This document shows, in pieces, positions 1-64,000 of a stretch of 64,000 bases of DNA. The notes under the pieces are model-generated. The model searched no databases and was not told the origin of the DNA. It worked only from the letters and a program-made list of their open reading frames with translations. Each line of letters begins with the position of its first letter. Positions within the stretch are counted from its first letter, which is position 1. A program made the position numbers and the translations under genes. The stretch lies in NCBI GenBank assembly GCA_003586115.2, contig QVOM02000034.1:110213610-110277609 (forward strand). The letters are read 5' to 3'. This DNA comes from Salvator merianae (taxonomy: Eukaryota > Chordata > Lepidosauria > Squamata > Teiidae).

Positions 1-380
1 ATGTAAAGTTTCAGTGGAGAAACTCAATTTGGCAGCAGGCTTGCCCGCTGCTGAATTGAAAACTGCCATCTAAGTGAACAGAGCCGATATTGGAGTTTGT
101 TGGGCTGAACCAACCACCTGGTTTTGCAACATGCCTTAGCATGTCGGACTTGAGGCGAAGAATCATAATTAGGAATGAACTGAGCAACCTAATGGTATTT
201 CATGTCAGTTTCACCGACAGCGCATCATGATTTCAAGGCTGTCATTTGGTGCAGCTTTTTTTTTTTAAGTATTTGCAAAAAACAGCATTTAAATTGTATC
301 GATTTTATGCACATAAGGGTTGGTTCACACTCACTATTTTGTTGTACAAATGCCACACTGAAGCCTTCCCAGGGGTCTTG
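1..380. other. Intergenic, nothing recognised
   Basis: No exon, repeat landmark or tandem repeat was recognised. The short frames here have no splice context. Confidence 0.5.
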
Positions 381-826
381 GGGCCTGTTTGCACTGTAGT
401 GCTAGTGAACATGCAGGCTCTCACTAGCACAGTGCATCCATATTTTGTGGAGGCCCGAGTGATCGAGAGCATCTGTAGATGCTCCCGATAATTTCTAGCT
501 GTGGACAACAAAATTACTGTTCACACCTATTTTGGGAGCAACTGGACTGCTCCTGGTATGCAGAATTCGCACCTGCTTTTGGGAACGAACACTGCAGGCT
601 GTGGCACAGCTGCAGCTATGCACTCACATGCCACATCCCTGGTTGCCATGGCAGTGGCTGGACGGTTCCATGGCTGCTGTCATGGCAGGTGGCCACCATT
701 TGCACTGCGAGCGCTGGTAGCTTGTTTCTGGGCTGTTCCAGCCCTTGCAGTGTGGATGGCCACCACACCGTGGGGACTGTTCTACCTTAGAATGGGATAA
801 TTATCCCACTCTAAGATTGTGGAAGT
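381..826. mobile_element. GGGCCTGTT-family MITE, aged
   Basis: It starts GGGCCTGTTTGCACTGTAG and contains the TGCCATGGCAGTGGCTGGAC and GGGCTGTTCCAGC blocks shared with copies at 2647, 26157 and 54490. The right boundary is approximate, just after the palindrome GAATGGGATAATTATCCC. The roughly 100-codon open frames inside it are not genes. Confidence 0.55.
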
Positions 827-1164
827 GGCATGGGAGATCTGCACTGATCCATATGGGGCTTAGGTAGAGGCAGCCCCATAGCACCTTCCCATTGTTGTCT
901 GTGTTATGGGATGAGGCATTGTCCTGGGATGTTGCAGGTTGATGGGAAACTGCACACAAGCCCTAAGACAGATGTTTTTCAGTTTGTTTCACGCATTTCC
1001 CTATAAGATATGCTTCCACCATAAATCAGTCAGCCAATCGGCTCCACTGACCTTCCAAGCCCTTTCCTTCTGAGTTGGAAGAGGTGGCAAAACAGGGGGC
1101 AAAAGCAAACTGACGTAGCTTTGCTTTTTGTTCCCGAAGAAGATCAATTGTGGGTGGGTTATAT

Positions 1165-1270
1165 TTTAAATATATTTTAGAGTTTTGTTTTTTATTGTAT
1201 GCTGTGACCTGCCCTGGAACCTGCAGGTGAAAAGTGGGATCCAGATGTTATAAATAAACATAAATAATTA
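1165..1270 (+). mobile_element. L2-type LINE 3' tail
   Basis: TTTATTGTATGCTGTGACCT, then GGATCCAGATGTTATAAATA and AAATAAT-type repeats are the usual L2 tail. Confidence 0.55.
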
Positions 1271-1629
1271 ATGATTGCTTCTGAGGGCCTTTTTGAATTT
1301 ACCTGGTATATCGGAACAAACAGCTTACTAGTACGTTTATTCTGCATGGAACAAATGATAATCCAGTCCGGAACTGTCCTAAGGTCTCCTTATCCCAATT
1401 TAGCACTGGACCTGTTTAAATAGGTCCACAACCATTCCAACACCATCTGTTTCAGTTCAGGCATTGATGCTTCTGCATCTGGTCCAGAAAAAGCAAAATG
1501 CTGCAACCTCATCCTTGAAACTAGCATCAGCTCCAAAGAAAGTGTTGTTCCCATTGTTCGTTATGCAGGCTTCAAAGTTAATCTTTGAAACCCCAATATG
1601 GAGGTAGTTCAGCCACACCCTTGTGTATC

Positions 1630-1895
1630 AGACATAACATTGGACCAACTGGGACATAGGCCAATTGTAGAGAAGGGTGGGTGGCACTTGCGGGAATAGT
1701 ATGCTTCACCTGGGCTGGAACAGGAAAGGTGTGTCCACGTTGTCGCTGGTGTTGGACTTGAACAATGGAGTTCCAGCCCTTGCAATGTGGATGGCACCTG
1801 CTGGGCCTGGACTGGGACAGGCTGGAGTGGAATAGTTAAACCATTCCAAGGGAGGTAAGTGCAGAAATGTGCATGAATTTGAAGCAGTGTAACCA
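1630..1895. mobile_element. Related MITE fragment
   Basis: GAGTTCCAGCCCTTGCAATG and the end GTAAGTGCAGAAATG match internal and right-end parts of the GGGCC-type elements. No clear left end is seen. Confidence 0.4.
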
Positions 1896-1899
1896 CAGC

Positions 1900-2646
1900 A
1901 TGCTGTTACTTCAACCCAAAGCAAAATGCTTCATCCTGAAGCAAAAATGCTTTGAGATGAAAAGCAGAAGTTGTGATAGGAGGACTCCCAAAAATCTTCT
2001 CATAAAGGACTAGAAGTTTCAGTACTGATACTAGGTAAACAAATGCCATGTGCAGAACTCATAGGAACAAAACATCTGAATAAGAAGTGAGGGCATGGAA
2101 TGGAAATGGGTAGTTGCCCTTTGCACTCTGACCTTTAAACAAAAGGTTGGCTTGAACTACACAAAGTATGAAGCTAACAAAACCTTTCTCCGTCTCTAGG
2201 CGCAGTTTGTGGCTAGTGGATTCCATTGGATTATTTAGGCTTAATGCTAAGGTAAACTAAGTTGCAAAGGTAGAGCTAAGCATTTCTGAAAAGCAGAAGG
2301 CCTGGATAGAGGCTCTTTCAGGCAGTAACTTCAAATCGGTGAGCAAGCAAGTACCATGAGGTGACATAAACAATTGTTTGATTTGCAGCATAAGTTTATA
2401 GTCATAGGATATACCATAAATCACAAGGCCAAATAAAAAAGCCAATAAATGCAAATTAGGTGAGTTGGGGGGGCATCAAGGCAAACCTATTAAGTACTTG
2501 TTCATTCATTTAAAACCTTTATGTACACTTCACATAAAAACGCAAAGGCAGAAAACACTTAAAATGGTTTGAATGATTAAAAATACATTAAAAATCAGGT
2601 TGGATAAGGGAAAACAATCTGGGTGAAAAGACTCCTTGGTTAAGTA
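1900..2646. other. Intergenic, nothing recognised
   Basis: AT-rich sequence without recognisable coding or repeat landmarks. Confidence 0.45.
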
Positions 2647-3036
2647 GGAGCCTGTTCGCACTTTGTTGCTAGTGAGCGTCCAGACGCTCACTAGCAAAAC
2701 GAGTCCATATTCTGTGGATGCTCCAGTGTCTAGGAGCATCAGCAGAAGCTCCTGAACACTACTAGCTATGGACAACTAAATTGCTGCCCACAGCTTGCTG
2801 TCAACAGTGTTTGCACCTGCATCCCCATGCAGTATCCCCAGTCACCTTGGCAGTGGCTGGACGTTTCTGCGGTTGCTGTCATGGCAGGCCAACCAGCATC
2901 CACACTGCAAGAACTGGAAGCCTGGTTTGGGGCTGTTCCAGCTCTCACAATGCAGATGGCTGCCACACTGCTAGATCTGTTCCAAAGTAGAATGGTATGA
3001 TTATACCATTCTATGCTGGCAAGTGTGAATAGGCCC
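2647..3036. mobile_element. GGGCCTGTT-family MITE
   Basis: The left end is GGAGCCTGTTCGCACTTTG and the right end is the complement of GGGCCTATTCACACTTGCC. The GCTGTTCCAGCTC interior is shared. Flanking target repeats have decayed. Confidence 0.65.
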
Positions 3037-3167
3037 AAGGTGTTTGAAAGCTGTAATTGCAGATATCTCATGAATATCAGAGGAGAGGGCATTTTAGTTG
3101 TAGGTGCTACTGCAGAAAAGGCCCAGCTGCAGAATGTCACTAGATGACATTCCATGTTTTGTGGAAC

Positions 3168-3480
3168 TCACAGCAGGATTTCTTCAGGTGATCTCAGGGC
3201 TCTTCCAGCCTTATAGTGGGGGAAATATTCTTTAAAGTACCTTGGCTCCAAGTTTAGGGCCTTATAGACCAAGCATAAAACCATGAATATGGCCTGGTAG
3301 CTAACTAGCAACCAGTGCAGTTGCTCAAACACAGGTGTATTGTGCACACAAATTGGCAACCCACACCACTAAATGCAGCTTCTGGAGCAGAGAAAAGGGT
3401 AGCCTTATACAGAGCATGTTACAATACCTTAAACAGGAGGTTACCAGGATCAACAGTGCTCAGACTATCCCTATCCAGGT
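3168..3480 (-). mobile_element. L2-type LINE fragment, tail end of the reverse transcriptase reading frame
   Basis: The minus strand encodes LHWLLVSYQAIFMVLCLVYK followed by ALNLEPRYFKEYF and AGRALRSPEEILL. This is the characteristic region just past the catalytic core of L2-like reverse transcriptases. Broken on both sides. Confidence 0.75.
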
Positions 3481-4369
3481 AAGAGCATAGTTGGTACACC
3501 AGCCAAAGTTGGTGATATGCACCCCTGGCCACAGAGGTTTACTTAAGTCTTTACTTCGTATGAAAATTGAAAGCACAATATTCTGGATGAATGCTTTAAA
3601 AAAAGAACCTTATTATAGTTTGCAAACAACTAAAGTATTATCACTACATAAACATAGGAATAACCATGGTAGTGGCCAACAAGGAGGTAACATATGGAAG
3701 CCTGTTCCCCTCTGCGTATTGATTTGTGGAGTTTTTAAAAGTTCATATTTGACTGTGGTAATTTCTAAAAAAAACATTTACCCCATGTGAACACTTCAAA
3801 AAAGAAAGAAAACCTGTCCACCAGCATGATACAGGTGAGGGGATCTTGCAACCACATGTTAGTGCAGACTTTGGCAGACTTCAGGTATAATCTGGAATAA
3901 AGCCCAGTGCAATCACTTTACCTAGTTAAGATCAACTGATCTGACTGGCAACAGCATTTGGGGGCTTCAAGGAAGATCTTTATCCTCCCATCCTGATACT
4001 GACTAGAAGCACCGGAGTTTGAACCTGGGTCATTGCACATTCCAATGGCATGACTGAAAAGTCTCATGAGGATTCAACATTTCAAAAATGTCAAGAGAAG
4101 TGGATTCATGCTGATGGTTGTCAAATTGGCAGGTATGGGCATGTATGGAATACTTGGAAAGCAGTATAGATTCTAGAGGAAAAAATCATGAACATTTATC
4201 ACACGGCTTGGTTTAATATCAGAAGAATGGCAGGAAACTTGATAATCTACCCAAAACAAAAATGTAAAAATCCCTACGTGGCTCTTGGTAATTCACGAGT
4301 TTTCAGTTACATTTAGTAACAAACAATTTTTTGTGTGTGTGAGAGAAAAAATGTCCAAAATGTCCACCT
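3481..4369. other. Intergenic, mostly unassigned
   Basis: The start probably continues the upstream LINE remnant. The only other feature noted is the fold-back fragment at 3858-3918. Confidence 0.4.
3858..3918. mobile_element. Fold-back MITE, short fragment
   Basis: GCAGACTTCAGGTATAATCT followed by GGAATAAAGCCCAGTGCA is a decayed right arm of the GGCCCTTTCTG family. Confidence 0.5.
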
Positions 4370-5040
4370 GCACTGGGACAGTGGTGGAGTAAGACCTCCT
4401 CTTGAGTAAGACCAGGATGCACTCCTCCATGGACCAGTGGAAGGGGACCAATTCCAGGGGCGCACAAAATTGTGCAGCTGAAATGAGTCCCTGCAAGGCC
4501 CAACTGGGGTGTCCCAATCGGTCCAATCGGGCCGCGCAGGCCTGATTGAGGCATTGCGTGGCCCAAATGCATAGGCCCAATAGCGCAGCCGTGATTAGCT
4601 CATCGTGCAGCTGCGATCTGCCCATCACACCTGCCCACGCCTGATTGTGTACCACAAGGCTGGATTTAGCATTGTGTGGCCCAATCTGGCATTGTAGGCT
4701 TAATCAGGGCATTGTGCAGGCCCAGTTGGGCTCACACAATGGAGCAGGACTGATTGAGTGATTGTGCAGGCACAACTGGGCAATTGCACATGCGCAATCA
4801 GGTTCTACACTGACCTGGAGCAGGACACCACAGGTAGGTGTGAATGCACTCTACCAGGAGCTCACTGAAGGTTGTGGAGCACTCCTGGTAGGATTGTGGA
4901 GCACTAATTAGTGCTCCATCAGTATCCACAATCAGGAGCGGATGAAGCCCACTACTGGTTGCTCAGGTGTCTGCCAAGTACAGAAGCACTTTGCTAATAA
5001 GTACCATTGATGCTTTCTAGTTGCAAGTGTGAATAGGGTC
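4370..5040. mobile_element. GGGCC-type element with internal short repeats
   Basis: The right end CAAGTGTGAATAGGGTC matches the family terminus. The interior (about 4490-4810) is built of degenerate short repeats with the core GCCCAATTGGGC or GATTGGGCC. The left boundary is uncertain. Confidence 0.5.
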
Positions 5041-8000
5041 ACTGTGTTCAACACACTGTTCTTAAACTGTAGTAATACATTTTGAGTCACTACCATATAC
5101 CTCATATTTGTGAATGCACACTCATTTTTGAGTATGTATTCCTTCCATACGTTCCCTTGAACGCATGAATGGATTTAATTATGAATCCAGTCTCTCGTTT
5201 CCCCACCAGAAAAGGTATTTGATTAGTAACACCATCCCTTACTTGGAAGAACATGTTCTAAATTTACTCTAAGCAATGTGGAAATCCTACCTAACCAGTT
5301 ACAGATGACCTCAGTCTGTGCTCCTTCACCTGCAACATCAGGTACCAGGTGACTTTTTTTAGATTGAGTTTTCAATGTATACACCAAAATACAGCACTTA
5401 GCATAATTAAGCAAATTACAAAGAAAAGAACAGCATACATGCTCCCACGTTTCCCCCACCCCAAACCCGGAAATGCTCATAATTTGAATAATCCTGCAAT
5501 GATGAGATCCTATCATAGACCGGGAACCCATATCTTGCATTTGAATGTTTTCTAACAACATTGATTTCCAACTTTGATTGATACTAGGCTTCTTCTGTTA
5601 ACATTCTCCAAAGATCTCCAACATCGTAAAATTGTTAATTGGGCTGAACATAGATTTGTGTAATAGCTGTTTTGTTTCCTTTTTCATGGCGGAGGATGAT
5701 ATGACGTGAAGTAGAAATATTTCCAGCTTGAGTGGAATTGGATCTTTTACTATTTGTAATATTTGCTTAAGTATTACTTACCAGAATCTCCTTACTTTGT
5801 CAAATTGCCGCCATAAGTAGTAATAAGTGGGCTTCTCTAAATATCCTCTTCAATCAGTGAGGATAGTTCTCTTTGTCATTCTGGACAGAATAATAGGAGT
5901 TCTGCACCACATCTATACAATGTTTTAGTGAATGTTTCATTTATTTCTACATCACTATTCCATTGTAGTTTACAAGTCGTGATTTTCTCCCATTCTGAAT
6001 CCAGGATGGTATATCCTACATTTTCCTCCCACAATGCTTTAAGAGTCCCAAGTTAAGTGCCTTGCTGACTATGGCCATACTATCCTGAACATGCCTGATC
6101 GCATTCCATTCCAGGTGACCTTTGAACCTTTCCTTCTCACAATCCTCTTGTTGTATGCCCACCTTACCTCCCAGTGAACAGGAACAGAAAAGGTGGCCTT
6201 GTCTGTGTTCAGCCTCACTGGACTGCAGCACTTTTTATGGGCTCCATAAACCACATCAGAGGAGTGAATATAAAGGCTGCATCTCCACTTACCCCCTGAG
6301 GTACCTGCCACTTGTGAAGTAACCTGCTGCCTTGGGGTCTCCCTTTGCAGTCGTGGCAGTGGTCACAGATGGAAATACCATTGTTGTAGGCTGTGATTTT
6401 GCACCATGAAGAAGATGCTTCTGTTCACCGCCAAGAAGACACTTCCTCCCTCAAAATTAGAAACAAAGGAGGTGTATGTTTTAGCAGTGATCATGGGTGC
6501 CTCCTCCATTCACCCAGAAGGCAGACACTTCAGCCAGAAGGGGGAGACCCAGCCAAAGAGATTGTACTTATGTAAAAACGAGGAGGGACCTGGAACCCCT
6601 TCCTATGAGTTGGGTACAGCAAGTTGTACACAAAGGTAGGCCCCCAATGTCCTTCAGAGGAAGCACGTGTAAAGATGAGAAATCTGACTTGTGCATTTCC
6701 TCATAAACACAGACACACACATCAAAATGGTCACTGCAACTGAATTGCCCAAGGACTACTTGCTCCACCAGTCTACAATATGAAAGTCCTGTAACTGAGT
6801 GAGGGAGGGGATTTCCCTATTCTTTTGACATGTGCTGTTTGTGAGTTCTTTGAGTTGTTAGCAAATTTCTCTGGAGCCTCAGTCATACCTTATATTTTAA
6901 AAGGACGGGGGCCATCCTCAGTCCTCAGAGACCAGACATCAAAGCACATTTCTGGTTTTTCCAGGGACTTCTATTCTGACTGGAATAGAACTATCCTGCC
7001 ATCGGATAATCCCAGCACTGAGTCTATTTCAGCCAGATATGGACCCAGGCAAAGGGCTGCCATCCAGGTCAGGTCAGCAGCAGCATGAAGGGCAACCAGC
7101 TAGGTGACACAAAGGGTCATTGCCAGCCACCCATGGAGCTGCCTCACTTTGCTTTCCTCCAGGAAGGACCTGCTGCCACTGCCACCACTACTGCCCTAAT
7201 ACCCCTCGAAACCCTATTGTGTCACAACTGCCACTGCCACCACACTGAGCCTATTCCCACTGCCTGGTAAAATGTAAGCTTCACTGCCCCCAGTTCAACC
7301 CCTGACATATTAAACCACCCCTATCACACCACACCCCCTGTGTTGTGCTGTGCCACACTATGCCACACCGCACCATGCTGCACTGCGCTACCCCACACCA
7401 CTCACACACCACACCCGTTGCACTGCATCCTCTGTGCCACATGCACCACCCCATCAAAACACCCCATCCCCATTGTGGCAGCCCCACTGCACTGCCCCAC
7501 ACTGCCCCACACCACCCCCACACTGCACTTCCCCCAACTCCTGGCATGCCACACTGAAGCTTACCTTTTACCAGGAGAGGTGCAAGTGAGATCCACGAAG
7601 GCTCTGTGGGGGGCATCATAGTTGTCATAGTAGTTGTGGCCTGGCTGTTCCAGGTTGAAAATGGCCTGGCTTCCCTGTCCATCCCTGAGATGAATTGTTG
7701 GGCTTGGGTATGACCACACCCCAAGTGAGATCTAGCAATTTTGTCATATTTACTTTCTTTAGTTTCTCTTTTCCAACACCCACTGCTAGCATCTCAAACA
7801 GCTTCTGCGTGGTCATTAGAGACTGCTGCCATTGAGGAATGTCATGTTCACCTGCTGGACTGTTTTCCAGAAGGTTGTGCCTCTCAGGGAACATTCTAGC
7901 AATGCAGACACAAATTTCCTGGTGTGAAATTTGTGCTGGAGACTGCTTCAAGGGTCTCTCAAGCATTCATGGCTATAGCTGATCCAGCAGCTTGCCATAC

Positions 8001-9979
8001 AGATGGACCAGCCTAAGGAGCATGTGGAGTCTGATGCCATTTCAGCCAGGCTCCCACAAACAGCCCCAGAAACAGGCTATGTCTGTACACCCAGTGAAAA
8101 TATCCCAAGCTGGAAACTTTAGTTCCCAGCCTCCGAAGATGAGCCAGCCTGGGACCACAGCAGAACAGAGGGCCCCTGGTGTGTGCTGCTGGTCACTGCT
8201 CCTGTCTTGACCTAGACTGAGCAATCCATCCGGCCTCGGTGTTGCATACCAAAGCGAGTGAAATGGAAGCAGCCTTAGAAACCCACTATCAGGACAGAAA
8301 TAGCCACTCTTTGGGAAGTGACTGATATAGTGCATAGTGCGCATTCATAATTGTACAAACCAAAATAACATTTCAGATCGACAGTACTGAAATTGCAAAA
8401 GAAGCCTTTAACAACATCAGCTGCCACACTTCTTATTGGCTTAGAGGCATCTCTTGTGTATCTATTTTGGGTTTGCTCTTAAATTAAAATGCATATATGA
8501 AATGTCAGATGATGCTACTACTGATTAAATTCCAGTTCCTCCTTCTTGCATCCAACTACCTGTATACCAACTCTGATTCCTATCATCTGGATAGCTCTTG
8601 CACAGAATAACTTTAGCATATCCCTATGAAAATGATGGAACATAACCAATTCTCTGTTTAGGACTCTTAATAACATTTTTTTCAGTTCTGAAACATCTAT
8701 ACGTAGCTGTGATTCCAATGTTGCCAGTAATTATTAATGCAATTATAGAACAAGTGTCAGCAAAATGGAGATAATTGATAGCTATGTTTATTTATGCAGG
8801 CTTAATCAGTGAGTACAGATACAGATGTCCCTGCAAGATTGCTGCAACCTTTGAAATCTTTTATGTGCCTTACACTGCCTCAGCTTAAAATATTAATGAA
8901 TTCAGAAGAACTCCCTCATTAGTGCTTTGTGTTGCTGATATTGTAGATTATCTAATTTAGCTATAAGTGGTTTCAATCATCAGCCCCTTCTGCACTACAT
9001 GGGCTGTTCTGACCACACTGAAGCAGGCTAGTATTGTGAGCTAGTGGGTGCAGGTCATGCTGGAGTGGGTTAGCAGCCCTGGCTGCCATCTTCATGGGCT
9101 GCACCCAGTCCTCGAAGCCAACACGGAGACTTCGAAGGCCGGGAACTTTCACAGTTGCCAGGAGGGAACATTTCGGTAGCATGTTGCCACTTCCAGCAAT
9201 ACTTCCTGGTGCACTGCCAGTTCCCCTATGGCATTACAGCCTACAATGGCATGCTGTCTGCATGCCCTCTGTAGTCCAGGATATGGACCCTGGTCCATGT
9301 GTGGATCCATAGCAGGACCAGAATATGGCGGCATTTTGGTGTCATATCCCTGTCTACTGGTTCATCCAATGTAGACAAAGCAGTCTACAAAGGGCAGGGC
9401 TTCACTGGTCTGCTTTAATGTATGGATGAAAGAAGCCTAGAAGCAAGCCACAGACTGGAACATGGGTAAGCGCAGAAAGGGCCACAGACTCCCCACACAT
9501 CAAAACAGACTTGGAACTGCATTTTTGAGTGTGCACGTGAAAAGCTTAAGGGCCCAACTGCACTTAAGTTTTAATCCATATTTCGTCTACCTTCAGTATG
9601 AGAGAACACAGCAGCAAAATGACAAGTAATGTTCCTGCCATGTTGGCTAAACCAATGGTGAGTTTTCTGGGCTAGTTAATGTGGAATAAAACTTAAGCGT
9701 AGCGGGGCCCTTAGTGTGGTTTTCTCCCAGCAGCTTCTGCCACGGTGGCAACAGTGCTGTATTAATAGCAAAAAGTCACCCCATTATGATGAAGCATGGG
9801 AAAAGAGGAATCACATGCTATGTTTATTGCCAGACGGTACAATAAATATTTTGGGAATCAGCAGAGATTCAGAGTCATGTCATAATTTTTGACCTAGGCC
9901 TTTCTGCATTTACCTTAACTGCAGAACACAGGACCACATTAGCACAGTTCAGAGAGGCCCCACCCACCGCTGGTACTCT
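5041..9979. other. Intergenic, no gene recognised
   Basis: Apart from the low-complexity tract at 7325-7560, I see nothing supportable. Short frames at 6825-7088 and 7625-7966 lack convincing splice sites and show no domain. Confidence 0.4.
7325..7560. repeat. Low-complexity CCACACC/CACTGCCC tract
   Basis: About 230 bp of C/A-rich sequence with recurring CCACACCAC, TGCACTGCCCCACA and CCACACTGC words. The open frames across it in several phases are products of the repeat. Confidence 0.75.
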
Positions 9980-10420
9980 GGGCCTGTTCGCACATGCTAC
10001 TAGCAAGCATCAAGGATGCTTGCTAGTCAAGCACATGCACATTTTGCAGAGGCCTGAGTGGCCAGAAGTGGGCTACATCTGCTCTTGATTGCTGCTACCA
10101 TCTTACCAGGAGCTGATACTCGCCTCCTGGTAAGGTGCATTCACACCTACGTGAAGCATCCAGGCTGATGTGACACACTGATCATGCATGCATAATTGGG
10201 CAATTGGGCCCGATTGGGCCGTGCAGTGCCTGATCAGGCCTGTGCCTGATCCTCGCCATGGGAGCATCCAGGAAGCATCCAGCTGCTGCCATGGTGACCA
10301 GCAGGCCTGGGCATACTATCAGCTGATTGTGCCTGCATGAAGGGCTGATCACATATGCATGACTGGGTCTATGCGATCAGGCTGCGTGGCTAATTAATCC
10401 GTTCTATTGCGGTAAGTGAG
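9980..10420. mobile_element. GGGCCTGTT-family element with GATTGGGCC interior
   Basis: It begins GGGCCTGTTCGCACATGC and has TAATTGGGCAATTGGGCC and GATTGGGCCGTGCAG-type repeats like those at 4490-4810. The right boundary is not clear. Confidence 0.5.
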
Positions 10421-10822
10421 AAAACTCCCACTCAGTCTGCATTAGATGGAGCCCAATTCAGATAAGGAGGCCCCGATCTGGATTATCTGTGGACCTGATT
10501 AAATAGACCCACCGGTGTACTGACTTGGGCCAGTCTGGATCATGGAAGCATGCAGAAGGCATGCCTTCACTTTCTAGACAACCAGGACCCATTTGGTGGC
10601 GGCACCAAGGCTTGCCGTTAAAATGGGTTCCCTAGGGGCTCCTGTTTTTGTTCCTAGCTGCTGAAGCCCTCAGAGGCTGGCCCCGAAGCTTTGAGGCTGG
10701 TGTGCACTGGTGCATGTGGCACTGCTCCAAACCATTCTTTGCCATGGTGCAGACCAGAGGGCCTTGCTGGTGTAGACCCACTGATTCAGATCACGACCAA
10801 GTAAGTGCAGAAAAGTCCACAG
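10420..10822. mobile_element. MITE copy related to 31730-32158
   Basis: TCTGCATTAGATGGAGC near the left and GATCACGACCAAGTAAGTGC, GCAGAAAAG at the right also occur at 31740-32155, so the two are copies of one family. Confidence 0.5.
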
Positions 10823-10844
10823 ATAATTTTCTTTGAATGGCAAA

Positions 10845-10897
10845 GGTCCCAGTTTCAATTCCTCACATCTCCCCAAAGAAGACAATGGCAAGTCACT
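10845..10897 (+). mobile_element. tRNA-derived SINE, short fragment
   Basis: GGTCCCAGTTTCAATTCCTC (B box region) and AGACAATGGCAAGTCAC match the middle of the SINE family. Confidence 0.5.
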
Positions 10898-11519
10898 TTT
10901 CTTTTATTGGCAAAAAAATTATATGCGTATATCCGTGTAGTTACCAAACATTTCACTGTATGGGTCTTTTCGTACTTGCCACGTTAGAACAGGATATGTC
11001 GGGATATGACTTTAAACTTTATTCATATTATTTTGAAAAGTCATTCGCCCAGTAACCCCTGATGCTAATTGTGCTAATTGTGCAAATTGATATTGGCAAC
11101 AGCGTGTTTCCAATTTGGTATACGTGCAGCAGTTTTGATTGGGTGAAATGCACTATTTAGTAAAAGGCACTAAGCAAGCCAAAGTGTGTGTTTAATGTGA
11201 TTACTTTGACAGACTTGCTGCTGCTTGGTACTCCATTTTCCACACCCAGCTCAATTCTTTTATAGGTTTGTGGCTGACAATATACTTGTATTTTTTCTAT
11301 ATGTTATTGTATTTTTATAACTGTCATTTTATATTTTGTTGTTGGACTACAAGTAAACTTACCTTCCTTTTGAGGAAAGCTTAAAGAATTTGTAGTCTCG
11401 TCTGTTTATTTTTGCCACTTAAGGTCTTGCTTCACCACTGCTTATCTCTGCTTATATGGGAGAAGACTCAAGGTTTGTTTTTCTCTCCTAATGTTTTTCC
11501 CCTGACAAAAACTACCCTG

Positions 11520-11804
11520 TTCTAACATGGAATGGATCATGCAGCATGGACACTGTCCGCACTGCAGGGCCATAAACTGGAATATCAGCAGAATACCAGC
11601 ATTCATGCTCCTGATATTTCCCATGATGGTGCCCAGGAAGCGTCTGCCCACTGCCATGCAGCTGGCAGTGCCGTGGATTGCACAGGCACAATCACACAAT
11701 CATGCAGCCGCAGCTGTAGTGTGCCACACAGCCATGCATTCGCACCTGGAAGCAGGTGCAAGTGCACTTAACTGTGGAGCTCTAGGCAAGAAGTGCAAAC
11801 AGGG
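11520..11804. mobile_element. GGGCC-type MITE
   Basis: GCAGCATGGACACTGTCCGC, ATGGTGCCCAGGAAGCG and the right end AAGTGCAAACAGGGCC also occur in the copies at 33420-33570 and 61800-61930. Confidence 0.5.
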
Positions 11805-12103
11805 CCAAATTAAGGGTCTTTATCTTGTTAATTTCATGGTCATTTGCCTTCTCTTGTATGCAAGTCCAATTGAAGACTACACCCAAATGTATAATTCAAC
11901 AGTAACATTTGTCATGAAATAAGTAATAATAATGTCATATAATTAGATAACCTTGTGCTTAGTTAACATATCCCTTAAATATAATACCATATTTCAAGTA
12001 GTGTTAATACCATAATGTAGTGAAGGCAGATTTCACAGGAAAATATTTCTCATATTTAAATTTGAAAGAAATGAGGATTTTGCCGTCATCTTCTGCTTTG
12101 AGA

Positions 12104-12205
12104 ATACCCAGAAGCAATTGGTGGGCCACTGTGCAAGAAAGGATGCTCGACTAGATGGACTGTGGCCTGATCCAGCAGGACACCTTTTATGTTCTTATGT
12201 TATGA
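12104..12205 (-). mobile_element. CR1-like LINE 3' fragment
   Basis: The minus strand reads AACATAAGAACATAAAAGGT, CTGGATCAGGCCACAGTCC and CATCTAGTCGAGCATCC. The same sequence recurs at 14395, 19010, 38588 and 56694. The CR1 assignment is from memory of this abundant reptile repeat. Confidence 0.65.
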
Positions 12206-12209
12206 GTGA

Positions 12210-14390
12210 AAAACAATTACATTAACTCATTTTCACAAACTAGATACTGGTCAAAAACAATTTAATTTTAATTATTTGTACTCATTCTAATCAATTTGCA
12301 ACAGTATTTTTAATTATTTTTTGATGCTTTTGACACAAATAAATAATGAGCTTATAAATTCATCCTTTTATTATCACGTAATCAAGTATTTTACAACTCA
12401 ATGCCCTTTATTTTATGAATTGAAAGCATTTGCATAGTTATTTCTCCATCCCGCTCCACCCAATATATGGAAGGAGGATTTTTTGAGATTTTCAAGAGAC
12501 TGTGATGCAATGTGGAGCTGGAAACATAGTACGTCATGCTGATATATATATTTTTTTCACCATTCTGAACTCTTGTTGGCAGGGTCAGTAATCTGCGAAA
12601 AGCTCAGACTTCCTTTCTGACTCAAAATAGCGTCATTGGCTACGAAGAAGGAGTAAATGGCCTTGGGAGACTATCAGATCTTCTCTAAATAATTGCAGGA
12701 TAATTATTATGAAGAAATACAAAACAGGATATGTTGAAATGCATAACCTCCATTCTGTAGTTGGACCACATGCAGTTCATGGCTGCTAGCATTTTGTGAT
12801 TATCTGGGAGGGAAGTAAATATTTGACATGCTCCAAGTACATGGAAAGTGGCACTTTCCATTTAAATGTCTGGGTTATCATGATTGTTTCAAAAAGTGCC
12901 ATATTTCTAGAGCTCTTATATCTTCTCAGATGAAGAATATATAAAGGCTGTACTTCTGAAGTGACACCAACTCAAATGCACCCTTCTCATGAGTAGACTT
13001 TCATTCAGTGGATTAGGCCACAAGAAAAAGTGGTTCATTAGATTTTCTCTAATTTTCTATCATACAAACTCTCCAGTGCACTCATTACGATCCTGAGAAT
13101 ATTACTGGTGGCTACAGGCAGGAGTGCCTCCCTTGCTGGGAACTTCAAAAAAAGCCTGTGAACCGGTGGAGACTGGGAGAGAGGCTTGAGATTCACCTTC
13201 AGATTTTGGTTCTCATTCTGACTAAAGTAGGAAACAATATTATTCTTTATCATTTTTAGTATTCCTGAGTCTACTTTCCACATGGAGATCAATTGGAAGC
13301 ATTTGATGTTGTCCAGCTGCCTCTTCTTGTATAAGCCTTTGAACCATACTGGCACATGTGCCCTAAGCAGAGCACCCCATGCCATATTATCCATTGCACA
13401 TGCCACCCTCTTTCTGCTTTAGGGTCTTGTTCCCTTTCTCTGCCCCCCCACCAGACCTGTTTATTTGGGTTTGAAAATGATTAGCAGCCTGTCTGCAAAG
13501 TATGCCCTTAGAAAGAAGTGCTTAGCTAATCCATGCTGTAAATGTGCCCTCAGAGCTCTCAATCCCACTCTTTTGGCATGGCACTTTTTTGGATCCCCTG
13601 GGATCCCCTGGGACGGGCACAATGTAAGCAACTGCATGTGGCAGAAATGCCCTCTGGTCATCCTAGTGCAACTCCCTTGCCCATTTGTAGATCATAGCCT
13701 GAGATGTACATCATCATTTCTGTATTATACAGTGACTGGAAAAGAGCACGCTAGGTTCCTCCTTCCATTGTATTACTTTGTGCAGGATTATCACTCCTAT
13801 TGATGTGAAATACGATCAAGCTAAACTGCATATTTAAAAAAGCAAGCCCAGATTGGCAGTCTAGACTGTATTTAGAAGAGCAACCCATGATTTAAATTCA
13901 ATTCTGGTGGAAGTGAAAATGCTAATAGAAACAGGAGTGACCTGTTTCTCCTAGCATTTGATATCACAACCAGTAGTATGATATCACGACAAATAATTTT
14001 AAAAAATGGCATAACTATATACTCTCTCACACACAAAACAGTTAGGACATCGTTATTAAATACAGAAGCTCCAAAATGTATTTTTAAAATATCAAACTGT
14101 ATTTACCTACAACAAACCAAGGGAGTCTCGGCCTCACTAGACACACATTAGTAGAATTCATGCTCACCATGAGCTGGAGCCTGTCATTTGTGATCCTCCA
14201 GATGTCATTGGGCTATGACTCCTATCATCCTGGATCACCAGCCACACTGAGTGAGGCTAACAGGATCTGCTGCCCAGCAATATCTGGAGAGTCACAGCAT
14301 CCAGAGGGATGGCACAGCCATTTTAACTCAACACTCTTGAGAGTAGGTAGGTGGACATGAACAAGAGCTTCTGTAGAGAGGAACAAGCAA
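12210..14390. other. Intergenic, nothing recognised
   Basis: AT-rich sequence. Frames at 13038-13406 and 13465-13803 show no recognisable protein pattern. Confidence 0.4.
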
Positions 14391-14394
14391 ACAA

Positions 14395-14645
14395 CAAATT
14401 CATGGAGGGCAGGTGTATCAATGGCAACTCGAATGGATGCTTGAGTACTGCCTCCAGGTTGGAGAGACAGGCAGGATGCCTCTGAAGACCATTTGCAGGG
14501 AGTTGAGATCAAGTGAAAGTTTTGCCTTTGTCTTCTGCTTGAGAATGACCAAAAGCAATTGGTGGGATACTGTGTCAGACAGGATGCTGGACTAGATTTG
14601 CCATGGCCCGATCCAGTAGGGCTCCTCTTATGTTCTTATGTAATG
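14395..14645 (-). mobile_element. CR1-like LINE 3' fragment (longest copy)
   Basis: The minus strand runs from ATAAGAGGAGCCCTACTGG through GGCAGTACTCAAGCATCC to CCCTCCATGAATTTG. It extends further into the repeat than the other copies. Confidence 0.7.
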
Positions 14646-14939
14646 GAGCCACTCTGCCAGCAAACAGCCTGTCATATGCATTGGATCTGTGCCCAGTTTA
14701 CTAGCAAGACAACTATGTTTCCACTTCCTAGCTTCCTTTCCCCCAAGTGAACCATCATGTACCTCCACTTACCTAAGTGTACAGATGAATTAAAATGACT
14801 GTACTTTGCCAGCCTCGTGACAGGTACCCCATAACAATTCCAGTGATACCTGTAAATTCATGACAGTTTATTATATGAATGCTCATGTGGGCATTCAGCT
14901 TTGGTAGTGACATGGGATTGCTCTTGATCCCAATTCAAG

Positions 14940-15345
14940 GTATTAACAATAACTTATAAGGTCCTAAATGGCTTGGGCCACAAATGTCAAAGGGAATGCC
15001 TCATCCCATATAGACCTCCCTGAACCCTAAGATCTGCCAGAGAGACCCTCTTGGCTGTGCCATTTCCTCCAACAGTTAAGGGGCTGGAGACATGCGCCAG
15101 GGCCTTCTTGGTAATAGCCCCTGGCTATGGAATAATCTCCCCTCTCAGGTGTGTCAGGCATCTCTTTAAATGTATTTAGATGACAGGCGAAGACACAACT
15201 CTTTATCTTGGCCTTTGGCTGACGGAACAGCATCCCCTCCCTACACAAGTACTGTTAGTTTTAGATAATCTATTTTATCCTTATTGTGATTTTATCGTGA
15301 CCTTTGGAAACAAGGCAGGATAGAAATAAAAGTAAATAAATAAAT
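14940..15345 (+). mobile_element. L2-type LINE 3' end
   Basis: The plus strand preserves the frame remnants of YKVLNGLGHKCQ and the RDPLGCAISS region, followed by the tail GGCAGGATAGAAATAAAAG. Frameshifts have destroyed the coding frame. Confidence 0.65.
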
Positions 15346-15455
15346 CAGTGTTAATGAAAAGTAATACCTCAAGCACCTGTTAAAATAATCATTTACAATT
15401 GAGCTCTGACAGAAGCATAAACTGCCCTTTCATGAGGAATGATTCCAAAAACAAA

Positions 15456-15624
15456 GGCCCTTTCTGTACTGGGTCTTATTCTAGATTATATCCTGAAATA
15501 GGGGCCTACCTTCCACATGATAATGCAGACTACAGCAGGCCCAGCCAAGGACTTGTCATAGTCTGAACCGGCAGGTCCCTACTCCAGGATATAATCTGGA
15601 ATAAGACCCAGTGCAGAAAGGGCC
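15456..15624. mobile_element. Fold-back MITE (GGCCCTTTCTG family), TSD AAA
   Basis: The whole 169 bp is one long inverted repeat: GGCCCTTTCTGTACTGGGTC at the left pairs with the right end GACCCAGTGCAGAAAGGGCC. AAA flanks both ends. Inner landmarks include TATATCCTG and CAGGATATA. Confidence 0.8.
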
Positions 15625-15629
15625 AAATA

Positions 15630-17127
15630 CATTTCTATACACTTGGTGCATAGAACAGATTACTGGAAACTGCAGAACTATTCAACCTCCAGTTTTACCA
15701 AGTATTTGCAGTAGGGCAGTCTGCAAGCAATTTTTGAAAAATGAAGATTTTGGGAAATGCTACATCAGTTTATTAACAGCAACATGGTTTGGAAACTATT
15801 GCAGGATTTGTTGTTGTAGTGTAAGTAAGTGGCAGACAGTGAAGTGTCAATAACAATGGGTAATATGGAAGTGGATCTAATCATAATGTCTGATGTAGGT
15901 GTAAAGATGACTACATGAATAGCCTTATGTTAAATGGCTTAATGTACTGTACGCCCAGACAAGCTGGGGATCAGCGTTACTGGATGAGGCATTTTAAATC
16001 TCCTACTTAAAATCTTTTGAAGTTGAAGATTTCCGTTTCTATAAATTGTTGGAGAACACATACTGCAGAAATAGGTCAGTTGCCCTTCAGGGCAATTTGC
16101 CTACCATTTTTTATTTTATTCTTGAGGAAAGCTTTGACAATTATCTTAGTTTCCTCAGAAGAGCAGTTTGAATGCTGCTATTGTAAACCGGCACTGGTTT
16201 GTTTTGCTCTGGGAAGGATGCAATTTAATCATTTATCAACAACAAATTTGGGTTGGGCTCTTGCTGAGATGTGACTTCAGTGATAATTGAAATGTTAGCT
16301 TCCTTTGTTTATAATTAACTTGTGTCCTAAACCACAACACTTAATGTTTATGTAGCCAGTGACAAGGTCACAAGTTGTTCTAATTTGTCAGCAAAATTTA
16401 AATGCCATGCAATATCCGAAAACAGTGAATTATAGTAATGAACCTTGGGAGTAGAATCAACAATGCAAAAATCATGTAGTATGGCAGACATGTAGAAGAA
16501 TGCAGTCAACTCGATGAATTAGGAAGGAGGCGGAAGCACCTCCTTCACCCTGTTGATGGTACTTCCACATCTCATTTTTGCCATTCACAATTGCCTGTCA
16601 ATGTGACAAACATGGTGCTTCTCTTAAGAGGCACCCCTTGTGAATGTTGAGCTCCTGAGGAGGACAGTGCATCTTTTGGTGGCCACCTTGTGCCACTGAA
16701 AGCTGAATTGTAACATCTTAGCTCCTTAGATGGTTAAGCGGAGATCCAACCAAAGGCTGCAATATGCAGACATAACGGGTGCTATATCTGAGATGGAACC
16801 TCATGTTCTGAGTGAAGAATGCAGAAGAAATGTTGTGCAGAGGACGACAAAAATTGTTCTTTAATTCACCTGAGCAGAAGACTATACTAAACCAAAGAGA
16901 TTTTATGGTTGCTTTCATTTGAATATTAGAAGATACTTCTAAATAAGAACAGTTTGACAATTCTATCCAGATCCTCTACCATACTAGAGGTCTACAGTCA
17001 CAGATTAGGTAGCTGTATTTTGAAACCCATAGTCTGGAAAAATATCTTTTTCAAATTCTGCCTTGAGCATTGCATTGGAGCTGAAGACAATTCAGCTATT
17101 CCAAGAGTTAGACCACATCTTCACTTA
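15630..17127. other. Intergenic, nothing recognised
   Basis: A stretch at 16500-16690 has MITE-like composition but no ends that I can define. The rest is AT-rich and unassigned. Confidence 0.4.
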
Positions 17128-17845
17128 CCAAAATAGCATCCCCTCGTCATCCTGAAAAGATGCCTGCTGCCACCCTGTCTCCATTTTTGGTGGCAGAAGG
17201 CACCTTCGAAGTGATCACAAGGGTTGTTTCATGGTATGGTCATTTGCAGAGACACCTCCAAAGCAGGGCAGTTTCTTCCCATCCTGTTCAGAGGTACCAT
17301 GGAAAATGACACCTCCTCTCTTAGAAATGGAGACAAGGTGGGCACTGTGCATGGGATGGCCCTATCCACTCACAACAGAGCCGCCTCTTCTAGAAGTGGA
17401 GACATGGCCTTTACTTTTAGAGATGGTGGGGAGGGGAGGGGAAGTGAGGGCAATTCTGCACTGGCAGGTATACTGGACCACCAAGCATACTAGGAGCCTC
17501 CTGTCCGCATGCTGATGTAGTCTAGCATGCTCCATCCACACAAGACAGAACATAGACCAGACCTCGAGGTCCCAAATGGTGGTTTAGTCTACTCTACCAT
17601 GCTTAGGCACGGTGGGGATCTGAAAACATGCAAAGATGGCTGCGCGTGGCTAATGTGCTGACAAATCCTATGGGCTCTTGGAGCTTTCAGAGCCTCCCTG
17701 TGCTGGTTCCAAAGCTGGGAGCTGGAATAGAACAGGCTGTCCCAATACAGATGTCATTGTTCCAGAACAAAAACTCTACTTGGGTCCAGTCTACTTGGTT
17801 CAGTCTACTTGATCCAGTCTACTAAAAGTAATTGTGAAAAGGCCC
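17128..17845. mobile_element. Composite of MITE-type elements
   Basis: The stretch contains a copy of the TGGTATACTGG family (17456-17530) and ends in GTGAAAAGGCCC, a GGGCC-type terminus. Order and nesting are not resolved. Confidence 0.4.
17456..17530. mobile_element. TGGTATACTGG-family MITE, half copy
   Basis: CTGCACTGGCAGGTATACTG and ACTAGGAGCCTCCTGTCCGC match the left arm of 60628-60812. Confidence 0.65.
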
Positions 17846-18264
17846 TGAATCCTGAATTCTTGCATCAAAACAAGGACAAGGCATACTCAAAAGGCAAAAT
17901 AAGAGGCATAAGGACTGAGGTCTGGTAAGAACAGACTTTTAAAAATATAGGAGATGTTCTTGGCATATGGCCATTCACATGCACAGTAGTATAAAGATTC
18001 TGGACTGGTTTGGACACATATAACTAAAGTATGGTCTATTTGACCAGAAATGTTGTACGTTCTGCCTGCTCCCAGCAAATGCTTTCAAGGTCTTGAATTA
18101 AAGAACACATACCTTGGGGTTAAGATAGCAATGTCTTTTCCATGGCATTGGGTCAGTGCTACTTTTAACAACTCTTTCTCTGTCATGCTCTATTTTTCTA
18201 AGCTGTTGTTCCACTACTGTACTACACAAATCACCTTCCCCGTTATAGAGCAGGAAGGTCACTG

Positions 18265-18560
18265 ACGTCGTCTTTGGTGGTCCTGCTGTTGGTATGGCAA
18301 ATTACCACAGCAGGCCACAAGCCAGACCTTCTCTTTGGTGGCACCTACCCTATGGAGTTCCTAAGGCATGTAAAAACCTACCTTTTTCATCCACACATTC
18401 CTTCTGTGAATGGCTGCTTGTTTTTCTATCCCACCCAGTTTTACAATATTGTTTCTAATAATAATTTGCTATTTTAAAATTTGATTTGATCTGTTTTTAT
18501 GGTTTTTTTTTATTAAATGAGAAAACAGTATAGGAATGTTTTAAATAAATAAAAAATAGA
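18265..18560 (+). mobile_element. L2-type LINE 3' end
   Basis: GGTGGTCCTGCTGTTGGTAT, CTTCTCTTTGGTGGCACCTA and AAAACCTACCTTTTTCATCC correspond to the last coding part of L2. An AT-rich tail follows. Confidence 0.55.
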
Positions 18561-20629
18561 AGGAAGGGAGCTGATGTACCAGTATCATTACAAACATCCC
18601 AAACCTTCGTATATCATAGATCTCTTAAAATTCCCTACCATCATCTCTTTCTCCCAGACTTCTAGGCTTATTTCAAAGTGTTGGTTTTGACCTTCAAGCT
18701 AACATCCACATGGCCCAAGTGGACTGCACCAGATGCATTCTGGAATTATAAGGTTCATATGCCAGAATGTTCTCCAGGAACTACAGCCTCCAGGGCAATG
18801 TGGTGGCAGCATAGATCCTGAGTTTGATTTGTGCCTGGGGACAGAAACCACTTTCAGGAGCACTCTAATGGGTCCTGACTTATGGGTCTAGACCCTGCTG
18901 CCACCCATGCAGTCAGGTGGTGGAAGAAGCAACCCAGTCCCATTCCGAGGTTTTTTCCGGGACCGTGGGAAAATATCCCCAGCCAACAACTTTAGAGCTC
19001 TGAAGGTAAGAACATAAGAGGAGTCTTGCTGGATCAGGCCATGGCCCATCTAGTTCAGCATTCTGTTTCACACAGTGACCCACCAATCACTTCTGGGCAT
19101 TCTCAAGTAGGATAAAAGGCAAAACCTTCACCTGCTCTCGACTCCCTGCAGATGGCCTTTAGAGGCATCCTGCCTGTCTTTCCAACCTGGAGGCAGTACC
19201 TAAGCATCTATTCTAGTAGCCAAAGTAGGCAGAGATGGGGTAGCCAACAGCACACATTGCACCCTAATTTGTACCTGACCCAACTTGCTCATTTCAGGCC
19301 AGGATCATTCTCGTACAGCGCTGAAATTGCCTAACATCCTTCCCAGTTTGGTACCTAGGATGGCCACTTATGTTATCACACCCTGAAAGGAAATGTATCA
19401 TCCCCAAGATACACTGGCTGTTTGTATAAAATTTAAATAAATTGTGACGTTAAAGTGCAATTATAGAATTGATTATAGATTTTAAAGAGAGGTACAGTAC
19501 ATCTCATCACATCACAGTGATGAAGAACATGGCCATGTGAGCAGTGTGGCTGACTACAGCCCAGCAGCCTACTTTTGATTAGCCCCTATTGATGGACACA
19601 CTAAGATCACCATCATTATCAACTTCATCTCCATTTGTTCTCCTTTCATCACAGAGTCTGTTCCCTTAAATTGCAGCCTCCCGGACACCCTTATCTATTA
19701 TGCTCTCTTTCTGAGTCACTGAGAGAACTCTTCCACATGGAGTAGTCTATAAATAAGGTTAAATAAATAATTTACATGGGCATTCCTTCTTCCTCACTGA
19801 AGTACTCACAAAGGTAACTTCTTAGGAAATCCCATTTGTGCAGTGGCAGCCTGCAGCCTGCAAAACAAATGATGACAGAGCCAGAGTGAGGCCATGGTTG
19901 CAAGCCTCATTTTAATCTTCTAAACCGTGTTTCAGTCAGCAAAGGACCAAAACATGGGCCCTCTCCAGATATTGCTTACCTAATCTGCTATTTCTGGTAA
20001 TTCCAGAATAACACAATCCTGGGATTATTTCCATTTGCCCAGACGTAAGGTTAACATCACACATTTTCTCATGCCACACAGCAAGGCAGTTATGCTATTG
20101 CTTCAAGATTTCCTTGGCATATGACCCGCCCCATTCCGTCCACCTCTGTGATCCCTTATTCATGATTGGTCAGGCAGTATTCACTCCCTGCGCTGGTGAC
20201 TGGCTCTGCCTGGAATCCTCACTACACCCATTTCCCTCCTCTTACTTCTTCCTTGTCAGGCACGCACAATCAAACTGCGGAAGTAGAGCATTTTGGGTAG
20301 CAGCTGCTCATCCCTCTGTTCTCATCTGTGTTCTTGCTGTAGTTCTCGCAGTGGCAACCCAGACGGTGATGCAATTTTGTATTAAAGGAATATTCCACCG
20401 TGATACTTTTTTGTTCCACAATACTTCAAACCTGGGATATCAGGTCTATATTCTGGGACTGTATTGTGATCACATTTGACAAATCAAATACTATTCTGAA
20501 ATAATTCCAGGTTTTTGACCATGTATGGATGCACCCCATGGTTTGACAAAATGAGAGCAGGGGGCAATAGAGGAATACAATGAAAAAAGAGTTTAGAGGT
20601 TTTATGTGGCTTTATCCACATTAGTGTGT
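18561..20629. other. Intergenic, unassigned outside the CR1-like copy at 19010
   Basis: No exons or further repeat families were recognised. Confidence 0.4.
19010..19215 (+). mobile_element. CR1-like LINE 3' fragment
   Basis: AGAACATAAGAGGAGTCTTG, GGCCCATCTAGTTCAGCATT and TCCAACCTGGAGGCAGTACC match the family. Confidence 0.7.
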
Positions 20630-21240
20630 GACGATGAGGTGCTGCCATGATGGGGGTAGGAGGGGGGATTCTTCACAATCACAGATCCAAAGTGGCCCTC
20701 CAGAGACACTGGAACCAACCTACAGCTGACATGCCTTCCAGAACTCTGGCTGTTGAGTAGGCATCAGGCTGACATAACATAATATGCTTCACTTCAATGT
20801 CGACCCCACCAAAAGACAACCACTTAACAGTCTGGGGCATTTCCATGGGTCCAAGAAAACACTTGCTGCCATCCTGTCTTAGTTTTCAGCAGCAGCAGCA
20901 GCAGGCATCTCACAGATACTGCATCAGTCCCTTTTCTGGTATGATCATCAATGGAGGTGCCTTTTTTGCAGGACACCTTCTCCTGCCCTTCACAGTGGAG
21001 CTGCCATTCCACAGTGTCTCCCCCCTGCCAGCTGCCTCCCCCTGGAAGTGGCAATGCAGCCTCTGAGTTGTTCATCTCATTCTCATGGGAAGCTCCTGCT
21101 TCCAGCATTTGGGAAGGAGATGGCCACTGCTGCAGTGGGGACATACGACCACCCCGTCCTCCAGCCAGCTACAGGTGGAGCCCTGTTCATTGATAGCTCA
21201 TATCTGAAAAGCAAGGCCAGTGTTGAGGTGCAAAGTGAGT
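20630..21240. mobile_element. Probable MITE-type composite
   Basis: CAAGAAAACACTTGCTGCCA, a short CAG run at 20890-20903 and CACAGTGGAGCTGCC recall the 17128-17845 composite (ATGCCTGCTGCCACCCTGTC). Ends are not resolved. Confidence 0.3.
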
Positions 21241-21676
21241 GGATATAAGACCATCTTTTGATGTTAATTGCAAGGACACCTTCTATGGGCTGAACATAGA
21301 AAAAACACACAAAACACTTGAAAACAATAAAAAATCTTATAATCACAGTATGGAAGAAGATTGCAGCATACTACCACCTCTTACAAAAATTGTTGGTTTT
21401 TAAAAAGGCTTTCCGGTGCCTATTTAACAGTGCTGTCATTCATTTTCTATGACAACCTTCACAATCAAAATAATAATCATACAGTAATAGTGCAGCATTG
21501 TCTTCAAGCCATTTCCAAATCATAATAAGGTGTCCTCAACACTGTTGTGACATATATAAATGCCTTTATGCCTCAGTTTGTGGGAGAGGAAGTTCCTGTA
21601 ACCTTGCATAATGTCTTGTATATTTCAATAAGTTCCAGTTTCTTAAGCATTATCTTGGATGCCAAGAAAAATTTAA

Positions 21677-22082
21677 GGGCCTTTTCTACTAACATTGCTG
21701 TGATCTGGATCACTGAGTCTCAACCAGTCCCTGCACTGGCCTCAAAGGTTCACATGAGCTTTCAGACTGGCCTATAAGGACTCCAATGGCTAGGAACAAA
21801 AGTTCCTAGCTTCAGAGTCCCCCAGCAAAAGCATTTCAGCAGTACACTTTGATGCACCACCAAAATGAATCCCCCCAGTAGTTCAGAAAATGGAGGTGTG
21901 CCTTCTGCAAACAATCTGAAGTAGCCTACACTGGTACACTATCAGTCTGGGATACTGGGGACTCCTGATCTGGATTACACTTTCTCCACTCAGGATGGAG
22001 AGTCCCAGTGATGGGTGGGGCCTCCCGTATTCCACACTAATGTGTGGGAAGGAAGCCGTCAGTGCAAAGTGCAGAAAGGCCC
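21677..22082. mobile_element. Harbinger-like MITE, TSD TAA
   Basis: The element runs from GGGCCTTTTCTACT to the complement of GGGCCTTTCTGCACTTT and is flanked by TAA on both sides (21674-21676 and 22083-22085). The 406-bp interior has no intact coding region. Confidence 0.65.
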
Positions 22083-22900
22083 TAAGGGAATTCCCAAAGT
22101 TTCGGAGCTTTGAATTTTCTATCTAGACCACTTCAGTGCCAGACAAGAGATGGCAGCTGGCAAATTTTTGTCCAGCACTAAATTGGGCCAGGCAGAAATT
22201 GCCACATTAAGTTGCCCTCCCGTGCCACCATCTGGGACGCACAAGGATGAAATCTATTCTCAAAGTCAGTCTCCAGGCTTTATAGGTTCATTACCTTGGA
22301 AGGAAGGCTGCAGGCTTGATGGGTACAGCGATGTGCTTCAGGTCAGGCCTCAGGGGTTCTTTCCTGGTATATTTTATTGTCATCTGGATGTATCCCTGGC
22401 ATTGTCAAATTATTTTGCTATCTGATGAGATACTTCCAGATCTTTGACAAGCAGCCTTGGTGCTATAAGGTAGAGTGGGGAAGATTAATTCTTTCTTTCC
22501 CTTTTCCAGTAGATACAAGTTTCAGCTTGAGTTTAGCCCAAATTTCACCGACTTCAGGTACATATTCTTTCGTGTAAAGCCTTAAAATCCTCTAAGTCCA
22601 CCTCAAAACTCTTGGAACTATGTGGGGTTTGGAGAGCTTTGTACCTACATCATGGTTTTACCCAGTTTCATCTCTCTGTATAGCACCCTTGGTTATTTTC
22701 TCGGCTGACAGGGTTGTCTGCCCACCCATTTCTTTTTTCATGTTTAGTATCTGAACATCCTCTCCAGGGAGCAAACTAATGGCATAAAAAGCAGCCAACC
22801 ATGTTCTACCACACCTTCCCACTGTCAGCTGCAATTACTGCCCACCATTTTGTGTAGTGCCCACCACAGCTTGCCATATTTCTCCTTTTCAGGCGCTACC

Positions 22901-23035
22901 ATGGCTGAAACTGCTGAAACAAGCCAGGGTGTGTGCTGGAAGACCAATGAGGTTCAGGATTTAATTGATATAAGGGGTAAACGAAGGGTCTGGGACCTAC
23001 TCAAGGAGAACCATAGGAATTCTGGATTATTTTAA
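22901..23035 (+). pseudogene. Myb/SANT-like DNA-binding fragment (Harbinger accessory-protein type), truncated
   Basis: A 44-residue frame starts at ACCATGG and reads MAETAETSQGVCWKTNEVQD, then an LIDI-containing helix and a second helix with DLLKENHRNSG, then stops. The W-K-x-x-E-V-x-x-L-I pattern is typical of the first helices of Myb/SANT-like domains found beside PIF/Harbinger transposases and in genes derived from them. Full domains are about 80-90 residues, so this is the first half only. An acceptor-like TCTCCTTTTCAG lies nine bases before the ATG. The domain call is from memory of the pattern. Confidence 0.5.
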
Positions 23036-24639
23036 GACAAATACAGTACATTGTGTTAAATCCTTTCTTGAAATCTAAAATAAAATAGCCACTGACTCCA
23101 TCTTCAGCTATGAAAAATATTTTTCCTGCCACCTCCCCAACCTTCTGCATCAAACTAGGAACACATCATGTTCTCTGCAACTATTTACACATTTTCTACA
23201 GTAATATCAAGAGCCTGAACCCCATAGTGTACCAGTGTCAACTCCACTTCCCCTTGACCAACTCCAGGTGGACCATCCTCTGCTTGAGATCTGCAGACAC
23301 ATGGTTAAGTCCTTAAGGAGCTTCTCCTGTGTGTCTAGCTTCCTTTCCACCAGATAAATCATTGCATTTCTATAGGCTATGCTCTGAAACTATATGAAAT
23401 TTTGTGGTGTGGGTGGATTGTGGCCATGCTGTCATCGGAAATATCTGAGTGCTGTCCCAACAAAAGGGCATCAGTATGTTCAATCACCATTAACTGTGGG
23501 ATTGAATAAATCACCACCTATGTTTCCAAAGTGAATGCAAGCACCCACAAACCTTTCAATATCTTTTTCCTTTTTTTTTTTTTTTTTAAGGCAGATGGGA
23601 AAGGTCTGGTCAGTCTGTGAATTCTATCACATTCACTGCATAAAAAAATAATAATCTGCAGTTCTTAACTCTGGTTCTCCTCTCATTCAGTTTTAGAAAC
23701 TATAGCCAATGACTCTTTCAGCTCTTACATGGTTCAAGCTTCTGAAAAATGCTTCAAACATAGCCTGTACCCACACCATAGATTTTCTGATGGTCCTAGC
23801 ACCCTGGCACCCAGCTGGCATATGTTCTTGGCCCCATCAAGCCTACCAGTCACTCCAAGAGCACAAAATCTGGAGCCTCCTGCTGCTCAGATGGGCTTTT
23901 TAGTGGCCAATCAAAAGAAGCTACAAAGATAGGAAGAGAAAATAGGAAGTACAACTGAATATTGTTTACCCTTTCCTGTGCCTGTCCATTATATTCCAAA
24001 AGAGATTTTTGCCACGAGAATAGCGTTTGCATATCTTTGTAAGACGAAATGCAATAGCTTTTATCCAGCTGTAGAAGAAGGGTAGAGAGCAGAAAGTGCA
24101 TGTCCCATTTCCTTTCATGTCATCCCAGTTAGCTGCTCATCAGGGCCTAGAAAATGAATGCTCGCCATTTCTAAAGAAAAAGCATTCACTTCCATGTTTG
24201 TCTTCAACAACAGCTAGAGTGAGTTGAGCACATGGTAACATGGAACCTATAGTTAATATCTGGTTTCATTAAGCTGTTGAGAGAAATAGGGATTAAAACA
24301 CCCATTACTAGTTAGAAGACCGTAGATATTAGTAAGGCAACACCTGTTGTATTACAAGAGTATGGTGTTCAGAAAAAGAGTAACACCTCACCAGTCACGT
24401 CCTGGGATGTGCCTCATAGAATGGATATTACCTGGTAACAATACGATGCTTTTTAACATTGTAAATCCAGCATATCCTTTCTGGCTCAGTCATTACCTTT
24501 AGGGCTTCTGCTAAATGGAGCAATGATATGTGATATGTGAATCATAGGCACTTCTATGCCAATGAAGGAGACTTGTGTTTCCTATTATCCTACTTTTCTA
24601 CTTATAAGTTCCATGGCTCCAAAATTTCGACTCAGCATG
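23036..24639. other. Intergenic, nothing recognised
   Basis: Contains a poly-T run at about 23572-23588. No continuation of the Myb/SANT-like frame was found here. Confidence 0.4.
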
Positions 24640-24785
24640 ATTTAAGGGCCTTCTTGCACTGTGTCGTAGACTGGATCATGGTCTGGTTCTGAGTCTCTTT
24701 CATCTGCACCTTAGATACCCTGCCCCCTCCTAGTATGCTCCATCTATGCAGGACAGAGCATAGACCAGACGAGGATGCCCAAAAT
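24640..24785. mobile_element. MITE fragment joined to a microsatellite
   Basis: TAGTATGCTCCATCTATGCA and GGACAGAGCATAGACCAGAC recur at 17520-17560 and in related copies. The AAAG repeat begins right at its edge. Confidence 0.35.
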
Positions 24786-24786
24786 G

Positions 24787-24788
24787 GA

Positions 24789-24848
<60 letters not shown>

Positions 24849-24849
24849 G
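24787..24849. repeat. (AAAG)n microsatellite
   Basis: About 15 uninterrupted GAAA units. Confidence 0.98.
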
Positions 24850-26156
24850 AATCATACAGATTGGTCTCTCACACACATTAGCTACCAAATGTTAAGCACT
24901 TACTTATAACAGGTTATACTAATGAAATACTCTATACACTCATCCCTATACCACAACAACAGGATAGAGGTCTCATTATCTGCAATTAATGATGGCTGAT
25001 TGTCTTTACATTGTCGGTAAGATCACAGGCAACAAGGAGGAATATTAATTGCTGGAAAACAACAGTGGGAAAAAGGCTTTGCCTCCATGTCCTGACTACA
25101 GATTTATCTGACTATTTGGATGGCCCTACTGTTAGGCTGGTAGATGGGATAAGGTCTTAATCCAGGGACAAAATTCTTGTGCATCCTAAATGCTTGTGCT
25201 CTTGAATGTTTGTGTATCTTCTTTTTCTCTGTGTGCAATCAATCTAGGGCTGTGTCCAGACAGGTTATAAAATTGAGCATTATCCCAGCACTGTACCGGC
25301 ATTGCTACATGGATCCAAGGCAACCCCGACATAGTCACAGGATATAGGGGTGAAATTCTAAGATATTACTATTCTGGGAAAAATGACTCCAAACCTGGCT
25401 TTAGTTAGACAAAAGGATTCATTGTTCTAAATATCCATTAGGTGTGTGAAGCTGCGCATGAGTATCACTGGGTACTCATCTGAGTTAAATATGTAGATTT
25501 AACCTTCTGTGTTCTTCCGATGCTCTGGTTCTACCAAAGAAGGATTATCCTTTGTCACATAAACCTGCACTACATTTATTGAGGACTTACTTTAATGGAG
25601 ATGGCTGAGAGGACACATGAAAGGGTCTTTTTTGTTGTGACCTCTAAGCTGGCCTAAAAACTCAGATTTTTCAACTACATCATATATATTTATTTTTCGA
25701 CTGCACCAGCTATCGGATTTGTACTTCCTTTCTACTGATTTATTCTATTCTTCCTCTTTTTTCAAAATGAAATTTGATTCAGCTTGCCTTTATTTATACT
25801 TACAAGCTGCTTACCATGGATTATTCCAAAAACTGACTTGAGGGAGTAGAGGTGAAGGTCATTGTGAATGAAAATTATTTCCTCTTCTACAGGCAGTGCC
25901 TGCTTTTGCAATGTGTGTTTTCAGTAATAGATTTACAAATCCATGATCCGTGAGTTTTAAAATTGGAGATGGTAAACAGAAAAAAGAACGGTCTAATTTT
26001 GACAGCAGTTACAACTTGGTGTCCTCCCCAGCTCAGTATATAGCTGGAGTAGGCCACCTTGTAAACTCTTAAGGAGTCCCTTTTATGGCCTGAAAGGTTG
26101 CAATTTTACCACCTGGCTTTTGCTTCTATCTGTATATGAATATTCACCTAAAATTA
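24850..26156. other. Intergenic, nothing recognised
   Basis: Unique-looking AT-rich sequence with few open frames. Confidence 0.45.
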
Positions 26157-26587
26157 GGGCCTGTTCACACTTTTCACTAGTGAGCATGCAGACTCCTACT
26201 ATTGAGGTGTTTGCATTTTGTGGAGACCCTCGTGATTGGGAGTGCATTACAGCCACTCCCAGTCACTAATTGCTGTGGAGCACAAATTCGTGCTCCAAAA
26301 CTGTACTGGGAGTAGCTGGACTGCTCCTAGTTCACAGTGTTTGCACCTACTTCCAGACACGAATGCTGCATGACATGGCATGATTGCAGCTGCAGTTGCA
26401 CAGTCACGCCATGCCCCCAGTCATCATGGCAGTGGTCAAATGCTTCCCTGGCTGCTATCATGGTGAAGTCTGCCAGCATTTGCACTGTGAGTACTGGTAG
26501 CCTGTTGCCAGGATGTTCCAGCTCTTGCGGTGCGAATGGCTGTCACAATGCAAGGTCTGTTCCACAGTGGAAAGTGCAGAAAGACCC
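26157..26587. mobile_element. Harbinger-like MITE, TSD TTA
   Basis: The left end is GGGCCTGTTCACACTT and the right end is the complement of GGGTCTTTCTGCACTTT. TTA flanks both sides (26154-26156, 26588-26590), the classic Harbinger target. The interior is shared with other copies in the window (the GCTGTTCCAGC and CATGGCAGTGG blocks). Confidence 0.7.
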
Positions 26588-26929
26588 TTAGTTGTTTATC
26601 AAGTGTTATAACAGAAAACATTTGGCCTGACCTGGAAAGGAGCTTAGCTCTCACCCATTTCAAGGCAACTGTTTTTAGCCTCATGGCCATTCTTCCAATC
26701 TGATAATAATACTAATGATAGTAATTACCTCTGTGCTATCAGCAATCAGCTAATTACCTAAGTGGCAAAACAATCCTATGTATATATTAGTATTATTTTT
26801 AACCAGGATTTTATATTGATGCAAATGGCTGGGCAATCCTTTGAAAGAACCCTTTTCTGCGGCTTTTTGATAATTCTTTTCTCACATGAGAGACTATTGC
26901 ATATGAACTGCAATGACACTGGGGTTGTT

Positions 26930-27470
26930 TCCACATGGCCATTATCCCATAGTAAGGGTCCAGGGGCCTTCCTTCTGCTTGTTAGTGCAGGATAAGTGAA
27001 GCCCTGCCCCCTCCTAGCACACTTTGTCCGCATGGATGGATCAATAGAGCAGGACAAGGCATCCAAAATGGCACCCTAACCTGCTCTACCAGTAGACCTC
27101 AATAACAAGGCCTACTGGCATGCTAGTGCCCCTAGTCTGGAACAGTGGGCTGTGTGCAGAAGGCACAGGGCCCCCTCTTCCAGTATATGGGGGGGGGCAT
27201 TTAGACAGGGCAACAGGAAACACCACCAGAAGTGGGCAGACCCAACTAGAAAGGGCTCAGACACAACTTTTTGTTCTCAGGCTTCAGAGGCAGAGCAGCA
27301 GCCTTTGGTGGCAATGGCCAGAGCTGGTGTGGCACAGGCCATCGCAATGCAGCTGGCCCTGTCTCTCTCTAACAGCAGCCCATCCCAGTGTGGGACAGGC
27401 TGCCTATCCCAGGACAAGGTTTCCCGCCCTGTACCGGGATAGCAACAGTAAGTGCAGAAGTGGGGTTGGT
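26930..27470. mobile_element. TTTCCRCA-family MITE
   Basis: It begins GTTTCCACATGGCC and ends GTAAGTGCAGAAGTGG, with CTATCCCAGGACAAGG and CGGGATAGCAAC near the right side. It resembles the copies at 49570-50101 and 30390-30755. Confidence 0.45.
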
Positions 27471-28185
27471 CTTTATTTCACATACTGTGAAGTGCAATGC
27501 ATAGCACGGCATGACATCATTTCTATGACCCTTTTAGCCAGAGATTTGGGTGTAGCTGCTAACATTTGAAATGTTTAACAGGAGATAAATCACACCAAAG
27601 AACTTCTATTCTAAACATGGGTTGTGGCTGACAAGTTGAATTTCAGGTGAGATACCAAGGTGTTTCAGAAATACCTAGTAAGAGCATTTATTTTAGAACA
27701 TAAACATGGCTTTTTGTTCTGTGACATACAAGAATTTGCCTTTACTCTGAAGTTGCTCAGGAATTTCCTAAACATCACTATATATGCTTCTAGAATCCTC
27801 TAAAGTTTTTTACTTTTTTTTTCTGTATACTTCCAGGTGTATAACTTTCAGAATTGCAATATGGTGCCTCTTCAACTTGACTTCGAGTCCATTTCCACAT
27901 GTTGTGGATTATCCCATTCCGCTGGCCCAAATCCAAAGCCTCATCTGATATGGATGCAGCATTCTACTAAGAGGTATGACCTCCTGCTAGGCTGGACCAC
28001 AATGCAGATGAGATGTTCCAGGGCTCTGCAGGACTGGTCTACCAACTCAGTGCAGAAATGCCTGTGCATCTAGGAGGCAGGGTAGGCAAACACTACTATC
28101 CTCATTTGATTCCAGAGCTGTCCCAAACCTGACCAAGACCAGTTTGTCAGAGGAGGCAACTCCTGGCACAGTTTAGATACACAAT

Positions 28186-28365
28186 GGCCCTTTCTGCACT
28201 TGGCTTTATTCTGGATCAAATCCCAGAACAGGAACCTGCTATCTGCATGCTAGTGGAGTTTACAGCAGGCTCTGCATGGGGCCTGCCATAGTTCCTACTA
28301 GCATGCAGATGGCAGGTCCCTATTCCAGGATATAATCTGGTATAAGGCCAAGTGCAGAAAGGGCC
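28186..28365. mobile_element. Fold-back MITE (GGCCCTTTCTG family)
   Basis: This 180-bp near-palindrome has ends GGCCCTTTCTGCACTTGGC and the complement. The two arms carry CATCTGCATGCTAGTG-like blocks facing each other. A clean target duplication is not seen. Confidence 0.8.
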
Positions 28366-28865
28366 ATGGTGACCAGCAGTCAACTCAACCAGTGAAAACA
28401 CAGCTTGAATTGCTACCATAGACTGAAAATGCAATGAACTTCTGGCTACACTGCTGGTCCATAATTCCAGCTGTATTTTGGCGGCTGTAGGTGTGCACTG
28501 ATGTCCCTGAAATGGCAGCTCCACATCATAATCCTGATCCTCCCCAACTACGGATGCCATCTTCATCTGATCTACCAGTGACACAGACTACGCATATTTC
28601 AGTTATAAGAATTCCTTCTATAGCAGCCCAAAGGTCAAATGAATCTGAATTGTAACTATTCAGATTGGATTGACTTTGGGGCTGAATTTTTTTTTGGCAG
28701 ATTTGAGACTCTCATTTCAAAAGGCAGGACCAAGAAATAATCTGCTTCCATTTGAAAAGTGACTGAGTTTGGATAGAAACCTCTCTGATTTAGGAAAGGG
28801 AGCAGCAATTTTAGCTGGTTTCTACCTTTCCTTCTGCAGCTCCCAGAAGGTAAGTGGGTCTTTCT

Positions 28866-29045
28866 GGCCCTTTCTGCACTTGGACATATTCCAGATTATA
28901 TTTCAGAATAGGGACCTGCCATCTGCATGTTAGTGCAGACTATGGTAGGCCCTGGGCAAGACCTTTCATAGTTTGCACTAGCATGTGGATAGCAGGTCCC
29001 TATTCTGGGATATAATCCACAATACGGCCAAGTGCAGAAAGGGCC
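28866..29045. mobile_element. Fold-back MITE (GGCCCTTTCTG family), TSD TCT
   Basis: This is a 180-bp near-palindrome of the same family as 28186-28365, flanked by TCT on both sides. Two copies lying within 700 bp point to local or repeated insertion. Confidence 0.8.
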
Positions 29046-29290
29046 TCTCAGTCTGAAGGCCACGTTCCCTCAGAATACCTTCCAGCCACTACATCTCAGT
29101 GGAAGGCTGGGCAATAGGCATACTTCTACCTGTCTAGAGTCACAACTAGTGAGAAGATAAGAAACAACTTTTCCTCACCAGCTACAGATATCTTTCTATA
29201 GGGTACCATATTCCAGCAACAGAAAAGGCAGAAGTTTCATACTTTCCAGCATCAAATGGGTGGGAGAATTAACCACGCAATAACCACAGG

Positions 29291-29974
29291 TAGGGATGTG
29301 CACGAAGGCACTTTTCCCTTTTCGCTTCTCAGGACTGCGAAGCTCCTAGGCTTCATTTTCGTGTGAAAAAATACGCACGAAAATGAAGCCCTTCGTTTTC
29401 GCGGCGAAAATCTTCGCCGCGAACGGAAGCAGAGAAATCAAGGCGAAGGGAAGACCTTTGCCTTAATTTCTCTGCTTCGGATGGTGCTCGCCTCTCTCTC
29501 ACTCCCGCCGCAGTCTGTCAGTGTAATGACAGACTGGGGGGGGGAATGAGAGAGAGGCGAGCGCCATCGGAAGCAGAGAAATCAAGGCAAAGGTCTTCCC
29601 TTTGCCTTGATTTCTCCCTTTCCGATGGTGCAGCGCTCTCTCTCACTCCCGCCGCAGTCTGTCAGTGTAATGACAGACTGGGGGGGGGATGAGAGAGAGG
29701 CGAGCGCCATCAGAAGCAGAGAAATCAAGGCAAAGGTCTTCCGTTCACCTTGATTGCTCCGTTTCTGCTGGCTGCTGGCTGCCTCTCTAGCGCTGACAGC
29801 CTAGAGAGGTGAGACTTTGGCAAATTGCGAAGGTCCCGAAATACTTCGAAAAATTGAGGGACCTTCGCAATTCGCATTCATGATTTCTGGTGCCCTTCGC
29901 ATTCGATGCGAAGGGCACGAAATCACGAAATTTGATCGAAAATCGAATGCCACGAAGCTTCATGCACACCCCTA
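29291..29974. mobile_element. hAT-type non-autonomous element with 8-bp target duplication
   Basis: The ends are inverted repeats, TAGGGATGTGCACGAA on the left and the complement of TAGGGGTGTGCATGAA on the right. The 8-bp direct repeat ACCACAGG flanks both ends (29283-29290 and 29975-29982), which is the hAT signature. The interior has no transposase. It carries a GC-rich unit of about 144 bp repeated in tandem (equivalent points at 29429, 29573 and 29716), each with its own palindromes. Confidence 0.85.
29429..29740. repeat. Internal tandem repeat of about 144 bp with palindromes
   Basis: Two full units and part of a third start with GCAGAGAAATCAAGGC. Each unit contains a near-palindrome around CAGTCTGTCAGTGTAATGAC with a poly-G run, and AAATCAAGGC facing its complement. 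The region should fold into stacked hairpins and is CpG-rich compared with its surroundings. Confidence 0.75.
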
Positions 29975-30389
29975 ACCACAGGCTTTCTGTGTAGCTCACA
30001 ATAAAAATCAATTAAAATATGATTGCTTTGACTGAACTGCCTGCCTGGGAGTTGGCCTGTGGAGGCAAGTGATGACTCACATGAAGGCCATGTCTCCATT
30101 TCAGCTGGCAGATTTGCCTAGGGCAGGCACCTCTACTGGAGTGTCTTCCCTGCAGCACTCTCACAGACATGTGCTTGTGCATCTCCATCTTGTGTGACAT
30201 GAGCCATTGGAAGGTGATGTGGCTGGGGTACCCACCCTGCATAAGATTTATCACACCCTCGCCTCCAGCTGCTTGGGAAGGGTAGTAGATGTTTCAGAGG
30301 GTGGCTAATGCAGTCAAAGGCCTAGACTCTTTGGCCATCTCCACAGTATAGGTTGCCCTGTCTCAGGATGCACAATCTGTTTCAGGCTG

Positions 30390-30755
30390 GGATTGGTTAC
30401 AGCTACTGTGGGACAGATCTATTTGCATTGGGAAGAACTGTCTTGTACCATCCCCCACCCAGCTTCAAAGGCTGCTCCAGCTTTGGAGCCAGTGCTAGAG
30501 ACTCTGAAGGCCAGGAATGAAGGTTTCTGGTCTTCAGAGCTCCCGGGGACCCACTGCAGTGGCATGCCTTGTTGTGACACCAAAATGAGTTTCTCATGGC
30601 ACACGAGGCCACAAAACAGTGTCCTAGTCTGGTTTGATTCCAGGCAAGCTCCATCATGTGCAGATGGAGCATACTAGTAGGGTGCAAAACATGCAGAAGG
30701 GAGATCTGCAGTCCCATTCTTGGATTGGTCTACCAGCAAGTGCGGAAACGGCTAG
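30390..30755. mobile_element. TTTCCRCA-family MITE
   Basis: It ends AAGTGCGGAAAC, and its GGAGCCAGTGCTAGAGACTC and CCAGGAATGAAGG blocks match 49730-49790. The left edge is uncertain. Confidence 0.45.
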
Positions 30756-31699
30756 AAATACCATGAAGATGATGCCCTTCTTTGGGTGAACGATATGAAA
30801 GCAACTCTGGGTGGTGACCAAGCCTTGGCCTCACAGTCAAGTTCCCATGGTGGTAAGGGGATAAGCTGCTCTGGGCAAAATTGCCACCTGCAGCATTGAA
30901 AATCCCCTCCTGAATCAAGTGCGGGGACCAGAAGTGTAACCAGAAGTGCACTGCAGTTCTTAGCCTCCACACATGATTCTAGCCAGGATTTTGGACTTTG
31001 TGTCTCCTTCTCTTCCTCTGTGTGTTCACACTGGGGAAAGGAGGCAACTCCCTTGGCCAGAGTAACCCAGAAGTAGTTTCTCTAAATTTAGTGATTGGTT
31101 GCTCGTGTGGCAGGCTGCAGGGTCTCAGGGGATGAAACAGGAAAGGAGCATTTGCCCCCTCCCACTCCCTGGTTGTCTGGGGAACGGTCCAAAGTAGCCA
31201 TGTAGGTGTAGTGAGAATTCAAGGTAAGGCTGTGTCTCGCAACAGACATGAAACACCAGGCTGGAACTTCTGCAGGGCAGAGGCGGTTATTTACTTTGTA
31301 TGATAGACAGTACAAAAGGATTTGGGCCTTAGATGTTACTTCAATGAAATACATAATTGGAGTTAACAATAAATTCCTCTGAGTCAAAAAGCAAAGAGAG
31401 AGGTTGTAACGTGATGGAAACATTCAACTTAGAGGTGCTGACATAGCAGTAAGTTTTAACTGCCCAGAGCCTCACCCATCGGCCTCATGACTGGCATAAC
31501 ATCCACCAGAAATGCACAATTAGGCTATCGCCTTCCTTAAACCCTTCCTATTATGATCCATTTCCTGAATGCAACCAGGTATTTTTAATGTAGAATTTCT
31601 TTGCGCAGTGTTGTTAAAAAAACCTTCTACATGGAGAAAAGAAAATTCTGGAATGAGGACCCATGTAGTCAGTTTCTGGGCCTCATCGATCGATTTACA

Positions 31700-32158
31700 C
31701 ATTAGTGCAGATCTGTGAGGCCCCACCCCCACAGGTGCTCTCTATCTGCATTAGATGGAGCATAATCCCAATCAGGAATGTGCTGATCAGGAATACCGGT
31801 AGACTCAATTAAATGAGTCTACTGGTGGACCAGAGCAGGCCTTGGTCCAGGATATGGAGGCACGCAGAAGGCCTGCCTTCTGTCTTCAGGACTCTCAGGA
31901 CCACATTTCAGTGGTGCACCACAGTGCATATGAAGTGCATTCCCCAGAAGCTCTGAAGCCAGGAATTTTTTCCCTAGCCCTTGAGGCCTCAGAGTCTGAC
32001 CTAAAAGCTCACATGCTTTGAGACCAGGGAGGGGAAGGGGGCTGGTCTGGACCAGCATAACCATGCTCCAGACCATGTCTTTCTGTGGTCAGAATCAGTG
32101 GGCTTGGCTCTTCCAGACCCACTGATTCTGACCACGGACAGGTAAGTGCAGAAAAGGC
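31700..32158. mobile_element. GGCC-type MITE
   Basis: GATCTGTGAGGCCCCACCC at the left and GGTAAGTGCAGAAAAGGCC at the right are family landmarks. The ACCCACTGATTC block is shared with 10770-10800. Confidence 0.5.
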
Positions 32159-32159
32159 C

Positions 32160-33329
32160 AGGATTTTCTTTGTATTTATAGAGAATTGAAAATGGATTGC
32201 AGTTGAATGTCCCTTGTAGTTTTTTCAACAATAAATTTTGTCTTCCTCTAATTCTTTCAAATCATTTACAACTAGGAGCATCCAAAAGATTTGTTCATAT
32301 ATGAGTAAGTGTATGTGCGTGTATGGCTTGTCACTACATATATGCCTCAACTAAAACTGTTTTGAACGTAGCAGATCCTACACACCTGGACTTTCCTTGG
32401 ATTAGCCCAGGGATCTCCAGATTTTGTGGATATGTGTGGAATTCTAAAAAAAGTATTGTGTGTGCCAGTCACAAAATGACAGTTGTATGGCATGACGAAG
32501 AATATAGATGCTGGACATAAAATGGACCCTCTTTCTCCTCAGTTCTGTCAGAACTAAGAAAGAAAAAGTATTTTAAAGGGGAAGGATATATTTAAACCTC
32601 GGGTGCCAAACCAGGACTTCACCATGTGGCAAAAATGCCACATTCATGTGAGACTCTGCTGCACTTGCATACGCGGGTTTAAGGACTTGAGGGGGTTTCA
32701 CACAATCAAATGTTAGACATCCTTGAATGTAATTACTTCCTTTCCTTGTTGCTGTGGCAAGGGGCAGAGAAAAGAAAGAGAACGGAAAGGTTGTTTGATA
32801 ACTAGCAACTGATATATGATTTGAAAGAAGAATGAAAAACAAGCAAAATTTGAATACTGTGTGACTATTGACCAATTGGCTCCTCCCCCACTTTGCTATC
32901 TTCTACAGTCTGAGGGGGGCTTGCTTTAACAGTTGTTGACATTACACATGTATTAAGTTTTAAGTGGTAAAATTCCATTCCATAGCAGAAACAAACTACC
33001 TGATTACTCCACTCTCCCTCCCATTCTCCTCATTGTTAGTCACCATAAGTGTGGGGTCTCCATGAGGGACATCAAGGGACCACAACATCCAAATGAACAC
33101 TTGGGCACACTGGGCCTAGGTGTCCAGATGTCTGCACTGTCAATCACTCTCACATTATCACAACCCATGTTCGAAGTATCTTTGACAAAATACTCTCGTG
33201 TCACATCAGAGAAAGGCATTCGCTTCCTCCCTCCATGCCAACAGACTGAGAGCAAGAAGGAAAAGACTCCAGGCCAAGAACCCTGCCAGGACTTCAGGGG
33301 TGGACTCAAAATGGCTGACTTTGGCTGTG
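32160..33329. other. Intergenic, nothing recognised
   Basis: Frames on both strands at 33040-33334 overlap one another and show no domain. Confidence 0.4.
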
Positions 33330-33890
33330 TTTAGACATAACAAAAGGAGCAGCTCTAAGGTGCCTCAGAGAGACAATGTGCATTTTCACACTTACTACCG
33401 TAGAACAGAATAATATCCTATTCTATGGTGGTATGGACCACGCAACGCAGGCAGCGTCCCCCCTGTGTGGCCCAAGTCTGCAATATGAGCAGGCTACCAG
33501 TATTCATGGTGCAAATGCTGATAGCCTTGCTCAGTCCTTACCGTGATAGCTGCCAGGAAGCACTGGCCACTGTCATGGCAACCGGGAGCACCGCTCAGCA
33601 CGTAGGCACATACACAGGTGCAATCATTTGATCACACAGGCACAGTAGGCTGGTCACAGAAATTGCCAAACCAATTAACCTAGCCATAGAAAAAGCTGGA
33701 AAAAAAACAGGTGGATCCGATGTTTGGCAGATTTTCTACAGCTTTTGGCAACTGTCGCAGTTGCTGAGTGCAGCACAGCTGTGAATTCACACCCAGAAAT
33801 GGGTGCGAATGCACTTTACCAGGAGCTGACTATCAGTCGCATTGGGGAAGCTGCATAATTTCTGCCTTATATTCTTATAAGGCCCAGGGT
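33330..33890. mobile_element. GGGCC-type MITE, aged
   Basis: CTACCGTAGAACAGAATAAT, the palindrome-like TATCCTATTCTA, CACGCAACGCAG and ATAAGGCCCAGGG resemble the 61737-62196 copy. Confidence 0.45.
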
Positions 33891-35114
33891 CGTGATGGGG
33901 AACCACAGCATTGATTTACACAATATGCTTCAAGCCTACAAAACTAGTGCTGATCCAAACTAATTCTGAACTGGGCTGGGGGTGAGGAGGGAAGCAAAAC
34001 ATTTCAAAAAAAACCTTGCCCGTGCCCAGGATTGGCTCCCTCCAGTAATCAGATTGCTGTTGGTCTAATAGATTTTTTGTGCTTCCCCGTTCCTGTAATT
34101 TTTTTGTTGTCGTGGAATTCTGCAGAAAGTTGTGGTCTGTGAAAATGAGCCAAGAGGTTTGCTTATTAGGTAGAATATCCTCACCAGTTGTGGGCAGTGC
34201 AGCAATATGCAATGGAATTTCTATTTCACCTTGGATTCACCTGCTAGAGATGCTGGGTGCTCCATTCACCTGTTCTTTCCCACAGCCACCACCCTAGAGA
34301 TGCTGCTGTATCAGTCACTGTTGAGCCTGGAATATTTCCTTTGTTAGATAAACTGGCCCTTTGCATTACTAAAGAGTCAGTAAGGGCAGGTGATTAATTG
34401 CAAATAATTGAAGGTGACTGAATGGCTTTCTTCTTCGCCACCTCCTCTACGGTGAGTTATGAAGATATGACTGTGTCAAAGGCAGCATAGAAACTGCCTT
34501 TAGTCCTAGTACTAAAGGAGATACAGATACTCATCTTTATTGCCTTCTTGAAGAAAACAGTGCTATAGCATTGGGAAGCTTTCAGAGACCTAATGGGGGA
34601 ACAAAACCTGTTAAATTGATTGCCATGAGCCTCCCGTCCTAATTTCAGCCTCTATGTATGCTTAAATAAAATGTTGCTCAACAGAAATGTTTCTGGGACA
34701 CTGAAATTTCTGGCTATTTGTGTATTGGGGTCTGTCCATATTTACTGTTTTCCTCCCAGACCAGGACTTTCTGCATAGCCCAACAAGATAAACGTAGTCA
34801 CTGGCTCATAGGCTGAGTCTCTAGCTTCACCCAGATTATTGAACCCCCCCCCCCAAAATGATTGCTATTCTAACCTTAGTGGTCTCCTTAAGAGAGGGCT
34901 GGTTTAGGTGAGTGTTGCCTCTTGTGGGGAAGGAGTGAAATAGCAGTTGTGGGAAGCGTGCAGTGATCCAGGACTGCTATTGATGATTTTGTTGCACCAA
35001 GATTTTACATCCACGATCACAGCCTCGTTTCTACTCCTGCAAGATGCCATCCATCCAAAACTGCCTGCCCTGCTCTCAAGGAGGCAGGTAACATTAAAAA
35101 GGCTGTGATCTTCT
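33891..35114. other. Intergenic, nothing recognised
   Basis: Includes a short poly-C run near 34845. No coding or repeat landmarks were seen. Confidence 0.4.
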
Positions 35115-35516
35115 TTCCTTTTTTTTTTTTTAAATTTTAACATATTTTATTGTTCTTGTATTTCAAATATATAAAATTACCTTACATTCTTGTATCACTA
35201 TTATTATCAAATTCCCCCTTCATTAACAGTTTCTTCTAAACTTCCTGTTCTTCAACATCCTGTTTTCTTTCCTTCTTTTTCCACTGAAACTCTTCTTTCT
35301 TTCTTTTTTTTATTCTTCAAATCCAGCCATCGCAAGTCCATTATCCATCTCTTGCAGAAAGTCAATAAAGGGTTTCCAGTTCCTGTATAACCTATCAACT
35401 GTCTTAATTCTCAAAAGATTTGTCAGTTTGTCCATCTTGGCCAACTCCATCATTTTAACTAACCAATCACCCACTGTTGGTATTATCTCTCCTTTCCACT
35501 TCTGATCTTCTTTCCT
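35115..35516 (-). mobile_element. L1-type LINE 3' end with ORF2 C-terminus
   Basis: The minus strand encodes QKWKGEIIPTVGDWLVKMME and AKMDKLTNLL, typical of the L1 ORF2 C-terminal region, then a 3' UTR and a poly(A) run (seen as poly-T at 35119-35131). It is severely 5' truncated, as is usual for L1. Confidence 0.7.
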
Positions 35517-35589
35517 TGATGTGTTGGTGCATATAGTGATATGTGACTGGACCCCAGGGTTATAATAATTCATATGTCCATAATCCATT

Positions 35590-36010
35590 TGAGGGTTCTG
35601 TGAATGCATCTATGGCTACTTCCACACAGTGCACAGTGATGCATGCCGTGCAGGATCGGTCTCAGCCTGGATAAAGTGATCTGGGTCTGCACCAGAGCAG
35701 CAGCCTCTGAAGTTGCCAGCTGGGCCTTTTTTTTGCCAGACATCCAGAAATAGTCTGCTTCTGGGTCTTTTTCTGGAAGCGCAACAGAATGGCACTGGGC
35801 ACCACACATTGGCAGATTGGCCCAGCCATCTGCATAGTGCATGACTGGGCTGATCTACCCCATGGAACTCTTGGGAGAGTGCTGTGGAGCAGTTTCCCCT
35901 TGGAGCAAGAAACTGGTGCCATTTTTGTGCCAGTGCCCACTCCAACATCTTGTTCCATGCAGTCATGGTGTCCCATGGGAGGTATAGCCACCTAGTGGAC
36001 TAGTCCACAA
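35590..36010. mobile_element. Probable MITE-type insertion beside the L1 tail
   Basis: GGCTACTTCCACACAGTGCA at the left resembles the element termini elsewhere. CCAGAGCAGCAGCCTCTG and the CACAATGCAGATGAGG region have partners in other copies. The boundaries are not clear. Confidence 0.3.
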
Positions 36011-36513
36011 TGCAGATGAGGAGTGCCAGTTCTCTGCCTGTGTGGTCTCCTACAAACATGAGTCCAAAGGTTGGAGGCCCAAACAGTGTAAAAACAAACT
36101 AACTAAAAACTCAAACCTTATCCCATTAGCAGGGGTAAATGGGCAGGAGAGTGGCTGCCGTGTTGCTGAACAACCTCCAACTAAAATAAAATAAGATTGA
36201 GGGGGAAGAGAAGGGGAACACAGAGATATGAGGATGCAGGGAACAAAAGAAGAGGAAAGCTGGAGGGATCTGAAATTATGAAGTACCTGCTATTCATATC
36301 GCCTCTATGCAATTTTCTGTTTTATCATATTTTGTACATCAGTCCTTACTTCATTTTTGATTTTATACTCTGGACCAGAGTTCCTGAAATGACGTCACAA
36401 TTTATAATCAGTTCCATAAAAATATTAGATTTTAAACAGAAAGCTAGAAAATGAACAGAAATGTATCCTAACATCTTTGTTCATAATTCTTCACAATAAT
36501 GCAAATGGATTTT

Positions 36514-36932
36514 CTATTTAGTTGGCAACATAGTCAACAAAATGTTTAGTTTGTTGAGCTGTCTGTCGATTTCTATCTGGAAGTGTTGACTCAAAACCAA
36601 TCTCTCCCTAGGCTTCATTTTCTTTCTATTGGTTTCATCCAGGATGATTTTAAAAGGAGACCGAAGGAATGAGTCATGTGCATTGTGAGTGGCTATTGCT
36701 ACACTTGGATGAGAATTCCACCTGTCATGTCCTAATTTTTTGGGAGGAGATGCCAGTGCCACTGATTGGCTGATTCCCTTATCCACCCTGCTTGTGATTG
36801 GTGGATCCTCCCAGCTCTGGATTGCTTTTTGTGCCATTCTTTGCTCAAGTTCTTGCACTTCAGGAGTCCACTGCACATCCACCACAGAGATTGTTGATGG
36901 CTGGTCAAGTCTCCAGAAACAAGGTGTGTTGG
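36514..36932 (-). CDS. Possible terminal exon of an unrecognised minus-strand gene
   Basis: On the minus strand a pyrimidine-rich tract (CCCTTTCCTCCCTC) and ATTCCAG are followed by 2 nt plus 138 open codons and a TAG, implying a phase-1 intron before it. The protein end has normal, non-repetitive composition. It holds an acidic/Gln helix-like part (EVQELEQRMAQKAIQSW) and a basic end (KKMKPRERLVLSQHFQIEI). I do not recognise the family. I found no matching upstream exon and no clear poly(A) signal, so an exon remnant or pseudogene is possible. Confidence 0.4.
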
Positions 36933-38587
36933 CTGGAATTTGAGGGAGGAAAGGGAGGGAAATACAATTTAATCTGCTGACCATGACTTCTTGCAGCAGT
37001 TCAAATCTGCTTAATGGATATTTTCTCAGGCATTTAATTGTAGAAAGAAAAGTTTGTAGTATATGAGGTAGTATTCATGTTGGATAGAAACCTCATTTTA
37101 TGAGCTCTGAAAAACATTCAGTTGATGACAGTCTTGAAAATCAAGACAGTTGGATAGATGTTTAGGGTAAATGATCTGATACGTGGTACGGTTACAGACA
37201 AAATGGCCCATGAATGGTGAGGTTTTCAAGGTGAGGTCAAAATGGAAACTGTTTCCATTCATACAACTTGTTGCATCTGGGCAGTCTATACCTGTATTCT
37301 ATCATTCTCAATTCTCTCTTGAAATACTAGATGAATTTACTTTTATGTGTACAAGCCAGCTATTATAGTAGTTGGTTAACAAGTTATTTGCAGGCCTGTA
37401 TAAAAGAATTGTGAAAGAGCTTTGTTTGAGAACATCCTTCTAATATTACGCAAAGGACCACTTGATATATGCTTTTGGATTTTCTCCTCTTAAATCTGTA
37501 AAGATTTAGTCTGTGTATAGAGAATGCAGAGTGGGTGGTCTGGAAATAGCATAGCTGATTAATTCTTCTCCAGAGGATATCAGGGAGGGAGGGGGGATTT
37601 AATTTTTTATCTCTAATACTTACTTTTGTGTGACCAATATCTGTTTTAGGTAAGAGAGAGCATTCTGTAATAAGACACACAATACACAATCTGAAGTAGG
37701 AGAACAACACTTTGCTCAAAAGGGAGCTCAAAAGTGGCTCAGAAGTATAGATATTGCATGCTAGTATTCCCATCCTATTGATAATTCACATTAAAGGCTG
37801 GAAAATGAATTTCCACAGTGCGCTTCCCGGCCTTTAATAAGGATTAGAGGTGGGATGGAAGGACTAGCTGCCTTCTGTTACCTCCTGTAAGCCACATTTG
37901 AACCGCTTTTTAGAATTTAGGAATATGCAGCCTTTGTGTCTTTTGTGTAAAGGTTGTCCAAATTTTCCTGATTTGTGAAGTGGTGGTTGTGGAACATGTG
38001 CACTTTGTATTGTTCATACATATGCAAAAATGTTGCCTCATTTGCTCAGTTTCCCATATCATCAGAATGAGTTCATGCAAAGGAGGCTTTTCAGCAGCAC
38101 TTTTGAGTAAGCGTGTAACTGAGACAGTCTATCTAAAATTTGTTACTAGAAATGTGAGGCTTTTCAAGTGGATCTTTTGTATTGGTTCCTGTTCTATTCT
38201 AAGACTCTAGCTACACACAAGCCTTACCTCACACTTCAAAATGAATTCTGGATGAAATTGCACAACATTTAGGTTACGAAGAGAACAGACTTGAATAGTA
38301 TTTTTTAAAAAAATGTTTTTCTTATTATTGTACAAACAATTATGTATTTATAATATATATTCAACATAAATATTTTACATTTCCTTTTTTTTTTTTTACT
38401 GTTGTTCTGACCCATACCACAACCTGTCTGAAACTCTATGCAAGGGACACTCTGGTCATCTTACATTTTGGTGCAGTTTAATACATGATAAAACTTGTGT
38501 ATAGCTACTTCCTAAGAAGCAATGAAAGGAGAACTGAGGTTCTTTAGAACATTAAGTTTAAAGTGCTATCTGTGTACTGATCCATTA
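36933..38587. other. Intergenic or intronic on the minus strand, nothing firm
   Basis: If 36514-36932 is a last exon, this would be its intron. A 41-nt minus-strand stretch at about 37627-37667 has an acceptor and a GTAAGT donor, but its phase does not fit the downstream frame. Confidence 0.35.
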
Positions 38588-38790
38588 TAAGAACATAAAA
38601 AGAGCCCTTCTGGATTGGGCCACAACCCATCTGACACAGTGGCTCACCAATTGCCTATGGGCATTCTCAAGCAGAAGACCAAGGCAAAAGCTTCACCTGC
38701 TCTCAGTTCCCTGCAAATGGCCTTTAGAGGCATCCTGCCTGTCTCTCCAACCTGGAGGCAGTATCTAAGCATTAATTCCAGAAACCATCG
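38588..38790 (+). mobile_element. CR1-like LINE 3' fragment with internal deletion
   Basis: AAGAACATAAAAAGAGCCCT and CCTGTCTCTCCAACCTGGAG are present. The CATCTAGTCCAGCATCC segment is deleted. Confidence 0.7.
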
Positions 38791-39388
38791 ATACATGACA
38801 CATTCTCCATTCACTTTATAATTAAACTTAATGGAGAATGTGTTATGTATCTGCAAAGAAGTAACTGTGGCTTTTGCTCTCACTGAGGAATGCTTTAATG
38901 TGCAAAAAAAGAAGAGTGGTTTCATGCTTCCTCTCACACTAATGGAAGCACATTTGGCTTGTGTGTGTGGAAGAGAGTGCTTCTTTCCTTGCCTTCCTAA
39001 GGCATTTAGATGACCAAAAAAGGCTGCCTGCTAAGCGCCCCCTGGGTGCAGTAACCACACACCTTTGCTGCCTCATCCAGCCCACAGCCAGCTCCAGAGC
39101 AGTAAAACTGTCTTTTCAGGTGCCATGCCAGTAGCCCCTGCTGAACAATTTGAGAAGCAGGGGCTGCTTCATTTGGTCAGTTTCTGCCAAGCATGATTAA
39201 GCACCAGACAGAAAATGGCCACTTTCGGTGGTCAATTCCTCTCCATTGCTTAACTGCACCAGATGGAAACTTACAGAGGTGGGAGGCACTAGGTGTGTGG
39301 ACATGCCATACCTCTTCTCCTAGCAACAGGATTACTTGATCTCATCGCACATGCAGCCCTTTTTTGGGCCATGAAGACAAAGCCTGGG

Positions 39389-39482
39389 GCCCTTTCTGCA
39401 CTGGCCCTTATTCTGGATTATATCTTGGAATAGGAGCCTGCCGTCTGCATGCTGGTGGAGGCTAAGGCAGGCCCCATAGTAC
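39389..39482. mobile_element. Fold-back MITE, truncated left arm
   Basis: GGGGCCCTTTCTGCACTGG followed by TATATCTTGGAATAGG and the GCATGCTGGTGGAG block match one arm of the family. The other arm is missing. Confidence 0.7.
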
Positions 39483-39825
39483 AGGAGGAAGCCAAGATTA
39501 TAGTTCTGGCAGTGAAAGCAACAACACCACTACCCCAAATTTTGAGGTACTAATCAAGGCACAAAGGCTGTGATACATAACTTTTTTGTATCATAAGCAA
39601 AAGGGTTTTACAGCTGTGTAGATCAGATTTGTTAAGGGCTTTGGAAAGCTGTTAGGCACATGAATTTGTGAAGGTCTCAAATCCGTGTTGAAAGATAGTT
39701 TTTGGATATTGTTTCCCTGTTACACATTTGGAAAATAACACATGCTCCCCCCCCCCGTAGAATTCTATGTGCTAAAACTGGCATCATCAAGTAGTTTTTT
39801 CAATTTACACGTTACTGTTCTTTTG

Positions 39826-40012
39826 GGGGAGTTGTTGTTGCTGAGTATCACTGAGTCATGGCCAACTCCATGGGTACCTCTATGCAGTTTTCTTGGCAGA
39901 GATACAGAAGTGGTTTGCCATTGCCTACTCCTGGAAAGAGCTGGGAAATCAAACCAGCAACACTCTGCTTACCAGGCAGTTTGCTCTATCACTGAGCTAT
40001 AGCCACGCCTGG
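39826..40012 (-). mobile_element. tRNA-derived SINE
   Basis: On the minus strand TATAGCTCAGTGATAG (A box) and GGTTTGATTTCC (B box) are followed by the CAAGAAAACTGCATAGAGGT tail shared with the SINE at 53210-53407. GTTGTTGTTG lies at its end. Confidence 0.8.
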
Positions 40013-40349
40013 GGTATCATATTGGGCTGGGCTGGACAATGATTTATTCCCTAGTCCAGCTGTTTGCATGGAAAATAGTATGTTCCCAATATTCTTCACA
40101 CTCACGTCTCTGTTCCTTCTCCTGTTAACTTTGCATGTTGATATGACAATATGTATCTACAAGGATCTTTGATGTTAGTTACTGATTTTTCTTTAAGGAA
40201 GGCAACCATGCAATTTTACCTTAAGCATGCTGGATATGGCTTCTGAAGGTGGTACTATATTCATATTTTCTACCTTGGTTTGGGCTTGAAGGCTCTGGAG
40301 AATGGTATGCTAGGATAGCTGTGGGGAAGATGGCTTAGTCTTGCTCCCT

Positions 40350-40465
40350 TCCACAGATCAGATTGGGTTTGTCATTGCCTAACTCTGGGGAAAAGGTTGG
40401 GATTGAACTGGCATCTCTCTGCTTTCCAGGCACTTTCCTCTACCACTGAGCTACTGCCAGGTGTA
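40350..40465 (-). mobile_element. tRNA-derived SINE, head fragment
   Basis: The minus strand has GTAGCTCAGTGGTAGAGG (A box) and CAGTTCAATCCCAACC (B box). The distal tail is missing. Confidence 0.7.
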
Positions 40466-40469
40466 CATG

Positions 40470-42700
40470 TACAACATCTTATGTACATATAGCCATGAGA
40501 AAATTAAAGTGATTCTTTAGCTGATGGCTTTAGGAGCCACTGTTGCTCCCTGTCAGGAGGGAAGGAGAAAAATAAAACATTCAGATCCAGAATTATTTTA
40601 AGCTCACTTTTTCTCAGCTAGTCTAAATTTAAATGCTTCATTTCAGAAAATAACAGCCTATAACTTACCCTGTGAGTCAGAAAGAAAGATCTCAACAACA
40701 CAGAGAGTAGATCAAATGAAATCACTGTTTATCACACCCCATAATGGAACAGCACCCACGTACTGTACTTAAGCTTTAATTAGGGGCGGGCCTGGTTAAT
40801 ACACTCGCAGAAAAGTGAGCGACCACACCTACCACTCTGATACCTGAATATAGCACGTGCAGAAAGTGCCATGTGAATGATATTTCCCCTGGCAGCCTGG
40901 AGTGAAACAGCCTTCATCTCTTAGTTTCTGCAAGAGCAGATTGCTCAGTACTTCGTATTGATTGTGGCAACTGCAAAACATAAGCTGCTTCTCCTGGGCT
41001 GTACCAGGGAGATGATACAGACCTTTCATCATATGCAACCTCCTTATCTGTCTTGCTCTTCCCAGGAACACTCATCAGTTTCTGTTGGCTCTAAGGGCTG
41101 TGACCTTTAAATTCAACTTCAGAATTTCTTTATAAAGCTGTCATTGATCAATGGATCTTTGCTAGTGCCTTAGAGTCACAAAATAAGGTGTTGGTAGAAA
41201 AAGATTGCAGGCACAAGTCATCCATATTTCTTTGCAGCATCTAAAGTAGTACTTCTAAGATATGCCTGGTTACACCTTGTTGACTGCTGCTTGCAGTAAG
41301 GTTTGGTTTACTTCTGTTGATTTATTTGTTTGTTTACATGCATTTGTTTTGCAATCTATTTCTTCATAAGTGCTCAGGTTGGCCTACAACAATAAAGTGC
41401 AATATTAAGGCATAATAGACACAAAAATGTGGATAGATAAACCAAAAACTGCAAGAGGCTGCATCTTCACTTGCCCACCCTGAAGCCTGTGCAAGAAGAG
41501 AAACTGAGTCACAGCAGACTTCCAGTAGACTGGTAGCAGTGATAGCCATACACTGCACAATCATTTCCAGCTGTCACTGGGGCAGCCAGAAGATTGGGTT
41601 TCCTCTGCTGTCAAAGCTCTTAATGAAATACGATGGAAGGACACTTTGAACACTCACCCCATCATCCTGAGTGTGCATGCATGTGCAAGGGTTATATTAG
41701 AGGGATGATGTCAACATCAGCTTGGCATCAAATAGCTGTGGATGCAACCTTTGGCTCTGTCTATCCAGACACTGGATATGCCCCAGTGGGTGTTCCAGAG
41801 TGTGGCATCCAAATCTGCCAGCTTCCCACTGGCCCCTGAATCTCCGTAGCTGGCCCCCAAGCCCCAGGGAGCTACTTTCAAGGTGGTTGCAGAGGTTGGG
41901 TTTCTCTCTCCTCCCCATCCCAACTGGATGCATGGAGAGGGAAGGAGGAACTCAATGGGCATGATCTACACCCAGACCCTTTTCTTGGAGGACCAAAAAT
42001 GACTATATTTTCTCTGGAGCAAGTCCAGGCACAACTATCACTGCTGGGAGTAGAGATCCTGCTTGCAGTTGTGGTAGCGCGCAGGAGCCATGATGAGACA
42101 AATGGCATTTGCCCACTGTTACTCTGGCTTGGTAGTGGATCCCATTCCTCCCATTCAGTGGCCATCAGGATGCAACTTTGATCCATTAGCTCTGCTTTTA
42201 GTATTGATGTTGCAATTTTTCCCCTTCACTGCTGGTGTGTACATGATGGGTGTTTGTGTGTGGCTGTTGAACATCTTCAGTGTTCACTACAAAACTCAGG
42301 CCACAATAATGGGGGGGGGGAAGGCTCGCTCAGTTGCAGAGCTTTTTCCAAGTAGACAGTACCACAACACTACAGGCTTTCTCCAGCACCTTCAGCCAGA
42401 TTGAGAAAGACCCCCATGCAAAACCCTGGGGCTGGTGCCAGTTAGGGCACACCTTAAGCTAGATGCAGGAGTGGTGTGGTTTGGTATAATGGGGCTTTCT
42501 GAACTTCTGTGTTGTTGGTATTTCATCTGCTATATAATAGACCAGTTCTGTGGCTGAGAATGCAGCATCTCCTATACATGATCCAATGAGAAGTGTCTCC
42601 CCCCCATCAAAACAGGTGGGAATCTTTTGGAGATGAAACCATTTTGTGCAATTAAGTGACTGCATCCAAATTATTGCATGGGTATCTATGATTCCCCTTT
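40470..42700. other. Intergenic, unassigned
   Basis: The G/C-richer part at 41630-42400 has several overlapping frames without domain or splice support. It may be old transposon sequence. A poly-G run lies near 42309. Confidence 0.35.
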
Positions 42701-42708
42701 CTCCACTG

Positions 42709-42780
42709 GGCACCAGTATGCAGATGGCAGGCCTCTGTTCCAGGATATAATCCAGAATAAGGCCCAGTGCAGAAAGGGTC
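42709..42780. mobile_element. Fold-back MITE, right-arm fragment
   Basis: The fragment contains CACCAGTATGCAGATGGCAG, CCAGGATATAATCC and the terminal CAGTGCAGAAAGGGTC of the family. Confidence 0.7.
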
Positions 42781-42984
42781 TAAGATTCTGCTTTCTGCTA
42801 AGGTTTTAGTGAATGTGCTCGTGGGGAATCCACAAAATTGCATTAGCCTTCTCTCTTTAAACCTGGACTGGCTCCAGACGCTGTCCAAATATCATGCTTA
42901 CAGGTGATATTCCAGAGAAAAGCCCCTCTGAAATTATCACCTCTTAGGTAAACAATGTGGGGGCCATGCTGTCTGTGTGCATTT

Positions 42985-43310
42985 TAGTGATACACATATT
43001 CGGGTGTTTCCCCGGTGCAAAATACCCAGAAGTGTATGATCATGACTACCGCACATGCGCAGCCATCTTTTCGGCCCCTGCACATGCGCAATGGCTACAG
43101 TGAAGATAGCGGCTCCGCCCAAAAGGTAAGTCATAGTGCTACTTTGGGAAAACCCACCACAAGAGGCAGGTTTTCCCAATACAGGCTGGTGCATGTTTTA
43201 GGGAAGATACAGTGTAGCTATGGTGGGGTTGCCACAGATAACGTGTGGCAATCCCATCATATTGGCATCCTAATGGCACTATATTTCCTCCATCCAGACT
43301 GGGCCCTGGA
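42985..43310 (-). mobile_element. Element homologous to 59083-59392, opposite orientation
   Basis: GGGTGTTTCCCCGGTGCAAA, GGGAAAACCCACC, GTAGCTATGGTGGGGTTGCC and CATCCAGACTGGGCCC match 59083-59392 in reverse complement. Confidence 0.65.
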
Positions 43311-45249
43311 GTCTTAAGAACTCACTGCCTTTTTAATATAAATTTAAAGAAATTTAAATTTAAAGGTCTAACAAAAGAGGCCTTAATGACATATGCAATT
43401 AACAGCATGAGTAGCTTTGATGATGTGCATTTTTAAAATTAGTACTGATTTTTTTTTAAAGTGCTCATTGTACTGTTGGGATAATGAATATCACCGAAAC
43501 TGTGGCTGAAAAAGGAAGGGTGGAAAAAAGAAAGTTTCTCTTCTCCAACACTGTGTACTTGATAATGATTGAGTTTTCCCTCCTCCCCTAGTATTTAATT
43601 AAAAAACAAAGCATTGTGATTGCTAATCATAGTTAGCCCTGAGTGTGTCCTCCCACATATTCTAAAATATATTCAAAGAGATGTTGATTTGGAGTTTCAA
43701 CAGTAGCTTTCCAGGGCAACTTGTACAACTGAAAAGAAGAGACTGTACTACTGCTTACCATTTTGTAATTATGGAGTCTTTTAATGGGCATTAATGTGCT
43801 TCAAGATAAATGAGGTCTGGATCAAACTTGCTAATGAATGCTGTAGACCTATATGAGTCCTGTAAACACTTAAGCAAATAAACTAAAAAGGAAATAATTT
43901 CCTTAAGCAGAAAATCACAGGCCTCAAGCGGGAATATTTGGAGGGAATAGACCATTGCTACTTCATCTTAGAAATCCTGCTTTTTACTCCTCCTGTTCTA
44001 ATACTTTGGAAAGGGTGGACTGAGCTTCTATCAGTTTTAACACAAATGGGGCTGTACAAGTCAGTACTCTAAACTAGCCCACATTTACTGCACCCCTAAG
44101 AGAGGAATGGCTGCACCCACTGCTCACCTGGAAATACCAGAATCCTCTGGGAGGGAAGAATTTGAGCAGCATGCTTATGATTAATGTAACATTCCAATTT
44201 CTCTTTCCCCTTCCCCAAGGCTTTTGTGCTTCCCAGGTGCAGCAGACTATTTTCACTCCTCCAGGTTCCCTAGTGGCTTCAGATCAATATCTCAAGCTGT
44301 GTTTCGTATTGCACATCCTAATCATAGCAACATCCCTATTATTTCAGACTGAGCTATCACAAACTAGCAATAATCGGGGAGACATGGAAAGTTCCAGTAG
44401 GTTTGATGTCTGATTTAAATGTATTCAAATAAAACCAGAGACACAACTAGTGTCATGTGATTGCATGCCTTAGTTTTGTTCACCTGGGTTGATTTTTTTG
44501 TTTGGGCAGGTGAAACCATGGCCTTTATTCAAGCACCGGAACCCCTACTGGTGTTATCCACAGCCAAATAAAATTATATTCTCTGTTTAGATTGCTTCAC
44601 TTTTTTCCTAGGTCCTAAAGAATTTTACACCTGTGTCTTCAGTCCTTTACTACTGCTGGTTCTTGATTATGTAGGTGAAAGGCACAACTGCCTTCATATA
44701 CTACATATCTCCCATTATTCTCTGGACAGAAAGGCTGACCATCATTAAAGCAATTGATTTACTACTACATCAGCTTCCTAAAGAAACATTCAGACGGCAA
44801 ACATTCATCCATTCAATCCTAAGTGGTTGATCCCAACTCAACTGCATCTAGCAATAAAAACAACTGCATTATATTGAACTGGCGGTGATGTGGCACCCAT
44901 AAGCCTGCTTGTAAAACATGGACGGACGCCACCAGGATGCCCAGGTGGGCATTCAGCACACAGTTCTATGAAACCATTTCAGGAAGCCTTGTAGTGATGT
45001 GAGGATAGCTGCTGATGGAGGCTTAAAGGGTGCTGTGGTTAACAACTGATTAGTCTGAGGACTATATCGTATCTGGAATTCAAAAAGAACAACAACAACA
45101 AATCTTATCAAAGTTGAATTTTTAGTCAAATAAAAAGTTAAAATATATATTAGATTAATATCCTTTAAATATTTCCTCCAAATTATACTAAACTACACTG
45201 CGTTTCCCCTGTAGTCAACTCCAATTTGCTTTAGCATCATAGAATCTTT
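43311..45249. other. Intergenic, nothing recognised
   Basis: AT-rich sequence upstream of the Reeler gene. A 5' UTR exon of that gene could lie here but was not identified. Confidence 0.35.
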
Positions 45250-45729
45250 GGGCCTTTTTGCACTTATCTGCACAGTTCTGTATCTGTAGATCTGGATCTG
45301 TAGATCTGTAGATCTGGATCTGTAGTTCTGGATCTGTAGACCTGATTTCTTCCAAACCAATGCCTGCACCAGCTCCAAAGCTCATGCGACCTTTGGAGCC
45401 AGCCCCAATAGACAGGAACAAAAGTTCTTGGCCTTGGAGCCCCGGGGAGGCCTATTTTGGCAGTGCAACAAGGCGCACTGCCAAAATGGGTTCCCCATGG
45501 CTCTAGTACACTGGTAGACCTTGTTACCAAGATCTATGCATGTTCTGGACCAGAAGCAGACAAGGGGGCTATTTGGGTCACCTGATCTGGATCACATTCC
45601 ATCTTCTGCAGACAGAGTGTACCAGCAGTGGCTAGTGGGCGTGGGACCTCTCTAGTCCACACCAGTGTTCAGACAAAAGAAGCCTAGAAGGGGAATACCA
45701 TCTGGATTAGAGGCAAGTGCAGCGAGCCC
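45250..45729. mobile_element. GGGCC-type MITE carrying a minisatellite
   Basis: It begins GGGCCTTTTTGCACTT and ends AAGTGCAGCGAGCCC, inverted relative to each other. The interior includes the CTGTAGATCTGGAT repeat and a TTCTTGGCCTTGGAGCCCC block found in sister copies. Confidence 0.55.
45278..45350. repeat. Short minisatellite, unit about CTGTAGATCTGGAT
   Basis: CTGTAGATCTGGAT-type units repeat about five times with small changes. Read on the minus strand it encodes a YRSTDPDLQIQ-like repeat, which is not a real protein. Confidence 0.7.
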
Positions 45730-46055
45730 ATAGAGTTGGAAGAGACCTCCAAAGTATGCAGGATTCACTAGCCCATCCTGGGCAGATGGCTATCCAGTCT
45801 CTGCCTGAAGACCTCCTGTGATGAGGGTCTTATTACTTCATGAGATAACCTATTCCACTGTCTGATAGCTCAGTGGTTTCTAATGTCTAACCTGAATCTA
45901 CTTCCTTGAAGTTTCATCCCACTGGTTCTAGTCTTGCCCGCTGGGACAAGTGAGAATATGTCCAATCCATCTACAGTATGAAGGCCCTTCAGATGAAGAT
46001 AGCTATCATATCCCCCAACAGTCTTCTCTTCTGTAGACTGAACTTACCTAGATCT
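45728..46055 (+). mobile_element. CR1/L3-type LINE 3' region just upstream of the Reeler gene
   Basis: CATAGAGTTGGAAGAGACCT, GATGGCTATCCAGTCTCTGC, TATTCCACTGTCTGATAGC and GGCCCTTCAGATGAAGATAG follow the order of a repeat common in bird and reptile genomes. It ends about 115 bp before the start codon, so promoter or 5' UTR sequence could overlap it. Confidence 0.65.
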
Positions 46056-46144
46056 CATGTCCCATTCTACTGTCTGAGTGCCAATACATGTGGCAACAAC
46101 CAAATATCTACGGTCAACAGTTTAGTCAATGAAGTTCTATTTAC

Positions 46145-46169
46145 TTGTTTTGTTTTCCTTTCCCTTAAG
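46145..46169 (+). promoter_or_regulatory. Probable splice acceptor directly before the start codon
   Basis: A pyrimidine-rich run (TTGTTTTGTTTTCCTTTCCC) followed by TTAAG abuts ATG 46170. This looks like a 3' splice site, so the 5' UTR is probably on a separate upstream exon that I could not locate. Alternatively the tract is simply untranslated leader. Confidence 0.5.
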
Positions 46170-46365
46170 ATGGAGAGATACCATTTCTTCACAGTTCTGC
46201 TCTGTGGAGTTTTCATCTCAAGAGCATTCAGTCTACCATCTACAAACTTTTCAATAGACTGTGAATCCATGATGCCCGACCACTCAACTGAACCACAGAA
46301 ATCTGAACCGCCTTATCGGATTTCTGTATCATCAGAAGAATATGACCCGGAAAGCGAATTAAAAG
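46170..46365 (+). CDS. Exon 1 (first coding): signal peptide and start of Reeler domain
   Basis: It begins at ATG 46170 and encodes 65 codons plus one base (phase 1 exit) at a donor reading AAAAG|GTACC. The N-terminus MERYHFFTVLLCGVFISRAFS has a short charged start, a hydrophobic core at about residues 6-16 and a likely cleavage site after residue 19 or 21. The mature part opens the Reeler fold with C31, the CESMMPDH stretch and the PPYRISVSS strand. A pyrimidine-rich tract ending in AAG lies immediately before the ATG, so this exon may itself begin at a splice acceptor with a noncoding 5' exon upstream. Confidence 0.88.
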
Positions 46366-49300
46366 GTACCATGCATATTTTTCCTGCTTTCCTATAACTT
46401 GTTATAGCTTTATTCAGATTGCACTATTACAAAGGATCTATTTCTCTGAGAAATTAATGGTACATGATCAAAACATATTTCCTGAGATTGATTTAATGTT
46501 GGAAATGAAAAATCATTGCTGCAAAGCAGATTTCACTTATAAGGTTTCATTATTTTCCATATTTTACAGCCAGCACATTTAAATGTCCATTCTATGGGTG
46601 GAGTTTTAAAATCACTGCTTTACGGTGCCTTCATGGTGGTTGTATCCTTATAGCAACCTGCTGATATGTAGCGGCATGTGTTATGGATCAGAAAATGTTC
46701 TCCACTCCACTAATGCTAGAACATTAGTGAAAATGTGTCTGAGCGTGACACACCCATTTCAAAACTTTACTGCCCATCCCATCCCATCCCATCCCATCCC
46801 ATCCCATCCCATCCCATCCCATCCCATCCTGAATTGGAATAGTATGGACAAAATGTGCAGAACTGCTGAAATTATGGCACTTTCAGGAGAGGATAAAGTG
46901 AATCAGAGGCTGACCAAGAGTAAACGGGCATGTGTTATCCTCAGAACTATTGCAAGCAGAACATGCAATATATGATACTTACAATGTTCATGGTGGTTTT
47001 TTTCCAGTCAGCATTGAAGGAACTTCTGGATTCAAATGGTTTATGTTACAAGCCCGAGACATCGATGAAAACACCCCTGTCGGTTCATTCAAAATCACAG
47101 ATCCCAAAACACAGGCTTTTGATTGTTACAACATGTCGGTACGTGATTATTCCTTTGGATTGCTTATTTAACATGTGCCTTAATTCTATATCTCAGAGAG
47201 GAACAAGAAATTGCTTTTATGGACAGGCTCATCTGTTTCAATATTTAATGCCACCACCCCAGTATGTTTTGAAAAAGAAATCATGGCAATGTCTTTTAGT
47301 CACCTGCCTACCCAAGAACAAGCAGGTGGACATGAATGATGGCTCATGAAGGAAGGGGAAAGCTAGTGACTGGAAAAAGTGATTTCTTTTCAGCAAGTAG
47401 GGCTGTAATCCTGTACTGGATTCACTAGGCTGTTGAAAGGAAAGCACTTTCTTTAGTCACTGCCTTGCCCCTCCCTGCATCAAACAGGCTGATGAGTACA
47501 GTCATTGCACTTGTCACAACTGGACATATCAAAAGGACAAGAAAGAGAGATATATGTAAACAACAGAACTGAGTATACAAGTAAGTTCAAGGGAAAGAAA
47601 CCCTGAAAATAAGTCTTCCCAGCAGGCCAAGTCTGTGAATATGGGCACACTTGACCAACCATGGTCCTCCATTCCGGGAGTCCTTGAAAAGCAGGTTGAT
47701 TGGTCAGCTGGACAATTATGTGGCTGCCAGCAATGGCCCAGGCCAACCCACCTGGACGATGGAGGGTGAAAAGGTAGGGGGGCTGCAAACAAGTTGGAGG
47801 AGGCCACAGACATATTTCAAGCAGGCCACAGCACAATCGGATAAACAAAAGGAGAGGCCTCAAACTCAACTGAGAAGATTAGGAATGTGAAGGGGCGCTT
47901 GTAGAACTGGGGTCAGGGCTCGAGGTTTGATTAGAATCAGTTTGTCTGTGTTGATTCAAACCTAACTGCAAAAAATTGGTTTGTGCACATCTCTACTACC
48001 CTGCATCACCCCCTAGATATTATTTTAGCATTCTAAGATGCTTGGGAAAAGAAGTATATTTTCAAAATGGCATGCAAAAGTAGTTGCATTAACCCAAACT
48101 TTCCGTTCTGCGTGTGCTAGGTATTATCTAAAGTCTTGATCTTTAATTGTCAAGGAGAGGAAATTAATCCAAGTTGAAATTAATAGAAGACACCAGTCAG
48201 TGTAATACAATTCAAAGTGCAGCAGTCATGCCAGAAACAGTGCATGAATTTGTGCTTTGCCCAGTTTCTGGATGTGAACTGAAACCCCACAGTGTCCTTG
48301 GGAAATTCTTAGTTTGCAGAGCGATGCTTTGAGCATAAATCATTAAATAAGACAGAGCAGCGCAAAGCAAGTAAGATGGCGAGCTTCTACAGAAATGACA
48401 ACAGGAATATGTCTTTTTAATTTTTAAAAAATAAAAAAATATGGCTGAGGTTGTGAGAGGGCTCTTAGGTGCTCTGTGTCACTGTCTGCTGGAAAATTTT
48501 GAGGCAATTTCAATATTTGCATTCTATCCAAGAACATAATTACTTCCGGCAATTTACAAGCTGCAACCCGGAGTCAATCTCCAATGTTAATGTTTGAAGA
48601 TTGCATTTAAGGAGGAAAGATTTTAAAATAGTGTATCATGGTGTTACATCATTTTTTAATTTTTCAGAATTCAGCACTGATCCATACAGACTCAGAAGAG
48701 AAGAACAACATAACATCTCTTTGGGTTTCACCTGCTGATAAAAAAGTTCAGTTTTTGTAAGTGTATGATATTAAGTCTGATTGTGGTTTTCTGTTTCTAT
48801 GGAATTAAATTTTAATCCTAAAATTTCCCTGATATTCTCAAATGTCCTCTGATTTGAAGAATCACTAACATGGAACGTAGATGAGATATGGAGGTATTTC
48901 TAGAATATTTTGATGCAGGATAATATTAGTATTAAGTAATAATGTTGTGGGAAAGCAATTCAGAGGTAAAAATGTTAAAAAGGTAAAGATATAAGAGTAC
49001 AAAGGTCACAAGAATAAGAATGAAATGGAGGGAACTTCAGGTTCCTGGGTACTATACATTTAAAATGTTTGAATAATGTCATATCATGTGAAAATTCTGA
49101 ATAGTGTAGTTTTAAAAAATTTAAAAATAGAAGAAATTGTTTGCATTTGGGGTTTTTGGAAAACAAGATTTAAACAGAAATGTGCGTGAAAAAAAATCAT
49201 TTTTTATTAGCTTTCGAGCAAAAATCTGTACTGTCATTTCGTCAGTGAATTTCAGTGACAAAAATGCATTTTTCACATTTGATTTCATAGTTTTTGCAAT

Positions 49301-52300
49301 TTTTCCCATTGAATGTGCCATTACGGTTTAAAGATATTGAAAATGTGAAAATTTGATGAATATTTCATTTTCGCAAAAGAAGAGGCTGTTTTGTTTCAAT
49401 CCAATACTGTAAATGCAAAAAAGGGCATTTTTGTTGCGATGCAAAAATGTGCAAATATGAAATTTCATACAGATATTTGAATGTGAATTGACGTTTGCAA
49501 ATCCCTAGATTAAAACTGTAATAATGTGTACTATAATAAAATCCACATTAACACCATACTGAAACATTGATTATTTCCGCACTTCCTCTTTGTATCCTTG
49601 GATAGGATGGGCTATCCCATCCGGGGATAGACAATCTTTCCCAAACTGGGATGCTGCTGGCATGGGTCAGGGCTTGTCCACATTGGGACGGCCTATCGCA
49701 TGCCAGCACCTGCAGCCGGCTCCGAAGGCTATACCAGCTTTAGAGCTGACACTGGAGACTCTGTAGGCCAGAAATGAAAGTCCCTGGCCTTTGGAGTTCC
49801 CAGGGGGGCATTCCAACAGTGCACCCTGTTGTACTACCAAAATGGGGTCCAGTAAGCCATATGATGGGGCTGTGTGCCTTCTGCACATGGCTCACTGTTT
49901 CAGGACAGGGGGGTAACAGGTCAGTGCACCTTGAGCAAGATAGGGTGCCATTTTAGGCATTCTATCCTGCTCTGTGCTCTATCTCATGCAAATGTAGCAT
50001 TTCAGGAGTGGGGGAGCCTGTGCTGTCCCACAATAGCATGCAGAAGACAGATCTCTTAGACCCCTTCCTGAACTGCATTACCAGTAACTGCAGAAACAGT
50101 TCATGGGTGCACAACTGTGTCCCTCCAGATGTTCCGGAACTCCAACTCCCATCATTCTATGCCAGTCCCAGCCAGACATCTAGAGAACTGCAGTTGAGCA
50201 CCTCTACTGTAATTCAGAATGGATTAACAACAGTATTTTCTTTCCAGAGCAACCATTTTCAAAGATCCTGAGACATACTGGTTGGTTATCCCCAACACAG
50301 CTATCTTCCCTAAAGGTTTCAATGAAACAAGTGAAGAATCTGAAGCTGGAGATAAGTCCAAGGAAGGGAAAGTTGCACCTAAAGGCAGAAAGAAGGTATG
50401 TTGAAATCTCGTGGATTTAATCTCTTATTTTTGGCTGTGTAGGTGGCATTTGGTTAAAACTGAACAGTTTTAGTCCTGCTGATTCTTCCATTGAGTTTAA
50501 TGGGATACAAAAGCGGTCATTTCTTTCACTAGATCATTCCCCATGAGTTTAAAATTATTCCTGTGCTGTTTTCCCTCGTATATACTCTATGCTTCTCCAT
50601 GCACTGGAGTTCACAGTTGCACAACTTCAGAAAATTTAATGTGAGCTGCCCAGGATGGGCCACTGTGATCATGAAGGTTTTATCTTTATAGTGACCAGTC
50701 TTTACACATATATCTGTGTAATTATCATGCAGAGTCATGTGATCAAAGCAGTGTACATTTCTATGTAGATAATGTGACCCAGCATAAGTAAATTGCACCA
50801 TAATTATCTGTTTTGTTTCATTTACAGTCTGCATTTACTGTACGAATAAACTGCGGCCAGGTAAGAATCCTTAGAATACTATTTCTTGATATGCATATCT
50901 CGTACTGTCCGAGCCCATATGTTGAATTTTAAACAGTGGGTTCCATCTTAAGCAGGGATGAACTGATCTGTGGCTTTTCAGTTACTGTTAGATTCCATCT
51001 CTTATAAGCCTCATGGTGCCTCTATTCATGTAATTTATTGTGGCATTAAAGTGGCGGCTAAGTCTCCATATGCAATTATCCTAAACCATTTCCATATGTG
51101 TAGAATGGGTCTTTTGTCGTGTTTTTTTAAAAAATCCCCAAGATATCATTAAGACAAAATATCAGATGAAGTGATATTGTTCTAGTTTGTGTCATTTGCT
51201 TTCCAGGACTGTGAGCATTTACACACACACCCTTTTTTTCTGCAATGTAATTTTTCAGTTACAATATTTGATCTCCATGCTATATAAAAGTGATCCATCA
51301 GAGACAACAAAGTCTACCAGTGGACTAAGAATATACAGGGGCTCTTTTTGATGGCACCAAAGAAGTGGCACCAGAAGTCAGTGCTACCACAAAAAGGGGC
51401 TGACCAGGAACTTCGAAGTCTGGGAACTTTAGTTCCTGGCCTTTGAAGTCTGGTGCCAGCATCAAGAGCTATTCCCAGTCTTAATAATCGGTTCTCAGGC
51501 CTGTGCCGAGAGGAGCTGTCCGAGTACAAATGGTCTTATCCCAGCCCATTGGCGATTCATCCCAGAGTGGGACAGATTGTCTATCCCACTATAGTTTATC
51601 CCACTCTGCTCCAGGATACCGTGGGGGGGACGGGACTGGACAGAATAACCTTAATCTAAAAATCTCTGGAGACCCCAGCTTAACCCCCCAGCTTAACCCC
51701 CCAACTTGTCATACAAAATAAGTAAGAGTTTTTCTCCTCCAGACATATTCCTGAGTTGGTTTCCCTAATATTGTGTGAGAAGAGAAGCTTGGCATGTTTA
51801 AAGATAGGTTGGGAACATATGGATGATTCCAACCTTCCGTTCTCACGTTTCTTTGTCGTGTCTGAAACAGAACTTTGCCTTCTTCCCTGCACTGAGGCTC
51901 AAATTGTCCATTTACAAACTGCCTTTGAAAATAACTACTTTTTATCACTTTCAGGGAGGTGCTGGATCTTATGCAAGCAGCAGTGAATGTGCCAAGGTGA
52001 GCACACATTTCTCCAAAATTTACTACAAAAGTCATAATGTTAGCTGGGGATGACCCAGGGTTTTAATTGACCCAGTAGGACTTTGGCATCTCATGACATG
52101 TGGGCACAACTGAAAGTTGCTGTGTACTCTGTTTTTACACTGCCACCCAGACATCACAGATCTATGGGGCACAGTTGCTTTTTCAGTATCTGCTTCAGAT
52201 AACAGATGGAACATGTACATTTATGTACAAAAGTTCCATAGAGTGTATTTTCTACTCATCTAAATATTAAATCATATTTCTCCCTCATTTGATGCCCCCC

Positions 52301-55300
52301 CCCCCCAAAAAAAGGCTACCCTAAGCAACTGCTCAGTTTGTCTGTATGGTCAGGCCAGTCCTAGAGTAATTTCTGCTGTGAATGTCTTGTTAGTTTTTTT
52401 TAAATAATCTTCTTTCCTCGTTCTGTAATTATAATCTCTTTCTGCATGAACTTTCACCTCATTAGCGTGAACATCAGCATTCTACTTCTTACTAACATTC
52501 CTATTTCTGCTGCTATCAAATATGTGCATTGTGCCGGATCTCGTGGTGCTCTTCCAAACTTCACATATTAAAATGGAGCATTGGTGACTGCCTTTGTGCA
52601 TGTTGTTTTCTCCAGGTTGACAAAAACACAGCAAAAAGAGTGTTTTGCAAAAATGCAAATGCAAACTATAGTGTGGCAGCCAGTTCAGTTTCTGCGCTTG
52701 CCTTCTTGGACAACTGAAGGAACCCCAGCACCATGGCAGGTTCTATTCGATGCTGATGCCTTCTCGGAGTTTCTCTCCAGTGGGTGGCAGGAAGCCAAAA
52801 AATGCCATTTAACATTTCCTTGCTGCCTTTTTATCACCTGAGGTAGCATCTGAGGTGGCCGTCTGAGTCCAATTGGCAGTATATTTGCTCAACAGAAACC
52901 AGATGCGTGTTGCCCCTGTTGTAAATAGCTGTGATTCCAGACAGTTGATAGGGGAGCCCAGATCAGTGAAAATACAATGTGGAGGCCACTTGTAAAACTG
53001 GGGTTGATTCTAGCAGCAGTTTATTATGCCTGTAATGTCCTTCTGCACACAATATCTTGCAATACAAACAGGTCACTGTTCAGGGGTAGTTCAAAGCAGA
53101 GTCCATGTGGCAGCCCTTCAGTGTAAGAGATGCAAATAATGTCCAGTTATACACCATGGTACATGTTTTCACAAACTGGCCTACATTAGGTAAAGAGTAG
53201 TGAGTCACTGTAGGGAGGGGCTGTAGCACAATGGTAATGGAAACAGCCTAGATAGCAGAGAGCTGCCAGTTTGATCTCTGACCTCTCCCCAGAAGTAGGC
53301 AAAGGCAAACCTCTTCTATATTTCTGCCAAGAAAACTGCATAGAGGTGCCCATTAAGGTGCCCATGCAATCAACCAGCAGTTGGCCATAACTCAGTGGTA
53401 CCAAACAAGTGAGTCACTATGGGTTGCACATACTACATTATGGATACATTTGCTAAGTGAGGAGTTGAAATTGTCTTTGCAATGAAACATCAATATCACA
53501 CTCCTGTGTGATCACTGGGAAGAGGTCTTGCCTTGCCCAGTGTAGCTTCCTCAAAAGCTTGTGAGGGTAGGAGGGAAGCTTTACTAGCGCAGAACAGCAG
53601 AGTGAAGCAAAAAAAGCTCAAAATCAACAGCCCATCTTATCTCGTTCAACCAGTCAAGGAGATGAGGAACCTAAGGGCTACAATATTATAATATCCTCTA
53701 TGAACAAAATCTTACATTTTATTCTCTTTCAGGGTTCAACATTTTCTTCTCAGAGTATCAGCGGTCAATCTCAGGTAAGAGAGGCTTTCCCCAAGATATT
53801 AGTGTTTTGGCATCCCTTTAAGTAAAGGCTTCAGCTGTGAATATTGTAATGACTTCAGTGCAACGCAAACCAATGCACTCATTTTCTTTTGCTGAGAAGC
53901 AATTGTGGATTGAATCACATGTGGCAGCACTATTTATATCCCCCAAATAGTCATCCTTGATTTTTGTAGTATCATATTCAATTGCTCAAAACAGAAGTTC
54001 ATACTTGTCTTTACAAGTTCACAGTGATTCTTGCTGATGGTCCCTTGATTGATCTGGTTCTCTTCAAATATGGTGTCCACTATTCCATATAATCTGAAAC
54101 CATCACCGTGTAGGGATGATCCCACAGCACCATAAAGGGGCTATGAGAGAGCTCATGGGCTTGGGGGTCACACGATCCCATGCCCATTAAGTTCACATCC
54201 CACCATCGAGGGGTGGAAGACACTGTCAGCAGCACTTTCCCCACAGAGTGGGAGAAAGCATTCTGACACAGCTTTCCCCCATTTTGTTGCTCCACTGCTG
54301 CCATAGTGTGGACCTTTAACACTTTATTTTTTATGAAAAGCAAAACCTGTTTTTGGGGGGGGATGCAGAAAACAGGCAATTTCCAAGGCCATTCCCTGTG
54401 CCTTCAAAAATAGTTCTGGACAGAAATGGTGAAACCAGGAACAAATGTTCCCCCACTTTGCAGTTACTGTGGCCAGGAGAATGGAGCGGATGTGGATAGA
54501 ACATTTCCCATCCCCATAGCCACTGTGTCTGGCAGCGTCTCCAGCTGCTTCCAGACAATACTGGCTGTGGACAACTAAAACATTGTCCACAGCTTGATCG
54601 GAAGCAGCTAGATTGCTTTCGGATGTGAATGCTGTGAGTGGGTGGGGCGGCCACAGCTGCACAGTTGCATGCTGCATTTCTGTTACAATGCAAGTGTCCG
54701 ACCATGCACTGGATGTTGTTGTGGCCACTGCCATGGCAATTGTGCCTGTCATAGACGGGCCATTTACACTTTGAATGCTGATGGCCCAGTACAGGGCTGT
54801 TCCAGCACTCAAAGTGCGGATGACCACCAGTATTCTGGGTCCCTACCAGCCTAGTATGGTATTGTTATACCATACTAGGCTGGTAGGTGCAAGTAGGCCC
54901 TCTGATTCAATCCCTTCAGGTCAGAGATACAGGTTTTGGAACCCAAGTCTGGCCACACTTTGGTTCCAAATGTGTTTCTTAATGACATTGTGTTGTCTCT
55001 GAAAGAGCATGTCCACAATTTAGGGGTCCTATTTAGACTCACCGCTCCTGCTAGAAAAAGATTGGAAGCTGTGGCTAGATGAGCCATACATTGCAGTGTT
55101 TTGTTTGCCAGCACTGTAGAAAGAATTTCACAAAGAAATAACCTGTGCTTACTTTCTTTCAGGGTGGTATAGTGTACCAAGGAGGCATTAAGAAAGGCGG
55201 ATGCATTGGTGTAAGCATAACCTTCCCAGATTTATATTACGATTTGACTACTGTTCTTATAAATTAGGTGGTAATATAGAAATTCTAGTGCACGCACTCA

Positions 55301-57064
55301 GTAAATTTTCTATTAAACCCTTCTTTGTAGTAGAAAAATTGAGCTTCATGAGCTTTTAAAGTCACTGTTTCTATAATCTTAATTGAAGGTGCAAATTTTG
55401 ATGTATAAGTCTAAATAACTTGGATTCACCACTATAGAAATTAAAAACTTGTGCAGAATTCTTTCCACACTATTAGATTATGATAGTTAGCATCTATAGG
55501 TTGTCCTTCCCATGTAATAATTACAAGGAAATTATTTTCTGTTTCCGCATGAAACCATCCATCTCCCAATGTATGAGGGGCTCTTATATTTCTTTCATAC
55601 ATTCCCTCTTGCTATGCTGATGTAAGATAGGAAGGATGTCTCCCAAGAAGCTAATTGCAATCCTAAGCCTTGTTTTCCCCCCTAGAAAAAAGCCCGTGTG
55701 TACAATCTGAGCTTGAAATGTACTATTTCTAAGCACAGCAACAAAAAGAAAAGCCAAAGCACTAATTCTGTTCCTTTCTCTGTAATTTCTTATATCCCTC
55801 TCAATCTCTGAAATATTATTACGTCATGGGTGTCTGTAAGGGGCAAATCAACACAAAACACAGTAACCACTTTGATCCTCTTGTTTTCTCTACAGGGTGG
55901 AACAGCCAGCGTCTACAACAAATATGGCTGCACTGATGTAAGTATTGTCCTGGAGGGTGTTTTCCCTTTAGGAAAAGAGATGGTGATGATCATTCAGTTG
56001 AACAGTTGCATTTTATTAGTTTTTTTTTAGAATCAGGGTGGAATAATAGTAATTTGATAGAAAACAGAACAGCAAAAATTTGAACATGACTAAACAGCAA
56101 ATTATCTATTGTTGTTTATCAGCTTAAGAGTGATTCCACACTGGCTGGTATACTGGATCAGCAAGGAGGTGGGTTCTCCGTTTGACCGTACCAGCATAAG
56201 GAAGGGAGACTCCTGGTGCACTTATTGGTTTAGTACAGTGGCCAGTGTGGAATTGCCCTAAGTTCTCAAGGATGGGGATGATGCAAAAATGCCGAATCAA
56301 ATCTGAGCAACTGCAAGTGTGTCTTTGCTCATATGGCAAATGATGATATGCATTATACACTGTGCAGAAAGAGGGAGATTTCTTTTAGTGAATACCCTTA
56401 AATTTGCAGAGGTGTCTTGTGTCAGTGACTATGGGAATGTTTGAAAAAACCACAAGTCCTTCGTAAATTTAAAGTCACAACTGGCAAGCATTTATCTATA
56501 TAGTCATCAGAAATGAAACCTAATTTGATAGCAGCTAATGACAGACTGCATTAGTAGTGGGAGCAGGAGCAGGCATTCATCATTTTGTATGGTAAAGATG
56601 CTGGAGCACTGGAAAAACAAGAACCAGTTTTCATGACTTCCTGGAAATTTCTTGGTGCCAGCAAACTCCAGCAAAAGTCAAGCAAAGTTGTTCCTAAGAA
56701 CATAAGAGGAACCCTGTTGGATCAGGCCATGGCCCATCTAGTCCAGCATCCTGTTTCACACAGTGGCCCACAAATTGCTTCTGGGCATCTCAAGCAGAAT
56801 AAAACGGCCAAACCTTCCTGTTTTCACTATGCTGTAGCTAACTTGCAAATTGATGAACAGCTAATGCTGTTAAATTTCTGCTCACTGTTTTAGTTTCTAA
56901 GAAATAAATATATATGCATGACTGTATTCAGAGGTTTTAAAGTAAATATAAAAGGCGTATTTTCAGCATTGGTTCATTTGACTCTCCAACATTATCCTGA
57001 AATAAATCTGAATTAGAACTTTTTGAGCATGTCCAAATCTCTAAATGTTTAAGGCCTAACTTTA

Positions 57065-57097
<33 letters not shown>

Positions 57098-60000
57098 TAC
57101 TCACACTCACACAAACTTTCCTCCCTTCTTGTCACCTCTGCTTAATCTTACAACTGCTGAAGGCTATCATTTTCTAGTGAAGTAGTTTGTTGACATACGC
57201 TTGAATTATGCATTTGTTTTACATGCTTTATTTCATTTGCAGCCGGGTTTAAACTATGGGGGCAGCAACTCATATGGACAGGTAAGATACTAGTGATTAT
57301 TAAGTTAAAACCTTCCTAAAACGTAAAAGAAATCTACAAGAAAAGTGTGTGTGGGGGGGAAGCATAGTGACACAGAAACATTCTTATTTTTCTTGCTCAG
57401 ACAATTTTGTACTCCTCAACAACTTGTTAATACTTGCTTTCTGTTTTTTTACAGTCTGTTTCAACAGTTTCTGATAAAGGGAAGGTATGCATTCATTTTG
57501 AAATACAACAATGAATTATATTTATTTGCTTAGGGTTTTCAGTCAGCACAGCCCCTTCCAACAACTAGTTTACAGTTGTCTCCTTATTTAAGGAACAGCT
57601 CAGCTTTGGACCAGCATGACTTGGAGGGATGCCCAAGTTATTTTGTGCCTGATGTCCAGCAGCAGAAGTATGCAGTAGCTCATGGTGTATACTATTCAAG
57701 CCAAACCAAGTAACTTTGGCAGAACCAACCACTCTTGCTTTCATATGTGGAAAAAACAGAATAATGAACTATGCATTTGCTAAGAGAGGCTGTAGTTCAA
57801 TGGTCACAACTGTCTGGAAAGCAGAGGGTTGCAGGCTCAATCCTCAAGACCTTCCCAAAAAAAGTAATGGCAAACCACTTGGTAACAAAACTGGAGCCTG
57901 TCATAGTCTGCACTAGCATGCAAATGGCTGGTTCTTATTCCAGGAGGGACCTAATCTGGAATAAGGCCCAGTGCAGGAAAGGTGACACTATTCAAGCTGT
58001 CATTGTTTTCTGACTTTGTTCTGATGATGCTGAATACAGAGAAAAGGCTAAAAGTCGGTTGTACTATTTCTCATATTTTTCTATCTGTTCCATGCTTTCC
58101 AGGAAAAATTATGAAAGTGAGGGGAAAGAGAATACACTGATACCATGAAAGGAACCATGTGTTTTGAATTCAACGCAATTTAATTGTATCTTTTTTTTGG
58201 CAGGTGATTGTGTACGCTCCCAGCAAGCCCTACCCACCTGAAGTAAGCTCTTAATACTATTAGTAGCTGTGTGTAGTGAAGTAGTAGTAATCATTAACAC
58301 TCTGCATTAAGGGTTTTGACATATTTTAAGTCAAAGTTGCTGGTATGTTGGAAACATCAACTTTTGTGGTACAGAAGTATATTTTGTTATCTTGACTGAC
58401 AGATAAATATTTCTGTTCTCTTAACAGCGCATTACATACTCATCGGTAAGGATGCTTTCATTTTTCTTGTTTTAAACCCCACCCCAAATCAACTCTCACA
58501 AGGTATGTTCCAGTAAGGGAATTTTCTTGCAATTGATTTTTATGCAAAGTTGTTATAATGAATAGAGCTGTTCAGTGTTGGGAGTTGCTTTTAGTGCAAG
58601 CCATGACCATGATGGGCAGTTTGAGGTCAGTGGCTTTGAAGTTGCATTCGATGGCTCTGCCTTCAACAGCTTTAAAGTTGCTGCTATTTTCTACTAGCTC
58701 TCATCATTATCACCTATTTTGTTTTGTGAAAGGAACTTTTCTCCAATCTGCCTTCCTAAGCCTTGTTATACGAGCAAGTGGCGATAACAGCAATGATGAT
58801 AATACTGTGCTATGCACATATGCAGGACAAATAAAAACTTCTGTTCTTTTTTTCCTTTTAGCAACTTGCCAACTCTAAATATAAGCATATCCAGGTAATC
58901 CTCCTTTTTTGCATTTTTCTCCCCAAAGAAATTGTGAGCAGTTATAATACAAATGAGTAATGGATCAAGTCATGGTTAAAAACTCAAAGACATAGCTGTG
59001 TTAATCTGGATCTAGTAGCACCTTGGAGACTAAAGGAAGGAAAGAAGTTGCTAGCATGAGCTTTTGTAGACTAAGACCCTGTCCAGACAGGGGGAATATA
59101 ATGCTGTTATGGCACCACTGCGGTGGGATTGCCACATGTATCTGTGGCAACCCCACCATAGCTACACTATATCCCCCTTAAATTGCGTAATAGCCTATTT
59201 GGGGAAAACCCAACTCTGGTAGGTTTTCCTGAAACAGCACTATCACTTACCTTGTAGCTGGAGCCACCAATGTTGCTCTGACCACCATGCATGTGAGGGG
59301 GACAAAAAAGACACCGATGCATGCATGGTGGTGGCAACGTGCACATCCAGATATTTTGCACTAGCGAAATACCCTAATATACACGTCACCAAAAATCACA
59401 CAGACCGTGTCATCTCCTACAATGTCTAGCCAACAGGTGATCATTTCAGAGGGCATTTTCTCCCGAATGTTGCCTTTTGGCATTATATTCAGCTGGCATC
59501 TGGAGCTGACCTAAGCCTACTTCATCAGATGGTAAAAACTGTTAGCGTGAGAGCAGGTGCTAAAAGCACTCCATTTGTATGTGAGGGACTCTGTTCCCTA
59601 TAGTAGAAAGAGAAGACAGTGGACATGCAAAACAACATATAGGAATTCCTTCACATTGGTACGGGTAGCATTTTGCTGTCTGCCAACTTACAGTAGCACA
59701 CTATTTTATGGAGAGACAACAATTGAAAAAATGAGCAGTGGAAGATAAAACCAAAACAGGTCTTGAGAGCTATGGGTCACTTTTATATGGCTGTTTTGAC
59801 CACGCAATGTCCTGTTTAATCACTTGGTAACCTTCTCTATGCAAGAACAAACTAAGCTATCATTAAGAGTAGTTGTACACAGAAAAACAATTTTTGCAGA
59901 CTTTAAATTATTGGCCTGTCATGCCACACAGAGAAGAAATTTCACTACTTTTTGCCTTCAGACTTTTCCCCCCTAAAACCAAAGGAAATATAAATATATT

Positions 60001-60126
60001 CTTAACAATATGGGAAAAGATTTTTAGACTGCCCAGTTCTTAACCAGGTCCTAGATTTCTACACTGTTCAGATTCACAGGTGCGTGAGGTATCTTTTACA
60101 TAAATCTTAAAGAACTTTTATTTATT

Positions 60127-60161
<35 letters not shown>

Positions 60162-63100
60162 TATATGTCTTAATACATGTCCAACAATTTTTACATAAGA
60201 AAATGTCCTCAATTATATAATTTAATTTATTACTTCTACGCCACCCTTCCAAAATCATACATTCCACTGGAAGATCCTATTCCTCTTCTGTATTAGGTCT
60301 TCACTCTCTGAGTTTGTTTCCATATATTGCTTAGTCTTCATCCATTTCTCCCTTATCGTTCGATTCTCCTCCATTCTGCATAAATTATACTTTTCTTTAT
60401 TCTCGTTTATTAATTGAAAAGATATTTGGTCGATAATGTAACGATTCCACATCTGTAATGACCATTTTGGGGAATCTCTCCAACCATAAATAATTATGCT
60501 TTTGCTGCTCAGATAAGTTGATCTACTATAAAATATTCCACTTCCTCCAACTGGCATCTCTTCATAATATGTCCTAAAATCTCTAAGAACTATTTGCTCT
60601 GAAACAGTTTTCAACAGCACTCTAAAATATATTTCACACTGGCTGGTATACTGGACCAGCAAGCATACTAGGAGCCTCCCTTCCGCACATTGGTATGATC
60701 TAAGGGAGGTTCTGGGCAAGTTCTTCTTTCGACTACACCAGCATGCAGAAGGAAGGCTCCTAGTATGTTTTCAGGTCCAGTATACCAGACAGTGCAGAAT
60801 CACCCTAATTTCTGGAATGCTTTAGCTCCAATCTGTAATATCAGCAGTCTTCGCCTTGTGGGCTCCATGGGTAGATCTGCTCATATGACAGCAGTGTGGT
60901 GGTGAAATGGCTGCAGAAAGACCTGAAGTAAGTGCTCAGGAAGCACTACTCCCACTTTCTGTCCACAGTGCCCTAGAGAATGCTTAAAGCAGAATGGTGG
61001 TTCACTTCATACAGATCTGGGTGGGCCCAGACCCTGCCAGCACACTAATTGGCCTTATTCCAGAGTATATCCTGCACTAGGGGCCTGCTGTCCTGGATGA
61101 CACACCCCTATTCCACAATATATCCCAGAATAAGTCCCAGTGTGGAATAAGGGTCTAATTCTGTATTGGGGAAGCAGGGTCAAAAGTATTCTGCTCCCCA
61201 AGGCTAAATTATAGTGCCATAAGAATGCCAAGCGGGTCCTGCATTAGATGCAACAGCAACTATTTCAGTCAGTTCCTAAATATGAATTAATTGGTTTATT
61301 TTCAAATTTCTTTACAGAATACTCAATATGGTGAGAAAATCCAGGTATGTTCCAATTTTCCTCTGCTTTCTCTACAGTAACCGTAACAACTAGTTTCTGT
61401 GCATTGTGGTGGATTATCCTGTAGGGGATCTGATGTTTTACTTCCTCACTCTGAAAATACCTAATATGTCATAAATACAACAATATCCTGTGTTCGGATG
61501 ACTCTTTCACATAAAGGACTGCAGGCAACCAGGATAGATAAGTTGGCTAGAGCCTACTTGCAGACGGCTCAGCTCTCATGTCCTCCTTCTAATGACAGTG
61601 TAGTGTGTTAGATTGCAAAGAGGAAATTCATCAATGAAATAATATCAGCATGGACTTTGTAACTCCTTGGCAGAAGAAAGGCAAAAAAAATATGTTTTAT
61701 GATTGAACTTCCTCTCCCACCCGCTAAATAAACAATGGGCCTTTTCACACTTATCACCTTGGAACGGGATAATTATCCTATTCTAAGAGGGAATGGACTA
61801 CGCAGCATGGACACTGTCTGCACTACAGGGTCCTAAGTCTGCACCCGACACCAGCTACCAGCATTCACAGTGTGAATTATGGTAGCCGTGCCCGATTCTG
61901 ACCTTGGCAGTGGCCGGGAAGGGGCCAGACACTGCCATGGCAACCGGCAGGGCTGCACAGTGCACAGGAGTGATCAGTCCATTGCACTGGTGCAGTCGCC
62001 ACACCACCATGTATGTGTAGATGTATCTTACCAGGAGGTGACTATAAGGTTGTGGAGCACTAATTAATGCTCTGCAGCTAGCCATGATCGGGAGTAGCTG
62101 TAGCCGGCTCCTGGCCGCTCGGGCCTCCGCAAGGCGTGGACATACTTGGCTAAGAAGCATGCTTGACGCTTGCTAGCAGCAAGTACAAACAGACCCAATA
62201 TGTAATATCTGATAATGTACAGTGTACTTATTACAGATTACAACTGGTGCAGAAATGCAACAAAATGAATTTCAGAGTAGGAAAAGGAAGGCTTACATAC
62301 ATGTGCACATAATTATACATGTTCCCAAATCCTAATATGAGACTTGATATGGATGCATTCCAGCTTAGGGGGGAGTTATATGACAGTAATGCAAACCAAG
62401 GACGTGTATGCAGGAAGAGTGCAAGGACGTGCATGGATTTCCCAAATTTTCTGGAGTTGCCTAGAGATCATGATGCTCTTTTAGGCCAATATGTGTAGGT
62501 TGTATGGGTAAATCTTGAGAAATGGAGTGAAACCAAACCTGAAAAGTTCATTCATTCCTAATTATCAGCCACGTGACTTGTCACAATTCAAGACTGTCTC
62601 TGGCTGCATCTCAACGTCGCTTACTTATTCCACTATTCCTTCCTCTCTATCCCCCATGTTCCTTTCCCAAGCTTCTTTCCCTCTTCCTTTGTCCTTGTTC
62701 CATCCCCCCTCAATGAAACTTCCAATCCAAAATAAATGAACATAACTGTTTGAAGTGGGAAGGTTTGACTAAAAATTGCACTATTTCAGTTGAGACTCCC
62801 CGCACAGACTGCTGGGTAATTCTAGAAGACTTAGCCCGAGAAGGTGGGTCTTGTTAGTGGTGTGCTCTGTGGCAAATGTGTGCACCTTTGGAGTATGTGG
62901 TGCTTCTGTTAGCAGTGGCTTCAAAGAACCTTAAAGTGCCCATTTGTAGTGTTTGGCTCTTTCTTCTTCTGGGCATCATATAAACAAACAGAATAGAAGA
63001 AAGGTATAATTCAACCCATTTTGTTCATGTGGATGTGTCCTATGTTTCTGTTTGGTAAAAAGTGGTATCTTCAAAAAACTGTGTACATAGATGTAAAACA

Positions 63101-63187
63101 TTTTATGGCAAGCACTTGGATTACTGAATTACTTCTTTTTTTCTACAGGGTTCAGGCCCCCAATCTGGTGTCCGCATTACCATCCAG
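46170..63187 (+). CDS. Secreted Reeler-domain protein with a microexon-encoded tail (16 exons seen, 3' end outside window)
   Basis: The model joins 16 exons: 46170-46365, 47008-47138, 48668-48756, 50248-50395, 50828-50860, 51955-51996, 53733-53774, 55163-55210, 55896-55937, 57243-57281, 57455-57484, 58204-58242, 58428-58445, 58862-58894, 61318-61344 and 63149-63187. Every junction is AG/GT and the frame stays open for 332 codons. Residues 1-21 look like a signal peptide. Residues about 31-160 match the Reeler domain: C31 in CESM, PY at 48-49, GFKWFMLQAR at 73-82, VGSF at 90-93, C105, LWVSP at 127-131 and YW at 149-150. Residues 173-188 are a basic linker. Residues 189-332 are a Gly/Ser/Tyr/Gln-rich tail made only by microexons. 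Sequons lie at N26, N107, N123 and N164, so secretion and glycosylation are likely. Reeler domains occur in reelin, F-spondin, FRRS1, REELD1 and insect defence proteins; none of the partner domains of the first three is visible here. The last exon ends in a good donor, so more exons follow. Function is unknown; an extracellular structural, adhesive or defence role is inference. Confidence 0.85.
46773..46829. repeat. (CCCAT)n microsatellite in intron 1
   Basis: About 11 uninterrupted CCCAT units. The HPIPS-repeat peptide read from it is not real. Confidence 0.97.
47008..47138 (+). CDS. Exon 2: Reeler domain core
   Basis: The acceptor TTTTTTCCAG precedes a 131-nt exon that completes a Val codon split with exon 1 and encodes residues 66-109. 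It carries the most diagnostic Reeler block: GFKWFMLQAR, then VGSF and a cysteine (C105) before the domain midpoint. The donor is TCG|GTACGT and exit phase is 0. NMS at 107-109 is a possible N-glycosylation site. Identification rests on the order and spacing of these motifs. Confidence 0.9.
48668..48756 (+). CDS. Exon 3: Reeler domain, C-terminal half
   Basis: The acceptor TTTTTCAG precedes an 89-nt exon encoding residues 110-138 with an exit in phase 2 at TTTTT|GTAAGT. It contains SALIHTD and LWVSP, which match the conserved ALTH and W-x-AP positions of Reeler domains, and VQF leading into the final strand. NIT at 123-125 is a glycosylation sequon. Confidence 0.9.
48960..49510. other. AT-rich block in intron 3, possibly a hAT-type remnant
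   Basis: The sequence is dense in TTTTTGCAAAAATG-like words on both strands and ends GCAAATCCCTA, reminiscent of hAT ends. No matching left end or target duplication was found. Confidence 0.3.
49570..50101. mobile_element. TTTCCRCA-family MITE in intron 3
   Basis: The left end ATTATTTCCGCACTTCC and the right end ACTGCAGAAACAGTT are inverted. The interior TTGGGATAGG-type and CAGGACAGGGGGGT blocks match related copies. It ends about 145 bp before exon 4. Confidence 0.55.
50248..50395 (+). CDS. Exon 4: end of Reeler domain and basic linker
   Basis: This 148-nt exon starts after TTTCTTTCCAG, completes Leu139 with one base, and ends in phase 0 at AAG|GTATGT. It supplies the last Reeler strand (ATIFKD, then YW at 149-150) and then changes character to an acidic/Ser stretch and a Lys/Arg-rich linker ending PKGRKK (183-188). 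The linker could be a dibasic processing site separating the domain from the tail; that is inference. All later exons are tiny and phase 0, so this exon marks the boundary between the ordinary gene and the microexon array. Confidence 0.9.
50828..50860 (+). CDS. Microexon 5 (33 nt, SAFTVRINCGQ)
   Basis: Acceptor TTTCATTTACAG and donor CAG|GTAAGA enclose exactly 11 codons, phase 0 on both sides. The peptide has one cysteine near its end and finishes in Gln. Its VRI core recurs in microexon 16 (GVRITIQ), which suggests an exon-duplication relationship. Confidence 0.85.
51340..51650. mobile_element. MITE fragment in the intron before microexon 6
   Basis: CAGAAGTCAGTGCTACCAC, AACTTTAGTTCCTGGCCTTT and the CTATCCCACTATAG palindrome region are shared with other GGGCC- or TTTCCRCA-type copies. 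Confidence 0.4.
51955..51996 (+). CDS. Microexon 6 (42 nt, GGAGSYASSSECAK)
   Basis: The acceptor TATCACTTTCAG and donor AAG|GTGAGC enclose 14 codons in phase 0/0. It opens with Gly-Gly and carries a cysteine three residues from the end. This layout (GG, Tyr in the middle, C-x-x end) recurs in microexons 8 and 9. Confidence 0.85.
52616..52717 (+). CDS. Possible alternative terminal exon (33 codons then stop)
   Basis: TTGTTTTCTCCAG is a good acceptor and is followed by 33 open phase-0 codons starting VDKNTAKRVFCKN, then TGA. The Asn/Ala/Ser/Tyr content and single Cys resemble the microexon peptides. No downstream donor of good quality exists, so it could only be an alternative end. Confidence 0.25.
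   Translation, partial: VDKNTAKRVFCKNANANYSVAASSVSALAFLDN
53210..53407 (+). mobile_element. tRNA-derived SINE with 11-bp target duplication
   Basis: An A box (TAGCACAATGG) and a B box-like GTTTGATCTCT head the element, followed by the tail containing CAAGAAAACTGCATAGAGGT. AGTGAGTCACT flanks both sides (53199-53209 and 53408-53418). It sits in the intron between microexons 6 and 7. Confidence 0.8.
53733..53774 (+). CDS. Microexon 7 (42 nt, GSTFSSQSISGQSQ)
   Basis: The acceptor ATTCTCTTTCAG and donor CAG|GTAAGA enclose 14 codons in phase 0/0. The peptide is six Ser and three Gln out of 14, with no cysteine. It belongs to the Gln-ending class of modules. Confidence 0.85.
54490..54899. mobile_element. 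GGGCC-type MITE in the intron before microexon 8
   Basis: The right end AGGTGCAAGTAGGCCC and the near-perfect palindrome AGCCTAGTATGGTATTGTTA, ATACCATACTAGGCT identify the family. The long minus-strand open frame 54324-54827 crosses it and is not a gene. Confidence 0.55.
55163..55210 (+). CDS. Microexon 8 (48 nt, GGIVYQGGIKKGGCIG)
   Basis: The acceptor ACTTTCTTTCAG and donor GGT|GTAAGC enclose 16 codons, the longest of the series, in phase 0/0. Seven of 16 residues are Gly. It shares the GG start, a central Tyr and a C-x-x end with microexons 6 and 9. Confidence 0.85.
55686..55781 (+). CDS. Possible cassette exon (32 codons, Lys/Ser-rich)
   Basis: A strong acceptor (TTTTCCCCCCTAG) leads into 32 open phase-0 codons ending at a weak donor TCT|GTAATT. 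It would preserve the frame between microexons 8 and 9. Its peptide is Lys-rich with one Cys (KKARVYNLSLKC at the start), unlike its neighbours. It is twice as long as any microexon, so it may be a chance open stretch. Confidence 0.25.
55896..55937 (+). CDS. Microexon 9 (42 nt, GGTASVYNKYGCTD)
   Basis: The acceptor TTTTCTCTACAG and donor GAT|GTAAGT enclose 14 codons in phase 0/0. It has the same length and layout as microexon 6: Gly-Gly start, cysteine third from the end. Two tyrosines are present. Confidence 0.87.
56126..56262. mobile_element. TGGTATACTGG-family MITE
   Basis: GATTCCACACTGGCTGGTAT at the left pairs with CAGTGTGGAATTGCCC at the right. It lies in the intron between microexons 9 and 10. 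Confidence 0.65.
56694..56815 (+). mobile_element. CR1-like LINE 3' fragment in the intron before microexon 10
   Basis: CTAAGAACATAAGAGGAACC and GGCCCATCTAGTCCAGCATC match the family. It is truncated after GGGCATCTCAAGCAG. Confidence 0.7.
57077..57100. repeat. (CA)n microsatellite in the intron before microexon 10
   Basis: About 11 CA units, followed by imperfect CACT and CACA words. It lies about 145 bp upstream of microexon 10. Confidence 0.9.
57243..57281 (+). CDS. Microexon 10 (39 nt, PGLNYGGSNSYGQ)
   Basis: The acceptor TTTCATTTGCAG and donor CAG|GTAAGA enclose 13 codons in phase 0/0. The peptide is Gly/Tyr/Asn-rich and ends in Gln. The intron after it is only 173 bp, the shortest in the gene. 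Confidence 0.87.
57455..57484 (+). CDS. Microexon 11 (30 nt, SVSTVSDKGK)
   Basis: The acceptor CTGTTTTTTTACAG and donor AAG|GTATGC enclose 10 codons in phase 0/0. It lacks Tyr, Cys and Gln and ends in Lys, like microexon 6 and exon 4. Confidence 0.83.
57543..57713 (+). CDS. Possible alternative terminal exon
   Basis: TTTGCTTAGGGTTTTCAG precedes 56 phase-0 codons (start SAQPLPTTS) and then TAA. If spliced from microexon 11 it would give a shorter secreted form. No clear poly(A) signal follows, and a run this long can occur by chance. Confidence 0.2.
   Translation, partial: SAQPLPTTSLQLSPYLRNSSALDQHDLEGCPSYFVPDVQQQKYAVAHGVYYSSQTK
57782..57890 (+). mobile_element. tRNA-derived SINE, head fragment
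   Basis: GGCTGTAGTTCAATGGTC (A box), AGCAGAGGGTTGCAGGCTCA with CAATCC (B box) and GTAATGGCAAACCAC match the SINE family. It lies in the intron between microexons 11 and 12. Confidence 0.7.
57897..57985. mobile_element. Fold-back MITE, right-arm fragment in intron between microexons 11 and 12
   Basis: CTGTCATAGTCTGCACTAGC, then TATTCCAGG, AATCTGGAATAAGGC and CAGTGCAGGAAAGG match one arm of the family. It is joined to the SINE fragment just upstream. Confidence 0.7.
58204..58242 (+). CDS. Microexon 12 (39 nt, VIVYAPSKPYPPE)
   Basis: A poly-T tract and GGCAG precede 13 codons, with donor GAA|GTAAGC and phase 0/0. The peptide has four Pro and two Tyr, so its composition differs from the Gly-rich modules and may form an extended turn-rich segment. 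Confidence 0.83.
58428..58445 (+). CDS. Microexon 13 (18 nt, RITYSS)
   Basis: The acceptor TTCTCTTAACAG and donor TCG|GTAAGG enclose only six codons in phase 0/0. It lies 185 bp after microexon 12. Both splice sites are strong and the position fits the series, but an 18-nt exon could be a chance match, so confidence is lower than for its neighbours. Confidence 0.7.
58862..58894 (+). CDS. Microexon 14 (33 nt, QLANSKYKHIQ)
   Basis: The acceptor TTTTCCTTTTAG and donor CAG|GTAATC enclose 11 codons in phase 0/0. It begins and ends with Gln and contains two Lys and a Tyr. The following intron (2423 bp) is the longest and is filled with transposons. Confidence 0.8.
59083..59392 (+). mobile_element. 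Element homologous to 42985-43310, in intron after microexon 14
   Basis: It begins GACCCTGTCCAGACAGGGGG and includes GCAACCCCACCATAGCTACA and GGGAAAACCCAAC, with TTTTGCACTAGCGAAATACC at the right. These blocks appear inverted at 42985-43310. Confidence 0.65.
60130..60160. repeat. (CA)n microsatellite
   Basis: About 15 uninterrupted CA units at the edge of the L1 3' fragment. Confidence 0.95.
60165..60605 (-). mobile_element. L1-type LINE 3' end in the intron between microexons 14 and 15
   Basis: The minus strand encodes GWRDSPKWSLQMWNRYIIDQ and later EKWMKTKQYM, matching the C-terminal part of L1 ORF2, and then stops. It is antisense to the host gene. Confidence 0.65.
60628..60812. mobile_element. 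TGGTATACTGG-family MITE
   Basis: TTTCACACTGGCTGGTATAC and CTAGGAGCCTCCCTTCCGCA face CAGAAGGAAGGCTCCTAGTA and CCAGTATACCAGACAGTGCA. This is the most complete copy of its family and is strongly palindromic. Confidence 0.75.
61046..61155. mobile_element. Fold-back MITE, degenerate copy
   Basis: GGCCTTATTCCAGAGTATAT at the left and CCCAGAATAAGTCCCAGTG at the right are inverted family landmarks. The middle is shortened. Confidence 0.6.
61318..61344 (+). CDS. Microexon 15 (27 nt, NTQYGEKIQ)
   Basis: The acceptor AATTTCTTTACAG and donor CAG|GTATGT enclose nine codons in phase 0/0. The end KIQ resembles the HIQ and TIQ ends of microexons 14 and 16, suggesting that the three derive from one ancestor exon. 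Confidence 0.8.
61737..62196. mobile_element. Harbinger-like MITE, TSD AAT, in intron between microexons 15 and 16
   Basis: The left end is GGGCCTTTTCACACTT and the right end is the complement of GGGTCTGTTTGTACTT. AAT flanks both sides. It belongs to the same family as 26157-26587. Confidence 0.7.
63149..63187 (+). CDS. Microexon 16 (39 nt, GSGPQSGVRITIQ)
   Basis: The acceptor TTTTTCTACAG and donor CAG|GTAACG enclose 13 codons in phase 0/0. It ends in Gln like microexons 5, 7, 10, 14 and 15. It is the last exon found; the good donor shows that the transcript continues beyond the window. Confidence 0.83.
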
Positions 63188-64000
63188 GTAACGGAATAAT
63201 GGCGTTTCCTGCAATGTTCCATGCATTGCTTCCCTAACTTTGGGAGGTTTGAATTGCACTTTTAAATGATAAGCTAGGAAAACTCATACCACTGTCATTG
63301 ACAGTAGAATATATAGGTTCAGTAGCGACTTAGTTGAAACAGAATTGATGGGGTAAGGTGATTGCACCAAATGGCGCTTCACTTTTAATCTCATTGAATT
63401 CCATTTTGGTCTGCTGTGGACTGAAACGTGGCTTGGGAATATCAAAGACAAAGCTTCAAATGGCGCACTTCCCCCAATGTTCATATTGTACCACATGGAA
63501 GATCTTCAGTAACACTGGGAGACATTAGTACCATCCAAACGGCCATTTTTGGCTGTCTTCTGGTCACTTGAGGGCAGGACAGACAAACACCTCTTTCCCT
63601 ATTAAGTCCCCAAGACTACTAAATTCCTGGTAAGTAGGACTTAATGCAAAGCCTCATTAAACTATCCGAGGGTAACCATTGTCAGAGAATTTGACTCTGG
63701 ACTGCCACGGAAATATGTACAGTGGTCAGGAGGCAACACAATGTGCGCAGAGGCACCTGGAATCACTGCCAGAGACCCCAAATGCAGCAGACTTCCACCT
63801 GCATGTCCAGTCCCAGGGGTACATTCTGAGGCTGCTGAGAGTGGTGCTCCGCCATAGCTGCCTTCCTTGGGGCTCTGAGGTGGCACATAGTATGGATTAC
63901 ATGCCCCCACCCTCAGGGCGGCCACTCTGTGTTATGGTTTGAATCCCACTCCTTTTGAGGGGCACGTGGATGAAGCTAATGTGAAGGTTTTTTTATTTAA
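63188..64000. other. Start of the next intron, cut by the window edge
   Basis: No further microexon was found. The last 350 bp have MITE-like composition but no defined ends. Confidence 0.45.

Follow-up and report, generated by a model that had tools for sequence, protein, structure and literature searches.

Schistosome micro-exon genes (MEGs) encode secreted-type proteins through runs of very small symmetric exons, which can be dropped or doubled in frame (PMC4350168); the same source describes these genes as apparently restricted to platyhelminths. The SCPP genes, such as AMBN, also encode secreted proteins; virtually all of their introns are in phase 0, and their exons can be duplicated without a change of frame (PMC6732285). 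FRRS1/SDR2 has a Reeler-DOMON-cytochrome b561 architecture, and the Reeler domain of F-spondin has a solved structure (PDB 2zot and 3coo).

The gene described here lies in a 64,000-nucleotide stretch of DNA from the lizard Salvator merianae (the window) and resembles each of these systems in part. Like the MEGs, it appears to encode a secreted-type protein with a run of very small symmetric exons that could be skipped or duplicated in frame, but it also encodes a folded Reeler domain, most of its tail peptides are conserved over sauropsids, and its relatives were found in sauropsids and then in fish, not in platyhelminths. It resembles the SCPP genes in its phase-0 introns and in exon duplication that leaves the frame unchanged, but the introns after its exons 1 and 3 are in phases 1 and 2, a Reeler domain is present, and read-through gene models from turtles and birds point to a nucleotide-sugar transporter as its neighbor. 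Its Reeler domain is homologous to that of FRRS1/SDR2, which provides the nearest nonsauropsid matches, but a small-exon tail stands in the place of the DOMON domain, which was not found. The predicted fold of the head resembles the F-spondin Reeler domain, although identity is ∼20% and no further Pfam domain was seen in the window protein. Judged by these comparisons, the family appears to share the defining features of neither the MEGs nor the SCPP genes and to lack the DOMON domain of FRRS1; the locus itself is best read as a real multiexon squamate gene in which a Reeler part is followed by a tail encoded over at least 12 small phase-0 exons with splice-like borders.

The part of the gene inside the window comprises four Reeler exons and 12 small exons (Table 1). 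An earlier note on this DNA, made from the sequence alone, had described the small exons as an array behind a Reeler domain, and the number, lengths, and coordinates that it gave were recovered exactly to the base. All 12 are preceded by AG and followed by GT, all have lengths divisible by three, and all keep the single frame that had been proposed, which runs through the 16 exons as 332 stop-free codons. The introns after coding exons 1 to 4 are in phases 1, 0, 2, and 0, and every later intron seen is in phase 0; exons 5 to 16 are all symmetric (phase 0-0), with introns of 173 to 2423 nt between them. The term “microexon” used in the note holds for a limit of ≤48 nt (12 of 12) but is generous, since only 3 of 12 are ≤30 nt and only 2 of 12 are ≤27 nt long. 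Very small symmetrical exons make up 12 of the 16 exons but 432 of the 996 coding nucleotides in the window, in which the gene is incomplete. It appears to run on beyond the window end at 64000, because exon 16 ends in a donor-like site at 63187 and relatives (e.g., P0010 and P0026) carry further tail.

TABLE 1 Exons of the candidate gene within the window. The last two columns give the rows of the conservation alignment, among 10 squamate and 14 other relatives, in which the exon was similar.
Feature	Position	Strand	Length (nt)	Encoded peptide or content	Squamate rows	Other rows
Coding exon 1	46170..46365	+	196 from ATG	Hydrophobic N-terminus, Reeler start; ends phase 1		
Coding exon 2	47008..47138	+	131	Reeler domain		
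Coding exon 3	48668..48756	+	89	Reeler domain		
Coding exon 4	50248..50395	+	148	Reeler end, then basic joint (...GRKK) at exon 4/5 boundary		
Small exon 5	50828..50860	+	33	SAFTVRINCGQ	10/10	1/14
Small exon 6	51955..51996	+	42	GGAGSYASSSECAK	9/10	9/14
Small exon 7	53733..53774	+	42	GSTFSSQSISGQSQ	7/10	13/14
Alternative exon 7 via nested acceptor	53754-53774	+				
Small exon 8	55163..55210	+	48	GGIVYQGGIKKGGCIG	9/10	14/14
Small exon 9	55896..55937	+	42	GGTASVYNKYGCTD	9/10	14/14
Small exon 10	57243..57281	+	39	PGLNYGGSNSYGQ	8/10	12/14
Small exon 11	57455..57484	+	30	SVSTVSDKGK	9/10	13/14
Small exon 12	58204..58242	+	39	VIVYAPSKPYPPE	7/10	13/14
Small exon 13	58428..58445	+	18	RITYSS	4/10	12/14
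Small exon 14	58862..58894	+	33	QLANSKYKHIQ	3/10	7/14
Small exon 15	61318..61344	+	27	NTQYGEKIQ	4/10	7/14
Small exon 16	63149..63187	+	39	GSGPQSGVRITIQ; last in window	7/10	0/14

In the rest of the window, seven further open reading frames (of 38 listed, ≥110 amino acids; six in positions 1 to 46000 and one at 60255 to 60770) contained no Pfam domain, the whole window yielded no tRNA and no Rfam family at gathering score, and no relative of the Reeler-tail family was found in positions 1 to 46000. Several repeats were seen. Positions 60637 to 60794 form a 158-base self-complementary stretch (75%) that matches near 17441 to 17522, with its left edge also matching 56133 to 56165, and that looks like a MITE-type repeat. 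An interspersed repeat of ∼124 bases at 56695 to 56817 has copies at 14515 to 14638, 19007 to 19129, and 12063 to 12197 (81 to 88%), and an uninterrupted run of CATCC pentamers occupies 46775 to 46829, in the intron between coding exons 1 and 2.

The Reeler domain claimed in the note was clearly recognized by Pfam (PF02014, residues 31 to 150, E value of 2.9e-30, 105.9 bits against a cutoff of 21), and no other Pfam domain was found in the portion of the protein encoded within the window. In the predicted structure of the Podarcis relative P0002, modeled from a 30-sequence alignment, the Reeler part is beta-rich, with a mean pLDDT of ≥90 in each ten-residue block over residues 41 to 160, and the tail has a pLDDT mostly below 50 and no strands beyond residue 207. 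The best match of this predicted fold among solved structures was the F-spondin Reeler domain; a single-sequence search of solved structures with the first 162 residues of the window protein gave no match. The hydrophobic N-terminus of the window protein looks signal-peptide-like by eye, and a helix is predicted at residues 5 to 14 of the P0002 model. At the exon 4/5 boundary, the window protein has the basic joint PKGRKK, and a basic cluster was present in 11 of the 12 relatives searched from residue 150 on; the twelfth, Crotalus, has a shorter model in which the cluster, SRKKS, is placed earlier. The joint is RQKR in Cygnus and RSKR in Hemicordylus, both of which we take to read like a convertase site, and PKGRKK is not a classical furin site.

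A protein search (11 relatives) and a profile search (72 relatives) together returned 76 proteins, of which 69 are sauropsid (squamates, turtles, a crocodile, and birds). The other 7, all from fish, were weaker matches (best, 1.2e-27), and PF03351, named DOMON in the domain scan, is listed for 6 of them. Mammals and amphibians were not represented among the 76, but the profile search had scored only the 7993 candidates sharing most words, which does not prove that they lack the family. A protein search with the tail alone returned 12 proteins, from turtles only. The records carry names as different as ferric-chelate reductase 1, FRRS1 reductase, RELD1, sericin 1-like, hornerin-like, filaggrin-2-like, loricrin-like, mucin-21-like, dentin sialophosphoprotein-like, and putative defense protein; one from Platysternon megacephalum (P0007) is filed as “sodium channel protein type 5 subunit alpha-like.”

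In a tree of the Reeler domain (26 rows), the 22 family rows were split from the 4 fish rows with 100% support, and the squamate proteins formed a copy A (6 rows) and a copy B (5 rows including the window), each with 100% bootstrap and with 93/93 for A plus B. The window protein was nearest to Elgaria (69% identical) and, among squamates, fell outside the tree's two geckos, and the B branch was long (0.61); coding exon 1 is 60% identical over 65 amino acids to both Elgaria P0001 and Podarcis P0002. By this tree, the window gene belongs to copy B, one product of a squamate duplication within an unnamed sauropsid family. Copy A was not found in the window, where a tblastn search with the 76 relatives gave no match starting before 46000 at an E value of 0.001. 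In squamate proteins of type A, the Reeler domain and the tail are separated by an additional Asn/Ser/Thr-rich stretch. A single record from Euleptes europaea (P0012) contains two Reeler-plus-tail proteins in tandem and appears to be a gene model in which tandem copies have been fused. The models of Caretta (P0015) and Hirundo (P0066) continue by read-through past the family gene into a nucleotide-sugar transporter (PF04142), presumably SLC35A3, and Mauremys mutica P0011 opens with a fragment of a 7TM receptor (PF00001). Mammalian FRRS1 is itself close to SLC35A3, an arrangement that would fit an origin of the family from an FRRS1-like gene.

Exon conservation was scored on an alignment of the window protein to 10 squamate and 14 other relatives selected from the 76, and an exon was counted as kept when at least 70% of it was aligned with at least 30% identity. 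Most of the small segments proved to be conserved in related species, with exons 6 to 13 widespread among the 24 relatives. Exon 5 was aligned outside squamates but was little alike there, and exons 14 and 15 were patchy, being kept in half or fewer of the rows both in squamates and in the other group; in Crotalus P0010, they match at 10 of 11 and 8 of 9 residues, respectively. Exon 16 was recovered in squamates only, a pattern that fits some exon turnover. Compared with the window protein, the B-type relatives (P0001, P0002, P0003, and P0012B) are 59 to 66% identical in the Reeler part and 50 to 66% identical in the tail over 69 to 143 aligned residues, with the tail values flattered because the alignments were local and the models incomplete; for the Crotalus tail, identity to the window tail is 61%. 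The alignable tail of the B copies thus appears to be conserved about as well as the Reeler part.

Because tail peptides are common to squamates, turtles, a crocodile, and birds, most of the array probably predates the split of these groups, which took place ∼260 to 280 million years ago, and would be an old, sauropsid-wide feature rather than a local novelty. The suggestion of the earlier note that the protein might be lineage-specific is therefore not borne out in the narrow sense of the term. Its expectation that standard gene predictors would stop at exon 4 was mostly wrong, as many records reach deep into the tail; several models from lizards and geckos end early or leave out sequence, at small exons that differ between them. 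The description “little-studied” found support: within the literature searched, which left most subscription journals outside its scope, we found no description of the family, and queries on microexons plus the Reeler domain and on pairs of the misleading record names gave no match. A search on the Reeler domain and FRRS1 led to PMC10691727, a paper on cytochrome b561 in which we found no description of the family, and we found none in the literature on REELD1, which does not prove its absence from the literature.

We compared the edges of blocks that are missing between relatives of ≥85% identity with the exon boundaries of the window gene, with shuffled exon orders as the null. When each of 30 recipients was compared to its most similar donor, 45 of 76 edges fell on a window boundary (null mean, 8.6), which none of 20,000 shuffles reached, and both edges did so in 11 of 38 gaps, which 8 of 20,000 shuffles reached; as the rows are related by descent, these and the following shuffle figures are not strict probabilities. 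Nine of the 38 gaps repeat one insert of P0058 and more come from P0047, and both donors look like intron read-through. When each gap position was counted once, boundaries coincided with 24 of 42 edges (21 distinct positions; null mean, 4.3; 0 of 20,000), and when the read-through donors P0058 and P0047 were also removed, they coincided with 22 of 36 edges (null mean, 3.8; 0 of 20,000). Over all pairs, 93 of 154 edges fell on boundaries (77 distinct gaps).

Change of the tail by whole small exons, as the note had proposed, was seen in the form of exon-sized blocks missing in relatives and of a tandem block in Hemicordylus. Mauremys mutica P0011 is without exons 6, 8, and 10 to 13 in comparison to Mauremys reevesii P0004 (one edge is off by one residue), Lacerta P0020 is without exactly exon 13 in comparison to Podarcis raffonei P0021, and Hemicordylus P0026 carries a 42-amino-acid block matching exons 6 to 8 twice in tandem, with 37 of 42 residues identical. 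Since more than half of the gap edges in these protein comparisons fall on the exon boundaries of the window gene, exon borders appear to be common to the genes of turtles, birds, and lizards. Splicing is judged here from the sequence and from the gene models of other species, some of which are faulty (read-through into neighbors or retained introns). Isoform labels on the records reach X29 in Cygnus, X6 in Passer, and X2 in Mauremys.

An origin of the small exons by duplication of one another found no clear support, with 7 of 66 peptide pairs at a P value of ≤0.05 against ∼3 expected, and no DNA repeat among those listed for 46000 to 64000 links two exons. Upstream UGC is a mark of the neuronal microexon program; it was not enriched in the 40 nt upstream of the 12 exons (7 in all, against ∼0.72 expected per exon), and we rejected this program as an explanation.

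The window tail consists of 17% Gly, 16% Ser, and 8% Gln, and the tails of seven relatives contain 20 to 32% Ser, 10 to 21% Gly, and, in six of the seven, 7 to 10% Gln. The tails bear Cys-x(8-14)-Cys pairs, many of which enclose a Tyr; the window protein has two such Cys-Cys pairs, each split over two exons. Among 5000 shuffles, the observed count of Tyr-x(4,5)-Cys was reached 421 times for the window, 765 times for the swan, and 534 times for the crocodile, compared to 93 for Sceloporus, 20 for Hemicordylus, and 3 to 5 for two turtles and Podarcis raffonei. The spacing was thus clearly above shuffles in P0004, P0016, and P0021 and less so in P0026 and P0023; the window, swan, and crocodile proteins showed no such excess, because of which a Cys-Cys loop in the tail stays a suggestion. 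A hydrophobic C-terminus that we take to resemble a GPI-anchor signal is common to the turtles and the swan; the models compared from lizards, a snake, Passer, and a crocodile have no such end, and the end of the window gene lies outside the window.

Taken together, these data are best explained by a real copy-B gene for a surface protein, secreted or anchored, that combines a folded Reeler head with a flexible tail adjustable via symmetric exons, a reading to which we assign a probability of roughly 0.6. The protein would enter the secretory pathway, and its Reeler domain would be the folded head that binds there, at an epithelial or other extracellular surface. A proprotein convertase may cleave the basic joint at the exon 4/5 boundary, and the Ser/Gly/Gln-rich tail may act as a flexible spacer with small loops closed by Cys-x(10-13)-Cys pairs that mostly enclose a Tyr; the turtle and swan proteins would perhaps be GPI anchored through their hydrophobic C-termini. 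Skipping, loss, or duplication of tail exons would alter the length of the tail and the number of loops and, because every tail exon is symmetric, would leave the frame intact, so that evolution, and perhaps splicing, could change the tail length.

The readings that contradict this one concern the existence and the identity of the gene. Tiny segments turn up easily by eye, and the exon calls were made on sequence, which might suggest that the array consists of chance splice-like segments or belongs to a decayed gene. As a control, we scanned for splice sites with thresholds set by the weakest of the 12 exons, and hence tuned to them, and with informal weight matrices, for which reasons the weight of this evidence lies in the controls and not in the raw scores. 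On the + strand of the whole 64 kb, the scan returned 15 stop-free multiple-of-three candidates, which were the 12 claimed exons, one candidate nested in 53733 to 53774, and two far upstream (22893 and 23591); on the − strand, it returned one. Without the stop filter, 50396 to 64000 contained 13 candidates divisible by three versus 1 of another length, and 300 dinucleotide shuffles of this region gave a mean of 0.16 and a maximum of 2 candidates, compared to the 13 observed (one nested). The sites of the small exons scored higher than those of the four Reeler exons. With the scan, the shuffles, the recurrence in relatives, and the gap-edge comparison all against it, an array due to chance or decay is extremely improbable and is ruled out for the array as a whole; single exons may still be unused in Salvator merianae. 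It is also very unlikely that the gene is the ferric-chelate reductase (FRRS1) named in many bird records. Its nearest nonsauropsid matches are indeed fish ferric-chelate reductase 1 proteins, and the Reeler domains are hence related, but DOMON is absent from the window protein and from all eight sauropsid relatives scanned and present in both fish proteins, PF03351 is listed for 0 of the 69 sauropsid relatives, and the tree parts the family from the fish rows with full support. We disfavor an FRRS1 identity on this domain content. Cytochrome b561 was not found in the scan of the window protein, whose gene has its 3′ end outside the window, nor was it seen by that scan in the two fish FRRS1-type proteins.

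Other readings overlap the copy-B surface protein and add to it. A structural matrix protein of eggshell, cornified skin, mucus, or a silk-like material, with a Ser/Gly/Gln/Cys-bearing tail cross-linked by disulfides or transglutaminase, would add a tissue role; we consider this a tentative possibility, as the Ser/Gly/Gln-rich composition in seven relatives and the automatic names hornerin-, loricrin-, filaggrin-, sericin-, and mucin-like point toward it, but such names mirror composition only, and exons 6 to 13 encode specific conserved sequence and no simple repeat. A vertebrate counterpart of the parasite micro-exon genes would add regulated variation, with skipping of symmetric exons that would generate a set of secreted surface variants, perhaps for defense of mucosa or skin. 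Small symmetric exons in a secreted-type protein, exon-sized blocks that distinguish near-identical relatives, the isoform label X29 of the swan record, the same design in the micro-exon genes (PMC4350168), and two profile-search records named “putative defense protein” speak for it. The missing blocks may, however, stem from faulty gene models or from differences between species and not from isoforms, hypervariability is not seen in most of the tail peptides, which are conserved, and the small-exon splice sites outscore the Reeler-exon sites and do not suggest weak, regulated exons; such a counterpart seems rather unlikely to us. A little less doubtful, but still speculative, is the broader idea of a sauropsid-wide unnamed micro-exon family in which regulated in-frame use of 12 or more symmetric small exons would tune tail length and disulfide-loop number and would give each animal, from a single gene, a pool of secreted or GPI-anchored variants.

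As a copy-B surface protein gene, the locus would place the design of the parasite micro-exon genes, and in part that of the enamel-protein genes, in a vertebrate surface-type protein in which sauropsids have retained most of it. Because database records of the family go by at least ten unrelated names and include many partial models, its expression and function may have been overlooked. Recognizing it as one family would allow existing RNA data from birds and reptiles to be reread.
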